Below, piece after piece: positions 1 through 64,000 of a DNA stretch of 64,000 bases. Origin of the DNA: Tomitella biformata AHU 1821. Lineage in GTDB: Bacteria > Actinomycetota > Actinomycetes > Mycobacteriales > Mycobacteriaceae. The DNA is taken from positions 1 to 64,000 of the forward strand of contig NZ_BAVQ01000022.1 of the NCBI RefSeq assembly GCF_000524475.1. The letters run 5' to 3'. The notes beneath the pieces were generated by a model. The model ran no database searches, was not told where the DNA came from, and was given only the letters and a program-made list of their open reading frames with translations. The translations under genes and the position numbers were made by a program. Within the stretch, counting starts at the first letter, position 1; the number at the start of each line of letters is the position of its first letter.

Positions 1-80
1 AATCGCCTAGCGTTCACGCTGATTCGTTGATCGCTACGCTGATCCGAATTCCACCACTACACGGGGCACTACCCACGGCA

Positions 81-132
81 CCGGCTCGGCCACGGGTGTG
101 CGGGCGACCCGCAGCCCGTCAAGGACGGCATT
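81..132. repeat. Left copy of a 52-bp direct repeat (relic of carboxyltransferase 3' end)
   Basis: This 52-bp stretch matches positions 1371-1422 in the same orientation at 47 of 52 positions, with 23 consecutive identical bases in the middle. The 1371-1422 copy encodes, on the minus strand, the last part of the carboxyltransferase gene. Read on the minus strand, this left copy still spells NAVLDGLRVARTPVAEPV, but the surrounding sequence does not continue the protein. It is therefore a fragment of a carboxyltransferase gene end, either of a duplicate or of the same gene. Nothing else is evident in positions 1-281. Confidence 0.8.
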
Positions 133-281
133 ACAGCACCGCGACCCGCCCCGGCCGAATCACGTTGGGTCCCCTGCCTGACAGCGCACGGCATCGCGAT
201 GACCGCCACCGACATCTCGCATTGCCCCGTTCTGCGCCGTACCGTGGGCTAGGTATGACTGCCAACCTATCGGGAGGAACC

Positions 282-914
282 ATGCGTAGAACCACCGTAT
301 TCGCCGTCGGCATCGCCGTCACCGCCCTGATCGCCACGGGCTGCTCAAGCGGAAACAACTCCGCCAACCCGTCCAGCACCCCACCACCCAGCGGATCCTC
401 CACAGCCAGCACCAGCGCCGAGCCCACCACCGCTGTCGCAGACTCGGGCGGAGCGTTCAGCGCGGCCGGGCCCGACTTCACCTACAACGAGGCCGCAGTG
501 CCGATCGGGTCAACCCTCACCGCGGAGGTTGACGAGGCCGACGGGATGACCACCGTCGACATCCAGGTGACGGGCCTACAGCCCGACCGCGCGTACGGTG
601 CCCACGCGCACACACTGGCATGTGGGCCGACGCCGTCCGACTCCGGTCCGCACTACCAGAATCAGAAGGACCCCGCGGCGACGCCGGAGACTCCATCCAG
701 CGACCCCGCCTACGCGAACACCCAGAACGAGGTGTGGCTCGACTTCACCACGGACTCCGCCGGCAACGCCAGCGCGGCCACGATGGTGGAATGGGAATTC
801 CGGCCCGGCGAAGCCCAGTCGATCGTGATCCACGACCACCGCACCAGCACCGAGCCCGGCAAGGCGGGCATGGCCGGGGACCGATTGGCCTGCGTGCCGG
901 TGCAGTTCCCCTGA
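282..914 (+). CDS. SodC-like (Cu/Zn superoxide dismutase family) lipoprotein
   Basis: Predicted 210-residue secreted lipoprotein. A GGGAGG ribosome site precedes the ATG at 282, and the N-terminus is a lipoprotein signal peptide (MRRT..., hydrophobic core, lipobox ATGC) followed by a Ser/Thr/Pro-rich linker, so the longer frame opening at 27 is not the start. The C-terminal domain has the SodC pattern: HAH followed by a Cys, GPHY, IVIHDH and a late LACVPV, which supply copper-ligand histidines and the disulfide cysteines. The zinc-ligand region after GPHY reads QNQKDP and lacks the usual histidines, so metal content and activity may differ from classical SodC. It stands alone, between two copies of a carboxyltransferase gene end. 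Confidence 0.8.
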   Translation: MRRTTVFAVGIAVTALIATGCSSGNNSANPSSTPPPSGSSTASTSAEPTTAVADSGGAFSAAGPDFTYNEAAVPIGSTLTAEVDEADGMTTVDIQVTGLQPDRAYGAHAHTLACGPTPSDSGPHYQNQKDPAATPETPSSDPAYANTQNEVWLDFTTDSAGNASAATMVEWEFRPGEAQSIVIHDHRTSTEPGKAGMAGDRLACVPVQFP

Positions 915-983
915 CCGCCGAATAGGACGCGTGGCAGCGCCCCCGCTGTTCGTCCTTCGTGGCCGATCTCGGCACACCCAGAA

Positions 984-1307
984 TCAGGATTCCGCCACCC
1001 ATCGCCGCGACTGCGCGGTGGCGGTCCACCGCCACACCATCAGCACCACCCCGCAGCAGCCAATATGCTCCAGCAGAGTTCCCGCGACATCAAGCAACCG
1101 TTGCGCCTCAGCCTTGTCGCGGGCTGCAGGTCTGGGATCTGCCACCACGAGGGCCAGCGCGTCGCAGATATCGGCGACGTGGCGGTCATCCAGTGGCTGA
1201 TAGGTGAAGGCCTCGATGATCCCGTCGCGCAAATCCGGCAGACCGACGGCGAGCAGGTCCTCCGCCAGCGCCTTGGCTGGCTCGTCGAATACCGTAATCC
1301 GCCCCAT
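984..1307 (-). CDS. Hypothetical 107-residue protein
   Basis: No family is recognised. The protein starting at the ATG at 1307 (MGRITVFDEPAKAL) has ordinary actinobacterial composition, mostly helical-looking sequence rich in Ala, Leu, Asp and Glu, and a Cys-Cys pair in a hydrophobic stretch near the C-terminus (GCCGVVLMVW). The frame extends upstream to 1421, but that part overlaps the carboxyltransferase gene and reads as shadow sequence, so the internal ATG is preferred. It lies 37 bp downstream of the carboxyltransferase stop on the same strand and could be the last gene of that operon. No clear ribosome site was seen. Confidence 0.5.
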   Translation of the reverse strand: MGRITVFDEPAKALAEDLLAVGLPDLRDGIIEAFTYQPLDDRHVADICDALALVVADPRPAARDKAEAQRLLDVAGTLLEHIGCCGVVLMVWRWTATAQSRRWVAES

Positions 1308-1344
1308 CGCAACACCGTAGTGAAATGGCCCGATCAGGTCAGGA

Positions 1345-2826
1345 CTACGGCAGATACCCCGCCCGCAAGACCGGCTCGGCCACCGGAGTGCGGGCGACCC
1401 GCAGCCCGTCGAGGATCGCATTGCGCAGTTGCCGGGGGTCGATGACGGCGTCGTAGGTGGCGGTGCCGGCCAGCCGCCAGGGCCCCGCGGCCTCGTTCTC
1501 CACCAAGGCCTTCGTCGTGTCCGCGTCCGCCTTGGAGGTCTGGCCGCCGACCTTCGCGGGGATGCCGCCGAGCACCGCGCCGGGGAAGGCCAGCGATAGT
1601 GTCTGCCCGTTGAAGGCGTTCTGTCCCATCACCGAGCTGCCGAATCCGAACGCTTTGCGCAGCGTCACATGAATCTTCGGCACGTCCGCCCGGTGCTGCG
1701 CGGCGAACATCCGAGCCCCCGCCCGCAAGATCCCGGCCCGTTCCGAGGCACTGCCCGCGAGCACGCCGGGGTTGTCGGCCAGTTGGATCAGCGGCAGGTG
1801 GAACGCGTCAGCGATCTGGATGAACCGGGCCGCCTTCTCCGCGGCGGCGACATCGATCGCGCCGGCCATGACACTGGGCTGGTTCGCGATCACAGCGACA
1901 GGCCGTCCCCCGATGCGGGCGAGCGCAGTGATGATCGAGCGGCCGTGCAGAGGTGCGAGCTCGAAAACGTCCTCGCACACCGCTTCCAGGACCTCACACA
2001 TGTCATAAGGGCGGCGCGCGTCGGGCGGGATGATATCGAGCAGCTCCTCCACGGCGCGGTCCCCCTCCGCATCGATCACCTCGGGCAAAGACCACGCGTT
2101 GGCGGGCATCAGCGCAAGGTAGCGGCGTGCCAGCGCGCAGGCCTCGTCGACGTCGGCCGCGACATTGTGCGCGACACCGCTGATTCCCGCGTGCACGGCA
2201 GGTCCGCCGAGGTCCTCCTTGGTGACCTTCTCCCCCAGCGACGCCTCGACCAGCGGCGGGCCGGCCGTGAACAGCGCGGAGTGGCCGTCCACCATGATCG
2301 TGAAGTCCGAGAGCGGCGCGGCCAGGGCACCGTGCCCGGCGGAGGGCCCGGTGACGATCGCGACGGTGGGCACGAGACCCGCAAGATCCGCCAGAGCCTG
2401 TAAGTCGTTGGGGGCAGGGCGTTCTCCGCGCAGCGCGTTAGTGGCGCGATGACCGGCGCCCTCGAGCATCAGCACAAGAGGACGTCGCTCCTGCAGGGCG
2501 AGGTGAGCCAGCCGCGCGCGCTTGGTGGCGCCGGCGGTGCCGATGGACCCGCCGGCGACGGAGAAGTCCTCCGCGCCGACGAACACCGGCCGGCCGTCGA
2601 TCAGCCCGTGTCCAGCGATGAACGCGTCGGCGGGCACTTCGCCTGCGAGCGCGCCGATCTCGCGGAATGAGTCGGCGTCGAGCAGGAGTCCGATGCGCTC
2701 GCGGGCATCGACCCGGCCCAGTGCGCGGCGCTTGGCCAGCTTCTCCGGCCCGCCCATAGCTAGGGCGGCCTCGGTGCGCCGCGCCAGATCCGCCAGCAGC
2801 GGCGCCCAGTCGTCGCGGTGGGTCAC
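1345..2826 (-). CDS. Divergent acyl-CoA carboxylase carboxyltransferase (beta) subunit
   Basis: A 493-residue carboxyltransferase-domain protein, the type that transfers CO2 from biotin to an acyl-CoA. The GTG at 2826 follows the ligase stop codon by two bases, implying translational coupling; the longer frame to 3204 is inside the ligase gene. Seen: LAKRRALGRVDARERIGLLLD near the N-terminus (the ARERI block of beta subunits), VAGGSIGTAG, and a C-terminal half with IANQPSVMAGAIDVAAAEKAARF. The oxyanion regions differ from typical AccD proteins (EGAGHRA instead of a DSGGAR-like block; GFGSSVMGQNAFNG later), so the substrate is unclear. No biotin carboxylase lies beside it. Likely partner pathway: carboxylation of the acyl-CoA made by the upstream ligase (inference). 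Confidence 0.8.
   Translation of the reverse strand: MTHRDDWAPLLADLARRTEAALAMGGPEKLAKRRALGRVDARERIGLLLDADSFREIGALAGEVPADAFIAGHGLIDGRPVFVGAEDFSVAGGSIGTAGATKRARLAHLALQERRPLVLMLEGAGHRATNALRGERPAPNDLQALADLAGLVPTVAIVTGPSAGHGALAAPLSDFTIMVDGHSALFTAGPPLVEASLGEKVTKEDLGGPAVHAGISGVAHNVAADVDEACALARRYLALMPANAWSLPEVIDAEGDRAVEELLDIIPPDARRPYDMCEVLEAVCEDVFELAPLHGRSIITALARIGGRPVAVIANQPSVMAGAIDVAAAEKAARFIQIADAFHLPLIQLADNPGVLAGSASERAGILRAGARMFAAQHRADVPKIHVTLRKAFGFGSSVMGQNAFNGQTLSLAFPGAVLGGIPAKVGGQTSKADADTTKALVENEAAGPWRLAGTATYDAVIDPRQLRNAILDGLRVARTPVAEPVLRAGYLP
1371..1422. repeat. Right copy of the 52-bp direct repeat, inside the carboxyltransferase gene end
   Basis: Matches 81-132 at 47 of 52 positions in direct orientation. 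Here the repeat is functional coding sequence for the C-terminal residues of the carboxyltransferase. The two copies bracket a 1.24-kb block with the SodC-like gene and the small hypothetical gene. Confidence 0.8.
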
Positions 2827-2828
2827 GG

Positions 2829-4478
2829 CTAGTTGGTGATCAGCTCGTCGAGCCCGTGCCGGATGACCTTGCCGGTGGCGTTGCGCGGCAACAGTTCCGT
2901 GGTGAAACGCCACTTCGTGGGGATCTTGTACTTGGCGATCTGCTCGGCTAGGTGCGCGCACAATTCCTCGCCCCCGGCCGCGTCTGCGGCATCCAGGACG
3001 ACGAGCGCGCCGACCTCCTCGCCTAGGTCGTGGTGCTCGAGCCCGACCACCGCGGCCTCGAGCACGCGGGGGTGCGTCGCAAGAGCGTTCTCGATCTCCA
3101 CCGGGTAGACGTTCTCGCCGCCGCGCAAGATCAGGTCCGAGCGGCGACTGCTGATGGTGAGGTAGCCGTCGCGCATGGTGCCGAGGTCGCCAGTGTGCAG
3201 CCACCCCGCGGCGTCGATCGCCTCCGCCGTGGCCTCGGGGTTATTCCAGTATCCGAGCATCACCTGCGCGCCGCGGACACAGATCTCGCCCTCAACGCCG
3301 TCGGGCACGATCGCCCCGGCCGTGTCCATGACAACGACCTCGACGTTCTGAATGGCCTTGCCGACGGTGGTGGGGTCGGCCTCGAGGTCCGCCGCGGTGG
3401 CGAACGTGGCCGCGGTGGAGCATTCCGTCTGTCCGTAGTTGGTGCCGAGGGACTGCGCGACGGCCGGGATCAGCTTGCGCAGCTTCTCCTTCAGCTCCAC
3501 GGACGACGGCGCGGAGCCGAGCGAAATCGTCTTGAGCGAGGACAGGTCATAACCCGACAGGTCGCCGCGCTCGACGAGGCGGCTGGCCATCGTGGGCACC
3601 GCACCCCAGCTCTCGATGCGCTCGGCCTCGATCACCCGCAGTACCCGGTCCACCTCGAAGCGGCCGGTGTAGATCGTCAGGGTGTCGCCGGCGACCAGTC
3701 GCGGGACCGACAGGTTGTGCAGCCCCGCGATGTGGAACAGCGGGCTGGTCATGAGGTAATTGCGCATCGTGCGCGGGCGGCCGAACGCGGCCATAAGCTC
3801 GTCGTTGAAGCGGAAGAAGTCGGCGGCGGCAATGACATTCCGGTGCGAGTGCACCGCGCCCTTGGGCCGGCCCGTCGTCCCCGAGGTGTAGAGGATGACG
3901 GCCGCGTCGTCCTCGTCGATCTCCACCGCGGGCAGTTCCGCCGGCGCGCCGGGCTCGGTGGCCAGGCGGACGATGTCCTCCTCAATGGACAACATCGGAA
4001 TGCCGCGGTCGGCCGCCATTGTGCCGATATTCTCTCTGCGGCGGGTGTCCGCGATGAGGATCTTCGGCTCCGAGTGGTCGAGGCCGTACTCGATCTCGGC
4101 GCGCGACCAGAATGCGTTCATCCCGACGACGACGGCGCCCAGGGACGTCGCGGCCCAGAAGCTCATGATCCACTCGGCGCTGTTCGCCGCCAGGATCGCG
4201 ACGCGGTCACCCTTGCCGAGGCCATACTCGTCCTTGAACGCGTGGCTCAGGGCGGTGACGCGGCGCAGGTTCTCGGTGTAGGTCAGGCGCAGGCCGTCGC
4301 AAATGAGGTACTCGGTGTCGCCGTACTTCGCGGAGTCCAGCAGCATGTCCCGCAGCGCGCGCGAGCGTCCGGTGTACACGGGCAACGGGTGGCCCTGAAC
4401 CTGCTCGACGCCGACCTCGAGCGGACCTCCCGGTCCAGTAACCTGCTCGATCGCTGCCTCGCGCGTCAGTGCCGCCAT
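2829..4478 (-). CDS. Acyl-CoA ligase (AMP-forming, FadD family)
   Basis: A 549-residue adenylate-forming enzyme that should convert a carboxylic acid to its CoA thioester with ATP. The phosphate-binding loop YTSGTTGRPKG, the GTNYGQTE motif, the HTGDLG motif, the hinge [20 protein letters not shown] and the catalytic lysine region PRNATGKVIR are all present. It is a paralogue of the ligase at 17230-18924: both open with a TGPGG block and share GKGDRVAIL, the GAVxxGxNAxWS region and the [14 protein letters not shown] segment. It is the first gene of a two-gene unit with the carboxyltransferase (2-bp gap). A 14-bp palindrome lies 50 bp upstream. The substrate is unknown; a steroid side-chain or branched acid is plausible from the neighbourhood. 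Confidence 0.93.
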   Translation of the reverse strand: MAALTREAAIEQVTGPGGPLEVGVEQVQGHPLPVYTGRSRALRDMLLDSAKYGDTEYLICDGLRLTYTENLRRVTALSHAFKDEYGLGKGDRVAILAANSAEWIMSFWAATSLGAVVVGMNAFWSRAEIEYGLDHSEPKILIADTRRRENIGTMAADRGIPMLSIEEDIVRLATEPGAPAELPAVEIDEDDAAVILYTSGTTGRPKGAVHSHRNVIAAADFFRFNDELMAAFGRPRTMRNYLMTSPLFHIAGLHNLSVPRLVAGDTLTIYTGRFEVDRVLRVIEAERIESWGAVPTMASRLVERGDLSGYDLSSLKTISLGSAPSSVELKEKLRKLIPAVAQSLGTNYGQTECSTAATFATAADLEADPTTVGKAIQNVEVVVMDTAGAIVPDGVEGEICVRGAQVMLGYWNNPEATAEAIDAAGWLHTGDLGTMRDGYLTISSRRSDLILRGGENVYPVEIENALATHPRVLEAAVVGLEHHDLGEEVGALVVLDAADAAGGEELCAHLAEQIAKYKIPTKWRFTTELLPRNATGKVIRHGLDELITN

Positions 4479-4527
4479 CGTTGCCTACTCCTCATACCGC
4501 GTCGAATACCTGCCTGCACCCACCACA

Positions 4528-4541
4528 CAAGCAATTGCTTG
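4528..4541. promoter_or_regulatory. Perfect 14-bp palindrome, candidate operator of the ligase/carboxyltransferase unit
   Basis: CAAGCAATTGCTTG is self-complementary and is bracketed by CCAC (4520-4523) and GTGG (4541-4544). It sits in the 93-bp gap between the end of the PadR gene and the start of the ligase gene, where a promoter for the ligase would lie. The core AAGCRATYGCTT recurs at 35618-35629. The regulator is unknown; the adjacent PadR protein is one candidate. Confidence 0.5.
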
Positions 4542-4571
4542 GTGGAGCGTAGGTTGCCGCGTCCTGGCAGG

Positions 4572-5264
4572 TCAATCGGCGGTCTCGGTGCCCTCCCGAT
4601 ACCGCTTCCATCGGCCGGGGTCCACCGGGACCGGCTCGGTGCTCCCCGCCACCTTCGAGGTGCCCTCGAAACTCCTGGCCACCTCCTCGATATCGGCTAG
4701 CAACTGCTCTGCGAGGTCGCGCTCGGCCTGGTAGTACCGCGCCGACCAGCGCATAGCCATGCTGGCGAACTCCCAGGTCGGCAGCTCGGAGGTCTGCTGC
4801 GCGCGAAGCGCCGCCCCGTCGCGCATTCCCTCCACGTACACGATGTGCTCCCGCACCATCTCCTTGAGCCGGTCCGGCTCGTTGAGGTGGCCGAGCCACA
4901 TCCGCACCATCATCGGATGCTTCAGCACCGGCTGGTCGACCTCTGCGTTACGCGCCCAGGCGCGCAACGCGGCCGTCCCCGCCGGGGTGATTGTGTAGAC
5001 CCGACGACCGCGGGCATCGGTCTCCGCGTCCAGTTCCGACTCCACGAAACCAAGGACCTCGAGCTTCTTCAGCTCCGAGTACACCTGGCTGAACGACGGG
5101 CTCCAATAGAAGTAGTTAAGGCTCCAATCGGCCCACGTCTTCAAGTCGTAGCCGGACAGCCCCTCGCCGAATGCGAGCATCCCCAGCACAGTCCACGCGT
5201 TAGCGGGCATTTTGGGGTAGCTCGCCTCGTCGGTGGCACGGGTTTCGTCCACGGAGTCATGCAT
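4572..5264 (-). CDS. PadR-family transcriptional regulator
   Basis: A 230-residue protein with an N-terminal PadR winged helix (about residues 20-105: WTVLGMLAFGEGLSGYDLKTW, then SQVYSELKKLEVLGFVESE and GRRVYTITPAGTAALRAW) and a C-terminal helical PadR/Vir-like domain (LKEMVREHIVYVEGMRD...). The ATG at 5264 is used; another ATG 4 bases downstream is out of frame. It lies immediately upstream of the ligase/carboxyltransferase unit on the same strand and is followed by a palindrome that may be its operator. Its own upstream region (5265-5335) is AT-rich, with TTAATTAA at about 5307-5314. The inducer is unknown. Confidence 0.9.
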   Translation of the reverse strand: MHDSVDETRATDEASYPKMPANAWTVLGMLAFGEGLSGYDLKTWADWSLNYFYWSPSFSQVYSELKKLEVLGFVESELDAETDARGRRVYTITPAGTAALRAWARNAEVDQPVLKHPMMVRMWLGHLNEPDRLKEMVREHIVYVEGMRDGAALRAQQTSELPTWEFASMAMRWSARYYQAERDLAEQLLADIEEVARSFEGTSKVAGSTEPVPVDPGRWKRYREGTETAD

Positions 5265-5335
5265 ATGTCCACGCTAACAGTCGACACAGCGTGCCGCAGC
5301 GACACCTTAATTAAATTGAATTGCCGCCCGCTCAA

Positions 5336-6154
5336 CTAGAACCGCAGCCGTCCGCCCGAGATCACGGCGGCGCCGCCACTGACCAATTCGAAGTCGATGT
5401 GCTCGCCGTCGGCCCACGTCGACAGGTCCAACTCATCTCCCGGAAATACCGGCGCGGCGAACCGGCCCGAGAGCTCCTTTAGATCCGCCGGGTGCACGCC
5501 GAGGCGCGCGGCGAGGGGCAAGGTCAGTGCGGCCATCGTGCACAGCCCGTGCATGATCGGACGGGGCTGCCCGATGCCGGCCGCCGCCTCGGGGTCGATG
5601 TGGATGTGGTGGCGATCGCCCGTCAGGCGGTAGGTCGCTGCCTGCGTCGCATAGGTCTGCACGGGCAGGACCACGTCGGGCTCCCCCTGCGGTCCGATGG
5701 GCTTGGACGGGCCGCGCTCGCCGCCGAAGCCGCCGCTGCCGGGCGCGAAAATCGACCATGTGGCCTCGAAGTACTCGCACTCGACGAGAATGTCGAACAC
5801 CGCCGCCGAACCCTTGTCCCATACCTCGGTCACGCGCGCGGCCAGGTGGAGTTCGCCCGTGCGCGGCAGATCCTTCAACACCTGAAGCTGCTGCGATCCG
5901 TGCACCGAGAGCCGAGTGTCGAAACCGCCCTGCGAACCCAGCGCGTCCGGGGCCCACTGCGCGAGGGTCAGCGCGAACGTGGGCAGCACCCGCAGGCGCT
6001 CCTCGAAGATCAGGTCCAGGTCCGTCGCCTGCGCGCCGACTGCGAGGGCGTAGAGGATCGCGTCGCGCTCGGTATAGGAGACGGTGCGGGCGCCGAGGTC
6101 GACGCCCTTCCACTCGCCGGCGGGACGGGGGTCGAGTTCACGGTGTTGAGCCAT
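5336..6154 (-). CDS. MaoC-like (R)-specific enoyl-CoA hydratase, double hot-dog type
   Basis: A 272-residue hydratase-2 family protein, expected to hydrate 2-enoyl-CoA esters. The N-terminal hot-dog half carries FDTRLSVHGSQQLQVLKDLP, and the C-terminal half has the catalytic block YRLTGDRHHIHIDPEAAAGIGQPRPIMHG, with the Asp and His of the hydratase-2 signature (GDRHHIH where many members have GDxNPIH). The length fits the 280-290 residue double hot-dog hydratases used in fatty-acid and steroid side-chain oxidation. ATG 6154 (MAQHRELD) is chosen over the alternative at 6187 because homologues usually begin close to this point. The gene stops 71 bp before the PadR start region, same strand. Confidence 0.85.
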   Translation of the reverse strand: MAQHRELDPRPAGEWKGVDLGARTVSYTERDAILYALAVGAQATDLDLIFEERLRVLPTFALTLAQWAPDALGSQGGFDTRLSVHGSQQLQVLKDLPRTGELHLAARVTEVWDKGSAAVFDILVECEYFEATWSIFAPGSGGFGGERGPSKPIGPQGEPDVVLPVQTYATQAATYRLTGDRHHIHIDPEAAAGIGQPRPIMHGLCTMAALTLPLAARLGVHPADLKELSGRFAAPVFPGDELDLSTWADGEHIDFELVSGGAAVISGGRLRF

Positions 6155-6217
6155 AGGCGGGACGCTAGCCGGGACGCCCAGCGCCAACGCTTGGGGCTCT
6201 CGGTGAGCGAGAGGCGC

Positions 6218-7246
6218 TTAGGGCTCGTACCTCCACTCGAGCATGCCGTCGACGATCATGGGCTTCATTCCCCAAGCGAAGACCTCCCCCGTCTCGAGGC
6301 TGTTCGCAAGATCGGCGAGCATCGCGCTGATCGAGAGCCAGCGCGGGCCGCTGCCATCGGCTCCCTCATCAGCGAACTCTGTGACACAGCCAGACAACTC
6401 GCCCGGGCGGGTGTCCACAAATAGGTAGTAGTTGTCCAGGCCCGCGATGGGAATGAACTCCGGCAGGATCATCCCTGCGGTGTCTCCAGCCTGGGAGCCG
6501 ACGGCCTCCTCTCGCAGCCAACCGTCGTCGAGCCTGCTGGCCACATCCAGCATCATCTGTCTCTCCCCGAGCATCCGGTCCAGATCAAAAAACCCATGTC
6601 CCGGCAGGATCGGAGCCGAGCTATCCAGCGGCAGCCCGTTGACATCCTCAAATAGCTCGATGAGCTCCGCCGGCCACTTAACCCCCGTGGCCGCCTCGGC
6701 CCGGGCAATCCTGTCCGGATCGGCCCCGACGATGGGCACCGCCGGCAAGTTCTCCCCCATCCACTCCGCTATCCGGCTCCACTGCACGGCGACCGATCCC
6801 GGAGGCGTCGCCGACAGCACCGGCTCCGCGGGCGGCGCGTCACGCGCCAGCTCGTCGGCTGCCCTCTGTTCTGCGATCGCGACCTCGATGCGCTCGCGCA
6901 ATTCCGGATCAGAAAGCTCTGGATCGAAGAAGCCGCTGACCCAGGCCATGTCCTGATTGATGCTCACGAAAACTGTCCCGGGTTCGCACACGTCCCCACC
7001 TCGACTTTGCTCGTCGAGGATGAGCTGTCGTCCCCGCTCGATCGCGGTGGCCAGCGCGGTCTCTCGGTCCTACTCGGTGCCATTGACGAGGGAGGAACTG
7101 CCGACGACCGTCGTCGGGCAAGCGAAGGACCAGGACGTCTCCTGTTCGAACTGCGATTCCACTGCGACTCCGCCCCTGTCTGCCGTGCAGGCCGCTGCCA
7201 ACCCGAGTACTGCCAACAGCGCCGCAGCCCTAGCGACAGCTTGCAT
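6218..7246 (-). pseudogene. Lipoprotein with SUKH (SMI1/KNR4-like) domain, interrupted by an in-frame TAG
   Basis: One reading frame runs from ATG 7246 to the stop at 6218, broken only by TAG at 7072-7070. Before the stop it encodes a lipoprotein signal peptide (MQAVARAAALLAVLGLAAAC, lipobox LAAAC) and some 40 residues ending SSSLVNGTE. Immediately after the stop it continues DRETALATAIERGRQLILDEQ and then a SUKH domain (IARAEAATGVKWPAELIELFEDVNGLPL... and a C-terminal FVDTRPGELSGCVTEFAD). SUKH domains are known in immunity proteins against contact-dependent or polymorphic toxins and as SMI1/KNR4 regulators. The absence of any frame change around the TAG argues for a recent nonsense mutation, a sequencing error or read-through. 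An internal restart (GTG at 6991) would give a cytoplasmic SUKH protein. Confidence 0.75.
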
Positions 7247-7369
7247 CCCGTTCCAGCTCACCGTGGATACCACCATTCGTCGGGCCGGGCACTGAGGAGG
7301 CTCCACAGACACATCCGTCGATGCTTCCACAGCCGTGCTCTTTGCCAGGAGAAACCGATGTTCCAGCCC

Positions 7370-9059
<1,690 letters not shown>

Positions 9060-9067
<8 letters not shown>

Positions 9068-9983
9068 GGTGGGTCTCCATAATTCGGGCGGGCGCCGCGG
9101 CGACCTCGCGGGCCGCGGCGACGGCCGCCGGGATGATTGCGGTGAACTGCAGGAATCCGTGCGCCAGCGGCTCCAGGTGGTGCAGCCGCACGTCGACCCC
9201 CGCCGCCGTGAGGCGCGCCGCGTAGTCGAGGCCCTCATCGCGCAGCGGGTCATGCCCGCCAACGAACACCTCGGTGGGGGCCAGACCGGAGAGGTCAGCC
9301 GCGCGGATCGGGGCAAACGACGCGTCCACACGGTCCGCGGGGTCCGGGCAGTAATGGTCGATGAACCACGCCATCTCCCGCCGCCCGATCAAGATGTCCG
9401 AGTTCTCGACGTAGGACGGACGGTCCAGATCCCCGTCAACCACCGGGTACACCAGGACCGTGCCCGCGATGCGCTCGTCCGCGCGTAACCGCTGGGCGCA
9501 GACCGCCGCGAGGTTGCCGCCCGCGCTATCGCCCATGAGCACCAACCGATCCCACCGGCGCGCGGCCCAGTCGACGGCGTCGAGGACGTCCTCGACCGCG
9601 GCGGGAAACGGCGCCTCCGGGGCAAGGCGGTAGTCGACGCTGAGGACCGGCATCGCGGAGGCGTCCGCGATGAGTCGGCAGGTCGCGTCGGCGTACTCGA
9701 GGTCGCCGGTGACCCAGCCGCCGCCGTGGAAGTAGACAACGGCACCCTCACCCCGAACCACGTCAGGCGTGTAGAGCCGTCCGCCGAAATGCGGGGCGAG
9801 CTCCACCTCCTCGACCGTTCTCAGCTCCGGGCCGGGCGCGCAGGTGCCGGCGGTCGCGGCGATCACAGCGCGAGCGTCGGACACCGGGAGCTCGACCATC
9901 GGGGTGTTGCCAGCCTTGGCCATGGCGTCGACCAGCCCTGCGGTGTGTGGATCCAGCAGTGGAAATCTCGCGGCGGCTGTCAC
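9060..9983 (-). CDS. Alpha/beta-hydrolase, HSL-type esterase/lipase
   Basis: A 307-residue esterase of the hormone-sensitive-lipase family. It has the oxyanion motif YFHGGGWVTGD, the nucleophile elbow GDSAGGNLA, the acid in GGHDPLRDEG and a catalytic His in LAHGFLQF. GTG 9983 is preferred: AGGAG lies 8 bases upstream, and the longer frame to 10133 would cross the divergent monooxygenase promoter. It overlaps the downstream amidohydrolase by 8 bases and is divergent from the Baeyer-Villiger monooxygenase, with 121 bp between. A BVMO turns a ketone into an ester or lactone and an esterase opens it, so the pair probably works in series (inference from context). Confidence 0.9.
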
Positions 9984-10104
9984 TGGGGCGCTCCTAGTGG
10001 GACGGCGGGGTGTGAAACTAGAACCTAGATCTATTATGAGACCTGCGCCACTCCGAGTCCCACCGCCAGAATCCCGATCCGCCGCTCCGAAGGACACGCC
10101 ACCC
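9984..10104. promoter_or_regulatory. Divergent promoter region of esterase and monooxygenase genes
   Basis: This 121-bp spacer separates two divergently transcribed genes. Its centre is AT-rich compared with the flanks and includes CTAGAACCTAGATCTATTATG, with the 8-bp palindrome TAGATCTA at 10026-10033 and two CTAGA repeats. This is a reasonable binding site for the TetR regulator encoded just beyond the monooxygenase gene, but nothing here proves it. No KstR-type AACnnGTT core is present. Confidence 0.4.
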
Positions 10105-11694
10105 ATGACCACCACCCGCTTCGACGCCGTCATCGTCGGCGCCGGCTTCTCCGGCCTCTACCTCCTGCACAAGCTCCAGGCGCAGGGCCTGAGCGTGCGG
10201 CTCTTCGAGGCCGGCGACGAGGTCGGCGGTACCTGGCACTGGAACCGCTACCCCGGCGCGCGGTGCGATGTGGAGAGCCTGGACTACTCGTACTCCTTCG
10301 ACGACGACCTCGCGAGCGAGTGGGTCTGGACCGAGCGCTACGCGCCGCAGCCGGAGATCTACGCGTACCTGCGGCACGTCGCCGACCGTTTCGACCTGCG
10401 CCGCGATATCGCGTTCAGCACCCGGGTCGACGCCGCCGAATGGGCTCAGAACTCCTGGCAGGTGACGACGGACCAGGGCGACACCGTCGAGGCAGGCCTG
10501 CTATTCATGGCCACCGGCAGCCTGTCCGCCGCGAACATTCCGGAGTTGCCCGGGCTCGATGGGTTCACCGGCCAGATCCTGCACACCGCCCAGTGGCCAG
10601 ACACGGAGGTCGACTTCGCAGGCAAACGAGTGGGCGTGATCGGCACCGGGTCGTCGGGCATCCAGGTGATCCCCCAATTGGCCCGTCGTGCAGCGCATCT
10701 CACTGTCTTCCAGCGCACCCCCAACTTCAGCCTGCCCGCGCGCAACCACGAGCGCAGCCCCGAGCAGATCGAGCACGCCCGGCGCACCCACAAGCAGCGC
10801 CGTGCCAGCGCCCTGCAGACCCCGGGCGGCTGGAACATCACGCCTGGCACCCTGTCCGCACAGTCAGTCTCAGATGTCGAGCGGGAGAAGCTGTTCCGCG
10901 AGCGCTGGGACATCGGCGGCATCGGCATGACGATGACGTTCGGCGACCTGCTCACCGACGCCGCTTCCAATGACCTGGCGGCGGACTTCGTGCGCGACCG
11001 CATCCGCGAGACCGTGCGGGACCCGGCCACCGCCGAGATGCTGTGTCCCACTGGTTATCCCTTCGCGGCCAAGCGCCCGTGCGTCGATATCGACTACTTC
11101 GAGACGTACAACCGGCCGAATGTCACCCTGGTGGACGTGCGCGCGCACCCGATCACGGGACTCACCGTCGACGGTCTGCGAGCCGGCGATCAGCTCCACG
11201 AGCTCGACATCCTGGTGTTCGCCACCGGCTTCGATGCGATGACGGGCGCGCTGGCCAAGATCGACATCCTCGGCCGCGGCGGGCTCGCCCTGCAGGAGGC
11301 GTGGGCGGACGGCCCGCGCACCTACCTGGGCGTCGCGACCGCAGGCTTCCCGAACTTGTTCGTTCTGGCCGGTCCCGGCAGCCCGTCGGTGCTGACGAAT
11401 GTGGCCGTCTCCATCGAACAGCACGTGGAGTGGCTCGCCGAGCACGTGGAGTACCTGCGAGCCAACGGCTTCCGCGTCAGCGAGGCCCAAAGACTGGCCC
11501 AGGACGACTGGGTGGAGCACGTGAACACGGTGGCGTCGGCAACCCTCTATCCGCAGGCCGACTCCTGGTACCTGGGCGCGAACATCCCTGGCAAGCCACG
11601 CAGGTTCATGCCGTACCCCGGCGGGATCGGGCCGTACCGCGCCAAGTGCGACGCGGTGGCCGCGGCGGGGTACGAGGGGTTCAACCTCTCTTAG
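10105..11694 (+). CDS. Baeyer-Villiger monooxygenase (type I, FAD/NADPH)
   Basis: A 529-residue flavoprotein that should insert oxygen next to a ketone carbonyl. Two Rossmann motifs are visible: GAGFSG at residues 12-17 (FAD) and GTGSSG near residue 180 (NADPH). Between them is the BVMO fingerprint FxGxxxHxxxWPD as FTGQILHTAQWPD at residues 154-166. EVGGTWHWNRYPGARCD is also typical of cyclohexanone/steroid BVMOs. The ATG at 10105 follows GAAGGA; upstream in-frame codons belong to the opposite-strand gene. It is divergent from an esterase and its stop overlaps the convergent TetR gene by four bases. The substrate (cyclic ketone, steroid ketone or other) is not determined. Confidence 0.95.
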   Translation: MTTTRFDAVIVGAGFSGLYLLHKLQAQGLSVRLFEAGDEVGGTWHWNRYPGARCDVESLDYSYSFDDDLASEWVWTERYAPQPEIYAYLRHVADRFDLRRDIAFSTRVDAAEWAQNSWQVTTDQGDTVEAGLLFMATGSLSAANIPELPGLDGFTGQILHTAQWPDTEVDFAGKRVGVIGTGSSGIQVIPQLARRAAHLTVFQRTPNFSLPARNHERSPEQIEHARRTHKQRRASALQTPGGWNITPGTLSAQSVSDVEREKLFRERWDIGGIGMTMTFGDLLTDAASNDLAADFVRDRIRETVRDPATAEMLCPTGYPFAAKRPCVDIDYFETYNRPNVTLVDVRAHPITGLTVDGLRAGDQLHELDILVFATGFDAMTGALAKIDILGRGGLALQEAWADGPRTYLGVATAGFPNLFVLAGPGSPSVLTNVAVSIEQHVEWLAEHVEYLRANGFRVSEAQRLAQDDWVEHVNTVASATLYPQADSWYLGANIPGKPRRFMPYPGGIGPYRAKCDAVAAAGYEGFNLS

Positions 11695-12284
11695 CCGCGG
11701 GGCCCCTGGAAGACCAACGTGATCGCCCGGTCGACGATGCGGTATACCTCAGCCATCGTGGTGCCGCCGCGCTGATAGAGCCCCAGCGCAAAGGTCAGCA
11801 CCGCCGACACGACCGTGATGAGGTCCGCGGCCTCCTCCACCCCGACGAGCTCGCCGCGGAAGGACTCGACCACCAAGCTCGAGAAGTCCCGGTAGAGCGC
11901 CTGCGCCTCGGCGTCGGCGGACTGCTGGATGACGTGCTGGAGCCCGATGAAATTCTGCTGGGCCTCGAACCGCGCCACGGACTGCAGGGCCCGCGCCCGC
12001 AACCGAGACTCCGGATCGGACTCATCCGCGGCCGGCGCGCGCTCCGGCCGGGCGTCCGACCACGCCCACAGCACTGCCGCATAGAGGTGTTCCTTCGAGC
12101 CGAAGTACCGATACAGAGTGCCGAGCGCGACGCCGGCCGACTCCGCGACGTCGCGGATCTGAATCTGTTCAAACGGCTGCGCGTCCAATAGCGCTGCGGC
12201 CGCCTCGATGATGCGCTCGCGACGCTGACGCTGCCCGCGCGGGAGATCCTGCGGCTGCGGCGATCGCGCTGTCCCACTGCTCAC
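11691..12284 (-). CDS. TetR-family transcriptional regulator
   Basis: A 197-residue repressor-type protein. The N-terminal helix-turn-helix is clear (RERIIEAAAALLDAQPFEQIQIRDVAESAGVALGTLYRYFGSKEHLYAAVL), followed by a helical ligand-binding domain. GTG 12284 has a strong GGAGG six bases upstream and is chosen over the longer frame beginning at 12347. The HTH recognition region VALGTLYRYFxSKxxL resembles KstR-type regulators, including the KstR-like protein at 23375-24073. It is convergent with the monooxygenase gene, stop codons overlapping, so it may control the esterase/monooxygenase promoter (inference). Confidence 0.9.
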   Translation of the reverse strand: MSSGTARSPQPQDLPRGQRQRRERIIEAAAALLDAQPFEQIQIRDVAESAGVALGTLYRYFGSKEHLYAAVLWAWSDARPERAPAADESDPESRLRARALQSVARFEAQQNFIGLQHVIQQSADAEAQALYRDFSSLVVESFRGELVGVEEAADLITVVSAVLTFALGLYQRGGTTMAEVYRIVDRAITLVFQGPRG

Positions 12285-12511
12285 CGCTAACCTCCGGATT
12301 GTTGGGCCACTACCGCGTCGAGTGTTCCAGACCAAGCCGGTGACCACACCATCGTTCGGGATCCCCTAAGCCTTGCGACGCTCGAGACCCCGCACACCAA
12401 TTTCTGGGGCAGGCGTGAACCAGAGTTCCTAGAGTGACAGGTGGTACATAACCGCAGGTCAATTGTGCTAAATCTGCCACGTTAGATAGCCTGTTCGGAT
12501 AAACTTGGGTC

Positions 12512-13822
12512 ATGTGCACCCCGGGGATTCAACTCGACAGGCAGGCGATCGCCATGCTCGCGAGTCCCTTGGACGTGGCCCCGGAAGCCCTCCCCACTGA
12601 TCTCCTCTACGAGCTGACGGAGCAATGGATAGCCGACGCCCTCTCCGCGGACGTGCTCGAGCTTCAGTTCCTGGACGCCATCGTCTCCCGTGATCCCATC
12701 TGCGGCGCAGACAAGGCCGCCGCCGCCTGGCTGCATCGGCGAGCTACCCTGCGGCAGTCGGACGCTCGCGCCGAGATCGCCTTCGCCATCGGCATGTGCA
12801 AGCACCGAGAAATCCTCACCTCCTATGCGCAGTCCGAGATCAGCCGCCGCGAGGCCAAACGGATCATTAAGTTCCTCGAGTTCCCGCCGAAGAACGCCAC
12901 GGACGACGACATCCCCGACATTCGCGCCAAGCTCCTCGACGCGGCCCGCACCCATGACCCTGAAGCACTGCGCGAGGAAGAGGAGACGATCCGGCAAGCC
13001 TTCACGGACGACGTGCCGCCGTCGGAGGACCACGACCGCAACGAGCTATTCATCCATCAGGGCCTGTACGGGCGCCATTTCCTCAATGGAGATCTCGACG
13101 CCGAGACCGCCGCCAAGCTCGAGGAGGCGCTCCGCCCCTACGCCGCCCCGCGCCCCGAGCACGACGGGACTCCGGACAAGCGGCCCGCCGCGATGCGGCG
13201 AGCGGAGGCCCTCGGCGACATCCTTGACGCGCACCTCGCCAGCCGCGAACGCCCCGAGGAGAACGGCGAGCGGCCCCGGCTTACGGTGCACATCAACCTC
13301 GATGCCCTGTTCGGGCACATCCCCACACATGCCGAGCGCATCGCGCTCATCCGCGCCGGCCGTCTCGACGAGGCCCTCGACACGATGAGGTTGGGCTGGA
13401 ACAGCTGCATGGGCCCGGTCTCGCTGGCCACGGCACAGCGGATCGCCTGTGATTGCGAAATGCTCATGATCGGGGCCGACGAGAACGGCGCCCCGCTCGC
13501 CGTCGACACCGGCGAGAGGTTCGCGTCGAAGAAGCTCCGCCAAGCCCTCGCCGACAGAGATCGCGGGTGCGCCTTCCCCCACTGCAACCGCCCCTCCGGC
13601 ATGACACAGGCTCACCACCTAGTGCACTGGGTGCACGGCGGACGCACCCACATCGACAATCTCGCCTCCCTCTGCGCCGAGCACCACCGAGCCGTCCACC
13701 ATCACGGTTGGGATATAGCGATGGCCGCGAATCGGCATCCGATATTCCGCCCGCCGGAGAGAATCGACCCGCTTAGGCGCTGGCTGAACAGCAGGGGTCG
13801 CCCCGTTCACGACACCGCCTGA
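12512..13822 (+). CDS. 13E12-repeat family HNH endonuclease (DUF222)
   Basis: A 436-residue protein with an N-terminal all-helical DUF222 region and a C-terminal HNH nuclease fold at residues 353-401: CAFPHC, AHHLVHW, an Asn in HIDNLASLC and AEHHRAVHHHGWDI. The paired cysteines suggest a structural zinc. These proteins are abundant and repetitive in mycobacteria and relatives (13E12 repeat family); their role is unknown, though transfer or intron-like mobility has been suggested for the family. It stands alone in a 1.7-kb interval, with no sign of terminal repeats. The 227-bp region upstream shows no recognisable site. Confidence 0.92.
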   Translation: MCTPGIQLDRQAIAMLASPLDVAPEALPTDLLYELTEQWIADALSADVLELQFLDAIVSRDPICGADKAAAAWLHRRATLRQSDARAEIAFAIGMCKHREILTSYAQSEISRREAKRIIKFLEFPPKNATDDDIPDIRAKLLDAARTHDPEALREEEETIRQAFTDDVPPSEDHDRNELFIHQGLYGRHFLNGDLDAETAAKLEEALRPYAAPRPEHDGTPDKRPAAMRRAEALGDILDAHLASRERPEENGERPRLTVHINLDALFGHIPTHAERIALIRAGRLDEALDTMRLGWNSCMGPVSLATAQRIACDCEMLMIGADENGAPLAVDTGERFASKKLRQALADRDRGCAFPHCNRPSGMTQAHHLVHWVHGGRTHIDNLASLCAEHHRAVHHHGWDIAMAANRHPIFRPPERIDPLRRWLNSRGRPVHDTA

Positions 13823-13960
13823 GGTCCACCCGACAGCCCCTCAACCACGGGCAACCCCACGGAGTCAACGCCGATGGGGCTGCCTGCACGCGGTCTCAAC
13901 GCGAACCGCCGCCGCCGCGGCCCGCCGCAAACCTGACCCATTTACACTCTCGACAAACGG

Positions 13961-14017
13961 ACTATCACGATATATCGTGATGTAGTCACCCAGAAAGAGT
14001 GACGATGTCACGATATT
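13961..14017. promoter_or_regulatory. PadR operator: perfect 18-bp palindrome plus a second half-site
   Basis: ATCACGATATATCGTGAT at 13964-13981 is a perfect palindrome, with flanking ACTA/TAGT nearly extending it. A half-site TCACGATATT recurs at 14008-14017, just before the AGGAG ribosome site of the PadR gene. The position 49-66 bases upstream of the ATG, overlapping a possible -10 region, fits autorepression by the PadR protein encoded immediately downstream. Confidence 0.75.
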
Positions 14018-14029
14018 CAGGAGAAACAC

Positions 14030-14803
14030 ATGCACAGCCACAACAATGACCACATGCGCGGCCACGGAGCACGCCGCCGCCACGACAACAGCGCCCGGAT
14101 GGGCTTCGGATTCAGCGGCGATGACGGCCGCCGCGGCCGCCATCCCCGAGGCGGCGGGCTGGGTCGCGAGCCCTGGGCCGGCGCGCCCCAAACCGGAGAA
14201 CCCATGGGCTTCGGCGCAGAACACCCCCACGCCGAGCACGGCCCGCACGGGGAGGGCCCCCACGGCCGACGCGGCGGCGGCCCACGAGGCGGCGGTCCGC
14301 GAGGCGGGGGCCGCGGGCGAGGTCGCGCACAGCGCGGAGACATCCGCACCGCAACGCTGCTGCTGCTGACTGAGGAGCCGATGCACGGCTACCAGATCAT
14401 GCAGGCCATCGCGGAGCGCACCGGCAGCGCATGGCGCCCCAGCCCCGGGGCCATCTACCCGACCATCGCCCAGCTCGAGGACGAGGGCCTGATCACCATC
14501 ACCCGGGAGGGCGGGCGAAAGCTGGCCACCCTGACCGAGGCGGGCAAGCAGCACGTGGAGGAGAACGCCGCCGCCATGGGCAATCCGTTCGGGGCGATGT
14601 CGCGCGGCGCCGACGGACGCCACGACCTGCGCAGCGCGATCGATGACGTGCAGACCGCCACCCGGATCGTCGCCAAGAGGGGCACAGACGCCCAGATCGC
14701 GGCCGTCCACCAGATCCTCGCCCAGGCCCGGAAGTCGATCTACCTGGTCCTGGCCGAGGAGAACGACGCCGACGCCCCCGCCGCTGAGTCCAGCAGCGAG
14801 TAA
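14030..14803 (+). CDS. PadR-family regulator with Gly/His/Arg-rich N-terminal extension
   Basis: A 257-residue protein. The first 100 residues are low-complexity (His-, Gly- and Arg-rich, with GRRGGGPRGGGPRGGG), which may bind metal or nucleic acid. Residues about 103-180 form the PadR winged helix (DIRTATLLLLTEEPMHGYQIMQAIAERTGSAW, SPGAIYPTIAQLEDEGLITI, GRKLATLTEAGKQHVEE), followed by a helical C-terminus. The ATG is preceded by AGGAG eight bases upstream. A perfect palindrome sits in the promoter, so autoregulation is likely. It converges on the ligase gene at 14805 with a one-base gap; no partner transporter gene is adjacent, unlike many PadR loci. Confidence 0.9.
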   Translation: MHSHNNDHMRGHGARRRHDNSARMGFGFSGDDGRRGRHPRGGGLGREPWAGAPQTGEPMGFGAEHPHAEHGPHGEGPHGRRGGGPRGGGPRGGGRGRGRAQRGDIRTATLLLLTEEPMHGYQIMQAIAERTGSAWRPSPGAIYPTIAQLEDEGLITITREGGRKLATLTEAGKQHVEENAAAMGNPFGAMSRGADGRHDLRSAIDDVQTATRIVAKRGTDAQIAAVHQILAQARKSIYLVLAEENDADAPAAESSSE

Positions 14804-14804
14804 C

Positions 14805-16490
14805 TCAGCCCTGGACCGGCAGGTCCCCCAGGAACCGCTGGCGGCCGAACTTGCCGAACTCCGCCTCGAGGACGTCTTTGTCCTCGTTCGACATCAGCGT
14901 GTACTCCACGCCGCCACGGCCCGTCCACTGGTAGATCGGGTCGGCGCTGCGCCAGGCATCCGCCTTGACCTTGGCCTTCTGCACCTTGTTGGAGCCCGTG
15001 GTCGGCAGCCCGGTGGAGACGCGCAGGAATCGCGGGGTCGCCTTCGTGCCGAGGTCCTCCTGGCTGGCCAGGAAGTCGCGCAAGTGCGCGGGATCGAACT
15101 GCCCGCCCTCCTCAACCTCGATGGCGGCCATCACCTGATCCCCCGAGCGCGGGTCCGGCACCGCGTACACGACGGCCGTGACCACCGGCGGGTAACGGCG
15201 GATCACGCGCTCAATCATCAGCGCCGACGTGTTCTCGCCGTCGATGCGGATCCAGTCGCCCTTGCGGCCCGCGAAATACAGGAAGCCCTCGGTGTCGACG
15301 TAACCGAGGTCCCCGGTCCAGTACCAGCCGTTGCGGATCCGCTCGGCGTCCGCCTCATCGTTCTTGTAGTAGCCCTCGAACGCCCGGACCCCCTCCTTGT
15401 TCACCATCTCGCCAATGGCCTCGTCGGGGTTGAGCACCCGGCCGTGCTCGTCGAGCACCGCACGCCCGCGCTCGACGAAGGTGGCTGCGTCGACCACCGC
15501 GATGCCGTCGTGCGCGGGTCGCCCGAGCGCGCCGGCGGGGGCCGCGGGGTCCAGGCGGACGCTGCCCGCTCCCTCGCTGGAGCCGTAGCCCTCGAACAGC
15601 TCCGCGCCGAAGCGCCGCTTGAACTCGCTCTGGTCGTCGGGCGAGGCCTCGGTGCCGAAGCCGTGGGTGATGGTGTTCTCGGTGTCGTCCGGCTGCTCGG
15701 GCGTGAGCATCAGGTAACCGAGGGCCTTGCCGACGTACGTGAAGAAGGTGGCGCCGTAGAAGCGGATGTCGGACAGGAATCCCGACGCGGTGAACTTCGG
15801 TGTCAGCACCACAGTCGCGCCGACGGCCAGCGACGGCGCCCACAGCGCCATCAGCGCGTTGCCGTGAAACAGGGGCATGCAGCAGTAGCTGATGTCCTCG
15901 CGTTTGATGCTGTACTTGCGGCTGTTCTGATAGGCCAGGCGGGTCAGGCGGCCCTGGCTGCACTTGACGGCCTTCGACATGCCGGTGGTGCCGGAGGTGA
16001 ACAGCAGGAGCAAGAGCGTGTCCTCGTCAACGCCCTCCGCGACCTCTACCGGAGCGTCGGCGTGCTCGGCCAACAGCGCCGCGTACTCCGGGGAATCGAT
16101 GAGCAGGAAGCGGTCCTCGCCGAGGCCCAGGTCCAGGCCATCGAGCAGCGCCTTGCCGGCCGCGTCGGTGACGATCAGCTGGCAGTCGACGTAGCGGATC
16201 TCCTGTTCGAGCTCCGCGCCGCGGCGGGTCGAGTTGATGCCGACGATCGCGGCGCCGGACAGCGCCGCGCCGCCCAGCCAGAAGAGGAACTCGGGCACGT
16301 TCTCGAGAAGCACCCCGATATGGAAGGGGCCCTCGCGGCGCAGCGACTGCGCCGCCGCGGCCCGCGTCGCGCTCTCGCGCACCGTCTCGTCCCAGGTCCA
16401 GTCCTGGTCCTTGGAGCGAGTGCCCAGGTGGGTGTCGCCGACGCGGTCAAGTAGCAGCTCGACGATGGAGCTGCGGTCTACCTGGGACAT
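14805..16490 (-). CDS. Long-chain acyl-CoA ligase, FadD17-like
   Basis: A 561-residue AMP-forming ligase with LLLFTSGTTGMSKAVKCSQ (P-loop), FEGYGSSEG, WYWTGDLGYVD, FAGRKGDWIRIDGENTSALMIE and a C-terminal TGSNKVQKAKVK catalytic-lysine region. FAGRKGDWxRxxGEN and the short insertion pattern resemble the FadD6/FadD17 group (very-long-chain and steroid-acid ligases in mycobacteria) more than the other ligases in this window. The start at 16490 is the first ATG and gives the family's full length. It is monocistronic, convergent with the PadR gene and divergent from the RidA gene across a 269-bp spacer. The substrate is inferred only at the level of long or bulky acids. Confidence 0.9.
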   Translation of the reverse strand: MSQVDRSSIVELLLDRVGDTHLGTRSKDQDWTWDETVRESATRAAAAQSLRREGPFHIGVLLENVPEFLFWLGGAALSGAAIVGINSTRRGAELEQEIRYVDCQLIVTDAAGKALLDGLDLGLGEDRFLLIDSPEYAALLAEHADAPVEVAEGVDEDTLLLLLFTSGTTGMSKAVKCSQGRLTRLAYQNSRKYSIKREDISYCCMPLFHGNALMALWAPSLAVGATVVLTPKFTASGFLSDIRFYGATFFTYVGKALGYLMLTPEQPDDTENTITHGFGTEASPDDQSEFKRRFGAELFEGYGSSEGAGSVRLDPAAPAGALGRPAHDGIAVVDAATFVERGRAVLDEHGRVLNPDEAIGEMVNKEGVRAFEGYYKNDEADAERIRNGWYWTGDLGYVDTEGFLYFAGRKGDWIRIDGENTSALMIERVIRRYPPVVTAVVYAVPDPRSGDQVMAAIEVEEGGQFDPAHLRDFLASQEDLGTKATPRFLRVSTGLPTTGSNKVQKAKVKADAWRSADPIYQWTGRGGVEYTLMSNEDKDVLEAEFGKFGRQRFLGDLPVQG

Positions 16491-16759
16491 CAGCGGTCCA
16501 CCGCCGTCAGGGCTAGATTGTCCGCATCCAGATTACGCATCGAAGTCCTCCGTGAAATGTTCATGCATTTACCCCAGTGGTCGCGACGCGGCGGGTCCTC
16601 GCCGGCAGCGCGTTATGCGGTCGACGGTAGACATCTTCGCGTCCGCGCCGCCAGACCGTCCCAATGATTGGAAGCCCGGCGGGCACCTATCCTCCTTTCC
16701 CGCGAAACTGAGGTGCCGGACCCGACCCCAGCCGGCCCGCAGAGTGAGGACCCGCCACG

Positions 16760-17143
16760 ATGACCGACCCCGCCAACCCAGAGCTCAATTGGCTAGAGCA
16801 GTACCAGTTCGCCGAGTTCACGCGCGCCGGCGACCTCGTGTTCCTCTCCGGGCAGGTGGGCCACGACGAGCAAGGCAACCCGCCCGAGGACCCCATCGCC
16901 CAATACCAACTGGCGTTCCAGTCGCTCTCTCGCGTGCTCAGGCAGGCTGGGCTGACGCCCGCCGACATCGTCGACCTGACCACCTTCCACACCTCCTACC
17001 CGCAGCACATGGCGGAGTTCGTGGCCGTGAAGGCCGAGTTCCAGGGCCCGGCGCGGCCGGCGTGGACCGCGGTGGGCGTGGAACGGCTGGGGATGCCGGG
17101 CACACTCGTGGAGATCAAGGCGATCGCGTCCGCACCGCGCTAG
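16760..17143 (+). CDS. RidA (YjgF/YER057c/UK114) family protein
   Basis: A 127-residue Rid-superfamily protein. Visible family features are LVFLSGQVGHDEQGN, QYQLAFQSLSRVLRQAGLTPADIVDLTTFHTS and the C-terminal PARPAWTAVGVERLGMPGTLVEIKAIA, where the Arg and the Glu of EIKAIA match positions used by RidA to hydrolyse enamine/imine intermediates. Some Rid proteins have other roles in degradation pathways. It lies 86 bp upstream of an acyl-CoA ligase, same strand, and may share its transcript. Confidence 0.88.
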   Translation: MTDPANPELNWLEQYQFAEFTRAGDLVFLSGQVGHDEQGNPPEDPIAQYQLAFQSLSRVLRQAGLTPADIVDLTTFHTSYPQHMAEFVAVKAEFQGPARPAWTAVGVERLGMPGTLVEIKAIASAPR

Positions 17144-17229
17144 ATCGGATAGTTTGCGATCACCAACACCGTCCGCACTAATCTGTCAACAACGCCAAGG
17201 TCGGCGACGCACAGGGAGGCTTCATACTC

Positions 17230-18924
17230 ATGGCCACAGACATGCAGGCCGCGTTTGCCGCGCTGATCGGCAACCTCACCGGTCCCGGTGGGGAGTTCGA
17301 GCTGGTGAAGGAACAGGTGCTGGGAGCCCCGCTGACTGTGATGCGGAACCGGGAGCGCTCCCTCGCCGATGTTTTCGCGAAGTCCGAGCGGTTCGCCGAC
17401 GCCGACTACCTGGTCAGCGAAGAGCAGCGCGTGTCGTTCGCCCAACACACAGCGGATGTCCGCGCGCTGGCACACTCCTTCGCGGAGCAGTACGGCATCG
17501 GCAAGGGGGACCGTGTCGCCATCCTGGGCGCCAACAGCCCGCAGTGGGTGGAGGTGTTCTGGGCCACGCAGGTGCTCGGCGCCATCGCAGTCGGCTTCAA
17601 CGCATGGTGGTCGCCTCCCGAGGTGGCGCACGCGCTGGACGACTCGACCCCGAAGCTCCTCGTGGTGGACCGCAAGCGCCTGAACTCGCTCGGCGAGGTC
17701 GATATCCCGGTGCTCTGCCTCGACGACGACATCCCCCGCCTCGCAGCGGCCCACACCGGCGCCCCCCTCCCCCAGACACCCATCGACGAGGACGATCCCG
17801 CGATCATCCTCTACACCAGCGGCACCAGCGGCAGGCCCAAGGGCGCGGTCCACTCGAACCGCAACGCCATCGCCGTCACCGACTTCCACCACTTCAACGA
17901 GAAGCTGTTGGAGAGCCTCGGCGCCGCGCATCCGGTCGAGCGCCGCTATCTGCTGACCTCGCCCCTGTTCCACATCGCCAGCCTGCACAACCTCGCGCTC
18001 CCCAGCCTGGCCACCGGCACCGCCGTGGTCATGTACCAGGGGTCCTTCGACCCCAACCGGGTGCTGGCCCTGATTGAGTCCGAGCGCGTGACGAACTGGG
18101 GCGCGGTGCCCACCATGGCGAAGCGGCTCGTCGAGTCCGGGGACTTCGACAAGTACGACACCTCCTCGATGACCTCCTTCGCGCTGGCCTCCGCGCCGTC
18201 CTCCCCGGAGTTCAAACGGCAAGTGCGAGAACGCATCCCCTTCGCAAAGAACAGCCTCGTAGACAGCTACGGACTGACCGAGAGCTGCACGGGAATCGCC
18301 GTCGCGACCCCCGTCGACCTCGCGGAGAACCCCGGCACCCTGGGCCGCCCGACGCTGACTGTGGAGATGGAGATCCGCGATCCGTTCGGCGTCGTGCTGC
18401 CTGACGGCGTGGACGGCGAGGTCTGCGTGCGGGCCCCGTACATCATGCTGGGCTACTGGAATAACCCCGCGGCGACATCCGCCGCCATCGACAAGGACCG
18501 CTGGCTGCACACCGGCGACATCGGGTCCATGCGCGACGGCCTGCTATATCTGAACTCCCGGCGCTCCGATCTGATCCTGCGCGGCGGCGAGAACGTGTAC
18601 CCCACCGAGGTCGAGCAGTGTCTCGACGAGTGTCCCGGCGTGATCGAGTGCATCGTCCTGGGCGCGCCGGACGAGGACCTCGGCCAGATCGTGGTCGCGG
18701 TAGTCGTCACCTCCGAGTCCGACCCGGTCACGGAGGAGACGCTGAACGACTGGGTGTCGAAGCGGCTCGCCTACTTCAAGCGGCCCGCGCGCTGGCGCAT
18801 CACCACAAATCGGCTGCCCCGCAACGCGACTGGCAAGATCGCCAGGAAAGTCGTCGAGGCCCCGCGCGCAGGCCGCGACGGCTCCGCGGTTGGCCACGAT
18901 TCCGTACCGGGCCATACTGGCTGA
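17230..18924 (+). CDS. Acyl-CoA ligase (AMP-forming), paralogue of the ligase at 2829-4478
   Basis: A 564-residue FadD-family ligase: [17 protein letters not shown] (P-loop), [39 protein letters not shown] and the C-terminal [10 protein letters not shown] catalytic lysine. It shares long collinear blocks with the ligase at 2829-4478, including the [17 protein letters not shown]/ LEVGVEQVQGHPLPV region near the N-terminus and [15 protein letters not shown], so the two are duplicates that have diverged. It is followed by a SnoaL-like gene one base after its stop and then an amidohydrolase gene, forming a likely operon. Confidence 0.93.
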
Positions 18925-18925
18925 C

Positions 18926-19411
18926 GTGACCCACGACTCGATCATCCCGATCTCCCGGCCGTCCGAACGCGATCTGCACGAGATCCGCGCCCTCGTCGAC
19001 GCCTACGCCTACGCAGTCGATCGTCGCGACGAGCCGATGCTGGCCGCGCTGCTCACCCCGGACGCCGCGCTTATCCGCCCGGCCTCGATGGTCGGCGCCG
19101 GCCAGCACGCCGCGCTGACCGGCGTGCGCCTGCCGAATGAGATTCTCGCGGCCGTTGCGCATCTGCGGTCCACCCGGCACATCGTTGCGCAGCAGGTGCT
19201 CTTGGGCGCGGGCACCGCCACCACGGTTCAGGCCGAAACCTATTGCACCGCCCACCACATCTATGGCAAGGGCGACGCACACCGCGACAACCGCCTGCAC
19301 GTGCGCTACCGGGACACCTTCGTCCGCCAGGACGGCCGGTGGTGGATCAGCCGACGCGAGCTGCTGGTGGACTTCATCGAGGACGTGCCAGTCACCCTGC
19401 CCCACCCTTGA
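18926..19411 (+). CDS. SnoaL/NTF2-like protein
   Basis: A 161-residue alpha+beta cone-fold protein of the SnoaL-like group, recognised by RPSERDLHEIRALVDAYAYAVDRRDEPMLAALLTPDAAL at the N-terminus and VRYRDTFVRQDGRWWISRRELLVDF at the C-terminus. Such proteins act as small dehydratases, isomerases or hydrolases, or only bind ligands. GTG 18926 is preferred because it follows the ligase TGA by one base; the longer frame from 18890 would overlap the ligase. Two other SnoaL-like genes are in this window (26563-27027 and 52683-53183). Confidence 0.82.
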   Translation: MTHDSIIPISRPSERDLHEIRALVDAYAYAVDRRDEPMLAALLTPDAALIRPASMVGAGQHAALTGVRLPNEILAAVAHLRSTRHIVAQQVLLGAGTATTVQAETYCTAHHIYGKGDAHRDNRLHVRYRDTFVRQDGRWWISRRELLVDFIEDVPVTLPHP

Positions 19412-19446
19412 GCTGCCCGGATCGACCAGAGATGGAGCACCCCCAG

Positions 19447-20370
19447 ATGACTGACGACCTCAGCGCCGAGAAGTCCCCCGCGGACACGCGGGCCGCCGAC
19501 ATCGCCGCGGTCCGCGCGTTCTGGGAGCGGCTAGGACTGCCGGGGCTGATCGACGTGCACACGCACTTCATGCCGAAGCAGGTGCTGGACAAGGTGTGGC
19601 AGTACTTCGACTCCGCGGGGCCCCTCACGGGGCGGGTGTGGCCGATCGCCTACCGCGAGGATGAGGACGCCCGCATGCAGAGGCTGCGGGACTTCGGGAT
19701 CCTCGCGTTCTCCTCGATGCTCTATCCGCATAAGCCGGACATGGCCGCGTGGCTCAACTCCTGGGCCGCCGAGTTCGCCGCCCGCACCCCGGACTGCCTG
19801 CACACCGCCACGTTCTACCCCGAGCCCGGCGCCGGCGAATACGTTGCGGAAGCTATCTCCCATGGTGCCCGGATCTTCAAATCCCATGTGCAGGTGGGTA
19901 ACTACTCTCCAGACGACCCGCTCTTGAACCCCGTCTGGGAGCTGCTCCAGGAGCACCAGATCCCGACGGTAATCCATGCCGGCTCCGGCCCCGCCCCCGG
20001 CACGTTCACCGGGCCCGCCCCGGTGAACGACGTCCTCGAGCGCCATCCCGAGCTGCCACTGATCATCGCGCACATGGGCATGCCCGAGTACACCGAGTTC
20101 CTCGACATGGCCGAGCGCTTCCCCAACGTGTACCTCGACACCACGATGGCCTTCACCACCTTCACCGAGGCCGAGATCCCGTTCCCCCCGGCGGACCGTG
20201 CCCGCCTGCTCACCCTGCAGGACCGCATCCTGCACGGCAGCGACTTCCCCAACATCCCGTACCCGTACATCGAGTCGCTCGATGCCCTGCAGCGGCTGGA
20301 TTTGGGCGATGATTGGCTGCGGGCGGTGTGCTTCGACAACGCGGTGCGGCTGTTCGGCATAGCCGTCTAG
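19447..20370 (+). CDS. Amidohydrolase 2 (ACMSD-like) family metal-dependent hydrolase/decarboxylase
   Basis: A 307-residue amidohydrolase-2 protein. Metal-ligand motifs are in order: DVHTHFM, THAGSG-like VIHAGSGPAPG, IAHMGMPE and HGSDFPN. This family includes decarboxylases (ACMSD, gamma-resorcylate) and hydrolases. The ATG at 19447 follows GGAGC nine bases away and is preferred; an ATG at 19432 would add MEHPQ. It closes a likely operon of acyl-CoA ligase, SnoaL-like and this gene, suggesting that they act on one substrate. A large hairpin follows the stop. Confidence 0.87.
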   Translation: MTDDLSAEKSPADTRAADIAAVRAFWERLGLPGLIDVHTHFMPKQVLDKVWQYFDSAGPLTGRVWPIAYREDEDARMQRLRDFGILAFSSMLYPHKPDMAAWLNSWAAEFAARTPDCLHTATFYPEPGAGEYVAEAISHGARIFKSHVQVGNYSPDDPLLNPVWELLQEHQIPTVIHAGSGPAPGTFTGPAPVNDVLERHPELPLIIAHMGMPEYTEFLDMAERFPNVYLDTTMAFTTFTEAEIPFPPADRARLLTLQDRILHGSDFPNIPYPYIESLDALQRLDLGDDWLRAVCFDNAVRLFGIAV

Positions 20371-20372
20371 GA

Positions 20373-20428
20373 GTTACGCACGCTCACGCAGGTCCCAGCG
20401 CAGAATTTTCTGCGTGAGCGCGCGTAAC
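20373..20428. terminator. Long inverted repeat between convergent genes, probable bidirectional terminator
   Basis: Arms 20373-20391 (GTTACGCACGCTCACGCAG) and 20410-20428 pair over 19 bp with one mismatch around an 18-base loop. It lies between the stops of the amidohydrolase (20370) and the convergent thioesterase (20445). On the plus strand CCCCTAAAAACG follows rather than a clean T-run, so the mechanism (intrinsic terminator or transcript-stabilising hairpin) is uncertain. Confidence 0.7.
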
Positions 20429-20444
20429 CCCTAAAAACGTGTGG

Positions 20445-21134
20445 CTATGTCGGGCGCGGCACCTTCTTGTTGATGAACAACCCCTCCACCGACACACACA
20501 CCTCGCCGTTGTGCGAGATCTGACCAGTGGTCCAGATCTTGCGGCCCTCGGTCCGCTCCTGGCGGCCAGAGACCTCGAGGGTCTCGAAGAGCGGAGCCGG
20601 GCGGTGATACCGCACATTCAGCTGCGCGGTCATGCCGTCCTTGCCGGACCAGGCGTTGGCGACGCCCAGAACATGGTCGAGCAGCAGCGCGGAGACGCCG
20701 CCGTGCACGCAGCCGGGCGGGCCCTGGTACGGGATGGTCAGGGCCACCTCGCCGCGCACGGAGGCGTCGTCGTAGCCGCGCAAGACCAGCGGCGGCGCGA
20801 CCGCGTTCTCTGGCCCGGTCACGGGGTCGTGGCGGGTGACGCCCTCCCCTGACCACATGTCCACGAGCCGCTCCTGGACCGGGCCGGCGTGCTCCTCGAG
20901 GTGGTCGGCGATGGCATCAAGCTCCGCCGCGACGCGCGCGAGGTTCGCGTCGTCGCGGTTGGTGCGCAGCAACGCGTCGATGACGCGTCGGGCCGCCTCG
21001 GTGGCCTGGTCGATGGGGGTATCCCCACGCGGGGAGGTGATGACCGTGCCGCTGGGGGTGTTCGCCATCGTGGCGTGCGACAAGCCCTTGCCGGAGTGTT
21101 CGGCCGGGACCGCCCGGGCCTCCTCGGCGGCCAC
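20445..21134 (-). CDS. PaaI/hot-dog thioesterase-family protein
   Basis: A 229-residue protein whose C-terminal half is a hot-dog thioesterase domain: YQGPPGCVHGGVSALLLDHVLGVANAW and LNVRYHRPAPLFETLEVSG, then GQISHNGEVCVSVEGLFI. The VHGG...D block is the usual active-site region of PaaI/ACOT13-like enzymes hydrolysing acyl-CoA. GTG 21134 shares its first base with the stop of the upstream acyl-CoA dehydrogenase and has AGGA nearby, so it is preferred; ATG 21068 is an alternative without a ribosome site. The N-terminal 80 residues are helical and of unknown role. Coupling to the dehydrogenase suggests CoA recycling in steroid side-chain degradation. Confidence 0.82.
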   Translation of the reverse strand: MAAEEARAVPAEHSGKGLSHATMANTPSGTVITSPRGDTPIDQATEAARRVIDALLRTNRDDANLARVAAELDAIADHLEEHAGPVQERLVDMWSGEGVTRHDPVTGPENAVAPPLVLRGYDDASVRGEVALTIPYQGPPGCVHGGVSALLLDHVLGVANAWSGKDGMTAQLNVRYHRPAPLFETLEVSGRQERTEGRKIWTTGQISHNGEVCVSVEGLFINKKVPRPT

Positions 21135-23344
21135 TACTGTCCTGGGGCCGGGTCGCGGGGCAGGCCGAGCAGGCGCTCGCCAATGATGTTGAGCTGCACG
21201 TCCGTGGTGCCGCCGGCGATCGACAGGTTGCGGGTGCTCAGGAACCAGCGGGTCGGGTCGTTGCGCCCGTGGGTGCCGACGAGCATCGACGTGCCGACCC
21301 ACTCCATGATCACCTCCCACACCTGCTGGCGGTGGTCCACACCCAGCAGCTTCGCGATCGAGGACTCAGCGCCGGGCTGAGCGCCCGAGAGGCTGCGGAT
21401 GGTGCCGCGCAGCGCGAGGAGCCCGCCGGACTGCGCGTCGCACAGCACCTGGCCGAGCGTCGTAGACATCTGCGCGTCCAGTGCCGCCTCGCCGCGCTGG
21501 GTGCAGATCTCCTCCGCCACCTCCAGCAGCCGCTCGCCGCCACCGCCGAGCGAGGAGCCCCGGGACAGGGACACGCGCTCGTTGGCGAGGGTGGTGCGGG
21601 CGAGCTTCCAACCGTCGCCGGGCTGCGCGATCAGCGCGTCGTCGGGGACGAAGACATTATCGAGGAAGACCTCGTTGAACAGCGCCTCGCCGGTGATCTC
21701 ACGAAGCGGCCGGATATCGAGCCCCGCGGACTTCATGTCGAGCACGAAGTAGGAGATGCCCTTGTGCTTGGCGACGTCGGCGTCCGTGCGGGCGAGGAGG
21801 ATGCCAAAGTCGGCCTCCCGCGCGACGGACGTCCACACCTTCTGGCCGTTGAGCACCCACCCGCCCTCGACCTTGACGGCCTTGGTGGCCAGGCCAGCGA
21901 GGTCGGAGCCGGCGCCGGGTTCGGAGAACAGCTGGCACCAGACGATGTCGCCGCGCAGGGAGCCGGGGATATAGCGCTGCTGCTGCTCGGCGCTGCCGTG
22001 CTCGATCAGCGTGGGGACCACCCAGTTGCCGATGACCATGTCATGCGCCTCGAGCTCGAGCGCGGCGAGCTCCTCGGCGATCACGAGCTGGCTGACCGCG
22101 TCGGCCCCCTTGCCCCACGGGGCCGGGAAGTGCGGGGCGGTATACCCGTGCTCGGCCAGATAGGCCGTGCGCTCGGCGCCGCTCACGGCGCCGGCGGGGA
22201 TCAGCTCGGCGCGGATCTCGGCGCGGATCTGCTCGGCCTCCGGGGGCAACTCGACGCCCAGCTTGCGGCGCACGCCGGAGAGCGCGAGCGTGGCAACCCG
22301 CTGCTGCCAGACGGCCGTGGAGCCGAGGACGATGCGGAGGGTCTGGGCGCGGCGCAGATACAGATGCGCGTCGTGTTCCCAGGTGAAGCCAATGCCGCCG
22401 AGGTTGTTGATGTTGTCCTTGGCGGTGCTGAACGCCGCCTCAATGGCGACCGCGCCGGCGACGGAGGCCGCGAGCGAGGCCTCGTCCTGCGTGGCGGCGC
22501 CGCCCTCACTCAGAGCGCGGGCGGCGTCCCAGGCGCAGGCTCGGGCCTGCTCGGCGCGGGCAAGCATCCGGGCGATGCGGTGCTTCACACCCTGGAACTG
22601 CCCGATGGGGCGGCCGAACTGGCGGCGCACCTTCGCGTACTCGGCGGAAGTGGTCACGTTCCAGTCCGCCATGCCCGACGCCTCCGCGCCGAAGATCGTG
22701 GCGGCCAGGTCCAGCGGGCGGTTGGAGTCGTTGACCGAGAGGATGTCGGCGCTGTCGATGACGACGCGGCTGACGGTCACGCGCACGAGGTGTCGGGTGA
22801 CGTCGTAGCTGGTCAGCTCCTCCACATCGACCTGGCCGCGATCCACGACCACCCAGACGATCGCGTCGCCGTCGTGCGCGGGAAGGACGAGCTTGGCGGC
22901 CAGCGCGCCGCCGATGATGAGTCCGGGGACGCCGTCGAGCACGGCCTTGCCATCCTCCCGGGTCAGGGTGAGGGTGCCCGGGTCCACGGCCATCGCGCCG
23001 ATGACGGTGCCGTCGGCAAAGCCCGCGAGGAAGGCGGTGTGGCCGGCGTCGGCCAGCACCGCGCCGGTCAGAACGGTGGAGGTGAACGCGCCGGGGATCA
23101 TGGCGCGGCCGAGCTCCTCGACCACCACCGCCGTCTCGATGAGGCTGGTGCCGGCGCCGCCGAACTCCTCGGGCAGGTGCAGGCCCAGCAGACCCTGCTC
23201 AGCAAGGTCGGACCAGTAGCCGGGGGCCGACTCCGACTCTGCGTTGACGGCATCGCGCAGCACGTCCGGGGTCAGGTGCCGACTGGCCCAGCCGCGCACC
23301 GCGTCACGCAGGTCGCGGGTGTCCTCTGTCAAACCGATCGTCAT
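21134..23344 (-). CDS. fadE34: Two-domain acyl-CoA dehydrogenase, FadE34-like
   Basis: A 736-residue protein made of two fused acyl-CoA dehydrogenase domains (about 1-365 and 375-736). The N-terminal half has WSDLAEQGLLGLHLPEEFGGAG and YAKVRRQFGRPIGQFQGVKHRIA, and ends with NNLGGIGFTWEHDAHLYLRR. The C-terminal half has WCQLFSEPGAGSDLAGLATKAVKVEGGWVLNGQKVWTS and STRNLSIAGGTTDVQLNIIGERLLGLPR. This length and architecture match FadE34 of mycobacteria, which acts on steroid side-chain CoA esters and belongs to the KstR regulon. The gene follows a KstR-like regulator on the same strand (30-bp gap) with a KstR-like site 42 bp before the start. The orthology is by architecture and neighbourhood. Confidence 0.88.
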   Translation of the reverse strand: MTIGLTEDTRDLRDAVRGWASRHLTPDVLRDAVNAESESAPGYWSDLAEQGLLGLHLPEEFGGAGTSLIETAVVVEELGRAMIPGAFTSTVLTGAVLADAGHTAFLAGFADGTVIGAMAVDPGTLTLTREDGKAVLDGVPGLIIGGALAAKLVLPAHDGDAIVWVVVDRGQVDVEELTSYDVTRHLVRVTVSRVVIDSADILSVNDSNRPLDLAATIFGAEASGMADWNVTTSAEYAKVRRQFGRPIGQFQGVKHRIARMLARAEQARACAWDAARALSEGGAATQDEASLAASVAGAVAIEAAFSTAKDNINNLGGIGFTWEHDAHLYLRRAQTLRIVLGSTAVWQQRVATLALSGVRRKLGVELPPEAEQIRAEIRAELIPAGAVSGAERTAYLAEHGYTAPHFPAPWGKGADAVSQLVIAEELAALELEAHDMVIGNWVVPTLIEHGSAEQQQRYIPGSLRGDIVWCQLFSEPGAGSDLAGLATKAVKVEGGWVLNGQKVWTSVAREADFGILLARTDADVAKHKGISYFVLDMKSAGLDIRPLREITGEALFNEVFLDNVFVPDDALIAQPGDGWKLARTTLANERVSLSRGSSLGGGGERLLEVAEEICTQRGEAALDAQMSTTLGQVLCDAQSGGLLALRGTIRSLSGAQPGAESSIAKLLGVDHRQQVWEVIMEWVGTSMLVGTHGRNDPTRWFLSTRNLSIAGGTTDVQLNIIGERLLGLPRDPAPGQ

Positions 23345-23374
23345 GGGTTCCTCACTGGCTCTTCTGACTGGGCG

Positions 23375-24073
23375 TTAGCTATTTTTAGAACGTATTCCAC
23401 TCGAATGTTCGGTGGCAACGCGGTCCCGACTTCGCCCGCCGCCGGGCAGCTCGCGCCACCGGCGGGAACTGGTCAAATCCGCCAACAACAGCTCGCAGGC
23501 CAGGCGCAGGTCGGCCTCCGCGGTCTCCACTGAGATGTGCCCGTTCAGGCAGGACTGGACCATCCCGAACCACTGTTGGTTGACCAGCCGCGCCAGCCGG
23601 TCGTCCTCCTCTGTGGGCACGGAGATACGGGCGGCGGCCCACAGCGCCTCCTTGAACCCCTCATCGATCTTCGCGACGTCGACAACCCTGTCCACGTGCG
23701 CGATGTTCAGCGAGCGGATCATGGCGTCGGCCAGCATGGGCCGCGCCATCAGCGAGCGCAGGGCCTGGGTCAGGATGCTCGCGACCGACTCCCAGGGCGG
23801 CAGGTCCTCCCGGATGGCCCTGATCGACTGCGCGGTGAGTCCCTCGATCTGCGCGGCCATGACGCTGACGAACAGTTGGGTCTTTGACGGGAAATAACGG
23901 TAGAGGGTGCCAATGGCGATGCCCGCAGACTTCGCGACATCGTGCATCTGCACATGGTCGAAGCGATGCTGCGACGCGAGCTCCTCCGCCGATTTCAGCA
24001 TCCGTGCGTACTTCTCGTGCTGCAACTTGGACGACGGCTCCGCCGGAGCACGAGACTCCCCGATCCTCGGCAT
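23375..24073 (-). CDS. kstR: TetR-family regulator, KstR-like
   Basis: A 232-residue TetR protein. The N-terminal HTH reads FDHVQMHDVAKSAGIAIGTLYRYFPSKTQLFVSVM, close to the KstR pattern YExVQMRxVADxAxVAVGTLYRYFPSKxHLL. The ligand domain also lines up with KstR (RPMLADAMIRSLNIAH, then a conserved acidic region and AEADLRLACELLL). In mycobacteria kstR adjoins fadE34, as here. KstR represses cholesterol-catabolism genes and is released by 3-keto steroid CoA thioesters. It has an extended, Arg-rich C-terminus compared with known KstR. It is divergent from kshA (191-bp spacer). The assignment as kstR rests on pattern and context, not on a database comparison. Confidence 0.72.
   Translation of the reverse strand: MPRIGESRAPAEPSSKLQHEKYARMLKSAEELASQHRFDHVQMHDVAKSAGIAIGTLYRYFPSKTQLFVSVMAAQIEGLTAQSIRAIREDLPPWESVASILTQALRSLMARPMLADAMIRSLNIAHVDRVVDVAKIDEGFKEALWAAARISVPTEEDDRLARLVNQQWFGMVQSCLNGHISVETAEADLRLACELLLADLTSSRRWRELPGGGRSRDRVATEHSSGIRSKNS
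23386..23399. promoter_or_regulatory. KstR-like operator upstream of the FadE34-like gene
   Basis: TAGAACGTATTCCA fits the known KstR consensus TnnAACnnGTTnnA at seven of eight fixed positions (GTT is ATT). It lies inside the last codons of the kstR-like gene and 42-55 bases before the acyl-CoA dehydrogenase start, where it could control that gene's own promoter. Confidence 0.6.
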
Positions 24074-24264
24074 CCACGCCTCCCTCTATTACGCCCCGGA
24101 CAATGCCGCCCTAGTCTTCCCTACCTGCAGCGCCTGCGGAATTCGCCGTCCCGAACGCCGAGAGTCCATACAATCCCGGTAGATGAGATCAACGCGTCTG
24201 CCCTGCCGGGCCGCATCTAGCGTCACTGAAAAGCCACAGCCCCGTGTGTGAAGGACGGCAAATA

Positions 24265-25425
24265 ATGACCAACGTTGTGCAAGACCAAGACGAGATCCGC
24301 ACTATCGACGCCGGCAATGCCCCAGAGCGGTTCGCCCGTGGCTGGCACTGCCTCGGCCTGGCGAAGGATTTCCGCGACGGCAAGCCCCACTCCATCGAGG
24401 CCTTCGGCGGCAAGCTCGTCATCTGGGCCGACTCCGAGGGCAAGCTCAACGTCCTCGACTCGTACTGCCGCCACATGGGAGGCGACCTCTCCCAGGGCAC
24501 CATCAAGGGCGACGAGATCGCCTGCCCGTTCCACGACTGGCGCTGGGGCGGCGACGGCAAGTGCAAGGACATCCCCTACGCCAAGCGCGTCCCGATGCGC
24601 GCCCGCACGCAGACCTGGCCCACCATGGAGCAGGACGAACTGCTGTACGTGTGGAACGACCCCGAGGGCAAGCAGCCGCCCGCCGACGTCACCGTCCCGA
24701 TCATGCGAACCCCGGACGCCGAGTGGACCGACTGGCGCTGGCACGCGATCACCATCGACACGAACTGCCGCGAGATTGTCGACAACGTCGTCGACATGGC
24801 GCACTTCTTCTACGTGCACTACTCGCTGCCGGTGTACTTCAAGAACATCTTCGAGGGCCACACCGCCATCCAGTACTTCAATGGCGAGGGCCGCGAGGAC
24901 ATGGCGTCCAAGCGCGCCGAGAGCTCGCAGAAGGCCATTGGCAACTCCTCGATCGCCGCATACCACGGCCCCGCCTTCATGATCGATGACCTGGTGTACC
25001 ACTACCCGGACTACGACGTCACCTCCGTGCTGGTGAACTGCCACTACCCGATCTCCCCCGACAAGTTCGTCCTCATGTACGGCACCACCGTCAAGAAGAC
25101 GGCCGACCTGCCCGAGGGCATGGCGGACAAGATCGCCGAGGGCAACACCGCGTTCATCACCAAGGGCTTCGAGCAGGACGTCGCGATCTGGAAGAGCAAG
25201 ACGCGCATCAACAACCCGCTCCTCTGCGAGGAGGATGGCCCCGTCTACCAGCTGCGTCGCTGGTACGAGCAGTTCTACGTCGACGTCGCGGACATCACCG
25301 AGGACATGACGGCCCGCTTCGAGTTCGAGATGGACACGAGCAAGCCGGTCGAGGCCTGGCGCAAGCAGGTCGCCGAGAACGTCAAGGCACAAGAGGCAGC
25401 GGCCCAGAAGGCCGCGGCACTGTAA
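24265..25425 (+). CDS. kshA: 3-ketosteroid 9alpha-hydroxylase, oxygenase component KshA
   Basis: A 386-residue Rieske non-heme iron oxygenase that 9alpha-hydroxylates 3-ketosteroids; together with KstD activity this opens ring B. The Rieske cluster ligands are CRH at 68-70 and CPFH at 87-90. The mononuclear iron site is in DNVVDMAHFFYVHY (N174, H180, H185), matching KshA proteins, which also share FARGWHCLG and FVLMYGTTVK. ATG 24265 follows GAAGGA; the ATG-less upstream extension to 24244 is rejected. The reductase KshB is not in this window. The stop overlaps a small Cys-rich gene (TAATG). It is divergent from the KstR-like gene, although no strong KstR site was found in the spacer. Confidence 0.95.
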   Translation: MTNVVQDQDEIRTIDAGNAPERFARGWHCLGLAKDFRDGKPHSIEAFGGKLVIWADSEGKLNVLDSYCRHMGGDLSQGTIKGDEIACPFHDWRWGGDGKCKDIPYAKRVPMRARTQTWPTMEQDELLYVWNDPEGKQPPADVTVPIMRTPDAEWTDWRWHAITIDTNCREIVDNVVDMAHFFYVHYSLPVYFKNIFEGHTAIQYFNGEGREDMASKRAESSQKAIGNSSIAAYHGPAFMIDDLVYHYPDYDVTSVLVNCHYPISPDKFVLMYGTTVKKTADLPEGMADKIAEGNTAFITKGFEQDVAIWKSKTRINNPLLCEEDGPVYQLRRWYEQFYVDVADITEDMTARFEFEMDTSKPVEAWRKQVAENVKAQEAAAQKAAAL

Positions 25426-25655
25426 TGGCTATGCAGCCGCACGCCTGCCACACCTGCGGGACCCACGTCGAGGTGGAGAAGTTCAGCTTCCACCACACCT
25501 CGATCCAGTGGCAGAACGACGCCGAGGAGACCTGCGCGCAGTTCCAGGCGCTCGCCGCCGCGGGAGACCGTCAGGTCGACGCGTCCAGCTGCAAGGCCAT
25601 GCGCGACTCCATCGAGGCCGCGGTGCTCGACGGCTCCATCGTCGTGCCCGACTAG
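25425..25655 (+). CDS. Small four-cysteine protein coupled to kshA
   Basis: A 76-residue protein starting within the kshA stop (TAATG), hence translationally coupled. It contains CHTC at residues 8-11, two more cysteines at about 37 and 55 (EETCAQF, SSCKAM) and several histidines (FHHTS), a pattern that could hold a metal ion. No family name is recognised with certainty. The tight linkage suggests a helper of KshA, for example in metal or electron supply or complex stability, but this is inference. It ends 33 bp before an SDR gene in the same orientation. Confidence 0.75.
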   Translation: MAMQPHACHTCGTHVEVEKFSFHHTSIQWQNDAEETCAQFQALAAAGDRQVDASSCKAMRDSIEAAVLDGSIVVPD

Positions 25656-25688
25656 CCCTACACCCATTTCGCTGACCCAGAGGACCAC

Positions 25689-26477
25689 ATGATCGACAAG
25701 GAATTTTACGGCCCCTGGGCCGTCATCGCCGGCGGCTCCGAGGGCGTTGGCGCGTCCTTCGCCGACCAGCTCGCGGAGGCAGGCATCAACTTGCTGCTGA
25801 TCGCCCGCAAGCCCGGCCCACTCGAGGAGACCGCCGAGGCCGTGCGCAAGCATGGCGTCGAGGTCCGCACCCTCGCGCAGGACCTCCTGGCCGACGACGC
25901 GATCGAGAACATCAGCAAGGCCGTCGCGGACGTCGAGGTCGGGCTGATGATCTTCAACGCCGGCGCGAACAGCTACGGCCACGAGTTCGTCACCGGCGAC
26001 CTCGACGGCTTCCGCGGCGTCGTCAAGCTCAACATCGACCGCCAGCTCGAGCTCTCGCACGTGTTCGGCGCGCCGATGCGCGAGCGCGGCCGCGGCGGCA
26101 TCATGCTGCTCGGCTCGATGGCTGGCTACCTCGGCGCCGAGCACCAGAGCATCTACGCCGCGTCGAAGGCGTTCAGCCGCATCTTCGCCGAGGGCCTCTG
26201 GCTCGAGCTGAAGGAGCACGGCGTGCACGTCCTGGAGCTGGTGCTGGGCGTGACCCGCACCCCCGCCATGGCGCGCGCAGGGCTGAACTTCGACATCCCC
26301 GGCATGGTCGTCTGGGAGCCCGAGGACGTGGCCCGCCAGGGCCTCGAGCAGCTGCCCAACGGCCCCGTCTACATCGTCGGCGGCGACACCTCCGCCGCGG
26401 AGGCCCGCTCCGGCTACCCCCGCGACAAGATGGTCGAGGGCGCCGCGGCGGCCATGCGAAAGCTGATGGGCCGCTAG
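25689..26477 (+). CDS. Short-chain dehydrogenase/reductase (SDR)
   Basis: A 262-residue NAD(P)-dependent oxidoreductase with the cofactor motif GGSEGVG (classical TGxxxGxG, Thr replaced by Gly), an NAG motif in FNAGANSYG, catalytic Ser in LLGSMAGYLG and YAASK. The C-terminal region (GVTRTPAMARAGLNFDIPGMVVWEPEDVARQGLEQL) is typical of bacterial SDRs of about 260 residues with hydroxyacyl or steroid-like substrates. It is third in the kshA unit and is followed by a strong terminator. Its substrate is unknown; a hydroxysteroid or hydroxyacyl intermediate is plausible. Confidence 0.9.
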   Translation: MIDKEFYGPWAVIAGGSEGVGASFADQLAEAGINLLLIARKPGPLEETAEAVRKHGVEVRTLAQDLLADDAIENISKAVADVEVGLMIFNAGANSYGHEFVTGDLDGFRGVVKLNIDRQLELSHVFGAPMRERGRGGIMLLGSMAGYLGAEHQSIYAASKAFSRIFAEGLWLELKEHGVHVLELVLGVTRTPAMARAGLNFDIPGMVVWEPEDVARQGLEQLPNGPVYIVGGDTSAAEARSGYPRDKMVEGAAAAMRKLMGR

Positions 26478-26499
26478 CCTTCTCAGTACAAGCTAGAGG

Positions 26500-26538
26500 T
26501 GGCCGGATCTGTGCTCAGCACCGATCCGGCCACTTTTC
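26500..26538 (+). terminator. Rho-independent terminator after the kshA unit
   Basis: GTGGCCGGATC at 26500-26510 pairs perfectly with GATCCGGCCAC at 26524-26534; the inside continues GTGC-TCA-GCAC with one mismatch, giving a near-complete hairpin. TTTT follows at once on the plus strand. The downstream SnoaL-like gene begins only 24 bases further. Confidence 0.9.
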
Positions 26539-26562
26539 TTCTATCCACAGACAGGACCTTCC

Positions 26563-27027
26563 ATGGTGCCTCAGCCCGACCACGTCCTCATCACCAACCT
26601 CGTCTACCGCTACGCGGAGTTGGTTGACAGCGCCGACTTCGACGCCCTGGGCGAGATGTTCTCCGACGCCGTGCTCTACGCCGGTGGGGAGCCCCTGCGC
26701 GGGGCCGCGGCGATCCGGCAGAACTTCGTCGACTGGGTGCGCGTGTACCCAGACAACGGCACGCCACACACGCGCCACCTCACGAGCAACCTGATTATCG
26801 AGGTCGCAGAGCCGGAAGATGGCGGGGCCGCGCAGACTGCGGCGGCCCGCTCCTATGTCACCGTGCTGCAATACGGGCCGGGCAACACGCTGACGCCGAT
26901 CTTCTTCGTCCGCTATTTCGACGAGTTCCACCGCGTGGACGGGGCCTGGCGGTTCGCGTCGCGCCGCTACATCGAGCCTGCCTCCGGGCCGGCCGCGGAC
27001 CATCTGCTCAAGGAATTGGGCGACTAA
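26563..27027 (+). CDS. SnoaL/NTF2-like protein
   Basis: A 154-residue SnoaL_4-type protein: DHVLITNLVYRYAELVDSADFDALGEMFSDAVLYAGGEPLRGAAAIRQNF at the N-terminus, TPHTRHLTSNLIIEV in the middle and FFVRYFDEFHRVDGAWRFASRRYIEP at the C-terminus. Related proteins include dehydratases and ring hydroxylase small subunits, but no specific activity can be read here. It starts just behind a strong terminator, so its expression may need read-through or a promoter within the hairpin region. It ends before a second hairpin and converges with the MarR gene. Confidence 0.82.
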   Translation: MVPQPDHVLITNLVYRYAELVDSADFDALGEMFSDAVLYAGGEPLRGAAAIRQNFVDWVRVYPDNGTPHTRHLTSNLIIEVAEPEDGGAAQTAAARSYVTVLQYGPGNTLTPIFFVRYFDEFHRVDGAWRFASRRYIEPASGPAADHLLKELGD

Positions 27028-27045
27028 CGGCACCCGCCCCTAGCC

Positions 27046-27107
27046 TTGCGTCCCGTGTTTGACCGTGCGCACGTTGCAAAGTGAGCAGGGCCAAACACCG
27101 GACGCAA
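27046..27107. terminator. Inverted repeat between convergent SnoaL-like and MarR genes
   Basis: TTGCGTCCCGTGTTTG (27046-27061) pairs with 27092-27107 over 16 bp with one mismatch, around a 30-base loop. It lies in the 98-bp gap between two convergent genes. Loop length and lack of a T-run make it weaker than the hairpin at 26500, but position favours a bidirectional terminator. Confidence 0.55.
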
Positions 27108-27125
27108 AGCGGGCACGCGGGGGGG

Positions 27126-27608
27126 TTAGACGGCGGGCTTGTGCGCCGCGACGTCCCTAGCCTTGGACAGCTCCGCCGGCTCAGCGCTCTCGAACTTGCC
27201 GATCATCCGCAGCAGCAGCTTTCGCAGCTCCGCCGAATCCGCCACCGCGTCCGACAGTGCATCGGACTCCCGCACGTCCGCGACCACCCGCGCGTAGACC
27301 TGCCGACCTGCCTCCGTGATCGAGACCAACTGCCGCCGCTCGTCCGAGGGATCCGTCGCGCGACTGACCAGATCCTTGCGCTCGAGCCGCTCGATGGTGC
27401 GGCTGATCGTCTGATCAGTGACCCGGCAGCTGCGAGCCAGCTTGCGCTGGGGTTGGGCGCCGTCGATCAGGCACTCCTCCAGGATGGTGTAGCCGGCGTG
27501 GGTGACGCCGTGCTCGCGGAGCAGCAGCTCCCAGGTGTGCTCGAGCATGCGGGAGGCGGTCACCAGCAAACGTGCTGTCGACCAGTCCTCGATCTCCTGA
27601 CTCACCAT
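27126..27608 (-). CDS. MarR-family transcriptional regulator
   Basis: A 160-residue winged-helix protein: YTILEECLIDGAQPQRKLARSCRVTDQTISRTIERLERKDLVSRATDPSDERRQLVSITEAGRQVYARV is a full MarR DNA-binding region with the DERRxLVSIT wing, between dimerisation helices. MarR proteins usually answer phenolic or aromatic ligands. The gene lies downstream of an LLM oxidoreductase gene on the same strand (137-bp gap) and beside the steroid ring-cleavage operon. Its target and ligand are not evident. Confidence 0.92.
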   Translation of the reverse strand: MVSQEIEDWSTARLLVTASRMLEHTWELLLREHGVTHAGYTILEECLIDGAQPQRKLARSCRVTDQTISRTIERLERKDLVSRATDPSDERRQLVSITEAGRQVYARVVADVRESDALSDAVADSAELRKLLLRMIGKFESAEPAELSKARDVAAHKPAV

Positions 27609-27745
27609 GACTTCCTATCATGAAAGACCCCCGGAAAACCCATCGACCTGCAGTTATTTACGCAATGCTACGTCGAGAGATAACTTCCGGGAGGCTTTTT
27701 CAGATGAATGCCTAGAGTCTGTCCAAAGCGGTCAAACCGGAGCGG

Positions 27746-28636
27746 TCAAACCAGGGCCCCCATCCACGCCAGCAGATCGTCTAGCCCATCCGCAGTCTCC
27801 AAGTAGGCCGTCGGCCGCAGCATTACGGTGGTGGCCCCCTCGTCGAACCGCCGGGCCACCGACGCCGCGGTGCGCTCGAGGTCCAGCTCCCCCGCCGTCG
27901 TCCGGGCCATCCCCAGGGAGACCTGCACCTCCAGGGAACCGGGATCGCGGCCATGCGCCTCGAAGGCCGCTCGCAGCCGGTCCACCGCGGCGGGGAAGTC
28001 CGGCAGGTCCGCGGGGTTGACGGTCCAGCCGTCGCCGACCCGTGCCAGGCGGTCGAAATTGCTGGCCGACGGCGCGAAGCCGAAAATCACGGGCAGCCGC
28101 TCCTGCACCGGCAGCGGGCGGCTGTAGAAGTCTTCGAAGGCGTAGTCCCGGCCGGTGAACGTCGCGGGCTCTGGCGACCACAGTGCCCGGCAGGCGACGA
28201 CCATCTCCTCGAGGCGGCCGAACCTGCGCTCGAACTCCTGCCCCGCGGCTGCATACTCGTCCTCTTGCCAGCCGACGCCCACGCCCAGGCTAACGCGCCC
28301 GCCGGAGATCACGTCGAGCGTCGCGGCCTGCTTGGCCAGCAGCAGTGCGGGCCGCAGCGGGGCCACCAAGACGGAGATGCCAAGGCGCGCGCGGGTGGTC
28401 ACCGCGGCAACCGCGCCGAGCATCGTCATGGGCTCGAGCCACGGATACTCCAGGTCGAACGGGAAGCCGTTGAACGCGACCCTCCCCTCGTGCGCCCGCC
28501 TCGAGAAGCCGAGGTGGTCACCGGTGCTGATCAGCCCGATCCCCGCGCGGTCCGCCTTTGTGGCAAGGTCGAGCACCGCGGAGAAATTGCCGTCGTACAG
28601 CTTCTCCGCGCCAAGGATGTTGAGGCCGATCTGCAT
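27746..28636 (-). CDS. LLM-class (luciferase-like) F420- or flavin-dependent oxidoreductase
   Basis: A 296-residue (beta/alpha)8 luciferase-like protein. GLISTGDHLGF, LGISVLVAPLRPALLLAKQAATLDVISGGRVSLGVGVGWQEDEY and PLPVQERLPVIFGFAPSASNFDRLARVGDGW are the usual family blocks. In mycolic-acid actinomycetes most members of this size use coenzyme F420. It lies 88 bp downstream of hsaC on the same strand but behind a hairpin (28678-28709), so it is probably a separate transcript or partly read through. The window has two more LLM genes (34679-35545 and 35657-36634). Confidence 0.88.
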   Translation of the reverse strand: MQIGLNILGAEKLYDGNFSAVLDLATKADRAGIGLISTGDHLGFSRRAHEGRVAFNGFPFDLEYPWLEPMTMLGAVAAVTTRARLGISVLVAPLRPALLLAKQAATLDVISGGRVSLGVGVGWQEDEYAAAGQEFERRFGRLEEMVVACRALWSPEPATFTGRDYAFEDFYSRPLPVQERLPVIFGFAPSASNFDRLARVGDGWTVNPADLPDFPAAVDRLRAAFEAHGRDPGSLEVQVSLGMARTTAGELDLERTAASVARRFDEGATTVMLRPTAYLETADGLDDLLAWMGALV

Positions 28637-28677
28637 GCGTTAGCCCTTTCGGTTAGATGACGATTCTTTTAGACGAC

Positions 28678-28709
28678 GATGCCCCGGCACGCTGGCGCGC
28701 CGGGGCATC
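28678..28709 (-). terminator. Hairpin terminator after hsaC
   Basis: GATGCCCCGGC (28678-28688) pairs perfectly with GCCGGGGCATC (28699-28709) around a 10-base loop. It is 15 bp beyond the hsaC stop. On the minus strand the downstream sequence is GTCGTCTAAAAG, with no long T-run, so termination may be partial. Confidence 0.7.
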
Positions 28710-28724
28710 GGGGACATTGCGGTA

Positions 28725-29636
28725 TTACATGTTGAAGGCGGCCAGCGGCTCGGAACCAGACCAGTCGTGGCCCCAGTACTCGTCCGCGGTGATCTCCTCG
28801 GCGGTGTACGTCGCGTCGTCGACCAGCGCGCCCTCGCAGCCGTACTCGAGGTCCCAGCCGCCGGGGGCGCGCACATAGAACGAGACCATCTTGTCGTTCG
28901 TGTGCCGGCCCAGGGTGGATGAGATCGAGTGTCCGCCCTTCTTCACGCGGTCCAGCGCCTGCCCGACGGCATCGAGGGTGGTGACCTCGACCATCAGGTG
29001 CACCAGGCCGGGGAGCTCATTCGGCGGGGCCGGGCAGATCGCCAGGCTGTGGTGGCGCGCGTTGATACCCATGAACCGGACCCGACGCGCCGGCACGGCG
29101 TACTTGCCGCCGAGGCGGATCGCGCCGCGCGAGCGGAAGCCGAGCACCTTCTGGTAGAACTCGACCGTCTCCTCCGAGTTCGGGATCGGCAGCACCACGT
29201 GGCCCATGCCGACACCCTCGGTGACGAACTTATTGCCGTGCGGGGTCACGACGTTGCTGTGGTCCAGGATCGGGCCGAAGAAGATCTCGACGGGGGTGCC
29301 GCCGGGATCGGTGAACGCGATGACCCGCTCGGCACTGCGCTGCGTGGCCTCCTCCTCGGAGAGCTCCGCGACAGTGACGCCGGCGGCCTCGAGGGTCGCC
29401 TTGACGCGGTCGAGGGCGATGCCGTCGGCAACCTCCCAGCCCACGGCCTGCGCCTTGTCGGAGTCGCCGGGCACGATGATCAGACGGGCATTCCGCTCGT
29501 CCATCCGCAGGTAGAGCGCGTCCTCGTTGGGGCCGGAGCCCTCCGCGAAGCCGAGCGCGTCCACGGCCAGCTCACGCCAGCGGGGCAAGTCCGTGGACTG
29601 GACCCGAAGGTAGCCGAGCTGCTTGATGTCGGTCAT
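28725..29636 (-). CDS. hsaC: Extradiol dioxygenase HsaC (3,4-DHSA dioxygenase)
   Basis: A 303-residue type I extradiol dioxygenase cleaving the catechol ring A of the seco-steroid. Two vicinal-oxygen-chelate modules are visible; the iron ligands lie in the C-terminal one: GMGHVV (His), GLVHLM (His) and WDLEYG (Glu). FTDPGGTPVEIFFGP and SISSTLGRHTNDKMVSFYVRAPGGWDLEYGCEG are strong HsaC/BphC blocks. ATG 29636 overlaps the hsaA stop (TGATG), so the two are coupled; a TTG one codon earlier is possible. It is the last gene of the hsaD-kstD-hsaA-hsaC unit. Confidence 0.95.
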   Translation of the reverse strand: MTDIKQLGYLRVQSTDLPRWRELAVDALGFAEGSGPNEDALYLRMDERNARLIIVPGDSDKAQAVGWEVADGIALDRVKATLEAAGVTVAELSEEEATQRSAERVIAFTDPGGTPVEIFFGPILDHSNVVTPHGNKFVTEGVGMGHVVLPIPNSEETVEFYQKVLGFRSRGAIRLGGKYAVPARRVRFMGINARHHSLAICPAPPNELPGLVHLMVEVTTLDAVGQALDRVKKGGHSISSTLGRHTNDKMVSFYVRAPGGWDLEYGCEGALVDDATYTAEEITADEYWGHDWSGSEPLAAFNM

Positions 29637-30814
29637 CAAATCATCCCTCGCATCATGCCCTGGGGGTCGCCGCCGAGCTCGATGAGCGCGGTGGCGTGGT
29701 AGTTCGATCCGGGGACGTGCACGGCGTGCACGGTGCCGGCGTGGGCGTCGCGCCAGAAACGCTGCAGCGACCCGTGCAGGTGCAGGGCACGGCCGCCGGA
29801 GCGGTCCATGATCTGGTCGACCGCGCGGACGACGCGGTGCGCCGCGGCGACCTGGGTGCGGCGACCCTGGGCGCGGGCCTCGAAGGAGACCTCCTTGCCA
29901 GCGTCGACGATGTCGAAGAAGCGGTCCGCGGTCTCGAGCAGCGCGGCGCGGGAGGCCGCGATCTCGGCTGCCGCCTCGCTGATGGCGTACAGCACATACG
30001 GATCCTCGCGGATCGGCTGGCCGGTGACGGCTACGCGGTCCTTCTGGTCCTGCAGGTGGCAGTACATGGCGCCCTCGGCGATGCCGATCACGGCCGAGGT
30101 GATGCCCAGCGGGAAGACGTTCCAGTACGGGAGGTTGTAGAGGGTCTGGTCCAGACCCATCTCCTTGGACTGCTCGCCGGACATGATCTTGGCGGCGTCC
30201 ATCGTGCGGTGCGTGGGGATGAACGCGTCCTTAACGATGACGTCCTTGGAACCGGTGCCGCGCAGGCCGACGACGTTCCAGGAGTCCTGGTCGATCTCGT
30301 AGTCCTCGCGCGGGACCAGCACGTGCATCATCTGCGGCGGCATCAGGCGCTTGCCGTCCTTGTCGCCCACCGCGGCGCCGATGAACAGCCACGTGCAGTG
30401 GTCCGTGCCGGAGGAGAAGGACCAGCGGCCGTTGAGGATGTAGCCGCCGTCGACGGGGGTCGCGATGCCCATGGGCGCGTACGGGGACGCCATCCACGTG
30501 TTGGGGTCGGTGCCCCAGACCTCTTCCTGCACCTTCGGGTCGGCCATCGCCAGCTCCCACGGGTGCACGCCGACGATGCCGCCGACCCAGCCGGTGGCGC
30601 CGTCGAGCGCGGCGGTGCCCATGACGGCCTCCGCGAACTCGCGCGGGTGCGCCTCCGTGCCGCCGTACTTGACTGGCTGCATCATGCGCATGATCCCCGA
30701 GTCGCGCAGGATCCCCGCCGCGCGATCGGTGAGCTGCATGTTCTTCTCGCCCTCGGCGGCGTCGGCGCGAATCTCGTCGCCGCGGGCCAGGATGCTGTCC
30801 AGTTCCTTGCTCAT
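29636..30814 (-). CDS. hsaA: Flavin-dependent 3-HSA monooxygenase, oxygenase component HsaA
   Basis: A 392-residue acyl-CoA-dehydrogenase-fold hydroxylase that converts 3-HSA to the catechol substrate of HsaC, using reduced FMN from a reductase (HsaB). Seen: MQPVKYGGTEAHPREFAEAVMGTAALDGATGWVGGIVGVHPWELAM, GRWSFSSGTDHCTWLFIGA, GLRGTGSKDVIVKDAFIP and DRSGGRALHLHGSLQRFWRDAHAGTVHAV. ATG 30814 is preceded by GAGGGA. No HsaB-type flavin reductase is next to it, unlike the mycobacterial hsa operon. The 95-bp gap upstream to kstD holds GACCATCCGAATTGGTC (30862-30878), an imperfect inverted repeat that might belong to an internal promoter. Confidence 0.94.
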   Translation of the reverse strand: MSKELDSILARGDEIRADAAEGEKNMQLTDRAAGILRDSGIMRMMQPVKYGGTEAHPREFAEAVMGTAALDGATGWVGGIVGVHPWELAMADPKVQEEVWGTDPNTWMASPYAPMGIATPVDGGYILNGRWSFSSGTDHCTWLFIGAAVGDKDGKRLMPPQMMHVLVPREDYEIDQDSWNVVGLRGTGSKDVIVKDAFIPTHRTMDAAKIMSGEQSKEMGLDQTLYNLPYWNVFPLGITSAVIGIAEGAMYCHLQDQKDRVAVTGQPIREDPYVLYAISEAAAEIAASRAALLETADRFFDIVDAGKEVSFEARAQGRRTQVAAAHRVVRAVDQIMDRSGGRALHLHGSLQRFWRDAHAGTVHAVHVPGSNYHATALIELGGDPQGMMRGMI

Positions 30815-30909
30815 ATTCCCTCGCTTGGTTGTGGAAGTTTGTGTGTTAGTGCAAAAGTTGACGACCATCCGAATTGGTCGCTAGTCCAGGGGATGGCTTG
30901 CCGTCCAGG

Positions 30910-32595
30910 CTAGGACTTGGCGGCATCCAGCGCCGCGACATAGCCGAACACCATCGACGGTCCGATGGTGGCGCCCGCGCCGGCGTACTCGTTGCCCATC
31001 ACCGAGGACGAGGTGTTGCCGGTCGCGTACAGTCCAGCGATCTCGGAGCCGTCCTCACGGAGCACCCGCGAGCGCGCGTCCACGACGAGGCCACCCTTGG
31101 TGCCCAGGTCGCCGACCTCGACGCGGACCGCGTAGAACGGGCCCTTGTCGATGACGTCGATGTTGGGGTTCTGCAGCGTCGGGTCGCCGTAGTAGCGGTC
31201 GTAGGCGCTGTCGCCGCGGCCGAAGTCGAGGTCCTTGCCCGTGCGGGCGAAGCCGTTGAAGCGCTCGATGGTGGACGCCAACTGCGCCGCGTCGATGCCG
31301 ACCTTCTCGGCCAGCTCGGCGATGGTGTTCGCCTTGGTGACGATGCCCTGGTCGTAGAAGCCGGCCGGGAAGTCCAGGCCCGGCATGACCTGCGCGAACG
31401 GGTAGCGCGAGCGCGCCTTGGTGTCCATCACGAAGTACGCGGGGAGCACGCCGGCCTCGAGCTGGTCGTGCACGAAGTTCGTGTACGGCGAGGACTCGTT
31501 GGTGAAGCGCTTGCCGTCGGTGCCGACGATGACGGACGGCGGGATGCAGCGCTCGGACACGAGCGGGATGACCGCGCCCATCGGGTGCATGACGGACGGC
31601 ATCCACCAGGCGTCGTCCATGAGGTCGGTTGCGGCGCCGAGCTTCTGGCCGGCGAGGATGCCGTCGCCCGTGTTCTCCCTGGCGCCGGCGCTGATTGCGG
31701 GCTGGCCGCCCTCGGGCAGCGTCTGCTGGCGCATCTCCAGGTTGTGGTCGTAGCCGCCGGTCGCCAGCAGCACGCCCTTGCGCGCGCCGACCCGGACCGT
31801 CTTGCCCTCACGCTCGGCGACGGCGCCGATGACGCGGCCGTGGGTGTCGACGATCAGCTCGGTCATGGAGGTCTGCAGCCACAGCGGAACGCCGCCCTCC
31901 TTCATTGCCAGGCGCAGGCGCGCGACGAGCGAGCGGCCGCCCGTCGCCATGTGGCGGCGCACCACGGTGTTCGACGCGACGCGCCAGGCGGCGACCAGGG
32001 AGGCGCGACGGCCGGCCCAGGTGCGCTTGACCATCGCGAGGTCGTGGTAATCCTTGCTGGTGACCCACAGGCCCAGCGGGCCCTTCATGCTGTTGGGACG
32101 CTGGAACTGCTCGTCTTCCTTCAGCTTCTTGGTGTTGAACGGCGGGCACTCGACGGTGCGCCCGTCCGCGCGGCCGCCCGGCAGCTCGGGGTGGTAGTCG
32201 GAGTAGCCCTTGACGTAGTAGAACTGCACGTTCTTGCTAGAACGCTGGAGCATCTCCATCATCGGCACGCCGTTGTCGATCAGCGCCTCGACACGGTCCT
32301 TCGGCACGCGGTCGCCGATCAGCGCGTCCAGGTAACCGAGGACGGACTCGCGGGAGTCCGTGACGCCCTTCGCGGCCAGCGTCGGGTTGTTCGGCACCCA
32401 GATGCCGCCGCCGGAGATCGCGGTGGAGCCGCCGAAGGTCTTGCCCTTCTCCAGCACCAGCGTGCTCAGGCCCTTCTCATTCGCGGCCAGCGCGGCGGTC
32501 ATGCCGCCACCGCCGGAGCCGACCACCAGGAAGTCGACCTCAGCATCCCAGGCGGGCTGGGTTCCGGAGTTGTCTTGTGCTGCGGGGGAATTCAT
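30910..32595 (-). CDS. kstD: 3-ketosteroid delta1-dehydrogenase KstD
   Basis: A 561-residue FAD enzyme that desaturates C1-C2 of 3-ketosteroids, which with KshA activity breaks ring B. The flavin Rossmann motif GSGGGGM is at residues 26-32, followed by LVLEKGKTFGGSTAISGGGIWVPNNP; the C-terminus has GLYATGNTSSSVMGNEYAGAGATIGPSMVFGY, typical of KstD. Length matches the family. The start codon overlaps the hsaD stop (TAATG). Its position inside the hsa operon between hsaD and hsaA differs from the mycobacterial arrangement, where kstD lies apart from hsaA/D/C/B. Confidence 0.95.
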   Translation of the reverse strand: MNSPAAQDNSGTQPAWDAEVDFLVVGSGGGGMTAALAANEKGLSTLVLEKGKTFGGSTAISGGGIWVPNNPTLAAKGVTDSRESVLGYLDALIGDRVPKDRVEALIDNGVPMMEMLQRSSKNVQFYYVKGYSDYHPELPGGRADGRTVECPPFNTKKLKEDEQFQRPNSMKGPLGLWVTSKDYHDLAMVKRTWAGRRASLVAAWRVASNTVVRRHMATGGRSLVARLRLAMKEGGVPLWLQTSMTELIVDTHGRVIGAVAEREGKTVRVGARKGVLLATGGYDHNLEMRQQTLPEGGQPAISAGARENTGDGILAGQKLGAATDLMDDAWWMPSVMHPMGAVIPLVSERCIPPSVIVGTDGKRFTNESSPYTNFVHDQLEAGVLPAYFVMDTKARSRYPFAQVMPGLDFPAGFYDQGIVTKANTIAELAEKVGIDAAQLASTIERFNGFARTGKDLDFGRGDSAYDRYYGDPTLQNPNIDVIDKGPFYAVRVEVGDLGTKGGLVVDARSRVLREDGSEIAGLYATGNTSSSVMGNEYAGAGATIGPSMVFGYVAALDAAKS

Positions 32596-33467
32596 TACTT
32601 GGCCTTCGAATCGTCGCGGGTGAGGAAGGCGAGCACAGCGGATAGCCAGGCCTCGCGGGCCTCGATCATCGTCCAGTGCCCGCAGTTGGGGAACACGTGC
32701 AGTTCTGCGTTGGGGACATCGCGCATCGGGAGCATCGCCATGTCGACCGGGCTGACGCGGTCGTCGCGGCCCCAGGTCAGCAGGGTGGGCGCCTTGATGC
32801 GACCCAGTTTTGCCCAGTAGGGCGTGGTCTCGGCGGCCTGGTTCGCGGCGGCCATGGCGGCCATCGCCTGGCTGCTGTACATGCGGCGGGCGATCTCGAG
32901 GGTGGTCGGCTCGGTGGCAAGCGCCCAGCGCTCCTCGAGCAGCTCCTCGGTGACGATGGCGGGGTCGTAGACCATCGAGTTCAGCCAGCGGACCAGGCCC
33001 TCCCGCGTCGGGTTGTCCGTGAAGTCCATCAGCAGCTTGATGCCCTCGCTGGGGCCGTGGCCGAAGATGTTCTTGCCCATGCCGCCGATGGTGACGAGGC
33101 GGTTGACCCGCTGGGGTGCGTTGATCGCGATGTTGGCGCCGACGATGCCGCCCATCGAGTTGCCGATGATGTCAACGGAGTCCAGGCCCAGGCCATCAAG
33201 GAAGGCGATGACCGAGCCGCCAGCCATCATCATCGGGTGGCCGTCCCCCGCGTAGCTGACGCCGAAGCCCGGGAACTCCAGGATGAGGCAGCGGAAGTGC
33301 TCGCTCAACTCGCCAACGACGCCGCGGTAGTTCCGCCAGCCGGTGACGCCGGGGCCGGAGCCGTGCAGCAGGAGCAGGGGCGGGCCCTCGCCGACCTCGT
33401 GGTAAACCAGGACGCCTTGCTCGGTCTGCAACTCCTTGCGGGAGTCTTCGTAGCTAACTTGCGCCAT
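32595..33467 (-). CDS. hsaD: C-C bond hydrolase HsaD (4,9-DSHA hydrolase)
   Basis: A 290-residue alpha/beta-hydrolase of the meta-cleavage-product hydrolase group (BphD/HsaD), cleaving the HsaC product. The oxyanion region LLLHGSGPGVTGWRNY, nucleophile elbow IGNSMGGIVGAN, acid in TLLTWGRDDRVSPVDMAMLP and catalytic His in FPNCGHWTMIE are all present. ATG 33467 is preceded by GGAG. It heads the hsaD-kstD-hsaA-hsaC operon; 120 bp upstream on the same strand ends an IclR regulator gene. Confidence 0.94.
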   Translation of the reverse strand: MAQVSYEDSRKELQTEQGVLVYHEVGEGPPLLLLHGSGPGVTGWRNYRGVVGELSEHFRCLILEFPGFGVSYAGDGHPMMMAGGSVIAFLDGLGLDSVDIIGNSMGGIVGANIAINAPQRVNRLVTIGGMGKNIFGHGPSEGIKLLMDFTDNPTREGLVRWLNSMVYDPAIVTEELLEERWALATEPTTLEIARRMYSSQAMAAMAAANQAAETTPYWAKLGRIKAPTLLTWGRDDRVSPVDMAMLPMRDVPNAELHVFPNCGHWTMIEAREAWLSAVLAFLTRDDSKAK

Positions 33468-33587
33468 TCATCTGCTCCAGTTCTCGACCCACAACCACAT
33501 GGATTGCTATTCATCGTGAACCTAATGACGCGGATGGCGCGTGCGTGCGGCGATCCCGATCAGCGAGACATTCCGGCGGGTCAGACT

Positions 33588-34457
33588 CTAGACTGCGGCG
33601 TCGCGGCGAAAGCCCGAGGCAGTGCGCGCGCCGGAGCCGCCCGTGCGGGCGCCGGGGGCCGGGAACAGCTCCTGGGAAACGCGGCGTGCCGCGCCGAGGA
33701 CGAGGGGTGCGACACGGTCCAGCGGGGTGCTGTTGGACTCCGGGCACAGACAGATGGCGGCGACGGGGCCTTCCGGCCCGACGATCGCGGCGGCGGCGGA
33801 GGTGAAGCCCATGGAGCGCTCCCCGGTCCGGTCGATGGAGAGGCCGTGGCGCTGGCGGATCCGGTTGAGCTCCTGGTGCAGCTCGGGGAGGGACCAGCCG
33901 TTCTTGCTGCGCTGGTTCTTCAGACGGTCGGTGACGAGGTCATCGACCGTCTCGGGGGTAAGTCCCGCGAGCATCGCCCGGCCGCCGGTGTTCCAGTACG
34001 CGCCGGAGTGGCCGCCCACGCGGGAGGCGAGGCGGCTCGCGAACCGGCCGCCGATCTTGTCGAGGAAAATCTCGTCGACACCGTCGAGCACCGACAAATG
34101 CACCACCATGCCGGTGCGCATGTGCAGCTCGTGCAGGTAGGAGTTCGACACCTGACGCAGCTCGTTGTGGCCATTGCCCTGGCCGCCGAGGCCGAGCGCG
34201 CGGCGGCCGAGGCCGTAGCCCAGCGCGCCGTGGTCGAGCCAGTCCAGCTTGACCAGCTGGTCGAGGATTCGGTGGGCAGTGGAACGGGGCAGCCGCGTCC
34301 GATTCGCGACCTCTTCCAGGTTGAGCTTGCTGGAACGACGCTCGAACGCGTCGAGGATCAACGTCATGCGCTCCACCATCGAGGGCGGGAGATCACGCTG
34401 CGCCCCATCTGCGACTGCCGCAGAGATGGTGGACTGTGTGTTCTCAAGCGATGACAT
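33588..34457 (-). CDS. IclR-family transcriptional regulator
   Basis: A 289-residue regulator: N-terminal winged helix (MVERMTLILDAFERRSSKLNLEEVANRTRLPRSTAHRILDQLVKLDWLDHG) and the C-terminal effector-binding domain (VHLSVLDGVDEIFLDKIGG, ending in a SIDRTGERSMGFTSAAAAIVGPEGPVAAI block). ATG 34457 has GGAGG seven bases away and is preferred over the longer frame from 34511. IclR proteins control many aromatic and steroid ring-degradation operons. It is immediately upstream of hsaD on the same strand, so it is a candidate controller of the hsaD-kstD-hsaA-hsaC unit; ligand unknown. Confidence 0.92.
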   Translation of the reverse strand: MSSLENTQSTISAAVADGAQRDLPPSMVERMTLILDAFERRSSKLNLEEVANRTRLPRSTAHRILDQLVKLDWLDHGALGYGLGRRALGLGGQGNGHNELRQVSNSYLHELHMRTGMVVHLSVLDGVDEIFLDKIGGRFASRLASRVGGHSGAYWNTGGRAMLAGLTPETVDDLVTDRLKNQRSKNGWSLPELHQELNRIRQRHGLSIDRTGERSMGFTSAAAAIVGPEGPVAAICLCPESNSTPLDRVAPLVLGAARRVSQELFPAPGARTGGSGARTASGFRRDAAV

Positions 34458-34499
34458 GACGCCTCCACTGCTCACCTGGTCCACCGAACGGCCACCCAG

Positions 34500-34513
34500 A
34501 ATTGAAATCAATT
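34500..34513. promoter_or_regulatory. AT-rich inverted repeat upstream of the IclR gene
   Basis: AATTGA (34500-34505) and TCAATT (34508-34513) form a perfect inverted repeat around AA, 43 bases before the iclR-type start codon, in the 221-bp spacer to the divergent LLM gene. Position and shape fit an autoregulatory operator, but no consensus is known for this protein. Confidence 0.4.
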
Positions 34514-34678
34514 ACTAAATTGTAGCAGTGAGGCCGGGGGCGGTACAAGATTCCCCATGCCGGCCCTCCGAGGTGCCGCGCTCCCGGTGACCGGAATGAT
34601 TCGCCGGATCCGCCCAACTTCGACTGAGACTGGTGTAGTGCGACACCCGTAATCTCTCACAGAATCGATGGAGGCAAT

Positions 34679-35545
34679 ATGCGAATCGGGATCTCAAGCC
34701 CCATCGTGGTGCAGCATCCGCTCACCCGCTCCGACTGGGAGCATGACGCGGGGATCGCCGAGCTCGCCCTCATCGCCGAGGCCGCGGACCGACTGGATTA
34801 TCACCATCTGACCTGCAGCGAGCACGTGGTGGTCCCCCGTGAGATCGCCGTCGAGCGTGGCGGCACCTACTGGGATCCCCTCGCCACGCTGGGCTTCCTG
34901 GCCGCGCGCACCAGCCAGATCCGACTCAACACCCAAGTCCTGGTGCTCGGCTACCACCACCCCCTCGAGATCGCCAAGCGCTACGGCACCCTCGACGTCG
35001 TTAGCGGCGGCCGCCTCACGCTCGGCGTCGGCGTCGGCACCATGCGCGAGGAGTTCGAGCTGTTGGGCGCGGAGTTCGAGGGCCGGGGCGCGCGCGCCGA
35101 CGACGCGCTGCGAGCCCTGCGCGCCGCCCTCGGCGTCGAGGTCCCCAGCTACGCCGGCAGCCACTACTCCTTCGACGGCCTCGTCGTCTCCCCGCACGCC
35201 CAGCAGGCCCACGTGCCGCTGTGGATCGGCGGCAAGACGCGCCGCTCCCTGCGCCGGGCGATCGAGCTGGGCGACGGCTGGGTGCCCTTCGGCCTCGGCC
35301 ACGAGGAGCTCGCCGCGATGCTCGCCGCCACCCCGGTGCCCGAGGGCCTGGACATCGTGCTCTCCCCCGGCCGCTCGCTGGACCCGATCGGCCACGCCGA
35401 CGCCGCCCGCCGCGCCCTCGAGCGCCTGCAAGCCGCCGGGGCCACCATCGCCGGGCCCTCGATCGCGGCCGACTCCGCCGAGCACTACTGCGAGCAGCTC
35501 GAGGCGCTCAAGGCGATCGCGGTCGAGGTGGGCGTCGAGTTCTAG
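34679..35545 (+). CDS. LLM-class F420-dependent oxidoreductase
   Basis: A 288-residue luciferase-like monooxygenase-fold protein: DYHHLTCSEHVVVP, RTSQIRLNTQVLVLGYHHPLEIAKRYGTLDVVSGGRLTLGVGVGTMREEFELLGAEFEGRGARADDAL and HVPLWIGGKTRRSLRRAIELGDGWVPFGL. This is the TIGR03619-like group of probable F420 enzymes. The start follows GGAGG. It is divergent from the IclR gene and converges towards another LLM gene with a 111-bp gap that contains a palindrome. Confidence 0.88.
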   Translation: MRIGISSPIVVQHPLTRSDWEHDAGIAELALIAEAADRLDYHHLTCSEHVVVPREIAVERGGTYWDPLATLGFLAARTSQIRLNTQVLVLGYHHPLEIAKRYGTLDVVSGGRLTLGVGVGTMREEFELLGAEFEGRGARADDALRALRAALGVEVPSYAGSHYSFDGLVVSPHAQQAHVPLWIGGKTRRSLRRAIELGDGWVPFGLGHEELAAMLAATPVPEGLDIVLSPGRSLDPIGHADAARRALERLQAAGATIAGPSIAADSAEHYCEQLEALKAIAVEVGVEF

Positions 35546-35617
35546 GGCTTGCCCCTTCCCCTCGCCGCTGTGAGGTCACTTAGCGCCCTGCCGCCGAGTC
35601 CGTCGGCGCCACAATCT

Positions 35618-35629
35618 AAGCGATCGCTT
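35618..35629. promoter_or_regulatory. 12-bp palindrome AAGCGATCGCTT between convergent genes
   Basis: Perfect palindrome sharing the AAGCRATYGCTT core with the site at 4528-4541. It lies between two convergent gene ends, not in an obvious promoter, so it may be an incidental or remnant site, or mark a promoter reading into the opposite gene. Confidence 0.3.
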
Positions 35630-35656
35630 CTCCCGGTGCGACTGGCTGCACGGGGG

Positions 35657-36634
35657 TCAGCCGAGCGCGGCCAGCATCCGCAGGGTGCGCTCACCAGCCG
35701 GGTCCGCATCAGTGCACGACGGGACGATGACGATGTCGTCCACCCCCGCCGTGCGGTATGCGTCGATGCGCGCCTGCGCCGCGGCCGTGTCGGGGCCGAT
35801 GATGCCCACCGCCTCGACGAGCTCGGTGGGGATCCGTGCAAGCAGCTCGCGAGGATGCGGGCGGGTGCGGGCGAACGCCACGACGTCGCCGAATCCTGCG
35901 CGCTCGAACATCTCCGAGTAGCCGGGCGCCGCGAGGTAGCCGAGGACTCCCCGGCGGATCTGCTCCACCGCGCCCGACCCGGCACCGATCGCCGCGGTGG
36001 CCCACAGCGCCACCCGCGGACGTGGTCGGCCCAGTTCCGCCGCCGCCCGCTCGAGATCCCCGATCAGCTCCCCCGCGGTCTCCGCAGTCACCAGGTTGAG
36101 CACTAGGCGGTCGCCGTGGCGGGCCGCGGCCCGGATCGCGGCCGGGCCGAAGGCTGCGATCGTCAGTCCTGAGCGGGGCGCGGGCAGCCGCAGCCGGTAT
36201 CCGGTGCTGCCGACGACCTCGCCGGGGCTCTCGACCTTCTCGCCGTTGAGCAGCGGCCGCAGGGCCGCGGCGGACTCTGCTAGCGCTCGCGCCGACCGAG
36301 CGCGCGAGCGTCCATGCCACTCCTCCACGACCACCGCGCTGGACGTGCCCAGCGCGATGTCGACCCGGCGCCTGGTCAACGCGGCCACGGACGCGGCGCC
36401 CATCGCGATCATCGCCGGATCGCGGACCGTCACGGCGAAGGGGCCGAGAGTCAGCGGAATGTCGACGGTATGGCGCGCGATCTCCATCGCCAGCGCGAAG
36501 GCGTCATAGGTTGCCATCTCGCCAATCCACAGCGACTTGTAGCCAAGCTCGTCGGCGATCGCGGCGGTGGCCAGCGCCTCGTCGGCCGGCCGGTCCTGCC
36601 ATAGCCCCAGCGAGACCTCCAATCCGTTGCTCAT
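35657..36634 (-). CDS. LLM-class F420-dependent oxidoreductase
   Basis: A 325-residue luciferase-like protein: SLWIGEMATYDAFALAMEIARHTVDIPLTLGPFAVTVRDPAMIAMGAASVAALTRRRVDIALGTSS and LTIAAFGPAAIRAAARHGDRLVLNLV. Its start overlaps the stop of the carotenoid-oxygenase gene by four bases (ATGA), so it is the last gene of a five-gene operon. The second half (AQARIDAYRTAGVDDIVIVPSCTD) is characteristic of F420-type LLM enzymes. It could reduce or oxidise an intermediate of that operon's pathway; substrate unknown. Confidence 0.87.
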   Translation of the reverse strand: MSNGLEVSLGLWQDRPADEALATAAIADELGYKSLWIGEMATYDAFALAMEIARHTVDIPLTLGPFAVTVRDPAMIAMGAASVAALTRRRVDIALGTSSAVVVEEWHGRSRARSARALAESAAALRPLLNGEKVESPGEVVGSTGYRLRLPAPRSGLTIAAFGPAAIRAAARHGDRLVLNLVTAETAGELIGDLERAAAELGRPRPRVALWATAAIGAGSGAVEQIRRGVLGYLAAPGYSEMFERAGFGDVVAFARTRPHPRELLARIPTELVEAVGIIGPDTAAAQARIDAYRTAGVDDIVIVPSCTDADPAGERTLRMLAALG

Positions 36635-38151
36635 GCGAGCCCGACCGCGCTCGCCATGTGGTCGACGGTGTCCCAGCCCGGGATCTCCGAGCCGGCAGCC
36701 CAGGTTGAGTGCGTGCCGCTGGAGACCCGCTCGGGCAGCCGGATCCGCGTGATGGGGCCGTCCTCGACGCGCTGCGCGTCGAAGATCAGGCACTCGGAGA
36801 GGTCGCGGTTCATGTCGACCGTGATCGTGATCAGGTAGCCGTCGTCCTCACTGGTGGAGCCGACCCGCGGGGCCATCGCCGTCTCGCTGCCGTACACGCC
36901 CTCGCCGAATTGATAGGCCGTCTCATCACCGGTGAGGGTGTCGTGCTTGACGAGCCCGTTGAACAGGAACCAGTCCGGAACCGCTTGCGCCGCATAGGTG
37001 TAGCGGTGCTTGACACCGCCGTGGTGGGCGTTGATCATGCCGAACTCGGTGACCCGGTCCGAGAGGTGCCCCTCCTTGACCTCGCCCGTCCTCAGGTTCA
37101 ACCGCCAGCGGTGCAGGCGGGTGCCCATGCGCTCCTGGGACAGAAACCGGAAGGCCCGCTGGTACGCCGATCCGACGCCATCGTCGGCAGGCTCGGGGTG
37201 CTCTTCATAGAAGCCGTCGAGGACGATCTCCTCGCCCTCCTCGTAGGCATTGACCCAGTGCAGCACGAAGGTGGGATCGGCCTCGAACCAGCGGACGTCC
37301 TCGGTGCGGCCGCGGCGGGGCACGACGCCGATACGCGTGGGAATGTCGGGGTAGAACCGGGTCGCGTGCTTCCCCTTCTCCAACGCCTCCGGGATCCAGA
37401 ACAGGGGACAGTCCGTGAGGATCGCGTAGTTCTCGGTGAAGGCCATGTCGTGCGGCAGTCGCGGGCCGGGAAGCGGGATATCGATGTAGTGCACCAACTG
37501 CTCCTGCGCGTCTACCACCCCGTAGTGCATGTAGGGCGCGTCCTTGCCGTAGTTGAAGAACAACATCTCACCGGTGCGGTGGTCGACCTTCGGGTGCGCG
37601 GATACCCCGACGTCCGAGGGGAAATCGCCGTTCCACGTCGACTTCCCGAGCGTCTCGAGGGTCACCGGGTTCAGCCGGTACAGGTCCCCGCACTGGTAGA
37701 AGCTGGTCAGCGCGACGCCCGCGTGCAGACTCACGTCTGTGCTGGACGAGTCCTTCAGCAGCCCGCGGGCGCCCCAGCCGTCCTGGCGCAGCGAGGCCTT
37801 CGGGTTCTCGGCGATGCCCGGCCACAGCGGACCGCCCGCCGTCGTCTCCGCCTTGAGCCCGTCCGTCTGCACAAAGCGGTTGCGGTAGAACGCCTTTCCA
37901 TCGCGGAATCCGACGACGTGCACCATGCCGTCACCGTCGAACGGGTGGTAGACGCCAGCGAGCGCCGGGTGCACCGGGTTCTCCGTGTTCCGCAGGTAGA
38001 CCCCGTCCAGGTCGGCGGGGATCTCGCCCTCCACGTGCAGGTCCGTCGCTTCCCACTCGGTGGTCTGCGGGCGCCACGGTCCGGTGCGGTACGGGTGGTC
38101 GTCATCTGCGGGGAGAGTGGACAGCATGCGGCCCAAGACCTCGATATCCAT
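36631..38151 (-). CDS. Carotenoid cleavage oxygenase (RPE65/lignostilbene dioxygenase) family protein
   Basis: A 506-residue seven-bladed beta-propeller non-heme iron oxygenase. N-terminal EGEIPADLDGVYLRNTENPVHP... and FDGDGMVHVVGFRDGKAFYRNRFVQT are diagnostic. The four iron-binding histidines sit in SAHPKVD, LPHDMAF, LHWVNAYEE and SGTHSTW. Family members cleave C=C bonds in carotenoids, apocarotenoids, stilbenes or phenylpropenes. It lies 7 bp after the upstream thiolase gene and overlaps the downstream LLM gene by four bases. Association with an acyl-CoA ligase and two thiolases suggests breakdown of an unsaturated chain to acyl-CoA units (inference). Confidence 0.92.
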   Translation of the reverse strand: MDIEVLGRMLSTLPADDDHPYRTGPWRPQTTEWEATDLHVEGEIPADLDGVYLRNTENPVHPALAGVYHPFDGDGMVHVVGFRDGKAFYRNRFVQTDGLKAETTAGGPLWPGIAENPKASLRQDGWGARGLLKDSSSTDVSLHAGVALTSFYQCGDLYRLNPVTLETLGKSTWNGDFPSDVGVSAHPKVDHRTGEMLFFNYGKDAPYMHYGVVDAQEQLVHYIDIPLPGPRLPHDMAFTENYAILTDCPLFWIPEALEKGKHATRFYPDIPTRIGVVPRRGRTEDVRWFEADPTFVLHWVNAYEEGEEIVLDGFYEEHPEPADDGVGSAYQRAFRFLSQERMGTRLHRWRLNLRTGEVKEGHLSDRVTEFGMINAHHGGVKHRYTYAAQAVPDWFLFNGLVKHDTLTGDETAYQFGEGVYGSETAMAPRVGSTSEDDGYLITITVDMNRDLSECLIFDAQRVEDGPITRIRLPERVSSGTHSTWAAGSEIPGWDTVDHMASAVGLA

Positions 38152-38158
38152 TGTTGCC

Positions 38159-39379
38159 CTACCCTTTCGAAGTCGCAGTGAGGTTTTCCAAGAGCAGGGC
38201 CGAACCCAGTCCCGCGGCCCCGCTCACCGCGGCGACGCCGTAGCGCCCGCCAGAGCGGTTCAATTGCTCGACGGCCTGGCCGATGAGGATCGCGCCGGTC
38301 GCCCCGAACGCGTGGCCCATCGCGATGGTGCCGCCGTTGACGTTGAAGCGGCCCTCGCCAAAGCCCAACTCGCGCTGAATCTTCAGACAGAGGGCGGAGA
38401 ACGCCTCCGCGAACTCGACCACGTCGAGGTCCGCCGGGGTGAGCCCGGCGCGGGAGAGCGCGCGCTCGATGGCAATCTGCCCGGCGGCGAGCATCCGGAC
38501 CGGGTCGGAACCCGCGCTCGCGGCGCCCACGACCCGGGCCAGGGGGGTGAGCCCCGCGCGGGCCGCGGCCTCCGCGGTGCCGACGATCACCAGGCCCGCG
38601 CCATCCGCGAGCGAGGGCGACGTGCCACGGGTGTGCAGGTGCTGGATCTCGGCTAATCCGGGGAGGTGGCGCAGCGCAAGCGCGTCCTGGCCGCCCGCGC
38701 CGAGCTCCGCGAAAGCCGCGGGGAGCGCGGCCATCTGGTCGGCAGTCACGGCGCGCACGTGCTCGTCATGTGCCAGGACGATCGTGCCATCCGGGCCACG
38801 GACCGGCAGCACGGTCGAATCGTAGAACCCGTCCGCCCACGCCGCGGCCGCCCGTGCCTGGCTGCGCAGGCCGTAGGCGTCGAGCTCGGCGCGGGTGAGG
38901 CCGAGCTCGGTGGCGGCGATGTCGGCCGCGATGCCCATGTGGACACTGCCAATCGCCTCCACCACAGCCGGGTCCGTCCACAGCGGGCCTTGGTCGGCGA
39001 ACATCGGGACCGCGGAGACGGAGTCGACGCCGCCGGCGACCACGAGATCTGCCTGCCCAGACTTGACCAGAGCCGATGCCGTGGCGACGGCATCGATCCC
39101 GGAGGCGCAGAAACGGTTCACGCTCTGGCCGGGGACGCGCTGCGGCCACCCTGCGGTGAGCACGGCGGTGCGAGCGAGGTTCCCGCCCTGCGCTCCCACC
39201 TGGGTGGCGCTGCCGAGCACGACGTCGTCGACGGCCTCCGGGTCCAGGCCCAGCCGGTGAACAAGCCCGCCGAGCAGCTTCTCCACCAGGGACAGCGGGC
39301 TGACTCCGGCCAGCCCGCCGCCGGCATGGGCCTTCCCGCGGGGGGTGCGCAGGGAGCCGAGCACGAAAGCCTCGGTCAT
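38159..39379 (-). CDS. Thiolase-family protein with altered catalytic motifs
   Basis: A 406-residue thiolase. The nucleophile Cys is kept (SVNRFCASGIDA, C91) and so is the His block (NVNGGTIAMGHAFGATGA). However the usual NEAF motif is AEAF (EFAEAFSAL), and the second catalytic Cys of the C-terminal CxGxGxG loop is Ser (GVAAVSGAAGLGSA, S386). Thus the residue that normally protonates or deprotonates the acetyl group is missing, and the enzyme may use a different chemistry or be a thioester-binding partner. ATG 39379 overlaps the preceding stop by four bases (ATGA). The upstream frame beyond 39379 is shadow of the adjacent gene. Confidence 0.9.
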   Translation of the reverse strand: MTEAFVLGSLRTPRGKAHAGGGLAGVSPLSLVEKLLGGLVHRLGLDPEAVDDVVLGSATQVGAQGGNLARTAVLTAGWPQRVPGQSVNRFCASGIDAVATASALVKSGQADLVVAGGVDSVSAVPMFADQGPLWTDPAVVEAIGSVHMGIAADIAATELGLTRAELDAYGLRSQARAAAAWADGFYDSTVLPVRGPDGTIVLAHDEHVRAVTADQMAALPAAFAELGAGGQDALALRHLPGLAEIQHLHTRGTSPSLADGAGLVIVGTAEAAARAGLTPLARVVGAASAGSDPVRMLAAGQIAIERALSRAGLTPADLDVVEFAEAFSALCLKIQRELGFGEGRFNVNGGTIAMGHAFGATGAILIGQAVEQLNRSGGRYGVAAVSGAAGLGSALLLENLTATSKG

Positions 39380-40614
39380 TTCACGCCCCTGGTGACGACG
39401 GTGGCGACGGCGGTGGTGAACGAGCCGCCGACGTTGACGGTCAGCGCCGTGCGGGCGCCGTCGATCTGCTGGTCCCCGGCCCGGCCGGTCACCTGCTTGG
39501 CGGCGTCGAGCACCATTCGCACGCCCGTCGCACCGACGGGGTGACCGTTGGCCAGCAGCCCGCCGCCGGGGTTCACCGGCAGCTTCCCGTCCCGCGCGAT
39601 CAGCCCGTCCATAACGGCCTGTCCGCCCTGACCCGGCGCTGCCAGGCCCATGTGCTCGAGCGTGACGAGGCCGTTGATGGTGAAGCAGTCGTGGATCTCC
39701 GCAACGTCGAGGTCGTCGACACCGGCCAGCCCGGCGCGGCGGTACGCGTCCTGCACCGCCGCGGCCAGGTGCGGGAACATGTAGTCCGCGCCGTCGCCCT
39801 GCGCGAGCTTGTCTGCCAACAGCAGGGTGGCAGTGCGGTGTCCGAAGCCCGCGATGACGGCCTCGGCGCTCAGCTCGGTCCCCGTGCGCTCGGCCCACGC
39901 CCGCGTGAATCGCTCGCTGGCGAGCACGACGCCGGCCGCGCCGTCGGTGATGCGCCCGCAGTCGGTCTTGCGCAACAGACCCTCCACCGCGGGGTTCACG
40001 TCGTCGTCCTCCTCGAACGAGCCTGCGGGGAAGTCCCAATCACGCGTCTGGGCAAGGGGATTTGTCTTGCCGTTGGCGAAGGCGATCTCCGCGAACCGAC
40101 CGAGGTGCGCGTGGTCGAGGCCGTAGCGCTGGCCGTAGTCCGCCGCGATCTCCGCGAACAGCGCCGGCCAGGCGAAGGTGGCGTCGAGGGCCTCCCGGCC
40201 CGCCCAGGCCGCGGAGCCGAGGTTATCGGCCGCCGTTGTGGCAGAGACATTGCGCATCAGCTCGACGCCCAGGACCAGGGCCACGTCGTAGCGGCCGGAC
40301 TCGATGTCGGCGCATGCGGCGAGGATGGCGGTGGAGCCGGAGGCGCAGGCCGCCTCGTGTCGGGTGCTGGGCACCCCATCCAGGCCGGGCTCCGCGGCGA
40401 TAACCATGCCGCCGAGTTGCGCCTGGCCAGCGAAGAGCTCCCCGGCCAGGTTGCCGACGTGGATCACGCCGATCTCGGCCGCCTCGACCCGCGCGTCGGC
40501 CAGTGTGGCGGGGACGGACTCAGCCAACATGTCGAACAGACCATGCCCGTCCTTCGCCCAATTGCGGGCGAAGTCGGTCTGCATACCGCCCAGCACATAG
40601 ACGGGGCTTGTCAT
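39376..40614 (-). CDS. SCP2-type thiolase (lipid-transfer-protein family)
   Basis: A 412-residue thiolase-like protein of the SCP-x/Ltp type. The nucleophile is in RHEAACASGSTAI (C90); HDCF at residues 308-311, characteristic of SCP2-thiolases, and NGHPVGATG at about 356-364 complete the site, while the C-terminal loop is VGGSFTTA without Cys, as usual for this group. The C-terminal SCP2 lipid-transfer domain is absent. Substrates in the family are branched or steroid 3-ketoacyl-CoAs. It overlaps its neighbours by four bases on each side (ATGA), so it is co-translated with the acyl-CoA ligase upstream and the second thiolase downstream. No DUF35 partner is visible. Confidence 0.92.
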   Translation of the reverse strand: MTSPVYVLGGMQTDFARNWAKDGHGLFDMLAESVPATLADARVEAAEIGVIHVGNLAGELFAGQAQLGGMVIAAEPGLDGVPSTRHEAACASGSTAILAACADIESGRYDVALVLGVELMRNVSATTAADNLGSAAWAGREALDATFAWPALFAEIAADYGQRYGLDHAHLGRFAEIAFANGKTNPLAQTRDWDFPAGSFEEDDDVNPAVEGLLRKTDCGRITDGAAGVVLASERFTRAWAERTGTELSAEAVIAGFGHRTATLLLADKLAQGDGADYMFPHLAAAVQDAYRRAGLAGVDDLDVAEIHDCFTINGLVTLEHMGLAAPGQGGQAVMDGLIARDGKLPVNPGGGLLANGHPVGATGVRMVLDAAKQVTGRAGDQQIDGARTALTVNVGGSFTTAVATVVTRGVK

Positions 40615-42317
40615 TTGGCCTCCATCGTCAGGGTCCGCAGGTCGGATTTGGTGATCTTGCCGACGGGGTTGCGCGGCAACTCAGAGACCACAAAGACGGA
40701 TTCCGGCAGCTTGAACGCGGCGATCTTCTGCCCGCGCAGGTGGGCGACGATGTCCACCAGGCTGGGCTCGGCGTCCCCCGAAGGCACCACCACCGCGCAC
40801 ACCCGCTCCCCCATCGCCAGGTCCGGCACCCCGATGACGGCGGCCTCGAGCACGCCAGGGCAGCCGAGGATCAGGGACTCGATCTCCGCGGGCGAGATGT
40901 TCATGCCGCCGCGCACGATGAGGTCTTTCGCGCGATCGACATAGCGGAGATAACGCAGGTCGCCGGGCTCGGCTTCGATGTATTCGAAGAGGTCGCCGGT
41001 GCAGAAGTAGCCGTCTTTGTCGAACGGGTCGCCACTTGCGGTGCCGGCGAGGTAGCCCGCGAACACGGATGGCCCATCAAGGCGCAGCTCACCGGTGTGT
41101 CCCGCGACGGTGATCTCCTCCTCGGTGGCAAGGTCCACCAACTTGGTGCGCATGCCCCGGGACGCCTCGTTGTCCCAGGTGTGCGAGGGAGAGCCGAAAC
41201 GAGGGAACAGCACCGCACGTAGGACCGGGTCCGGGATCGTGTCGGGATCGCCGACCAGCGTGGTGCCCTCGTTGGAGCCGAAGCAGTTGATGATGTCGAT
41301 GCCGAAGCGGTCCTTATACTCCGAGATCATCTGGTGCGAGAGCGGCGCGGAGCCGGAGCCGATCACGCGGAGGCTGTCGAGCACGCCCGCCGCGGCCGCG
41401 TCGCTGGCCAGCGCGCGCACGAGCACCGCGGGCGGCGCGACGGTGTACGTGACCTGGTGGTGGACAACCTGTTTGAAGAACGTTGCGGCGTCGAACGGGT
41501 GGTGCTGCACCAGCGTCGCGCCGGTCAGCAGCCACGGCACCAACATCCCCGCGATCCCCGCCATGTTGACCATCGGGAACGGGTTGAGCAGCACGTCATC
41601 CCCTGTGAGAGCCGCGCCGGAGACGCTCCCAATGCCGGAGATATACCACTCGTTGGCACCGCGCGGGATCCCCTTGGGCGTGGACTCCGTGCCCGAGGTC
41701 CAGCAGATCGTCAGGGCGACGTTCGGATCTGGTGTCAGGGAAGCCCGGCGCTCCGCCAGCGCAGTCCCGTCGAATGGCTCTGCCAGTCGCGCGTCGAGCC
41801 CCACCACACCGGCGGGCAGGTTATCGCCAAAGGCGAGGACACCGCGTAGCGACGGGAGGTCCCCCGCCGCCGTCGCTGCGGAGTCCACCAGCCGGTGTCC
41901 GGCCATCCGCGCACAGGTGACAAACGTCCGGAAGTTCGCCAGGGCGCCCAACTGGGCAAGCTCATACTCCCGGTACTGCACGGGCAGCGGCGAAATGACC
42001 GCGCCGATCCGCGTGATCGCCAGATACATCGCGGTCAGCTCCACCGAGTTCGGCAGTTGCACCCCGACGACGTCGCCGCGCTCCACTCCTTGCTCCAGCA
42101 GGACCTCGGCGAGCTGGTCCACGAACTCGTTGAGATCTGCCCACGTCAGCTCCCGCCGAGGACCGTCGGTCAGGTCTGCGCGGTTCAGCGGGTCCACGAC
42201 TGCGAGCGCGCCGGGCCGCTCGCCCACATGCCGGTCCAGGAGTTCATCCCAGGTGTCGTGGCCCCACCAGCCAGCGGCTGTGTACTCATCGACCCTGTCC
42301 TGGGGGTGCAATCTCAT
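40611..42317 (-). CDS. Acyl-CoA ligase (AMP-forming)
   Basis: A 568-residue adenylate-forming ligase: ICWTSGTESTPKGIPRGANEW (P-loop), NCFGSNEGT, FCTGDLFEYIE, RAKDLIVRGGMNISPAEIESL and the C-terminal PRNPVGKITKSDL lysine region. It begins with MRLHPQDRVDEYTAAGWWG; ATG 42317 has GGAGG nine bases away, while an ATG 27 bases upstream (MESARRHTE) is a less likely start. It is the first gene of the operon ending at 35657 and would activate the pathway's carboxylic-acid substrate. It is divergent from the tandem HxlR regulator. It is only distantly similar to the other four ligases here. Confidence 0.92.
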   Translation of the reverse strand: MRLHPQDRVDEYTAAGWWGHDTWDELLDRHVGERPGALAVVDPLNRADLTDGPRRELTWADLNEFVDQLAEVLLEQGVERGDVVGVQLPNSVELTAMYLAITRIGAVISPLPVQYREYELAQLGALANFRTFVTCARMAGHRLVDSAATAAGDLPSLRGVLAFGDNLPAGVVGLDARLAEPFDGTALAERRASLTPDPNVALTICWTSGTESTPKGIPRGANEWYISGIGSVSGAALTGDDVLLNPFPMVNMAGIAGMLVPWLLTGATLVQHHPFDAATFFKQVVHHQVTYTVAPPAVLVRALASDAAAAGVLDSLRVIGSGSAPLSHQMISEYKDRFGIDIINCFGSNEGTTLVGDPDTIPDPVLRAVLFPRFGSPSHTWDNEASRGMRTKLVDLATEEEITVAGHTGELRLDGPSVFAGYLAGTASGDPFDKDGYFCTGDLFEYIEAEPGDLRYLRYVDRAKDLIVRGGMNISPAEIESLILGCPGVLEAAVIGVPDLAMGERVCAVVVPSGDAEPSLVDIVAHLRGQKIAAFKLPESVFVVSELPRNPVGKITKSDLRTLTMEAK

Positions 42318-42593
42318 TTCGGTGTGCCTCCGTGCGCTCTCCATGCTGCGGATCATGAGCGCAAACCTATCGATTGATTTCTATTACTGCAATAGGCAAA
42401 GTAACTAAGGTGGAGTTCAGATCTATCCATACTGCGTCTGCACATACGCAACATGATGGTGAAATCCGGAATTTATCCCAATCGCACGACATAACTTCAT
42501 AATGGATAGTGGGATATATGAGGTCGGGGGGGCTACGATTCGAGGGGCGCCGAGGACCGTGCCGCCGCCACCGCGCGGACGTGGTTTGAGAGG
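42318..42593. promoter_or_regulatory. Divergent control region of the ligase operon and tandem HxlR gene
   Basis: This 276-bp spacer is strikingly AT-rich. It holds CTATCCAT at 42423-42430 and its exact inverse ATGGATAG at 42502-42509, and TATCCCA at 42474-42480 with its inverse TGGGATA at 42510-42516. These share a GGATA-type core that would suit a protein with two DNA-binding domains, as the divergent HxlR protein has. CTATTACTGCAATAG (42381-42395) is another inverted repeat close to the ligase start. No binding consensus is known. Confidence 0.55.
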
Positions 42594-43502
42594 ATGAGGC
42601 TTGTGCCCACTCCGACGCCCACCTCATCCGCGCTGGGGCACGCACTCCTCATCGTCGGCGACCGCTGGAATCTGCAGATCATCCGCGGTGTGTTCGCCGG
42701 CGCGCACCGGTTCCAGCACCTGCGAGACAGCCTCCACATCTCTGACACAGTCCTCGCGCACAGGCTGGGGCACCTGGTGTCCGACGGGATCCTCGTCGCT
42801 GTCCAATACTCCACCGCCCCGCCCCGAAGCGAGTACCGCCTGACCGCCGCGGGTAAGGGCCTCTGGCCCGTGTACGTGGCGCTGTGGAACTGGGACCGCT
42901 CCTGGTCCCCCCGCGCGCACCAGGAGCTAGGCGCCCGTCTGCGCCATTCCCCGTGCGACAACACCATCGTGCCGATATTCGGCTGCGGAGCGTGCGGGGC
43001 GATTGGGCTGACCGCGCGGGACGTGCGCACAGAGGTCGACGCCCGCCTGCTGCTCGACGTCGCAGACCGTCGCGGGCGCCGGACCACCGCACCGCCGGAC
43101 GTCAACTCCACCGGAGTGCTCGCCGATCGCTGGTCGACCTTCCTGCTGGCCGCCGCCCTCAACGGCACCCGCCGGTTCACCGACTTCCAGGAGCAACTGG
43201 GCGCAATCTCGCCCGCCACATTGACCCAGCGGCTGTCCCGTTTCGTCGACGGCGCCATGTTGGACCGGGTGCCGGTCGCGGACGGAGCCCGCCGCCAGGA
43301 GTACCGACTCACCTTGAAGGGGATCGACTTCTTCCCCGTGTTCGCCACCCTGAACACCTGGTCGCAGGAGCATCTCGCGCTAGACGGCCAGTCCGGCCTA
43401 TCCCTGATCCACCGCGCCTGCGGCGCCGAGTTGCGGCCGCGATACACCTGCAACGCCTGCAACGTCGAGCTCACGCGGCGGGAGATCCAGTTCGAGCGCT
43501 AA
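42594..43502 (+). CDS. Tandem HxlR-type winged-helix regulator with duplicated Cys motifs
   Basis: A 302-residue protein made of two similar halves. Each half has an HxlR winged helix (GDRWNLQIIRGVFAGAHRFQHLRDSLHISDTVLAHRLGHLVSDGIL and ADRWSTFLLAAALNGTRRFTDFQEQLGAISPATLTQRLSRFVDGAML) followed by a wing (SEYRLTAAGKGLWPVYVALW / QEYRLTLKGIDFFPVFATLN) and a cysteine motif (HSPCDN...FGCGACGAIGLTARDV / HRACGA...YTCNACNVELTRREI). The repeated CxxC elements look like zinc knuckles. Single-domain HxlR proteins act as dimers, so this could be a covalent pseudo-dimer. GTG 42603 is an alternative start. It is divergent from the ligase operon and probably controls it. Confidence 0.88.
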   Translation: MRLVPTPTPTSSALGHALLIVGDRWNLQIIRGVFAGAHRFQHLRDSLHISDTVLAHRLGHLVSDGILVAVQYSTAPPRSEYRLTAAGKGLWPVYVALWNWDRSWSPRAHQELGARLRHSPCDNTIVPIFGCGACGAIGLTARDVRTEVDARLLLDVADRRGRRTTAPPDVNSTGVLADRWSTFLLAAALNGTRRFTDFQEQLGAISPATLTQRLSRFVDGAMLDRVPVADGARRQEYRLTLKGIDFFPVFATLNTWSQEHLALDGQSGLSLIHRACGAELRPRYTCNACNVELTRREIQFER

Positions 43503-43513
43503 GGCTGGGACGC

Positions 43514-44335
43514 CTAGCGCCGGGGCCGAATCAGCACCTCTTGCGCCACCGATGCCACTAAATCTCCCGCCACCGTGAAGAACTCGCCGCTGGCCAACCC
43601 CCGAGAGTCGGAGACCGCCCTGCCGTGCTGGTGATACAGCAGCCACTCGTCCGCGCGGGCGGGCTGATGGAACCAGATCGAGTGGTCCAACGAGGACAGC
43701 GTGTGCCCGGGCAGTTCCGCACGGTCTAGACCGCTCGCGATGGACGCGAGCTTGATGTCCGAGACGTACGAGATTGCGCACAGCTGTGCCAGCGGATCCT
43801 CGCCCAGCGGCTCCCAGGCCCGCACCCAGTACATCTGGCTGCCCGCCGGCACGAGACCGTCTGGGACGAAGCGAAAGTCGAAGAGCTGCGCCGGGATGGG
43901 CTGGCGGTCCCACACCGCGCCGAAAAGCCCTCGGGTGCCGGTCAACTCGTCTGGCAGCGGCACGTCGGGCATGGGCAGTCCGTGCGCCGCGCCCGGCACG
44001 GCAACCTGAAAGGACACGGTGAGTGAGAAGAGCACCTCGCCGTCTTGCACGGCCTGCACCTGGCGGGTGGAGAAGGATCGGCCGTCCCGGGTCGCCTCCA
44101 CGCGGTAGACGATGGGCTGTCCGGCCCGTCCGCCGCGGATGTAATAGCCGTGCGCCGAGTGCGCGATCCGCTCCGCCGGCACCGTCTGCCCCGCCGCATG
44201 CAGCGACTGCGCCAATACCTGCCCGCCGAAGGCCCGGTTGCCGATCGCCCCGTGGCACACGCCGCGGAACATCAGCGCCTCCAGGCGTTCGGCGCCCAGA
44301 TGGATCGCGTGCGGGTGGGACTCAGTTGGCTCCAT
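43514..44335 (-). CDS. tesB: Acyl-CoA thioesterase II (TesB)
   Basis: A 273-residue double hot-dog thioesterase. FRGVCHGAIGNRAFGGQVLAQSLHAAGQTVP, HSAHGYYIRGGRAGQPIVYRVEATRDGRSFSTRQVQAVQDGEVLFSL and SIWFHQPARADEWLLYHQ are TesB hallmarks. The catalytic Asp is in SYVSDIKL and the Gln near the C-terminus in VAQEVLIR; the Thr position appears as Ser in LDHSIWFH. It would hydrolyse medium- or long-chain and branched acyl-CoA to recycle CoA. It ends 11 bp before the end of the convergent HxlR gene and lies 9 bp downstream (in reading order, after) of the sirtuin gene region on the same strand. Confidence 0.93.
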   Translation of the reverse strand: MEPTESHPHAIHLGAERLEALMFRGVCHGAIGNRAFGGQVLAQSLHAAGQTVPAERIAHSAHGYYIRGGRAGQPIVYRVEATRDGRSFSTRQVQAVQDGEVLFSLTVSFQVAVPGAAHGLPMPDVPLPDELTGTRGLFGAVWDRQPIPAQLFDFRFVPDGLVPAGSQMYWVRAWEPLGEDPLAQLCAISYVSDIKLASIASGLDRAELPGHTLSSLDHSIWFHQPARADEWLLYHQHGRAVSDSRGLASGEFFTVAGDLVASVAQEVLIRPRR

Positions 44336-44344
44336 CGCGCAATC

Positions 44345-45100
44345 CTAGGGCCAGGCCGCGGCGATCAGCGCGGGCAGCACTTCACCGGCGGCCCCACGCA
44401 GGAAGTGCCCGTCGAGGCCGTCGAGACCCCCAAGGTCCGGATTCACCTCCACGAGAACCGCGCCCGACGCCGCGGCCAGCCGAGGCAGGTCCGCCGCCGG
44501 GTACACCAGGGAGGAAGTCCCCACCACGAGGATCAGGTCGCAGGAGCGCGCTGCGGACTCGGCGGCCGCCCACTCGCGTGGCGGCAGCGATTCGCCGAAC
44601 CACACAACGCCCGGCCGGATCATCCCGCCGCAGTCGGCGCAGCGGGGCGGAGCCAGCCGTGCGGGGTCCGCGGGCACAGGATCCCGGCTGGACCAGCCGC
44701 GCGCGCAATCGAAGCAGCGCGGGGCGCCAATGCTGCCGTGGACGTGGATCACGGCGGCGCTGCCGGCGCGCTCGTGCAGGTCGTCGACGTTCTGGGTGAC
44801 GACGGTGACCTGTGGCGCGAGCCCCTGTAAGCGCGCGATGGCGTCGTGCCCTGGATTCGGGGCGCAGCGCGCGACGAGCGTGCGCCGCCATTCATACCAG
44901 CCCCACACCAGCTCCGGGTCAGCCTCGAAAGCCTTGGCCGTGGCGAGCTGCGTGGGGTCGAATCGTTTCCACAGCCCGGTCAGCGCGTCGCGGAAAGTGG
45001 GTATGCCGCTCTCCGCCGACGCACCCGCGCCGGTGAGAACCATGATGTGACGGGCGGCGCGAAGCCGCTCGAGCAGATCACGAGGGAAAGCCGGGGTCAC
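44345..45100 (-). CDS. cobB: Sirtuin (NAD-dependent protein deacylase, YxxR class)
   Basis: A 251-residue sirtuin. NAD-binding GAGAS at residues 24-28, TQNVDDLH at 102-109, catalytic His in HVHG (H121) and two CxxC pairs (C129-C132 and the CADC region) for zinc are present. Y69 and R72 form the YxxR motif known in desuccinylase/demalonylase/deglutarylase sirtuins (SIRT5/CobB type), so acyl-lysine removal beyond acetyl is likely. GTG 45100 overlaps the stop of the upstream split-barrel gene (GTGA). Position beside acyl-CoA metabolism genes fits control of protein acylation by reactive acyl-CoA (inference). Confidence 0.9.
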   Translation of the reverse strand: MTPAFPRDLLERLRAARHIMVLTGAGASAESGIPTFRDALTGLWKRFDPTQLATAKAFEADPELVWGWYEWRRTLVARCAPNPGHDAIARLQGLAPQVTVVTQNVDDLHERAGSAAVIHVHGSIGAPRCFDCARGWSSRDPVPADPARLAPPRCADCGGMIRPGVVWFGESLPPREWAAAESAARSCDLILVVGTSSLVYPAADLPRLAAASGAVLVEVNPDLGGLDGLDGHFLRGAAGEVLPALIAAAWP

Positions 45101-45606
45101 GCCTTGCCGGTGCCCTCGTGTCCACCCTTGCCCAGGTCGGCCAGCTTGCGGAAGTCCCAGCTGGAGATCTTGTCCACAGTGATCCGCAGCCACGCATGCC
45201 GGCCGTCCGGATAGAACGTCCCGCCCATGTACTTGTCGGCGAAGATCTGCTCGACGGCCGCCAGCTGCGGATCGGGCTCGGCGGAACGCGGCACGTCGCC
45301 CACGATCTCCGCGCGGCCGGACAGCTCCACGCCGCACAGCTCCATATAGTCGACGCCGGCGTCGACCACCACGGAGACGCGGGGATCGCGCACCAGGTCC
45401 GTCCACCGCTGGCTGCGGGTGATCGAGAACAGCCACAGCGCGCCGTCGTGCCAGCCGAACCACAGCGGGCTCACATGCGGGGCGCCGTCCTTCCCGACAG
45501 TCGCCACCCGGCACGTGCGCTCGGCCGCCAGGAACGCGTCGCGCTCCACGTCGGTCATGGCAATCGCCCGGCCTCGGCGCTGGTTGCGCACAAACTCATC
45601 AGCCAC
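45097..45606 (-). CDS. Pyridoxamine 5'-phosphate oxidase-like split-barrel flavin/F420 protein
   Basis: A 169-residue split-beta-barrel protein: TCRVATVGKDGAPHVSPLWFGWHDGALWLFSITRSQRWTDLVRDPRVSVVVDAG and GVELSGRAEIVGD. The pattern fits the large PPOX-like group that binds FMN or F420 and includes F420-dependent reductases (Rv1155-like). GTG 45606 is chosen because AAGGGG lies six bases upstream; the frame goes up to 45654. It is translationally coupled to the sirtuin gene. It is not the HsaB-type flavin reductase that HsaA needs. Confidence 0.85.
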   Translation of the reverse strand: MADEFVRNQRRGRAIAMTDVERDAFLAAERTCRVATVGKDGAPHVSPLWFGWHDGALWLFSITRSQRWTDLVRDPRVSVVVDAGVDYMELCGVELSGRAEIVGDVPRSAEPDPQLAAVEQIFADKYMGGTFYPDGRHAWLRITVDKISSWDFRKLADLGKGGHEGTGKA

Positions 45607-45749
45607 TGTGAACCCCTTATCGCTAACCCAGCTATCGACAATCTGGACGGTCACCCGAAATTAGCATGCTGGCACCGGCCAGAGCCCCAGACCGAGGCGA
45701 CCCCACTACCGCTCACCGGGACGTTTCCGAAGTAATGTCAGCCACGAAA

Positions 45750-45765
45750 ATAGAATTCGATCTAT
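45750..45765. promoter_or_regulatory. Inverted repeat in the promoter of the SDR pair
   Basis: ATAGA (45750-45754) and TCTAT (45761-45765) are inverted arms around ATTCGA, 27 bases before the ATG at 45793, in an AT-rich patch of an otherwise GC-rich spacer. It may be a regulator site or part of the promoter; the regulator is unknown. Confidence 0.35.
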
Positions 45766-45792
45766 CGACCCACAGCCGAAGAGGAGCCAGAC

Positions 45793-46713
45793 ATGGCCGA
45801 CACACTGAGTTTGCAGGGCAAGACCGCCCTGGTCACCGGCGCCGGGGCAGGCCTGGGCCGCTCTGAGGCGCTCGCCCTCGCGCAGGCCGGCGCGTCCGTC
45901 CTCGTCAACGACTTCACGGACCGCGCCGACGAGGTCGTCGCCGAGATCGTCGCCGCCGGCGGCCAGGCCCTCGCAGTCAAGGGCGATGTGTCCAACTGGG
46001 CCCTGGCACAGTCCATGGTCGCCACCGGCGTCAAGGAGTTCGGCTCCTTCGACATCCTGGTCAACAACGCGGGCATCACCCGGGACAAGATGATCTTCAA
46101 CCTGACCGAGTCAGACTGGGACGACGTCATCAAGGTCCACCTCAAGGGCCACGCCGCGACGTCGGCCGCCGCCGCCGCACACTGGCGCGCAGCCTCCAAG
46201 GCCGCCGACGCCCCCGTCTACGGCCGCGTCGTCAACACCTCCTCCGAGGCCGCCCTCTTCGGCCCCGCTGGCCAGCCCAACTATGGCGCCGCCAAGGCCG
46301 GCATCATCGCGCTGACGCTGTCCACCTCGCAGGGCCTCTCGCGTTATGGCGTCCGTGCCAACGCGATCTGCCCGCGTGCCCGCACCGAGATGACCGCGTC
46401 CGTCTTCGAGGGCATCGACCAGTCCACCGGCTTGGACGCCCTGGCCCCCGAGCGCGTTGCCGCCCTAGTCCAGTACCTGGCCTCCCCCGCCTCCGACGAG
46501 ATCACCGGCCAGGTGTTCGTGGTCTACGGCAAGATGGTCACGCTCATGGCCGCGCCGCAGATCGAGAAGACCTTCGAGGCCCCCACCGGCGCGTTCGACG
46601 CCGCGGAGCTCGACGCGCAACTGACCACCCACTTCAAGGGCCGCGGCAAGTACGAGACCTACTCGGCGTACAGCATCGCAGCGCTGGAGAAGCCCGCCCT
46701 CGCAGTCGACTAA
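45793..46713 (+). CDS. SDR-family hydroxyacyl/hydroxysteroid dehydrogenase (FabG/Hsd4A-like)
   Basis: A 306-residue SDR: TGAGAGLG cofactor motif (residues 16-23), NNAG, the catalytic Ser (NTSSEAALFG) and YGAAK. Its length exceeds FabG (about 250) because of a C-terminal extension (MVTLMAAPQIEKTFEAPTGAFDAAELDAQLTTHF), typical of the Hsd4A / peroxisomal 17beta-HSD4 SDR domain group involved in steroid side-chain beta-oxidation. This makes a role in oxidising a 3-hydroxyacyl-CoA side chain plausible. GAGGAG precedes the ATG. It is followed by a second SDR gene 24 bp downstream. Confidence 0.87.
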   Translation: MADTLSLQGKTALVTGAGAGLGRSEALALAQAGASVLVNDFTDRADEVVAEIVAAGGQALAVKGDVSNWALAQSMVATGVKEFGSFDILVNNAGITRDKMIFNLTESDWDDVIKVHLKGHAATSAAAAAHWRAASKAADAPVYGRVVNTSSEAALFGPAGQPNYGAAKAGIIALTLSTSQGLSRYGVRANAICPRARTEMTASVFEGIDQSTGLDALAPERVAALVQYLASPASDEITGQVFVVYGKMVTLMAAPQIEKTFEAPTGAFDAAELDAQLTTHFKGRGKYETYSAYSIAALEKPALAVD

Positions 46714-46737
46714 GCACTCACAATCAAGGGAGAACCC

Positions 46738-47487
46738 ATGGGCAACAGACTGGCAGGCAAGACGGCCATCGTCACGGGGGGCGCCGGTGGCATCGGCCGC
46801 GGCATCGTCCGGGCATTCACGAAGCAGGGCGCCAACGTCCTGTTCGTGGACATCAACGAAGAGGCCGGCAAGGCCCTTGCCGAAGAGGTGGGCGATCAGG
46901 CTCGGTTCATCTCCCTCGACATCTCCCAGCAGGAGAACGCCGCCAAGATCGTCGCAGCGGCCGTCGAGGCCTTCGGCCGGCTGGACGTGTTGGTCAACAA
47001 CGCCCATGCCTCACGCCAGGCCCCCTTCGTGGAGACCACACAGGAACACATGGACCTGTCGATGAACACGGGCTTCTACGCGACGTTCTGGCTCATGCAG
47101 GCTGCGTACCCGCAGCTCAAGGCCAATGAGGGCGCCGTCATCAACTTCGCGTCGGGCTCCGGTCTGCGCGGGATGCCGACGCAGACGTCCTACGCCGCCG
47201 CGAAGGAGGCCATCCGCGGGATCAGCCGCGTCGCCGCCAACGAGTGGGCGGTGGACAACATCAACGTCAACATCATCAGCCCGCTCGCCGCGACCGAGGG
47301 CGTGCAGAAATATATTGAGGCCAACCCTGAGACTGGGGCGCAGATGCTGGCGAACGTCCCGCTGCACCGCTACGGCGACCCGGAGAAGGACATCGCCCCC
47401 GTCGCGGTGTTCCTGGCGAGCGAGGACGGCAATTACCTCACTGGCCAGACGATCATGGCCGACGGCGGCAGCATCATGATGCGCTGA
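46738..47487 (+). CDS. SDR-family 3-oxoacyl-ACP/CoA reductase-like protein
   Basis: A 249-residue classical SDR: VTGGAGGIGRGIVRAF (TGxxxGxG), NNAHASRQAP (NNAG replaced by NNAH), catalytic Ser in ASGSGLRG, YAAAKEAIRG and a C-terminal LTGQTIMADGGSIMMR, the FabG-type ending. It shares an operon with the preceding SDR gene (24-bp gap), each with a GGGAG/AGGAG site. The second SDR in the pair may act on another stereoisomer or the next intermediate. A perfect 32-bp palindrome follows as terminator. Confidence 0.9.
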   Translation: MGNRLAGKTAIVTGGAGGIGRGIVRAFTKQGANVLFVDINEEAGKALAEEVGDQARFISLDISQQENAAKIVAAAVEAFGRLDVLVNNAHASRQAPFVETTQEHMDLSMNTGFYATFWLMQAAYPQLKANEGAVINFASGSGLRGMPTQTSYAAAKEAIRGISRVAANEWAVDNINVNIISPLAATEGVQKYIEANPETGAQMLANVPLHRYGDPEKDIAPVAVFLASEDGNYLTGQTIMADGGSIMMR

Positions 47488-47501
47488 CAGTCGTGCACCA
47501 C

Positions 47502-47533
47502 GCGGGGCCGGGACATCGATGTCCCGGCCCCGC
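47502..47533. terminator. Perfect 32-bp palindromic hairpin after the SDR pair
   Basis: GCGGGGCCGGGACATC is followed directly by its exact reverse complement, giving a perfect 32-base palindrome, 14 bases after the SDR stop. It is probably a terminator; the plus-strand sequence after it (ATTCGTCTG) has no long T-run. Confidence 0.75.
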
Positions 47534-47615
47534 ATTCGTCTGGTCGGCGCCCATCACGCGCTACAGATGAGACGACTCACCCCCCGCGGACGGCGATATC
47601 GATAATGTCGGTTGC

Positions 47616-48806
47616 ATGCCCCAAACGCTGCTCGCCGATGCCGCCAACCTCCTGCCAGACCTCGTCGCCCTGCGCAGAGCGCTGCACCACGAGCCCGAGC
47701 TCGGTCTGGAGCTGCCCAAGACCCAGGCGGCGGTCGTCGCCGCGCTGGGCGGCCTCGACCTCGAGGTCACCCTCGGCGAGGCCTGCACCTCCGTGGTGGC
47801 CGTGCTCCGCGGCGGACGGCCCGGCCCGACGGTGCTGCTGCGCGCGGACATGGACGCCCTGCCCATCGCGGAGCCTGCGGGACTGGAGTACGCCGCCACC
47901 AACGGCAATATGCACGCCTGCGGCCACGATCTGCACACTGCCGCACTCGTCGGCGCCGCCCGACTCCTCCATGCCCGACGCGCGGAGTTGGCCGGCGATG
48001 TCCTGTTCATGTTCCAGCCGGGCGAGGAGGGGTACGACGGCGCTGCGGTGATGCTCGCCGAGGGACTGCTGGAAACCACCGGCACCACGCCCATCGCCGC
48101 ATTCGCGATCCACAATGGCCCTGGCGAGCGCGGTGTCTTCTCCACCCGTCCAGGCCCAATCCTCGCGGGCAATGGCAGGCTTCAGGTCACCATCCGCGGC
48201 GCGGGCGGCCATGGCTCCCAACCGCATTCGGCCCGCAACCCGGTGCCCGCGGTCGCCGCGCTCGCGGGCGCCCTGCAGACCATGCTCACGCAGCGGTTCT
48301 CGGTTTTCGACCCGGTGGTCCTGTCCGTGACCCAGCTGTTCGCCGGGGAGGCCGTGAATGTGATCCCGGAGTCCGCCGGGCTCGGCGCCAGCGTCCGCAT
48401 GGTCTCCGCCGACGCGCAGGCCCGACTGGGCGAGGAGGTCCGCGTGTTCGCCGACGGCATCGCCGCCGCCCACGGTTGCACGGCCGAGGTCGACTTCACC
48501 CTCCAGTACCCGGTCACCGTGAACGACGCTGCGGCCACCAAGCATGCGATTGCCGCACTTTCCACGCTGCTAGGCGCGGAACGGGTGATCGAGATACCCA
48601 CGCCCGTCATGGGTTCGGAAGACTTCTCCCGGGTACTCGCCCAGGTGCCCGGCACGTACCTCTTCCTGCACTCCAGCCCGAACTCTGTGAACCCCGCAAC
48701 CGCAGCCGTCAACCACTCCCCGCACGTGCTATTCGACGACGCGGTGCTGGCCGACCAGGCCGCGGCGCTGGCGCATCTGGCGATGTCGACGTTGGCGGGC
48801 CGCTAG
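47616..48806 (+). CDS. M20-family amidohydrolase (N-acyl-L-amino-acid hydrolase-like)
   Basis: A 396-residue M20D metallopeptidase: LRRALHHEPELGLELPKTQ, LRADMDALPIAE, NMHACGHDLHTAALVGAARLL, FMFQPGEEGYDGAAVML (metal-bridging Glu), the lid domain with GGHGSQPHSARNPV, and PVMGSEDFSRVL. Members hydrolyse N-acyl amino acids, peptides or indole-acetyl conjugates. The expected metal ligands (Asp-Cys/His-Glu) are present. It lies 82 bp after the terminator; no strong ribosome site is seen. With the D-aminoacylase-like gene it points to amide conjugates (for example amino-acid conjugated acids) as substrates, an inference. Confidence 0.9.
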   Translation: MPQTLLADAANLLPDLVALRRALHHEPELGLELPKTQAAVVAALGGLDLEVTLGEACTSVVAVLRGGRPGPTVLLRADMDALPIAEPAGLEYAATNGNMHACGHDLHTAALVGAARLLHARRAELAGDVLFMFQPGEEGYDGAAVMLAEGLLETTGTTPIAAFAIHNGPGERGVFSTRPGPILAGNGRLQVTIRGAGGHGSQPHSARNPVPAVAALAGALQTMLTQRFSVFDPVVLSVTQLFAGEAVNVIPESAGLGASVRMVSADAQARLGEEVRVFADGIAAAHGCTAEVDFTLQYPVTVNDAAATKHAIAALSTLLGAERVIEIPTPVMGSEDFSRVLAQVPGTYLFLHSSPNSVNPATAAVNHSPHVLFDDAVLADQAAALAHLAMSTLAGR

Positions 48807-48852
48807 TTTGGTCCATTTCTCCGTGGTCGTCGGCGGCGTGCAGCTCTGCGGA

Positions 48853-49223
48853 TAGTCCTGCCGCGGGCCTACGTTCCGCGGGCAGACAACGCCCGTATCG
48901 CCCCAATCAGGAGCCTCGGACACCGCAAATCCCCCGGCGGACGAGCCCAGAATCGGGTGCCGCGGAAAAAGCCCAGGTGGCGCATGTGGTGGCGGCTGGT
49001 CAGCCTTCACCAACGGGGGGATTTTGGCCGTTCCCCCACAACAATCGCAGGTCAGGTGCCCGCTGGTGAAAATCCTGACCACGCCATTAGTCCGTTTTCC
49101 CAGGTCACAGCGAACACGGACCGGCACTGACCGCACGAGCGGGCGGAACCCCGTCCCCATCGCCTAGATTCCCGACCAAACGGGCATCGGGCGCCCGCGG
49201 AACGTAGGGGCCCGGCAGGACTA
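48853..49223. repeat. Non-coding 371-bp block with 31-bp imperfect terminal inverted repeats
   Basis: The region between the M20 gene (ends 48806) and the ligase gene (ends 49251) is the longest gene-free stretch in the window. Its ends, 48853-48883 and 49193-49223, are inverted repeats agreeing at 28 of 31 positions (TAGTCCTGCCG... and the reverse). A nested pair, GGTCAGnnTTCACCA near 49000-49016 and its inverse near 49062-49081, lies inside. There is no convincing coding frame, although a minus-strand frame with a CDCCGG motif crosses it. The form resembles a small non-autonomous mobile element or a very long hairpin between convergent genes; direct target duplications were not seen. Confidence 0.55.
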
Positions 49224-49250
49224 CCAACTACGACGTCGTGGCCATCGAGC

Positions 49251-50828
49251 TCAGTCCGCGGCGAGCACCGTCCGCAGCGCCCACGGATAGTCGGCCTTGC
49301 CACTGGGCGAGCGCTTGACCTCCTCCGCGAACACGACCACGCGCGGAATCTTGTAGCCGGCCACCTGGGTGCGGCAGTATTCGGTGAGCTCCTCGGGCGA
49401 GGCGCCGGAGTGGCCCTCCCGCAGGGCGACAGCAGCCGCGACTCGCTGACCGAACCGCTTGTCGGGGATGCCGACCACCAGCGCGTCGTACACCGCCGGA
49501 TGCGTCTTGAGCGCTTGCTCGACCTCCTCCGGGTAGATCTTCTCGCCGCCGGAGTTGATGCAGTTGGAGCCGCGGCCCAGGAGCACAATGGTGCCGTCGC
49601 CCTCGAGGATCCCGCGGTCGCCGAGCACTGCCATTCGGATGCCGTCGATCACCGGGAACGTCGACGCGGACTTGACCGGGTCCCCCCAATACTCCAGCGG
49701 CACATGGCCGCTGCGCGCGATGAAGCCCTCGATGCCGGGACCCACCGGCCGGAAGTCATTATCGACCAGCACCATGTTGGGATTGGACCGGATCCGCTTG
49801 GTGCCGTCGGCGGCGAACTCGACGATGCCGTCATTGCCGGTCTCGGAGGCGCCGAACGCGTCCTTGATCACCAGTCCTGGAACCCGCTCGCGCAGTTGGT
49901 CTTTCACGCCGGTAGAGAACAGTGCGCCACCGGAGCCCACCATCTTCAGCGAGGACAGGTCGATCTCGGGGTGCTGCTCCATCGCCTCGGCCAGCGGCCG
50001 CGCGATGCCGTCGCCCACCACCGTGATGCCGGTGACCCGCTCCGCCTCGATCACCCGGAGCGCCTCCACAGCGTCGAAATCACGCATGATCACCCGTCGC
50101 GAGCCGGCCAGGAACGCGGTCAGCAACGAATACACCGCGGCCCCATGCATCAGCGGCGGGACCAGTAGGAACACCGGCGCGGCAGAGTTCGCGACCGCGG
50201 CGGCCACCACTTCCTCGAGGGTCAGACGCGGGGGTCCGCTCGTGTTCGCGCCCGAGAGCGCCGCGAAGTAGAAGTCCTCATGTCGCCACACCACGCCCTT
50301 GGGGTAGCCCGTGGTGCCGCCGGTGTAGATGATGAATTTGTCGTCGGCGCTACGCGGCCCGAAGTCACGCTCGGGCGATTGCGCGGCGAGCGCGGGCTCG
50401 TAGCCCGCCGTGTCATCGGCCGCGGGCGCAGCAGAGTCGACCACCACCACGTGCCCGACGGTGGGGCAGCTCGCGAGCGCGGCGCGCGCCGCCGCCAGGT
50501 ACTCCGCCTCCACGATCAACGCCACGGCCTGGGAGTTGCCGTAGACGTGGACCAGCTCGGCCTCGACGTAGCGGTAGTTGACGTTGATCGGCACGGCCCG
50601 CACCTTCAGGCACGCGAGCACGCACTCGACGTACTCGATGCGGTTGCGCATGTGCACCGCCACGTGATCGCCCGGCCCGACCCCCACCGACTGCAGGTGG
50701 TGCGCGAGCCTGTTGGCCCGGACCTCCAGTTGCGCATAGCTGCGTTGCTCCGACTCACAGGTCAGGACGACGCGGTCTGGCACGGCGTCGGCCACCGACT
50801 CAAACAAGGTGGCGATGTTCAAAGTCAC
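49251..50828 (-). CDS. fadD19: Acyl-CoA ligase, FadD19-like (steroid side-chain acid type)
   Basis: A 525-residue adenylate-forming ligase. The N-terminus (MTLNIATLFESVADAVPDRVVLTCESEQRSYAQLEVRANRLAHHL) and the SPERDFGxRSADxxFIIYTGGTTGYPKGVVWRHED block closely follow FadD19, the C24-branched/steroid-24-oyl-CoA ligase of cholesterol and phytosterol degraders. KDAFGASETG, the LGRGSNCINSGGEKIYPEEVEQAL hinge and the PSGKADYPWA lysine complete the enzyme. The start is GTG 50828. Here it stands alone, divergent from a solute-binding protein gene. The identity rests on recalled family motifs; other steroid-acid ligases in the same subgroup remain possible. Confidence 0.8.
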   Translation of the reverse strand: MTLNIATLFESVADAVPDRVVLTCESEQRSYAQLEVRANRLAHHLQSVGVGPGDHVAVHMRNRIEYVECVLACLKVRAVPINVNYRYVEAELVHVYGNSQAVALIVEAEYLAAARAALASCPTVGHVVVVDSAAPAADDTAGYEPALAAQSPERDFGPRSADDKFIIYTGGTTGYPKGVVWRHEDFYFAALSGANTSGPPRLTLEEVVAAAVANSAAPVFLLVPPLMHGAAVYSLLTAFLAGSRRVIMRDFDAVEALRVIEAERVTGITVVGDGIARPLAEAMEQHPEIDLSSLKMVGSGGALFSTGVKDQLRERVPGLVIKDAFGASETGNDGIVEFAADGTKRIRSNPNMVLVDNDFRPVGPGIEGFIARSGHVPLEYWGDPVKSASTFPVIDGIRMAVLGDRGILEGDGTIVLLGRGSNCINSGGEKIYPEEVEQALKTHPAVYDALVVGIPDKRFGQRVAAAVALREGHSGASPEELTEYCRTQVAGYKIPRVVVFAEEVKRSPSGKADYPWALRTVLAAD

Positions 50829-51000
50829 AGGGCAGTCCTTATCGTTTTGGGCGTCACACGGCTTCCCTGCACTAAATCACTTGCGCCTCGGGCACGGCCG
50901 CTCGTTCCAGTCACTGGGAGGCGAGGGCACGATCTGCGGCCGGTGCCAACATTATGGGGTCCCGGACATCCCCGCGGGGGACGCACTAAGGAAGGTCGAT

Positions 51001-52632
51001 ATGTCGCGTACAAGTGTTAGCCGATTCGGCAGATACTGCCGCACCGCCGTCGCGGTGGTGGGCGCAAGCGCCATTCTCGCGGGTTGTGCCAGCAGCAATG
51101 ACGGGGCCGGCGACAACGCCGCCGAGGTGCCAGCGGGGTTCCAGACCGGAATGGTCAACGTGCAGCCCGCCCCCGGCCAGGCCGTCGACGGCGGCACTCT
51201 GACCTACGGCGTCCAACTGCTCGCCGCCTCCCTCGACCCGACCAAGACCGCAGCCCGTGGCGGCTCCGGCGGCGAGGCCCTCGCGGCGGTCTACGACGTC
51301 CTGATGTCCTATGACACCGACACCAACACGTACGAGCCCAAGCTGGCCAAATCCCTTGCGGCCAACGCGGACTCCACCGTATGGACCCTCACGCTGCGGG
51401 ACAACGTCAACTTCAGCGACGGCACCCCTGTCGACGCCGCCGCCGTCGTCGCCAGCATCGACCGTTACAACCAGGGCCGCGGCAATGGGTCCGACCTGTG
51501 GCTCAAGTCGGTGGCCGCCGCCGAGCCCGCCGCCGACGGGGCCTCCGTCGTATTCACCATGACGGCGCCGTGGCAGCGCTTCCCGTCCATGCTGGCCCTG
51601 GGCCACGGCATGATCGTCGCGCCGGCCTCCCAGCAGGGTGAGGCCTTCACAGCCATCGGCGCGGGACCGTTCACCGAGGGCAAGTTCGCGCCCAACGAGG
51701 AGCGCATCTTCACCGCCAACCCCGACTACTACGCGGGCAAGCCCCACCTGGACACGCTCCGCATGGTGGCGCTCAACGGCCCCCAGGCCAACCTCGAGTC
51801 CCTGCAGAGCGGCCAGCTCGACGTCGCCTACATCCGCGGCCTCAGCGAGGCCATCGACGCGGCCAAGGCCGACGGCTACCCCGGCTACATCAGCGTCCTC
51901 AACGCCGGCGGCGCCGAGATCATCAACAACCGCGAGGGCCGTCCCGGCTCGGACGTGCGGGTGCGCCAGGCCATCGGCCACTCCCTCGACACCGAGCTGA
52001 TCGACCAGCGCGCCGAGAACGGCGGGGGTCTGCCCGGCTCCGAGCTGTTCGGCCCCACCTCGCAGTGGCACACCGACACCCCCGGCATCGCGTACGACCC
52101 GGAGAAGGCCAAGGAGCTGCTCGCGGCCGCGGTGGCCGACGGCTACAACGGCGAGCTGAACTACGTCGTCCTCAACGAGCCGAAGGACCACGCCATCGGC
52201 TTGGCCGTGCAGTCGCTCCTGCAGGCGGTGGGCTTCAAGGTGAACGTCGTCCTGGCCAACAACGCCGGCGACATCCTCCAGAACGTGTACGTCAAGAAGG
52301 ACTTCGACCTCGCCCACGCCGGGCTCGGCATGTACGAGTCCATCATCGATCTGAGCCTGGACTCGACCACCAACAGCACGTCGCTGGGCAACACCGGCGG
52401 CTACGCCAACCCGGAGATGGACCAGCTGATCGCCGATCTGCAGGCCACCCAGGATGACGACGCCGCCCGCGCCGTCATCGCGAAGATCCAGGCGCTGTGG
52501 AACGAGACCGTGCCATCCGCCCCGATCAGCGGCCTGCCCTCCTTCTGGGCCTGGCAGAAGAACGTCCACGGCGTCACCCCGACCGCCACGGGCATCATGC
52601 TGTTCGACCAGGCGTGGCTCGACGCCAATTAG
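51001..52632 (+). CDS. ABC-transporter solute-binding lipoprotein, family 5 (peptide/nickel type)
   Basis: A 543-residue extracellular binding protein. ATG 51001 follows GGAAGG; the N-terminus is a lipoprotein signal (AVVGASAILAGC) and the mature protein shows the SBP_bac_5 features (VDGGTLTYGVQLLAASLDPTKTAARGGSG, FSDGTPVDAAAVVASIDRYN, FAPNEERIFTANPDYYAGKPHLD, NNREGRPGSDVRVRQAIGHSLD). No permease or ATPase gene is nearby, so it is an orphan. A paralogue lies at 57707-59314. Upstream in-frame codons from 50809 are spacer. It may collect a peptide, or a hydrophobic substrate of the region's enzymes. Confidence 0.93.
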   Translation: MSRTSVSRFGRYCRTAVAVVGASAILAGCASSNDGAGDNAAEVPAGFQTGMVNVQPAPGQAVDGGTLTYGVQLLAASLDPTKTAARGGSGGEALAAVYDVLMSYDTDTNTYEPKLAKSLAANADSTVWTLTLRDNVNFSDGTPVDAAAVVASIDRYNQGRGNGSDLWLKSVAAAEPAADGASVVFTMTAPWQRFPSMLALGHGMIVAPASQQGEAFTAIGAGPFTEGKFAPNEERIFTANPDYYAGKPHLDTLRMVALNGPQANLESLQSGQLDVAYIRGLSEAIDAAKADGYPGYISVLNAGGAEIINNREGRPGSDVRVRQAIGHSLDTELIDQRAENGGGLPGSELFGPTSQWHTDTPGIAYDPEKAKELLAAAVADGYNGELNYVVLNEPKDHAIGLAVQSLLQAVGFKVNVVLANNAGDILQNVYVKKDFDLAHAGLGMYESIIDLSLDSTTNSTSLGNTGGYANPEMDQLIADLQATQDDDAARAVIAKIQALWNETVPSAPISGLPSFWAWQKNVHGVTPTATGIMLFDQAWLDAN

Positions 52633-52644
52633 ACGACAACCAGC

Positions 52645-52673
52645 AGGACCCCCACCAGCCAGGTGGGGGTCCT
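52645..52673. terminator. Rho-independent bidirectional terminator
   Basis: AGGACCCCCACC (52645-52656) pairs with GGTGGGGGTCCT (52662-52673) around AGCCA. It sits between the convergent ends of the solute-binding protein (52632) and the SnoaL-like gene (52683). The plus-strand T-run is short (TT). Confidence 0.8.
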
Positions 52674-52682
52674 TCGCATTCG

Positions 52683-53183
52683 CTAGGCCAGATTGTCGGC
52701 GATGACCACCTCCTCGCCCAGCGGCCGGGTGATCGACCAGAGGTCGAGGGCTGTGCACGCCGAGATCTTCCAGACGCCGTCCTCGACCACATACCGGTCG
52801 TCGTATTCGATGGCCGCGACCCTCTCCGTCTGCTCGTGCACGTTGACCTGCCGGAAGCGGAGCGTCCAGGAGCCGGTGGCCGTGGTGTCGCTGGTGAGCT
52901 GGATGTCTGGGTGCAGGCCGTGGTGCATGTCCAGGATCAGGTGTTTGCCATCCTGCTTGCGGAGCGCGATGGCCTGGTAGATCTCGGCGATCGGATCAGC
53001 GTCGTCGAAGGCGCCGAGCGGGCCGAAGTCGATCGCCGCGCCCCGCGCGATGAAAGCGGCGCGGAAGCCCACCGGGTCCTTGCCGTCGCACGCGCGCCAG
53101 TAGCGGTATTTCAGCGCCTTGATCTCCTCCACCGCCTCGAGTCGGGCGATGCGCTGTTCCAGGGTCGAGGATCGATCGGCCAC
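52683..53183 (-). CDS. SnoaL/NTF2-like protein (SnoaL_4 type)
   Basis: A 166-residue protein: LEQRIARLEAVEEIKALKYRYWRACDGKDPVGFRAAF at the N-terminus, HLILDMHHGLHPDIQLTSDTTATGSWTLRFRQVN in the middle and AAIEYDDRYVVEDGVWKISACTALDLWS at the C-terminus, typical of SnoaL_4/bile-acid dehydratase-type cone folds with a catalytic-looking His/Tyr set. A coiled leading helix precedes the fold. It converges with the solute-binding protein gene and follows the membrane-protein gene's end by 49 bp on the same strand. Substrate unknown. Confidence 0.82.
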   Translation of the reverse strand: MADRSSTLEQRIARLEAVEEIKALKYRYWRACDGKDPVGFRAAFIARGAAIDFGPLGAFDDADPIAEIYQAIALRKQDGKHLILDMHHGLHPDIQLTSDTTATGSWTLRFRQVNVHEQTERVAAIEYDDRYVVEDGVWKISACTALDLWSITRPLGEEVVIADNLA

Positions 53184-53231
53184 GGGGGTCCTCCTGCTGA
53201 TAGTGGGGCGGGGTGCCTGGCCCCGAACCTA

Positions 53232-55019
53232 CTATCGCGTTGCCCCAACCAGGCTCTGCACGTCCCACACCCACACGTCGGCCGCCCGGTGGCCGGCGTC
53301 CCCCAACAGGTCCTGCACCGTCGTGCGCAGCGCGTCGGAGTTCTTGCCTGTCGGCAGCACCACGACATCCGCCTGCCAGAACCGCAGATCAACGACGGCC
53401 TGCGCCCGCTCCTCCGCCGTGATCTGCGGGACGACGCCGGACGAGAGCACCTCCCCGAGCAACTTCGCGGTGGGTCGCGTCGGCGCGCCATAGCCACCCT
53501 TGTCGTCGGGACCCGCCGGCCCCACGAAGTATCCGCCAGCCAGCGGAAAGCCCATCTTCGCGTCGATCTGCCAGGTCAGCGCCGTCGCATCGGCAAGCTG
53601 GGGCAGCGGCACCACCACGACGGAGCCGTGGTCCACGTAGTCCTGCCACACGCCCTTCTCGAAGAACACCGGCGTGGGCTCGCGGACCACCGCCGAGATT
53701 GGCAGCGGCGCGAGCGGGGCAAGCGTCAGGGCCAGCAAGACCACCCAGGCGCCGGTCGCCGTCATCGAACCCCTGCGCAGCACGCGGTCGGTGGCCAACG
53801 CCAGCAGCAGCCCGATCAGCGGCACCGCGGCCATAGTCAACCTGGTCTCCAGCACCGACTCGAACAGCGGCAGGCTGTCCAGCACGCGCCACGGCATGGG
53901 TATGCCGGTGTCTGCACCACCAACCTTGAGTGTGGGTCCCAGCGACAGCACGATCATCACGAGGGCCGTGATCGAGGCGGCGCGGGCCAGCGGTGATCGG
54001 CGCAGCCAGAGGGCGATGCCCGCCGTCATCGCGAGCAGCGGCCAACCGAAGTACGAGTTGAACTCGGTGCCGCTGCGGCCGAGCACCTTGCTGCCATCGA
54101 CCAGGCCGCCCAGCGTCTGGGGCGAGAATTTCCACAGCGACTGCAGGTCATTCGACCAGCTGCCGTGAGTGAGGTTGCTATAGCTCTGGGGTCCGAAGAA
54201 CTGCCACCACAGTGGGACTGCCACCAGCACGGCCGCCACGGCGGCGGCGAGCAGCAGTGGGCGGGCCAGGGTGCGCGCCATCGCGATCGCCAACCGTGGC
54301 GCGCAGGCCAGGTAGCAGACTCCGAAGATGACGGAACCAATCGCGAGGATCAGCAGCGGCTCCTCGCCCAGCATGATCTGCCAGGCGATCAGCAGTCCCA
54401 GAACCACGGACACCCGGCGGCGGGCCCCGCGGCCCAGACTGATGGCGCAGGCCAGGATCAGTGGCAGGACCCCGAGCACCACGAAGTTCGGGTGGCCATT
54501 GGCATGCGAGATCATCGCGGGTGCGAATCCGCACAGCAGCCCGCCGACGGCCGCCGCGGCACGGGACTCCACGGCGTACCTCGAGAACAGCCAGTACCAG
54601 GCATAGGCGGTGCCCGCGAGCCCGATGGTCATGGCCAACGTCCAGGTCATGGTGGGGCCGAATATCGCTGTGACCGGGGCCAGCGGGATGCTGAGGCCCA
54701 GCATGGCCGTGTTGCCCATGAGGTTGACGCCCTGCGGATAGTTCTGCAGCACCGAGCCCAGCGGATTCTCCAGGTGGAACACGGCCCGCGCGCCCACCGC
54801 GAAGAACCACTCCCACATCCGCTGGTCCTGGTCGCTCCCCACCAGATAGCCGGTGGTCGGGGCACGCCACTGCCCACCCAGCACAAACACCGAGAGCCCT
54901 GTGAACCCGACTGCCGCCAACAGGTCCGACCGTCGCGGGCTCCAGCCGAAGCGCCGGCGCCTCGTCGGCAGCCCTTCCTTCAGCAGTTCGAGCTCAGTCG
55001 TTCTCTGCGCCGTCGTCAT
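53232..55019 (-). CDS. Polytopic membrane protein, glycosyltransferase-like (GT-C type)
   Basis: A 595-residue membrane protein with roughly ten or more hydrophobic segments (for example AAVGFTGLSVFVLGG, MTWTLAMTIGLAGTAYAWYWLF, RVSVVLGLLIAWQIM, LLILAIGSVIFGVCYLA, LLAAAVAAVLVAVPLWW, VLLALTLAPLAPLPI). A first luminal loop with LVGSDQDQRMWEWFF and a C-terminal soluble domain (about residues 450-595) are reminiscent of GT-C mannosyltransferases/arabinosyltransferases, but no catalytic motif is certain. ATG 55019 is preferred over GTG 55031. The gene begins 109 bp after the SWIM gene stop, with a small hairpin (55040-55059) between. Confidence 0.8.
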   Translation of the reverse strand: MTTAQRTTELELLKEGLPTRRRRFGWSPRRSDLLAAVGFTGLSVFVLGGQWRAPTTGYLVGSDQDQRMWEWFFAVGARAVFHLENPLGSVLQNYPQGVNLMGNTAMLGLSIPLAPVTAIFGPTMTWTLAMTIGLAGTAYAWYWLFSRYAVESRAAAAVGGLLCGFAPAMISHANGHPNFVVLGVLPLILACAISLGRGARRRVSVVLGLLIAWQIMLGEEPLLILAIGSVIFGVCYLACAPRLAIAMARTLARPLLLAAAVAAVLVAVPLWWQFFGPQSYSNLTHGSWSNDLQSLWKFSPQTLGGLVDGSKVLGRSGTEFNSYFGWPLLAMTAGIALWLRRSPLARAASITALVMIVLSLGPTLKVGGADTGIPMPWRVLDSLPLFESVLETRLTMAAVPLIGLLLALATDRVLRRGSMTATGAWVVLLALTLAPLAPLPISAVVREPTPVFFEKGVWQDYVDHGSVVVVPLPQLADATALTWQIDAKMGFPLAGGYFVGPAGPDDKGGYGAPTRPTAKLLGEVLSSGVVPQITAEERAQAVVDLRFWQADVVVLPTGKNSDALRTTVQDLLGDAGHRAADVWVWDVQSLVGATR

Positions 55020-55039
55020 TCGCGCCCTCACCCCAATTC

Positions 55040-55059
55040 CGTCTCCAAGATCGGAGACG
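55040..55059. terminator. Small hairpin between SWIM-domain gene and membrane-protein gene
   Basis: CGTCTCC (55040-55046) pairs with GGAGACG (55053-55059) around AAGATC. It lies in the 108-bp gap separating the two minus-strand genes; it could be a weak terminator or attenuator. No T-run follows on the minus strand. Confidence 0.4.
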
Positions 55060-55127
55060 TTTCGACGCTAGTGCGGGATGCTGTGAGTTCTCTGAGCGGA
55101 AACACCTATTTAAGAGCCCCGGACTGG

Positions 55128-55709
55128 TCAGACCCCATAGAAACCGTCGGGGTCTAGTGCAGTCAGAGGCAGCCATTCCGCCGCAGCCGGCTGTCCCGGG
55201 CCGTCGAAATCGGCGGCATCGGCTTGCAGGTCCCGCAGCCGGACCGCCAGCGACGGCACCTCGTCTATACGCTGCACCAGGCAATATATGGCGGCCAGGT
55301 GGTGCACACACGGCCTGCGCCGACCCGTGCAGGGGCAGCTCGCCACGCAATCCTCTACTCCGCTGGCCACCGCCACGTCCTGGTCCTGCAGCCGGGCCAC
55401 CAGCTCATCCGGGAACTCCCCTGAACCGATGCGCCGATCCTGGGCTCCAGCCTGCTCGAGCGCCGCGCGCACCCTCCCGGCTTGCGCGGCGGTCCAGGTG
55501 GGCACGGTGATCACGACCGAGAACTCCCTCCCCTTGGCGAGGACCTTGCCCTGGATGCGGCCGGCGAGTACCTCCGCGAGCCCGACCGCCCCGTTGCGGG
55601 CAAGTGACCGGGCCTGCGGCAGCGCTGGATTCGGGGCGCCGACGGAAACCGACTCGATGGTGCGCAGCCACGCCCGGCCCCACGCCGTGACGCCGAATTC
55701 CGCAGTCAT
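55128..55709 (-). CDS. SWIM zinc-finger protein, partner of SNF2 helicase
   Basis: A 193-residue protein with a SWIM zinc finger, CPCTGRRRPCVHHLAAIYCL (CxCx6CxH), preceded by a basic region (LARNGAVGLAEVLAGRIQGKVLAKGREFSVVITVPTWTAAQAGRVRAAL). In actinobacteria such genes occur next to SNF2-family helicases and probably supply DNA or protein binding to a repair or remodelling complex. ATG 55709 overlaps the helicase stop codon (TGATG). The frame beyond 55709 continues inside the helicase gene and is shadow. Confidence 0.87.
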   Translation of the reverse strand: MTAEFGVTAWGRAWLRTIESVSVGAPNPALPQARSLARNGAVGLAEVLAGRIQGKVLAKGREFSVVITVPTWTAAQAGRVRAALEQAGAQDRRIGSGEFPDELVARLQDQDVAVASGVEDCVASCPCTGRRRPCVHHLAAIYCLVQRIDEVPSLAVRLRDLQADAADFDGPGQPAAAEWLPLTALDPDGFYGV

Positions 55710-57610
55710 CAGAACACTCCACTCTGATCGAGCTCCAGCAGCTCCCGCAGCTGTGCGTCGGACATCGCCGCCAGCGCGGACTCCGGGCCGGTCGAGCCGG
55801 GGTCCACGGTGATCGAGTCGGCCACCGCCCGCTTCGACTCGTGCATCGCGGCAATGTGGTCCTCGATAGTGCCGCCGGTGACGAGGGTGTGCACATTTAC
55901 CTGCAGATGCTGGCCGATCCGGTGCGCGCGGTCGGTGGCCTGATCCTCCACAGCGGGATTCCACCACCGGTCGAAGTGCACCACGTGGCTAGCTCGCGTG
56001 AGGTTCAACCCGAATCCCGCGGCTCGCAGACTCAAGATCAACACCGGCGGCCCGTCCGGGCGGGTCTGGAACTCATCAACCAACTCGTCCCGACTCGCAG
56101 CGCTGAGACCGCCGTGCAAGAACGGGATCGCGCCCGCCCCCAGCTCCGCGGTCAGATGCTTCGACAGCAGCTCCCCCATCGCACGGTACTGCGTGAACAC
56201 CAGTGCTCGATCTCCCTCGTCGACAATCTCCGCGAGCATCTCGCTTGCGCGGTCGAACTTGCCGGAGCGCCCCATCAATTCGGTGCCGCCGGCGCCGAAT
56301 TGCACCGGGTGGTTGCAGATCTGCTTGAGCGCCGTCAGCAGAGCCAGGACGTTGCCGTGGCGAGCGATGCCCCTGCCCAGCCCCGAGTCGAAGGCGTTCG
56401 CCACCGCCGCGCGGTAGAGCCGGGACTGCTCGGCCGTCAGCGTGCACGCGATGGTGGCATACTGCTTGGCTGGCAGATCCGTTGCCACCTTGGACTTGGT
56501 GCGCCGCAACACATATGGCTCGATGATGTCGGTCAGCCGCGCGGCAGCGGTGCCCGAGCGACCGGTCTCGATGGGGCGCGCGAAACGTTGCCGGAAACGG
56601 GCGCGCGTGCCGAGGACCGACGGGTTGACGACGTGGAAGATCGACCACAACTCGTCCAGACGGTTCTCCACCGGCGTGCCGGTCATCGCCACCTTCAGCT
56701 CCGCGGATAGGCCGGCGGCGGCCTTGGCTGCCAGCGAAGACGGATTCTTGATCTGCTGGGCCTCATCGAGGATCACGGTGGACCACGGCATCGCCGCGAA
56801 CTCCACCGCGTCGCTCCGCAACACGCTGTAGCTGGTGAGCACCGCCGACCCCGGCACCGCGGTCGCGAGCGGCCCGCGGCCCACGCCGTGGTGCACTTGG
56901 ACGGGCAGACTCGGGGCGAACCGCGCGAGCTCTCGCCGCCAGTTGCCGAGCACCGACGTCGGGCAAACCACCAGATGCGGCGGCCCGTCCACTCGGGTGG
57001 CCAACAGCGAGATCGCCTGCAGCGTCTTGCCGAGTCCCATCTCGTCGGCCAAGATGCCACCGCCGTGGCCGGCCAGCGCCCGCAGCCAGGCCACCCCCTG
57101 TACCTGGTAAGGCCGCAGCGAGGCCTGGATCTCGGCGACCGCGAGATCTCGACTGGTGGCGGCCATCGACAGGAATTGCTGGACTGTGGAGTCGGCTGAG
57201 GCTATCGCCCCCTCCGCATCGTTGAGCGAGGCGTGTGCGGCCGTGGGCATCTCAGACTTCTCGCCCCGCGCCACCGCCTGCCAGGCCCGCACCGATGCCC
57301 CCACCCGGTCGCCGGAGGCATCGATGCCCGCCAGCGCGCTCAGCACCTCGGTGAGCGCGGCCACTCGGACGCCCACCGTCCGCGGCGCCACCACTGCCCC
57401 GCCCGCTTCGGCCGTGGGAACCGCCAGTCGGCACGTCGACGCGGTGCCCGCGGGCAGCCCCAACACGGACAGCGCTGCCTCGAGGTCGTCCGCGCCCCAC
57501 CACACGAGCGTCGCCAGCGCCGGGACGAACGTGGCCTGCAGGCGGCTCTCGGGCGCGAGTGTCGGGTCCATGACCGCTGACAGTAGGCCCGCACCCACCC
57601 CGACGGCCAA
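55709..57610 (-). CDS. SNF2-family DEAD/DEAH-like helicase (HelZ-like), short N-terminus
   Basis: A 633-residue SNF2 ATPase. Motifs: LRPYQVQGVAWLRAL (Q region), GILADEMGLGKT (Walker A, 185-196), LDEAQQIKN (DEAQ box), MTGTPVENRLDELWSIF, ALVFTQYRAMGELL, LILSLRAAGFGLNLTRASHVVHFDRWWNPAVEDQATDRAHRIGQ (motif VI), RHRIGQ type. Such proteins translocate on DNA; HelZ-type members are often about 1000 residues with an N-terminal SNF2-associated domain that is mostly missing here. The start is likely TTG 57610 (GAGGG upstream) or GTG 57598; an in-frame TGA lies at 57620-57622. The gene may be a shortened form or a 5'-truncated remnant. Confidence 0.88.
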   Translation of the reverse strand: MAVGVGAGLLSAVMDPTLAPESRLQATFVPALATLVWWGADDLEAALSVLGLPAGTASTCRLAVPTAEAGGAVVAPRTVGVRVAALTEVLSALAGIDASGDRVGASVRAWQAVARGEKSEMPTAAHASLNDAEGAIASADSTVQQFLSMAATSRDLAVAEIQASLRPYQVQGVAWLRALAGHGGGILADEMGLGKTLQAISLLATRVDGPPHLVVCPTSVLGNWRRELARFAPSLPVQVHHGVGRGPLATAVPGSAVLTSYSVLRSDAVEFAAMPWSTVILDEAQQIKNPSSLAAKAAAGLSAELKVAMTGTPVENRLDELWSIFHVVNPSVLGTRARFRQRFARPIETGRSGTAAARLTDIIEPYVLRRTKSKVATDLPAKQYATIACTLTAEQSRLYRAAVANAFDSGLGRGIARHGNVLALLTALKQICNHPVQFGAGGTELMGRSGKFDRASEMLAEIVDEGDRALVFTQYRAMGELLSKHLTAELGAGAIPFLHGGLSAASRDELVDEFQTRPDGPPVLILSLRAAGFGLNLTRASHVVHFDRWWNPAVEDQATDRAHRIGQHLQVNVHTLVTGGTIEDHIAAMHESKRAVADSITVDPGSTGPESALAAMSDAQLRELLELDQSGVF

Positions 57611-57706
57611 TGGAAACCCTCAGATCAGGTGTGGTTTTTCTGACATTGACGCAGCCTCGCGGCACCTGTCTCTTATCCCGGTCCCCGTCCGCCACAAGCG
57701 GTGTAG

Positions 57707-59314
57707 CTAGCCGACCCAGACCGAGTCGAGCAGCATGATGTTGTCCGCGCTGCGCTTGACCTCATGGACGTCGTTGTCCCACGCGAGGAAGACCGAGGCC
57801 GGCCCCCACAGCGAGTAGGGCACAGTCTCGTTGGCCCGCAACTGCACGGCGCTGATCGCTTCCTTCTTGGCCTCGTCCGTTGTCGCCGTCTGGACCGCGA
57901 CGAGCAGCTCGTCCATCTGCGGGTCCTTGGAGCCCACCGAGTTGTTGTTGGAGTCGCTGCCAAAGCCGGCGTACAGACGCAGATAAGGCGCCTCATCCAT
58001 GAAGGCATAGGAGGACCGCGTGATATCGAAATCATGCTCCACATACAGCTTGCGGACCAGGTCGGTGACACTGCTGACGTAGTCGATGGTCACGTCGAAG
58101 CCGATCGAGTTGAGCGAGGCCTGGGTCGCCAGGGCCGCCGCCTCTGCGCTGGGCTCGCTCATCGCCAGGTAAGTGAGCTTGCCGTTATAGCCGTCGGCCT
58201 TCGCCTCGTTCAGCAGCGTTGTGGCCTTGGCCGGGTCATACTGCAGGCCCTCGGTCCCGTTGTTCCATCGCGAGGTCTCGGGGACGATCGCGCTGCTCGC
58301 GATGCCCAGTCCATTATTCGCACGCGCGTTGATCGCCTCGGGGTCAATGCCGTAGGCAACCGCCTGACGCACCCGCAGGTCTGCTCCGGGACGGCCCTCG
58401 CGGTTGTTGACCGCGCCGATCGAGCCCAGCCCCTGAACATCAAGGAAGCCTGACAAGCCGGCATCCTGCGCGGCCTTGATCACGTCCTCATCACGCATGA
58501 TGTAGGCCATGTTCAGCTGGCCGCTATTGAGCGACTCCAGCGAGGCCGTCGCACCCGCGGTGGGGACGAAACGTAGCTTGCCCAGGTGGGGCGTGCCGCC
58601 GTAGTAGTCCGCGCGCGGGGAGAGCGTGATCTCCTCGTTGGGCGCGAACTTCTCCAGCGTGAACGGGCCCGCGCCGATCGGGGCGAATGCGCCGTTGGCA
58701 TCGGACCCCTGCCCGACGATCATGCCTGGCCCCATCGACAGCAGCACGGGGAAGTCATCCCACGAACGTTGCAGGGTGAACTCCACGGTGGACGCGTCCG
58801 GCGTCGCGATGCTCTCGACTACGCCGGACCAGGCCTGCGCTACGTCCGCCTGCGCCGCGACGAAGCGGTCGATGCTCCATTTGACCGCGGCCGAGTCGAG
58901 CACGGTGCCGTCACTGAAGGTCACACCGTCGCGGAGCTTGACCGTGTAGGACGAGAAGTCCTCGTTGGAGGTGATCGACTCCGCGAGCTGCGGAACGAAC
59001 TCACCGGCCACAGAGTCGCTACGGATCAGCGTGTCGTAGATCGCCGCCATCTCGGTGCCGCCGGTCGAGCCGGTGGCCTGAGTCTTCGTGGGGTCCAGCG
59101 CGTTGGGGAAGGAGTAGGACCCGAAGGTCAGGGTGCCACCGTCGACCGCGTCGCCGGCTTCCTGCACATTGATGAACCCGACGCTCCCGTTCGCGGATCC
59201 CGTGGCCGCACTGTCATCAGAGTCCCCGCCTGAGCCGCAGGCACCCAGCAGCAGCGCGCCAGCCACACCGAGCACTAGCATTCGCGCGCTGGGCCCAGTC
59301 ATCAAATTGTTCAA
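57707..59314 (-). CDS. ABC-transporter solute-binding lipoprotein, family 5, paralogue of 51001-52632
   Basis: A 535-residue lipoprotein (LVLGVAGALLLGAC lipobox). SBP_bac_5 features: VDGGTLTFGSYSFPNALDPTKTQATGSTGGTEMAAIYDTLI, FSDGTVLDSAAVKWSIDRF, FTLEKFAPNEEITLSPRADYYGG, NNREGRPGADLRVRQAVAYGID and NVHEVKRSADNIMLLDSVWVG. It is collinear with the protein at 51001-52632 (INVQEAGDAVDGGTLTFG against VNVQPAPGQAVDGGTLTYG). TTG 59314 is the likely start: GAGGTGG lies seven bases upstream, whereas the ATG at 59302 has none. No permease or ATPase genes are in the window, so the transport partner is elsewhere or shared. Confidence 0.92.
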   Translation of the reverse strand: MNNLMTGPSARMLVLGVAGALLLGACGSGGDSDDSAATGSANGSVGFINVQEAGDAVDGGTLTFGSYSFPNALDPTKTQATGSTGGTEMAAIYDTLIRSDSVAGEFVPQLAESITSNEDFSSYTVKLRDGVTFSDGTVLDSAAVKWSIDRFVAAQADVAQAWSGVVESIATPDASTVEFTLQRSWDDFPVLLSMGPGMIVGQGSDANGAFAPIGAGPFTLEKFAPNEEITLSPRADYYGGTPHLGKLRFVPTAGATASLESLNSGQLNMAYIMRDEDVIKAAQDAGLSGFLDVQGLGSIGAVNNREGRPGADLRVRQAVAYGIDPEAINARANNGLGIASSAIVPETSRWNNGTEGLQYDPAKATTLLNEAKADGYNGKLTYLAMSEPSAEAAALATQASLNSIGFDVTIDYVSSVTDLVRKLYVEHDFDITRSSYAFMDEAPYLRLYAGFGSDSNNNSVGSKDPQMDELLVAVQTATTDEAKKEAISAVQLRANETVPYSLWGPASVFLAWDNDVHEVKRSADNIMLLDSVWVG

Positions 59315-59548
59315 TCTAGTTCCACCTCACCGATTTCCTCACCGGACGGCGAGGCCTCTGCAGTAACTCCGCGAACGGTAGGCCGAACCGAACCTGCCTG
59401 GCGCCGAAGTCCCATTGGCTCGAAGGCCGGGATCTCGACTCGGGCCCGGGCGGGACAGGTTCCACTCAAGGACCAGATCGGCAGGCCGGAGTAGATCGAG
59501 GCTGGTGGCTCGCGCCCATCAGCGCCCAGAAGGTGCGTAACCAGGGAT

Positions 59549-60334
59549 CTACCAGCCGGGTGGCAACTGGGTGAAGTCCGCCTTGCGCCCCTCCGCGAAG
59601 GCCGCCAGCGCCTCTGCGTTCGCCGGCCCGCCCATCAGCTCCCGGAATGCCTCGTTCTCCCGCTCCCGGGCCGCGTCGATCTCCGCCCGCCGCGGAGCCG
59701 TCATTGTCCGCTTCACCGCAACCAGGCTCGAGATCGGCTTCGCCGCAAGCACTTCCGCATACCGATGGGCGTCCGCCACCAACGTGTCCGGCTCGCAGAC
59801 CCGCCACACCAGGCCCATCTCCTTTGCCTGCGCAGCGTCGATCCACTCCGAGCTCATCAGCACCCACGCGGCGTTCTGCCTACCGATCAGCGCGGGCAGC
59901 AGCACGCTGGACGCAGCCTCCGGCGCCACACCCAGATCGGTGAACGGGCACTTGATCCTCGCCGTGCTGGACATGAAAGCGAGGTCCGCGAAGCCCAGAA
60001 TGGTCGCGCCGATCCCCAAACCGATCCCGTTGACCGCGCAGATCAGTGGCTTCGGGAACTCCACCAGCACATCCAGGAGCCCGCGGAAGCCGTGTTTTCC
60101 CCGCTGAAAGTCCGGATCACTGGTGATCAGGGCCATCTCCCGCAGGTCGGTGCCGGCGCTGAATGCCCGCCCGTTTCCGGTCAGCAGGACCACCGCTACC
60201 GCGGGGTCCGCCGCGGCGTCGAGCAGCGCGTCCGCGAGCGCGTCGTAGAGCGCCTCGTTGAAGGAGTTCAGAGCCTCGGGGCGGTCGAGCGTGAGGGTTC
60301 GGACACGGTTGCTATCCACGATGATCAGGCTCAT
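59549..60334 (-). CDS. Enoyl-CoA hydratase/isomerase (crotonase family)
   Basis: A 261-residue crotonase. TLTLDRPEALNSFNEALYDALADAL, the oxyanion-hole block FSAGTDLREMALI, PLICAVNGIGLGIGATILGFADLAFMSSTARIKCPFTDLGVAPEAASSVLLPALIG and YAEVLAAKPISSLVAVKRTM are standard. The catalytic Glu position in the FTDLGVAPEAASS block is kept as Glu. ATG 60334 is used; GTG 60337 is possible. A KstR-like site lies just upstream (60345-60358), so it may belong to the steroid regulon. It hydrates or isomerises enoyl-CoA intermediates; its exact step is not known. Confidence 0.92.
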   Translation of the reverse strand: MSLIIVDSNRVRTLTLDRPEALNSFNEALYDALADALLDAAADPAVAVVLLTGNGRAFSAGTDLREMALITSDPDFQRGKHGFRGLLDVLVEFPKPLICAVNGIGLGIGATILGFADLAFMSSTARIKCPFTDLGVAPEAASSVLLPALIGRQNAAWVLMSSEWIDAAQAKEMGLVWRVCEPDTLVADAHRYAEVLAAKPISSLVAVKRTMTAPRRAEIDAARERENEAFRELMGGPANAEALAAFAEGRKADFTQLPPGW

Positions 60335-60344
60335 CACCGCATAC

Positions 60345-60358
60345 TAGAACGTGTTACC
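60345..60358. promoter_or_regulatory. KstR-like operator upstream of the enoyl-CoA hydratase gene
   Basis: TAGAACGTGTTACC fits TnnAACnnGTTnnA at seven of eight fixed positions (final A is C). It lies 11-24 bases before the ATG at 60334, so repression could block both promoter and translation initiation. The AACnnGTT core is exact. Confidence 0.65.
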
Positions 60359-60513
60359 CCATGCACGTCGACACGGGCCCGGCCGACCATCGCGGCCCCC
60401 TCGACGTTCCAGTCAATGGGAATTTCCCCCTCCCCGACTTTTGACGATGGAGGATCCAGCCCACAACGGCCGGCCGGAAACCGGATATGCGAGGACGTCC
60501 ACAGGAGGATCAC

Positions 60514-60858
60514 ATGATCAAGGCCATTGCGCTGCTCACCCGCCGGGCAGGCCTGACCCGGGCCGAGTTCATCGACTACTACGAGAACTCCCACGCACCA
60601 CTCATTCGCCGCCTACTGCCGCAGATCCGTGAGTATCGCCGCAACTTCGTCGATCTCGAGGGCGCCCTCCGCGCTCCCGGGGTGCCGGACCCGACCTTCG
60701 ACGTCATCACCGAACTCTGGTTCGACGATCGCGCAGGCTATGCCGCCATGCTCGCCACCCACGGACAGCCGGAGATCCGCGCGCAGATCGAGGCCGACGA
60801 GGCGCGCTTCCTCGACCGCGGCAAGACCATCCAGTTCCTCGTCGACGAGGCCGGCTAG
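60514..60858 (+). CDS. EthD-family protein
   Basis: A 114-residue dimeric alpha+beta-barrel (EthD/YciI-like) protein: MIKAIALLTRRAGLTRAEFIDYYENSHAPLIRRLLPQIREYRRNFVD and FDVITELWFDDRAGYAAMLAT, with a conserved His-Ala-Pro near the N-terminus. EthD proteins are small accessory proteins of degradation pathways (first seen with cytochrome P450 EthABCD) and may act as dehydratases or chaperones. AGGAGG precedes ATG 60514. It stands 155 bp from the enoyl-CoA hydratase start, divergent, and ends 10 bp before the convergent citE gene end. Confidence 0.87.
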   Translation: MIKAIALLTRRAGLTRAEFIDYYENSHAPLIRRLLPQIREYRRNFVDLEGALRAPGVPDPTFDVITELWFDDRAGYAAMLATHGQPEIRAQIEADEARFLDRGKTIQFLVDEAG

Positions 60859-60868
60859 CCAGAGTCCA

Positions 60869-61675
60869 CTAGCTGTCGGCTCGCCGCAGCACAGCCTCCG
60901 CGTGCCGGAGCACCGGTGAGTCGACCATCATCCCGTCGAGGGCGAACACCCCGCGCTCGGTCTCCGCCGCGGTGAGGATCCGACGGGCCTGGGCGATCTG
61001 CTCGCCGGTGGGCCGGTAGGACTCGCGGACCACCGCAACCTGGCTGGGGTGGATGCAGACGGTGCCGCCGAAGCCGACCGCGACCGCGTCCAACGCCTCC
61101 GCGCGATGCCCATCCAGGTCCCGGATGTCCAGGTGCACTGAGTCCAGTGCCAGCCGGCCAAAGCTCGCGGCAGCCAGCAGCACGGTGGAGCGGACATGCC
61201 GCGCGACGTCCCGGTAGGCGCCGTCGGCCCTGCGGCTGGAGCTGCCGCCGATGGCGGCGACCAAGTCCTCGGCGCCCCACATCATGGCGACCGTATTCTC
61301 TGCTGCCGCAATCTCGGCGGCGAACACCGCCCCGCGCGGAGTCTCGATCAAGGCCAGCACGTCGTAGCTCCCGAGCGCCGCCACCTGCGCGGCGGACTCC
61401 GTCTTCGACAGCATCACCCGGGTGTAGTCGGTGCCGCGCAGCGCCTCGAGGTCGAGCGCGTAGTCGGCGGTGCTGGCGGCGTTGACGCGCACGAAGGTGG
61501 TCGCCGGGTCCAGCGGGGTGTCCCGCAGGGCCTGGCGGGCGGCTGGCTTGTCCGCGGGTGCGACGCCGTCCTCGAGGTCGAGGATGACGACATCGGCGGC
61601 TGCGGCTGCCTTGCCGAAGCGCTCGGGCCGGTCGGCGGGACAGAACAGCCAGGCGGGGCCCCACGCCGCCGTCAC
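60869..61675 (-). CDS. citE: CitE-like beta-hydroxyacyl-CoA lyase (HpcH/HpaI aldolase family)
   Basis: A 268-residue TIM-barrel lyase: WLFCPADRPERFGKAAAAADVVILDLEDGVAPADKPAARQAL, MLSKTESAAQVAAL, VLALIETPRGAVFAAEIA, MMWGAEDLVAAIGG, GFGGTVCIHPSQVAVVRESY. The acidic metal ligands (EDG..., ETP) are intact. GTG 61675 overlaps the maoC stop (GTGA). In mycobacteria the order citE-maoC-fadE19-accA1 is found in the leucine/isovalerate catabolic locus, where the CitE-type protein cleaves (S)-citramalyl/hydroxymethylglutaryl-like CoA and itaconate-derived CoA. The same role is likely here. Confidence 0.92.
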   Translation of the reverse strand: MTAAWGPAWLFCPADRPERFGKAAAAADVVILDLEDGVAPADKPAARQALRDTPLDPATTFVRVNAASTADYALDLEALRGTDYTRVMLSKTESAAQVAALGSYDVLALIETPRGAVFAAEIAAAENTVAMMWGAEDLVAAIGGSSSRRADGAYRDVARHVRSTVLLAAASFGRLALDSVHLDIRDLDGHRAEALDAVAVGFGGTVCIHPSQVAVVRESYRPTGEQIAQARRILTAAETERGVFALDGMMVDSPVLRHAEAVLRRADS

Positions 61676-62178
61676 TTCGGGGCCTTCTGCATGAGTGTCG
61701 AGCGAACGGCGCGGACGACGATGTCGCCATGCTGGTTTCGCCCGATGTGCTCGAGCGTGACGATGCCCTGGGTCGGCCGGGACTTCGACTCCCGCGTCTC
61801 GAGCACGATGGTCTCCCCATAGAGGGTGTCGCCGTGGTACATCGGGTTCGGGAACGAGATCTCGCTGAAGCCGAGGTTCGCCACGATCGTGCCCTGCGAG
61901 AGCTGCGCCACGGACTGCCCGACAACGGTGGACAGGGTCAGCATGGAGTTCATCAACCGTTCGCCGAACTGCTGGTCCGCCGACCACGCCGCATCCAGGT
62001 GCAGCGACTGCGTGTTCATCGTCAGTGTCGTGAACAGCACGTTGTCGGCCTCGGTGAGGGTGCGCCCGGGGCTGTGCTTATAGACGACGTCGGTCTCGAA
62101 CTCCTCGAACCAGAGTCCGCGCTGGGTGATCTCGCGCCGTTCGCTGTGGGATCGCTCGGCGGGCGTATCGATACTCAT
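61672..62178 (-). CDS. MaoC-family acyl-CoA dehydratase
   Basis: A 168-residue single hot-dog MaoC protein. The hydratase motif ADNVLFTTLTMNTQSLHLD carries the Asp and His of the active site, with GIVTLEHIGRNQHGDIVVRAVR at the end. Homologues in the citE-fadE19-accA1 locus hydrate branched or mesaconyl-like enoyl-CoA. Start and stop both overlap neighbours by four bases (ATGA with the acyl-CoA dehydrogenase, GTGA with citE), so the four genes are one translational unit. Its substrate in leucine or itaconate breakdown is inferred from context. Confidence 0.92.
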   Translation of the reverse strand: MSIDTPAERSHSERREITQRGLWFEEFETDVVYKHSPGRTLTEADNVLFTTLTMNTQSLHLDAAWSADQQFGERLMNSMLTLSTVVGQSVAQLSQGTIVANLGFSEISFPNPMYHGDTLYGETIVLETRESKSRPTQGIVTLEHIGRNQHGDIVVRAVRSTLMQKAPK

Positions 62179-63341
62179 GCGAACCCCAATTCTCGTGCGA
62201 TGAGCATCAGCTGCACCTCGGTGGTGCCCTCGCCGATCTCCAGGATTTTGCTGTCCCGGTAGTGCCGGGCCACGGGGTACTCGTTCATGAACCCGTAACC
62301 GCCGTGGATCTGGGTGGCGTCGCGGGCGTTGTCCATCGCCGCCTCGGAGGAGATCATCTTCGCGATGGACGCCTCCTTCTTGAAGGGCTTGCCCGCCAGC
62401 ATCTTCGCGGCCGCGTCGTAGTAGGCGGTGCGGGCCACGTGGGCGCGCGCCTCCATGCGGGCGATCTTGAAGTTGACGGCCTGGTACTCGCCGATCGCGC
62501 GGCCGAAGGACTGGCGTTCCTTGGCGTACTTCACGGACTCGTCGACGCAGCCCTGCGCGACGCCCGTCGCGAGCGCGGCGATCGCGACGCGGCCCTCGTC
62601 GAGGATCGAGAGGAAGTTGGCATAGCCGCGGCCCCGGGTGCCGAGCAGATTCTCCTCGGGCACCCGCGCGTCGACGTAGCTGAGCGGGTGGGTGTCGGAG
62701 GCGTTCCAGCCGACCTTGTTATAGGCCGGCTCGGCGGTGAAGCCGGGGGTGTCGTTGGGCACGATAATCGTCGAGATCTCCTTGCGCCCGCCTTCTTTCG
62801 CCCCAGTGACCGCGGTGACCGTGACGAAAGACGTGATGTCAGTGCCGGAGTTGGTGATGAACTGCTTGCCGCCGTTGACCACCCACTGCCCATCCACGAG
62901 CTTGGCAGTGGTCTTGGTGGCCCCGGCGTCCGAGCCCGCGCCCGGCTCCGTCAGGCCGAAGCCCGCGAGCCGGCGCCCGGCGGCGAGGTCCGGCAGCCAG
63001 CGCTCCTTCTGCTCGTGGCTGCCGAAGCGGAAGATCGGCATCGCGCCGAGCCCCACGCCCGCCTCCAAGGTGATGGCCACTGACTGGTCGACCTTGCCGA
63101 GCTGCTCGAGCGCGAGGGCCAGGGCGAAGTAGTCGCCGCCCATGCCGCCGTACTCCTCGGGGAACGGCAGGCCGAACAGGCCCATCTCCCCCATCTGCGC
63201 GACGATCTCATACGGGAACGTGTGGTCCCGATCGTGCTGGGCGGAAACCGGGGCAACCACTTGCTGCGCGAAATCGGCGACAGTGTCGCTCAGGGACTGG
63301 TACTCCTCGGGCAGCTCTGCTGCCGCCATACTCGCAGTCAC
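62175..63341 (-). CDS. fadE19: Acyl-CoA dehydrogenase, FadE19-like (isovaleryl-CoA type)
   Basis: A 388-residue single-domain acyl-CoA dehydrogenase: DRDHTFPYEIVAQMGEMGLFGLPFPEEYGGMGGDYFALALALEQLGKVD, GFGLTEPGAGSDAGATKTTA (FAD), FITNSGTDITSFVTV, IGEYQAVNFKIARMEARAHVAR and the C-terminal SKILEIGEGTTEVQLMLIARELGFA. The Glu of IGEGTTE occupies the catalytic-base region usual in this family. GTG 63341 overlaps the accA1 stop (GTGA). Position next to accA1, maoC and citE supports isovaleryl-CoA/branched-chain acyl-CoA oxidation; otherwise the substrate is not certain. Confidence 0.93.
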   Translation of the reverse strand: MTASMAAAELPEEYQSLSDTVADFAQQVVAPVSAQHDRDHTFPYEIVAQMGEMGLFGLPFPEEYGGMGGDYFALALALEQLGKVDQSVAITLEAGVGLGAMPIFRFGSHEQKERWLPDLAAGRRLAGFGLTEPGAGSDAGATKTTAKLVDGQWVVNGGKQFITNSGTDITSFVTVTAVTGAKEGGRKEISTIIVPNDTPGFTAEPAYNKVGWNASDTHPLSYVDARVPEENLLGTRGRGYANFLSILDEGRVAIAALATGVAQGCVDESVKYAKERQSFGRAIGEYQAVNFKIARMEARAHVARTAYYDAAAKMLAGKPFKKEASIAKMISSEAAMDNARDATQIHGGYGFMNEYPVARHYRDSKILEIGEGTTEVQLMLIARELGFA

Positions 63342-64000
63342 GACTGCGCCTCCTTCTCGTCTGTTTTTAGAATGTCGGTGTCGGGCTCGTCGTCGGGGAC
63401 GACGCGGGCCAGCAGCTGATCAACCTTCACCTGATCGCCCTGGCGCACCGAGATCTCCACGGTGCCCGCGACGGGCGCGGTGAGGCTGTGCTCCATCTTC
63501 ATGGCCTCGACCATCACCACGCGGTCGCCGGCCTCGACGCGATCTCCGTTCCCAACGACCACCTCGATCACGCTGCCGGGCATCGGACTGAGGATGTCCG
63601 CGCTGGCCACGGCGCCCTCGCGGCGGATCTTGACCTCCTCGGCCTCTGCGATGCGCCAGGTGCCGCGCTCGTCGCCGAGCCAGAGGTCCAAGCCCTCCTC
63701 GGCCACCCGCAGCGTGCGCCGCAGCCCGTCGACGCTCACATGCAGCGCCTCCCCGGCCAGCTGCGCTCGGGCGGCCACCGGCTCGCCGTCGCCGACGCTG
63801 ACCCGGGCCGCCGCGACATCGCCACCGGCGGGATCTCCCCACACCGCGACGGTCTCGGTCCGGAGCGGGGTCTGCATCCGGGTGCGCACGGGCGCGGGCA
63901 CGCCGATCCGCCAGCCGGACACCGAGTCCCACGGGCTGGCGCCCCGGCTCCCCTGCAGTCGGAGTTGGCGGAGCAGTCCGGCCGCGGCCAGGACGTCGTC
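63338..64000 (-). CDS. accA1: Acyl-CoA carboxylase alpha subunit C-terminus (biotin carrier), AccA1-like, cut by window end
   Basis: Partial gene: the 220 residues visible (63338-64000) continue in frame beyond the window edge. The C-terminal BCCP domain is clear: ILSPMPGSVIEVVVGNGDRVEAGDRVVMVEAMKMEHSLTAPVAGTV, with the biotinylated Lys in AMKMEH. The preceding linker (WRIGVPAPVRTRMQTPLRTETVAVWGDP) belongs to the BT region of fused biotin carboxylase-BCCP subunits. With fadE19, maoC and citE this matches the methylcrotonyl-CoA carboxylase alpha subunit of leucine catabolism. The beta subunit (accD1) would be expected beyond the edge; the carboxyltransferase at 1345-2826 is a different, divergent type. 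Confidence 0.93.
   Translation of the reverse strand, partial: DDVLAAAGLLRQLRLQGSRGASPWDSVSGWRIGVPAPVRTRMQTPLRTETVAVWGDPAGGDVAAARVSVGDGEPVAARAQLAGEALHVSVDGLRRTLRVAEEGLDLWLGDERGTWRIAEAEEVKIRREGAVASADILSPMPGSVIEVVVGNGDRVEAGDRVVMVEAMKMEHSLTAPVAGTVEISVRQGDQVKVDQLLARVVPDDEPDTDILKTDEKEAQS

Follow-up and report, generated by a model that had tools for sequence, protein, structure and literature searches.

A probable catabolic operon built around a carotenoid-cleavage-family oxygenase in Tomitella biformata

Oxygenases of the carotenoid-cleavage family are usually discussed for carotenoids and stilbenes. Why, then, should one of them be encoded between a thiolase and an F420-type oxidoreductase, in a unit that begins with an acyl-CoA ligase? 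The question is raised by a set of genes from Tomitella biformata AHU 1821, found in a stretch of 64,000 nucleotides that was analysed as a whole and that we call the window. The set is a probable catabolic operon of known enzyme families built around the carotenoid-cleavage-family oxygenase (CCO), in a combination of which we found no description in open-licence papers. It ties the CCO family to CoA-dependent catabolism, and we are quite confident that it encodes a CCO-dependent CoA catabolic pathway.

A first-pass annotation of this DNA had recognised no described pathway with such a combination, and the open-licence literature agrees. No description of a module of CCO and CoA enzymes was found there, nor any paper that joins a CCO with a nitronate monooxygenase, or with a thiolase and a CoA ligase. 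A search for CCO together with acetyl-CoA acetyltransferase returned only an unrelated mycobacterial genome paper. The pairing of thiolase and CCO is not entirely new, since it matches the uncharacterised M. tuberculosis neighbours Rv0913c and Rv0914c by annotation and synteny.

The operon and its divergent regulator

The features of the locus are as follows.

42317..40611, minus strand: acyl-CoA ligase of the AMP-binding family, which opens the unit; ATG with GGAGG upstream
40614..39376, minus strand: SCP2-type thiolase (NF004936)
39379..38159, minus strand: divergent thiolase, ThiB (PF00108/PF02803)
38151..36631, minus strand: carotenoid-cleavage-family oxygenase, CCO (PF03055)
about 36634..35657, minus strand: LLM-class F420-type oxidoreductase (TIGR03841)
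42357..42593, no strand: intergenic region, probable promoter/operator; weak inverted repeats
42594..43502, plus strand: tandem-HxlR regulator, divergently transcribed (PF01638, two stretches)

The open reading frames of the minus-strand set and their overlaps were checked in the window. Overlaps of 4 bp (ATGA) join the ligase to the SCP2-type thiolase (40611-40614), this thiolase to ThiB (39376-39379) and the CCO to the LLM gene (36631-36634), the start of the last overlapping the CCO stop codon. The junction between ThiB and the CCO is a 7-bp gap (38152-38158). With these junctions verified and with linkage far above chance (see below), the earlier claim that ligase, two thiolases, CCO and LLM oxidoreductase form one unit stands. 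All five listed genes are present; what the list omitted is the divergent tandem-HxlR regulator, which is part of the unit.

This regulator consists of a duplicated whole HxlR domain, the halves of which align with a score of 151 against a shuffled maximum of 47. Each half is followed by a Cys-x9-Cys-x2-Cys pattern (Cys 121/131/134 and 276/286/289), and in sequence the protein resembles a fused dimer with zinc sites. A homologue is found on a Cupriavidus plasmid, with 31% identity over 300 aa. For the promoter or operator upstream of the ligase, an inverted-repeat scan of the intergenic region gave nothing beyond weak inverted repeats, with an imperfect palindrome at 42363-42380.

Directly downstream of the operon lies a steroid-like degradation cluster (24244-34511), made up of KshA, an IclR regulator and genes resembling HsaC, HsaA, KstD and HsaD. 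A 736-aa open reading frame at 21134-23344, on the minus strand, comprises two tandem acyl-CoA dehydrogenase copies.

Conservation of the thiolase-oxygenase pair

How constant is this grouping in other genomes? CCO homologues occur in 55 of the 201 genomes of the window's GTDB family. The SCP2-type thiolase gave 47 matches in 46 of the same 201 genomes, and all 46 are among the 55 that carry a CCO. The search for orthologous operons without the oxygenase, proposed along with the original annotation as a refuting test, was run on these matches and did not refute the reading: a CCO lies within 6 kb of 46 of the 47, and within 200 bp of 36. In a sample of 396 genomes from the phylum, the CCO is present in 20 and the thiolase in 15, with both in 14 and close together in 13. 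Outside the GTDB family, six of seven genomes with the thiolase also have a CCO, and the lone exception, G534, is an assembly of 500 contigs with 84% completeness. The co-occurrence has a Fisher p of about 1e-36 in the family and 3e-20 in the phylum sample, shared ancestry being ignored in both. The grouping of the five genes is not due to chance, and the CCO and its partner thiolase are linked tightly enough to be regarded as a single functional unit.

The wider neighbourhood is less constant. We compared 88 loci whose CCO has 60% identity or more, taking 5 kb on both sides. Since the GC3-filtered set of open reading frames misses some genes, neighbours were counted by tblastn; the loci include duplicates, where the same genome is in two collections (e.g. 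L041/L073 and L056/L143). The SCP2-type thiolase was present in 77 loci and HxlR in 63, while ThiB, the ligase and the LLM gene were present in 33, 26 and 4, respectively. The ligase is thus missing nearby from 62 of the 88 and ThiB from 55, which makes the five-gene form one version of a smaller core. This core is the SCP2-type thiolase, the CCO and the HxlR regulator, and the window carries an extended form of it. The order of the module genes is shuffled among genera; this speaks for selection acting on the set rather than for the mere inheritance of an order. The four other sampled genomes of the window's own genus lack the thiolase-CCO pair, so that within the genus the module is an accessory unit. 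In mycobacterial loci the SCP2-type thiolase adjoins the CCO on the same strand, and the neighbours seen there included neither a ligase nor a ThiB or LLM gene.

Related sets are also found on plasmids of Cupriavidus and Sphingopyxis. Their CCOs have 43-52% identity to ours and lie beside ligases (41-42%, over the full length) and a thiolase (43-44%), and an SCP2-type thiolase adjoins the CCO in C. necator C39 (51% identity) and N-1. The Cupriavidus CCOs further neighbour aldehyde dehydrogenase, Bug-type and porin genes, which suggests that an acid is taken up and that an aldehyde is formed. On some Cupriavidus plasmids (L157, L188, L153) two CCO paralogues lie within a few kb of each other beside a ligase.

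In several of these plasmid sets the place of the LLM gene is occupied by a "nitronate monooxygenase" (NMO) that is FabK-like by sequence; this replacement was noted at L036, L038, L040, L154, L156 and other loci. Among 126 CCO loci the LLM gene occurs in 5 and the NMO gene in 16, never together, and both are confined to the 32 loci with a ligase. This mutual exclusion suggests that the two enzymes perform one equivalent redox step, although its p of about 0.02, obtained without tree correction from loci that are not independent, is weak alone.

A link to carotenoid synthesis by way of crtI was tried and set aside: nearly all the genomes carry the gene, so that it has little to tell, apart from two (G085 and G098) that lack it and yet have a CCO.

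Enzyme families and catalytic residues

The CCO is a full-length match to PF03055 (RPE65; residues 27-485, E 4.6e-126, 422 bits versus 27). The four iron-ligand histidines (H186, H234, H298 and H481) are kept in 107-108 of 108 sequences, and the second-shell acidic residues E369 and E423 in all 108. In LSD4 the second shell comprises Glu-135, 353 and 418, and the Glu-135 position has been described as acidic across the family (PMC8191317). The aligned residue of the CCO is Gln in 102 of 108 sequences (Gln153 in the window) and Met in 6, a call that depends on the alignment because of a one-residue insertion nearby. By this alignment the CCO departs from the fully acidic second shell, yet its fold and iron ligands place it inside the RPE65 superfamily. 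The AlphaFold model (pLDDT 87) is a seven-bladed propeller with Foldseek TM scores of about 0.8-0.9 to LSD, CCD1, ACO and VP14, the best matches being LsdA, the P. brassicacearum LSD and LSD4; for LsdA and LSD the TM scores are 0.82-0.88.

Which member of the superfamily is it, then? The CCO misses the equivalog for lignostilbene dioxygenase (NF053778, 239 versus 800 bits) and that for 8'-apocarotenoid 13,14-dioxygenase (NF052295, 235 versus 675 bits). A profile of the CCO clade scores plant CCD1 highest among solved structures, at 358 bits against 261 for LSD. Lignostilbene dioxygenases bind the 4-hydroxyl of their substrate through a Tyr-101/Lys-134 pair (PMC8191317). This pair is absent from the CCO, where the aligned positions are Ile113 (Leu/Ile) and Tyr152 (Tyr/Trp) across 108 sequences. 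Judged by these comparisons, the subfamily fits no curated functional model. A second, distant CCO (33% identity) is present in the same genome at L072 (G000:C77), without such a neighbourhood.

The family assignments of the remaining enzymes are firm as well. The ligase matches PF00501 (E 2.5e-57) and PF13193 in a profile search. The SCP2-type thiolase passes NF004936 (582.6 bits, cut-off 375), and its Cys90 nucleophile and its HDCF and GHP motifs are intact and invariant across 96 sequences. The LLM oxidoreductase passes TIGR03841 (F420_Rv3093c) with 378 bits against a curated cut-off of 213.65.

ThiB has both thiolase domains (Thiolase_N and Thiolase_C, E 9e-44 and 4e-32), and its nearest solved relatives are 3svk and M. 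tuberculosis FadA Rv0859. The nucleophile Cys91 and His356 are kept in 44 of 44 sequences. The acid/base Cys of the CxG motif is Ser in the window, Ser or Pro in 41 of the 44 and a gap in 2; it is present only in L069, which is a different cluster. The sequences form two subclasses, one with AEAF/GHA/Ser and the other with NEAF/GHP/Pro.

Proposed pathway, alternatives and known systems

What might such a set of enzymes degrade? Stilbene or phenylpropenoid acids were among the substrates first proposed, and would make the CCO a cleaver of the lignostilbene-dioxygenase type, with the CoA enzymes processing the released aromatic acid. The best fold matches are indeed of this type. Lignin-dimer pathways pair such enzymes with a CoA ligase or lyase (PMC12997858), and the neighbours of the proteobacterial versions, namely porin, Bug and aldehyde dehydrogenase genes, are of the sort usual in the catabolism of aromatics. 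However, the loss of the Tyr/Lys pair, the failure of the curated models and the Gln in place of an acidic residue count against this substrate, as does the preference of the clade profile for CCD1 over LSD; we consider it unlikely and not supported. A steroid linkage has to be considered because of the neighbouring genes. The unit might belong with the steroid-like genes directly downstream and act on side chains or ring fragments of steroids or terpenoids, and thiolases, ligases and FabK-like or LLM redox enzymes are known from steroid side-chain and C/D-ring degradation (FadD3, FadA6 and IpdC). Against this, HsaA, KstD, HsaD and IclR are not constant partners of the CCO module in other genomes, and we know of no steroid degradation step that requires a CCO, which leaves this origin improbable.

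Two further readings carry still less weight. Turnover of the host's own carotenoids would suit the CCO family, and crtI-type genes occur in 188 of the 201 family genomes. But the CCO is found in only 55 of these, G085 and G098 carry it without crtI, and the porin and periplasmic binding proteins of the proteobacterial versions would be left unexplained; we find this very unlikely. The SCP2-type enzyme has PhlC of diacetylphloroglucinol synthesis among its solved relatives, and could be an acyltransferase of a biosynthetic unit. Its match to PhlC (2e-26) is weaker than that to thiolases (1e-50), all the thiolase motifs (Cys90, HDCF and GHP) are retained and neither PhlA/PhlB-like nor tailoring genes came to light, so that a biosynthetic role is also very unlikely. 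The explanation that we favour overall, and hold to be somewhat probable, is the CoA-dependent catabolism of an organic acid containing a C=C bond, with oxidative cleavage by the CCO as an obligatory step alongside the SCP2-type thiolase.

In such a pathway the ligase would activate the substrate acid, or the acid arising after CCO cleavage, as a CoA ester. The CCO, with its iron ligands in place, would cleave a C=C bond by the chemistry of its family, to give two carbonyl groups. A flavin or F420 redox step may adjust a double bond or ketone; the mutual exclusion suggests that the LLM enzyme performs it in this operon and the FabK-like enzyme in other genomes. The SCP2-type thiolase, which has the catalytic residues for it, is predicted to split a 3-oxoacyl-CoA; ThiB may carry out a C-C cleavage of a similar kind, in which the acid/base chemistry is changed, and the tandem-HxlR protein presumably regulates the unit. 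The beta-oxidation that had been proposed for this operon is borne out in part: thiolases and a ligase are encoded, but acyl-CoA dehydrogenase and enoyl-CoA hydratase genes are absent from the operon and ThiB is without the acid/base Cys, so the classical route is only partly represented.

SCP2-type thiolases act on alpha-methyl-branched 3-oxoacyl-CoAs, an activity in keeping with an isoprenoid chain. Acids of the isoprenoid or apocarotenoid type, among them abscisic acid, would fit as substrates. We tentatively suggest a small acid of this class taken up from plant matter, and not a 4-hydroxystilbene, while recognizing that other classes together are likelier. More speculatively, and with considerable doubt, the Gln-variant CCO and its dedicated SCP2-type thiolase could represent a pathway widespread in Actinobacteria, mycobacteria included, and in some Proteobacteria. 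Its substrate would be an acid of apocarotenoid type or a branched isoprenoid one, in which a beta-methyl branch stands in the way of normal beta-oxidation and the CCO would cut through it; the pathway could include the first step of abscisic acid breakdown.

Abscisic acid offers a useful comparison. Its beta-branch may hinder normal beta-oxidation. In Rhodococcus sp. P1Y it is converted to dehydrovomifoliol with loss of the C1-C2 unit, a step to which no genes have been assigned (PMC7996341, PMC9599779). This loss of C1-C2 at a C=C bond is a cut that a CCO could make directly; if true, the CCO would be a candidate for the enzyme that starts the bacterial breakdown of abscisic acid. Evidence against it is that the strain did not grow on glyoxylate (PMC7996341) and that acetate release is favoured by the authors (PMC9599779).

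Among characterised enzymes, the lignostilbene dioxygenases LsdA, LSD4 and NOV1 have the fold (TM 0.81-0.90) and the four His ligands in common with the CCO, and presumably, as members of one family, the C=C cleavage chemistry. They differ from it in sequence (about 29% identity), in the Tyr/Lys phenol pair, in Glu-135 and in the equivalog, and their described pathways are without thiolases, whereas the module has two. Plant CCD1 likewise has the four His ligands and about 29% identity, but is not part of a CoA-dependent operon. The solved mycobacterial and trypanosomatid SCP2-type thiolases have the catalytic Cys, HDCF and GHP in common with the enzyme described here, which is a dedicated neighbour of a CCO.

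The closest putative counterpart is the Rv0913c-Rv0914c pair of M. tuberculosis, a putative CCO and a thiolase-like neighbour as in the module, matched by annotation and neighbourhood. Rv0914c is annotated as thiolase-like, and the neighbourhood is that of Rv0908-Rv0914c. Rv0913c has been listed as a putative CCO (PMC5133782), and both genes as associated with Rv0915c (PMC11754781). M. tuberculosis makes no carotenoids and has nevertheless retained the pair (PMC5133782), for which the module provides a gene-level hypothesis.

Follow-up and report, generated by a model that had tools for sequence, protein, structure and literature searches.

A probable MITE family of Tomitella biformata whose better-preserved copies share their outer ends with an IS1182-like insertion sequence

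The closest described counterpart of the element analyzed here is MITEPye1 of Paracoccus yeei. MITEPye1 is gene-free and intergenic, has ends like those of the IS1182 family, is flanked by 4-bp direct repeats, and has a long stem-loop as its predicted fold; it is 159 bp long, and its copies are 96 to 100% identical (PMC11578231). The IS1182 family is among those that a second source describes as over-represented between convergent genes (PMC9208149). For IS1272, which is placed in the IS1182 family, and TnSha1, published accounts name terminator hairpins at gene 3' ends as the targets (PMC5678879, PMC4923244). In the open-licence literature, we found no MITE of the IS1182-like kind in Mycobacteriaceae. 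Software-predicted MITEs are described for Pseudonocardia and for bioreactor contigs, and the available passages of that report do not mention IS1182 (PMC12542641).

Here, we describe a new MITE family of this well-known kind in Tomitella biformata AHU 1821, which adds to Mycobacteriaceae a MITE family with a candidate partner insertion sequence. The Tomitella element resembles MITEPye1 in being gene-free and intergenic, in the ends that some copies have in common with an IS1182-like insertion sequence, in its predicted folding, and, at the copy L029, in a 4-bp duplication. Unlike the 159-bp element of the alphaproteobacterium with its 96 to 100% identical copies, however, it is about 450 to 480 bp long, its copies are 78 to 88% alike, and it has extra inner inverted arms and mostly decayed ends.

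The window is a stretch of 64,000 nucleotides (contig NZ_BAVQ01000022.1, positions 1 to 64,000). A 371-bp block in it (48853..49223, plus strand) is flanked by convergent genes, which end at 48806 (+) and 49251 (-). Its inverted arms (48853-48883 and 49193-49223) match in 28 of 31 positions, as the original prediction had stated, while the best inverted 31-mer among 200 mononucleotide shuffles of the block reached 26 (mean, 20.5), and none of the 200 attained 28. With a repeat finder, the arms lengthen to 44 nt and are 82% complementary (left, 48853..48896, plus strand; right, 49180..49223, minus strand). A nested inverted pair had also been predicted. Indeed, a short 7-nt pair, GGTCAGG/CCTGACC, is present at 49050-49056 and 49074-49080, but the repeat finder listed no second pair of at least 12 nt within the block. 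Furthermore, the block had been regarded as the sole long noncoding stretch of the window. A rough gene caller does not bear this out, listing other gaps of 677 to 1,224 bp, although the comparison is loose because this caller misses some genes.

A blastn search of the strain's own assembly (G000; 4,707,889 bases, 112 contigs), a check suggested by the original prediction, revealed that the block belongs to a repeat family. Eleven copies, including that of the window, are spread over 10 contigs, and the other copies are 83 to 88% identical to the window copy. A sequence-only model built on a 143-column conserved stretch recovered the same 11 copies with 119 to 135 bits. All 11 retain the core, although several have a missing or changed right arm. 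Pairwise core identities range from 77.8 to 87.8%, and the divergence of the individual copies from the majority consensus is 8.1 to 13.8%. The tree of the copies, calculated from 340 columns after removal of the right arm and of mostly-gap columns, is star-like, with internal branches making up about 8% of the total length, a pattern as after a burst. No reading frame is free of stops across all copies: all six frames are stopped in every copy except L022, which alone has one open frame.

Homology among the copies continues beyond the 31-bp arms, which had initially been taken for the ends of the element. In L022, it extends 63 bp to the left and 25 bp to the right of the core, giving an element of 458 bp in total. 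L029, in which 43 bp are inserted and the right end is shortened, measures 478 bp; L024 measures 448 bp. The eye-catching 31-bp repeats are thus subterminal, not terminal. The outer repeat of the better-preserved copies is GNGSCTGTTGCCGAAT; this sequence or a near form of it was found in L022, L028 (left end), L029, and an insertion sequence on contig C34, while the window copy and the majority of the others have it in decayed form. The outer end GSCTGTTGCCGAATTC is exact in the copies on C29 and at C91:104 kb and has one mismatch in that on C41. Altogether, the left end is clear in 3 to 4 of the 11 copies, and both ends are recognizable in three (L022, L029, and L024). MITEs are generally under about 600 bp in size; these three copies measure 448 to 478 bp and contain no transposase gene.

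Projected from L022, the window element covers approximately 48790-49248, and its outermost repeats are no longer recognizable. The probable left outer part (48790..48852, plus strand) is decayed and reaches into the final codons of the upstream gene; its similarity to the better-preserved copies was equaled by 1 of 2,000 random window pieces. The probable right outer part (49224..49248, plus strand) has kept CCAACTACGA while its outermost repeat is decayed, and its similarity to other copies gave a P value of 0.009 against random window pieces. In these comparisons, the references were chosen by eye (for the left side, L022, L028, and L029), and self-comparisons were left out. Across the whole family, the left outer homology was significant (P < 0.01 each; 2,000 random window pieces) in 8 of the 11 copies but not in L024, L025, and L027. 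The right outer 25 bp were significant in 4 of 11 copies, which are the same four that had been chosen as references.

When up to 3 mismatches to GSCTGTTGCCGAATTC were allowed, a scan of G000 yielded 101 places, versus 59 for the reversed control. Among the matches listed (up to 2 mismatches), two facing ends with 2 mismatches each lie 1.86 kb apart on C34. An insertion sequence of 1,863 bp is located there (G000:C34:42126-43988), with perfect 16-bp ends (GAGCCTGTTGCCGAAT) and a flanking TGCA/TGCA duplication. Thus, outer ends are common to some of the 11 dispersed copies and to this insertion sequence. The 539-aa ORF between its ends matches the Pfam families DUF772, DDE_Tnp_1, and DDE_Tnp_1_6, all above the cutoff. 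The putative partner resembles the IS1182 family in the combination of DUF772 with DDE_Tnp_1, in having IS1182 as the best NCBIfam match, and in its location between convergent ORFs (according to the ORF listing), a trend reported for this family among others (PMC9208149). However, the transposase scored 254.5 bits and did not reach the curated NCBIfam cutoff of 270, and we therefore call the partner IS1182-like only and do not file it in the family.

The insertion sequence has one full copy in G000. In addition, a decayed piece of it (77 to 79% identity) adjoins the MITE copy L028 on C29: at L028 1019-1303 (G000:C29:24018-24302), a decayed 5' piece lies beside the right side of the MITE, the right outer end of which is missing. 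Beyond the outer 16 bp, blastn revealed nothing that the MITE and the insertion sequence have in common, and it detected no counterpart of the inner left arm in the insertion sequence.

The perfect 16-bp ends of the insertion sequence also fixed the register in which target duplications were read. In this register, L029 is flanked by TGAA/TGAA (4 of 4 positions), L022 by GGTA/GATA (3 of 4), and L024 by TGTG/GGCC (1 of 4), the last being no duplication; the remaining eight copies are without one or both ends. When direct repeats had earlier been sought at free offsets, L029 and the insertion sequence had offered several options, whereas L022 and L024 had offered none.

These data bear on the question of which arms are the true ends. 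The inner 31- to 44-bp arms could be the ends of a MITE derived from another, now lost transposon, in which case the outer sequence would be flank or a further element. Conservation is highest in the inner left arm, and the three copies without significant left outer homology would fit this explanation. However, that homology persists in the eight other copies, and it is at the outer ends that L029 has its 4-bp duplication. Moreover, all 13 places in the assembly that match the inner arm with 3 mismatches or fewer (11 left arms and 2 right arms) fall within the 11 copies, so that no autonomous element with the inner arm was seen. We consider it improbable that the inner arms were the ends.

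The family was then sought in relatives. By blastn, the element had no match in four congeners (G001 to G004). The sequence-only model, applied to 201 genomes of the family, including that of the strain itself (best 15 candidates per genome, with stricter filters), found nothing else with at least 20 bits beyond the 11 copies; five other genomes had short matches of 18 to 20 bits, compared to 119 to 135 bits for the true copies. A search of 400 other family genomes gave short pieces of 26 to 51 bp in six and no match in the rest. This search scored 2 candidates per genome and recovered fewer matches in the strain's own assembly than blastn had; because its copies were under-recovered, the search is insensitive when taken alone, but the model search of 201 genomes supports its outcome. 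We dismissed the short matches in other genomes as chance. The inner-arm pattern was also searched among 84,980 species, where own-genome records were possibly left out. It occurred in two stretches, one in a Gammaproteobacteria MAG and one in a Mycobacterium MAG, which were likewise taken as chance because neither holds the element by profile search. Plasmid and phage collections contained no match to 48780-49260.

At the window site, G004 has orthologues of the two flanking genes side by side and convergent, with 74% identity each, and no element lies between them: the matched flank stretches are 195 bp apart in G004 versus 488 bp in the window. At 74% identity, this site is too diverged to reveal the exact empty target. 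In G001, G002, and G003, the flanking genes have their best matches at places that do not adjoin. At the L022 site, about 1.7 to 1.8 kb separate the orthologous flanks in three congeners, compared to about 0.83 kb in the strain. For L029 and L023, the best flank matches are not neighbors in the congeners, and G004 matched one flank only of the L029 site. Consequently, no clear empty site was found at the L022, L029, and L023 loci among the four congeners.

According to the original prediction, a mobile element would be refuted if all relatives carried one lone copy at one shared position. The opposite was seen, with 11 copies in the strain and no credible copy in the four congeners. Together with the G004 gene pair lacking the element, this supports the proposed miniature nonautonomous element, albeit with different ends. 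Empty sites and target duplications had been suggested as checks; G004 has the gene pair without the element, and the two flanks agree at 4 of 4 positions in L029, 3 of 4 in L022, and 1 of 4 in L024.

A further possibility is that the element took the place of a terminator hairpin without target duplication. In staphylococci, IS1272 is reported to replace stem-loops, and for IS1272 and TnSha1 the literature describes complete or partial deletion of the hairpin and no target duplication (PMC5678879, PMC4923244). Indeed, the G004 site contains a hairpin with a score of 15 (reached by 0 of 600 random window 151-mers), whereas no short hairpin in the window gap exceeds 7; this difference comes from one congener site at 74% identity. 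Beyond the orthologue of the right neighbor of L029, hairpins score 14 in G001, 10 in G004, 7 in G002, and 6 in G003, and many of the sites are convergent gene ends. Some stretches listed for the L022 and L023 sites had been placed only approximately and do not enter this comparison. We initially favored stem-loop replacement but abandoned it once 4-bp duplications emerged in one shared register. In contrast to IS1272 and TnSha1 as described, both the insertion sequence on C34 and L029 have duplications flush with their ends. Moreover, of the five other convergent window gaps measuring 30 bp or more, two contain hairpins of at least 12, one of them also scoring 15, showing that terminators are common in such gaps, and only one empty site is informative. 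Stem-loop replacement is accordingly a doubtful explanation.

The block is most likely part of a MITE of about 450 to 480 bp that was mobilized in trans by an IS1182-like insertion sequence and then decayed independently at each site, which would make it a counterpart of MITEPye1, for which a comparable relation to IS1182-family elements is proposed (PMC11578231). The transposase of such an insertion sequence would recognize the outer repeat GNGSCTGTTGCCGAAT and duplicate 4 bp of the target, and a single master element would have spread to at least 11 sites. The copies would then have decayed separately, many of them, including that of the window, losing their outermost repeats. The C34 transposase probably did the moving. 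Several observations speak against the MITE reading. The outer ends are recognizable in a minority of copies, what blastn finds in common with the insertion sequence ends at the outer 16 bp, the transposase scores below the NCBIfam IS1182 cutoff, and the best conserved stretch is the inner left arm. In addition, two lone ends of the same kind, on C102 and C104, are unaccounted for.

According to a rough gene caller, 6 of the 11 copies are located between convergent genes (L030, L022, L023, and L029, as well as L024 and L028, each of which has a neighbor at a distance of over 200 bp). Of the others, 4 have tandem and 1 has divergent genes on its sides. Measured against the convergent gaps in rough gene calls of one window, the excess has a binomial P of 0.002 by gap number and 0.07 by gap length; if only the four close convergent sites are counted, P is 0.07 by number and 0.42 by length. 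Since P rises with length weighting or with close neighbors only, the excess is not firm. We infer that copies lie near gene 3' ends because insertions are tolerated there, not because such sites are targeted.

The original prediction had offered a structured RNA or terminator region as an alternative. Selection could maintain such a functional RNA or bidirectional terminator, of any origin, in repeated form at the 3' ends of genes. The convergent location of six copies would suit it, as would the single-stranded RNA fold of the block, which is better than that of 100 shuffles (z = -4.7), and the uneven substitution rates over sites: a gamma distribution (alpha, 0.9) lifts the log-likelihood from -1887.7 to -1857.6, a gain of 30. 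However, covariation gives no support. The consensus fold of the 11 copies has a folding term of -95.21 and an unfavorable covariation term of +1.25 kcal/mol, with double changes in 7 of 94 pairs. Furthermore, no Rfam match was obtained in 48400-49700 up to an E value of 1, no promoter-like site was detected in 48700-49400, and the only terminator-like site there is a single 5-bp stem. Several copies have lost the right arm or have it in altered form, and conserved sites cluster only weakly (P about 0.04). We regard this alternative as rather unlikely.

Of the 15 best conserved 15-nt stretches among the core columns tested, 14 fall in the inner left arm. This may reflect constraint, or it may be an effect of the evolution of the master. 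Conceivably, the 371-bp core was co-opted as a transcript-end or RNA module after the spread of the MITE, so that the ends were lost and the core, mainly its inner left arm, was kept at gene 3' ends. If true, a miniature element would have turned into a transcript-end module; in view of the weak support for core retention, we see little chance of this.

Minor observations were made beside two copies and at the lone ends. The left flank of L021 (G000:C108:8135-8495) contains an 18-bp stem, CCTCTGCAGCGGTGGCAC/GTGCCACCGCTGCAGAGG, with GAATTC in the loop, at the place expected for the outer left end. The sequence TGTTTCACGTGGAACA, presumably similar to a ParB-binding parS site, adjoins the left side of L025 (G000:C111:149025-149360). 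The lone end GAGGCTGTTGCCGAATTC (L045 2408-2425; G000:C102:31907-31924), which has no facing partner among the matches listed, is perhaps a relic of a related element. The other lone end, GAGGCTGTTGCCGAATCG, is located at L044 2660-2677 (G000:C104:33659-33676), just upstream of a gene that, judged from its ORF, probably encodes a lipoate-protein ligase.
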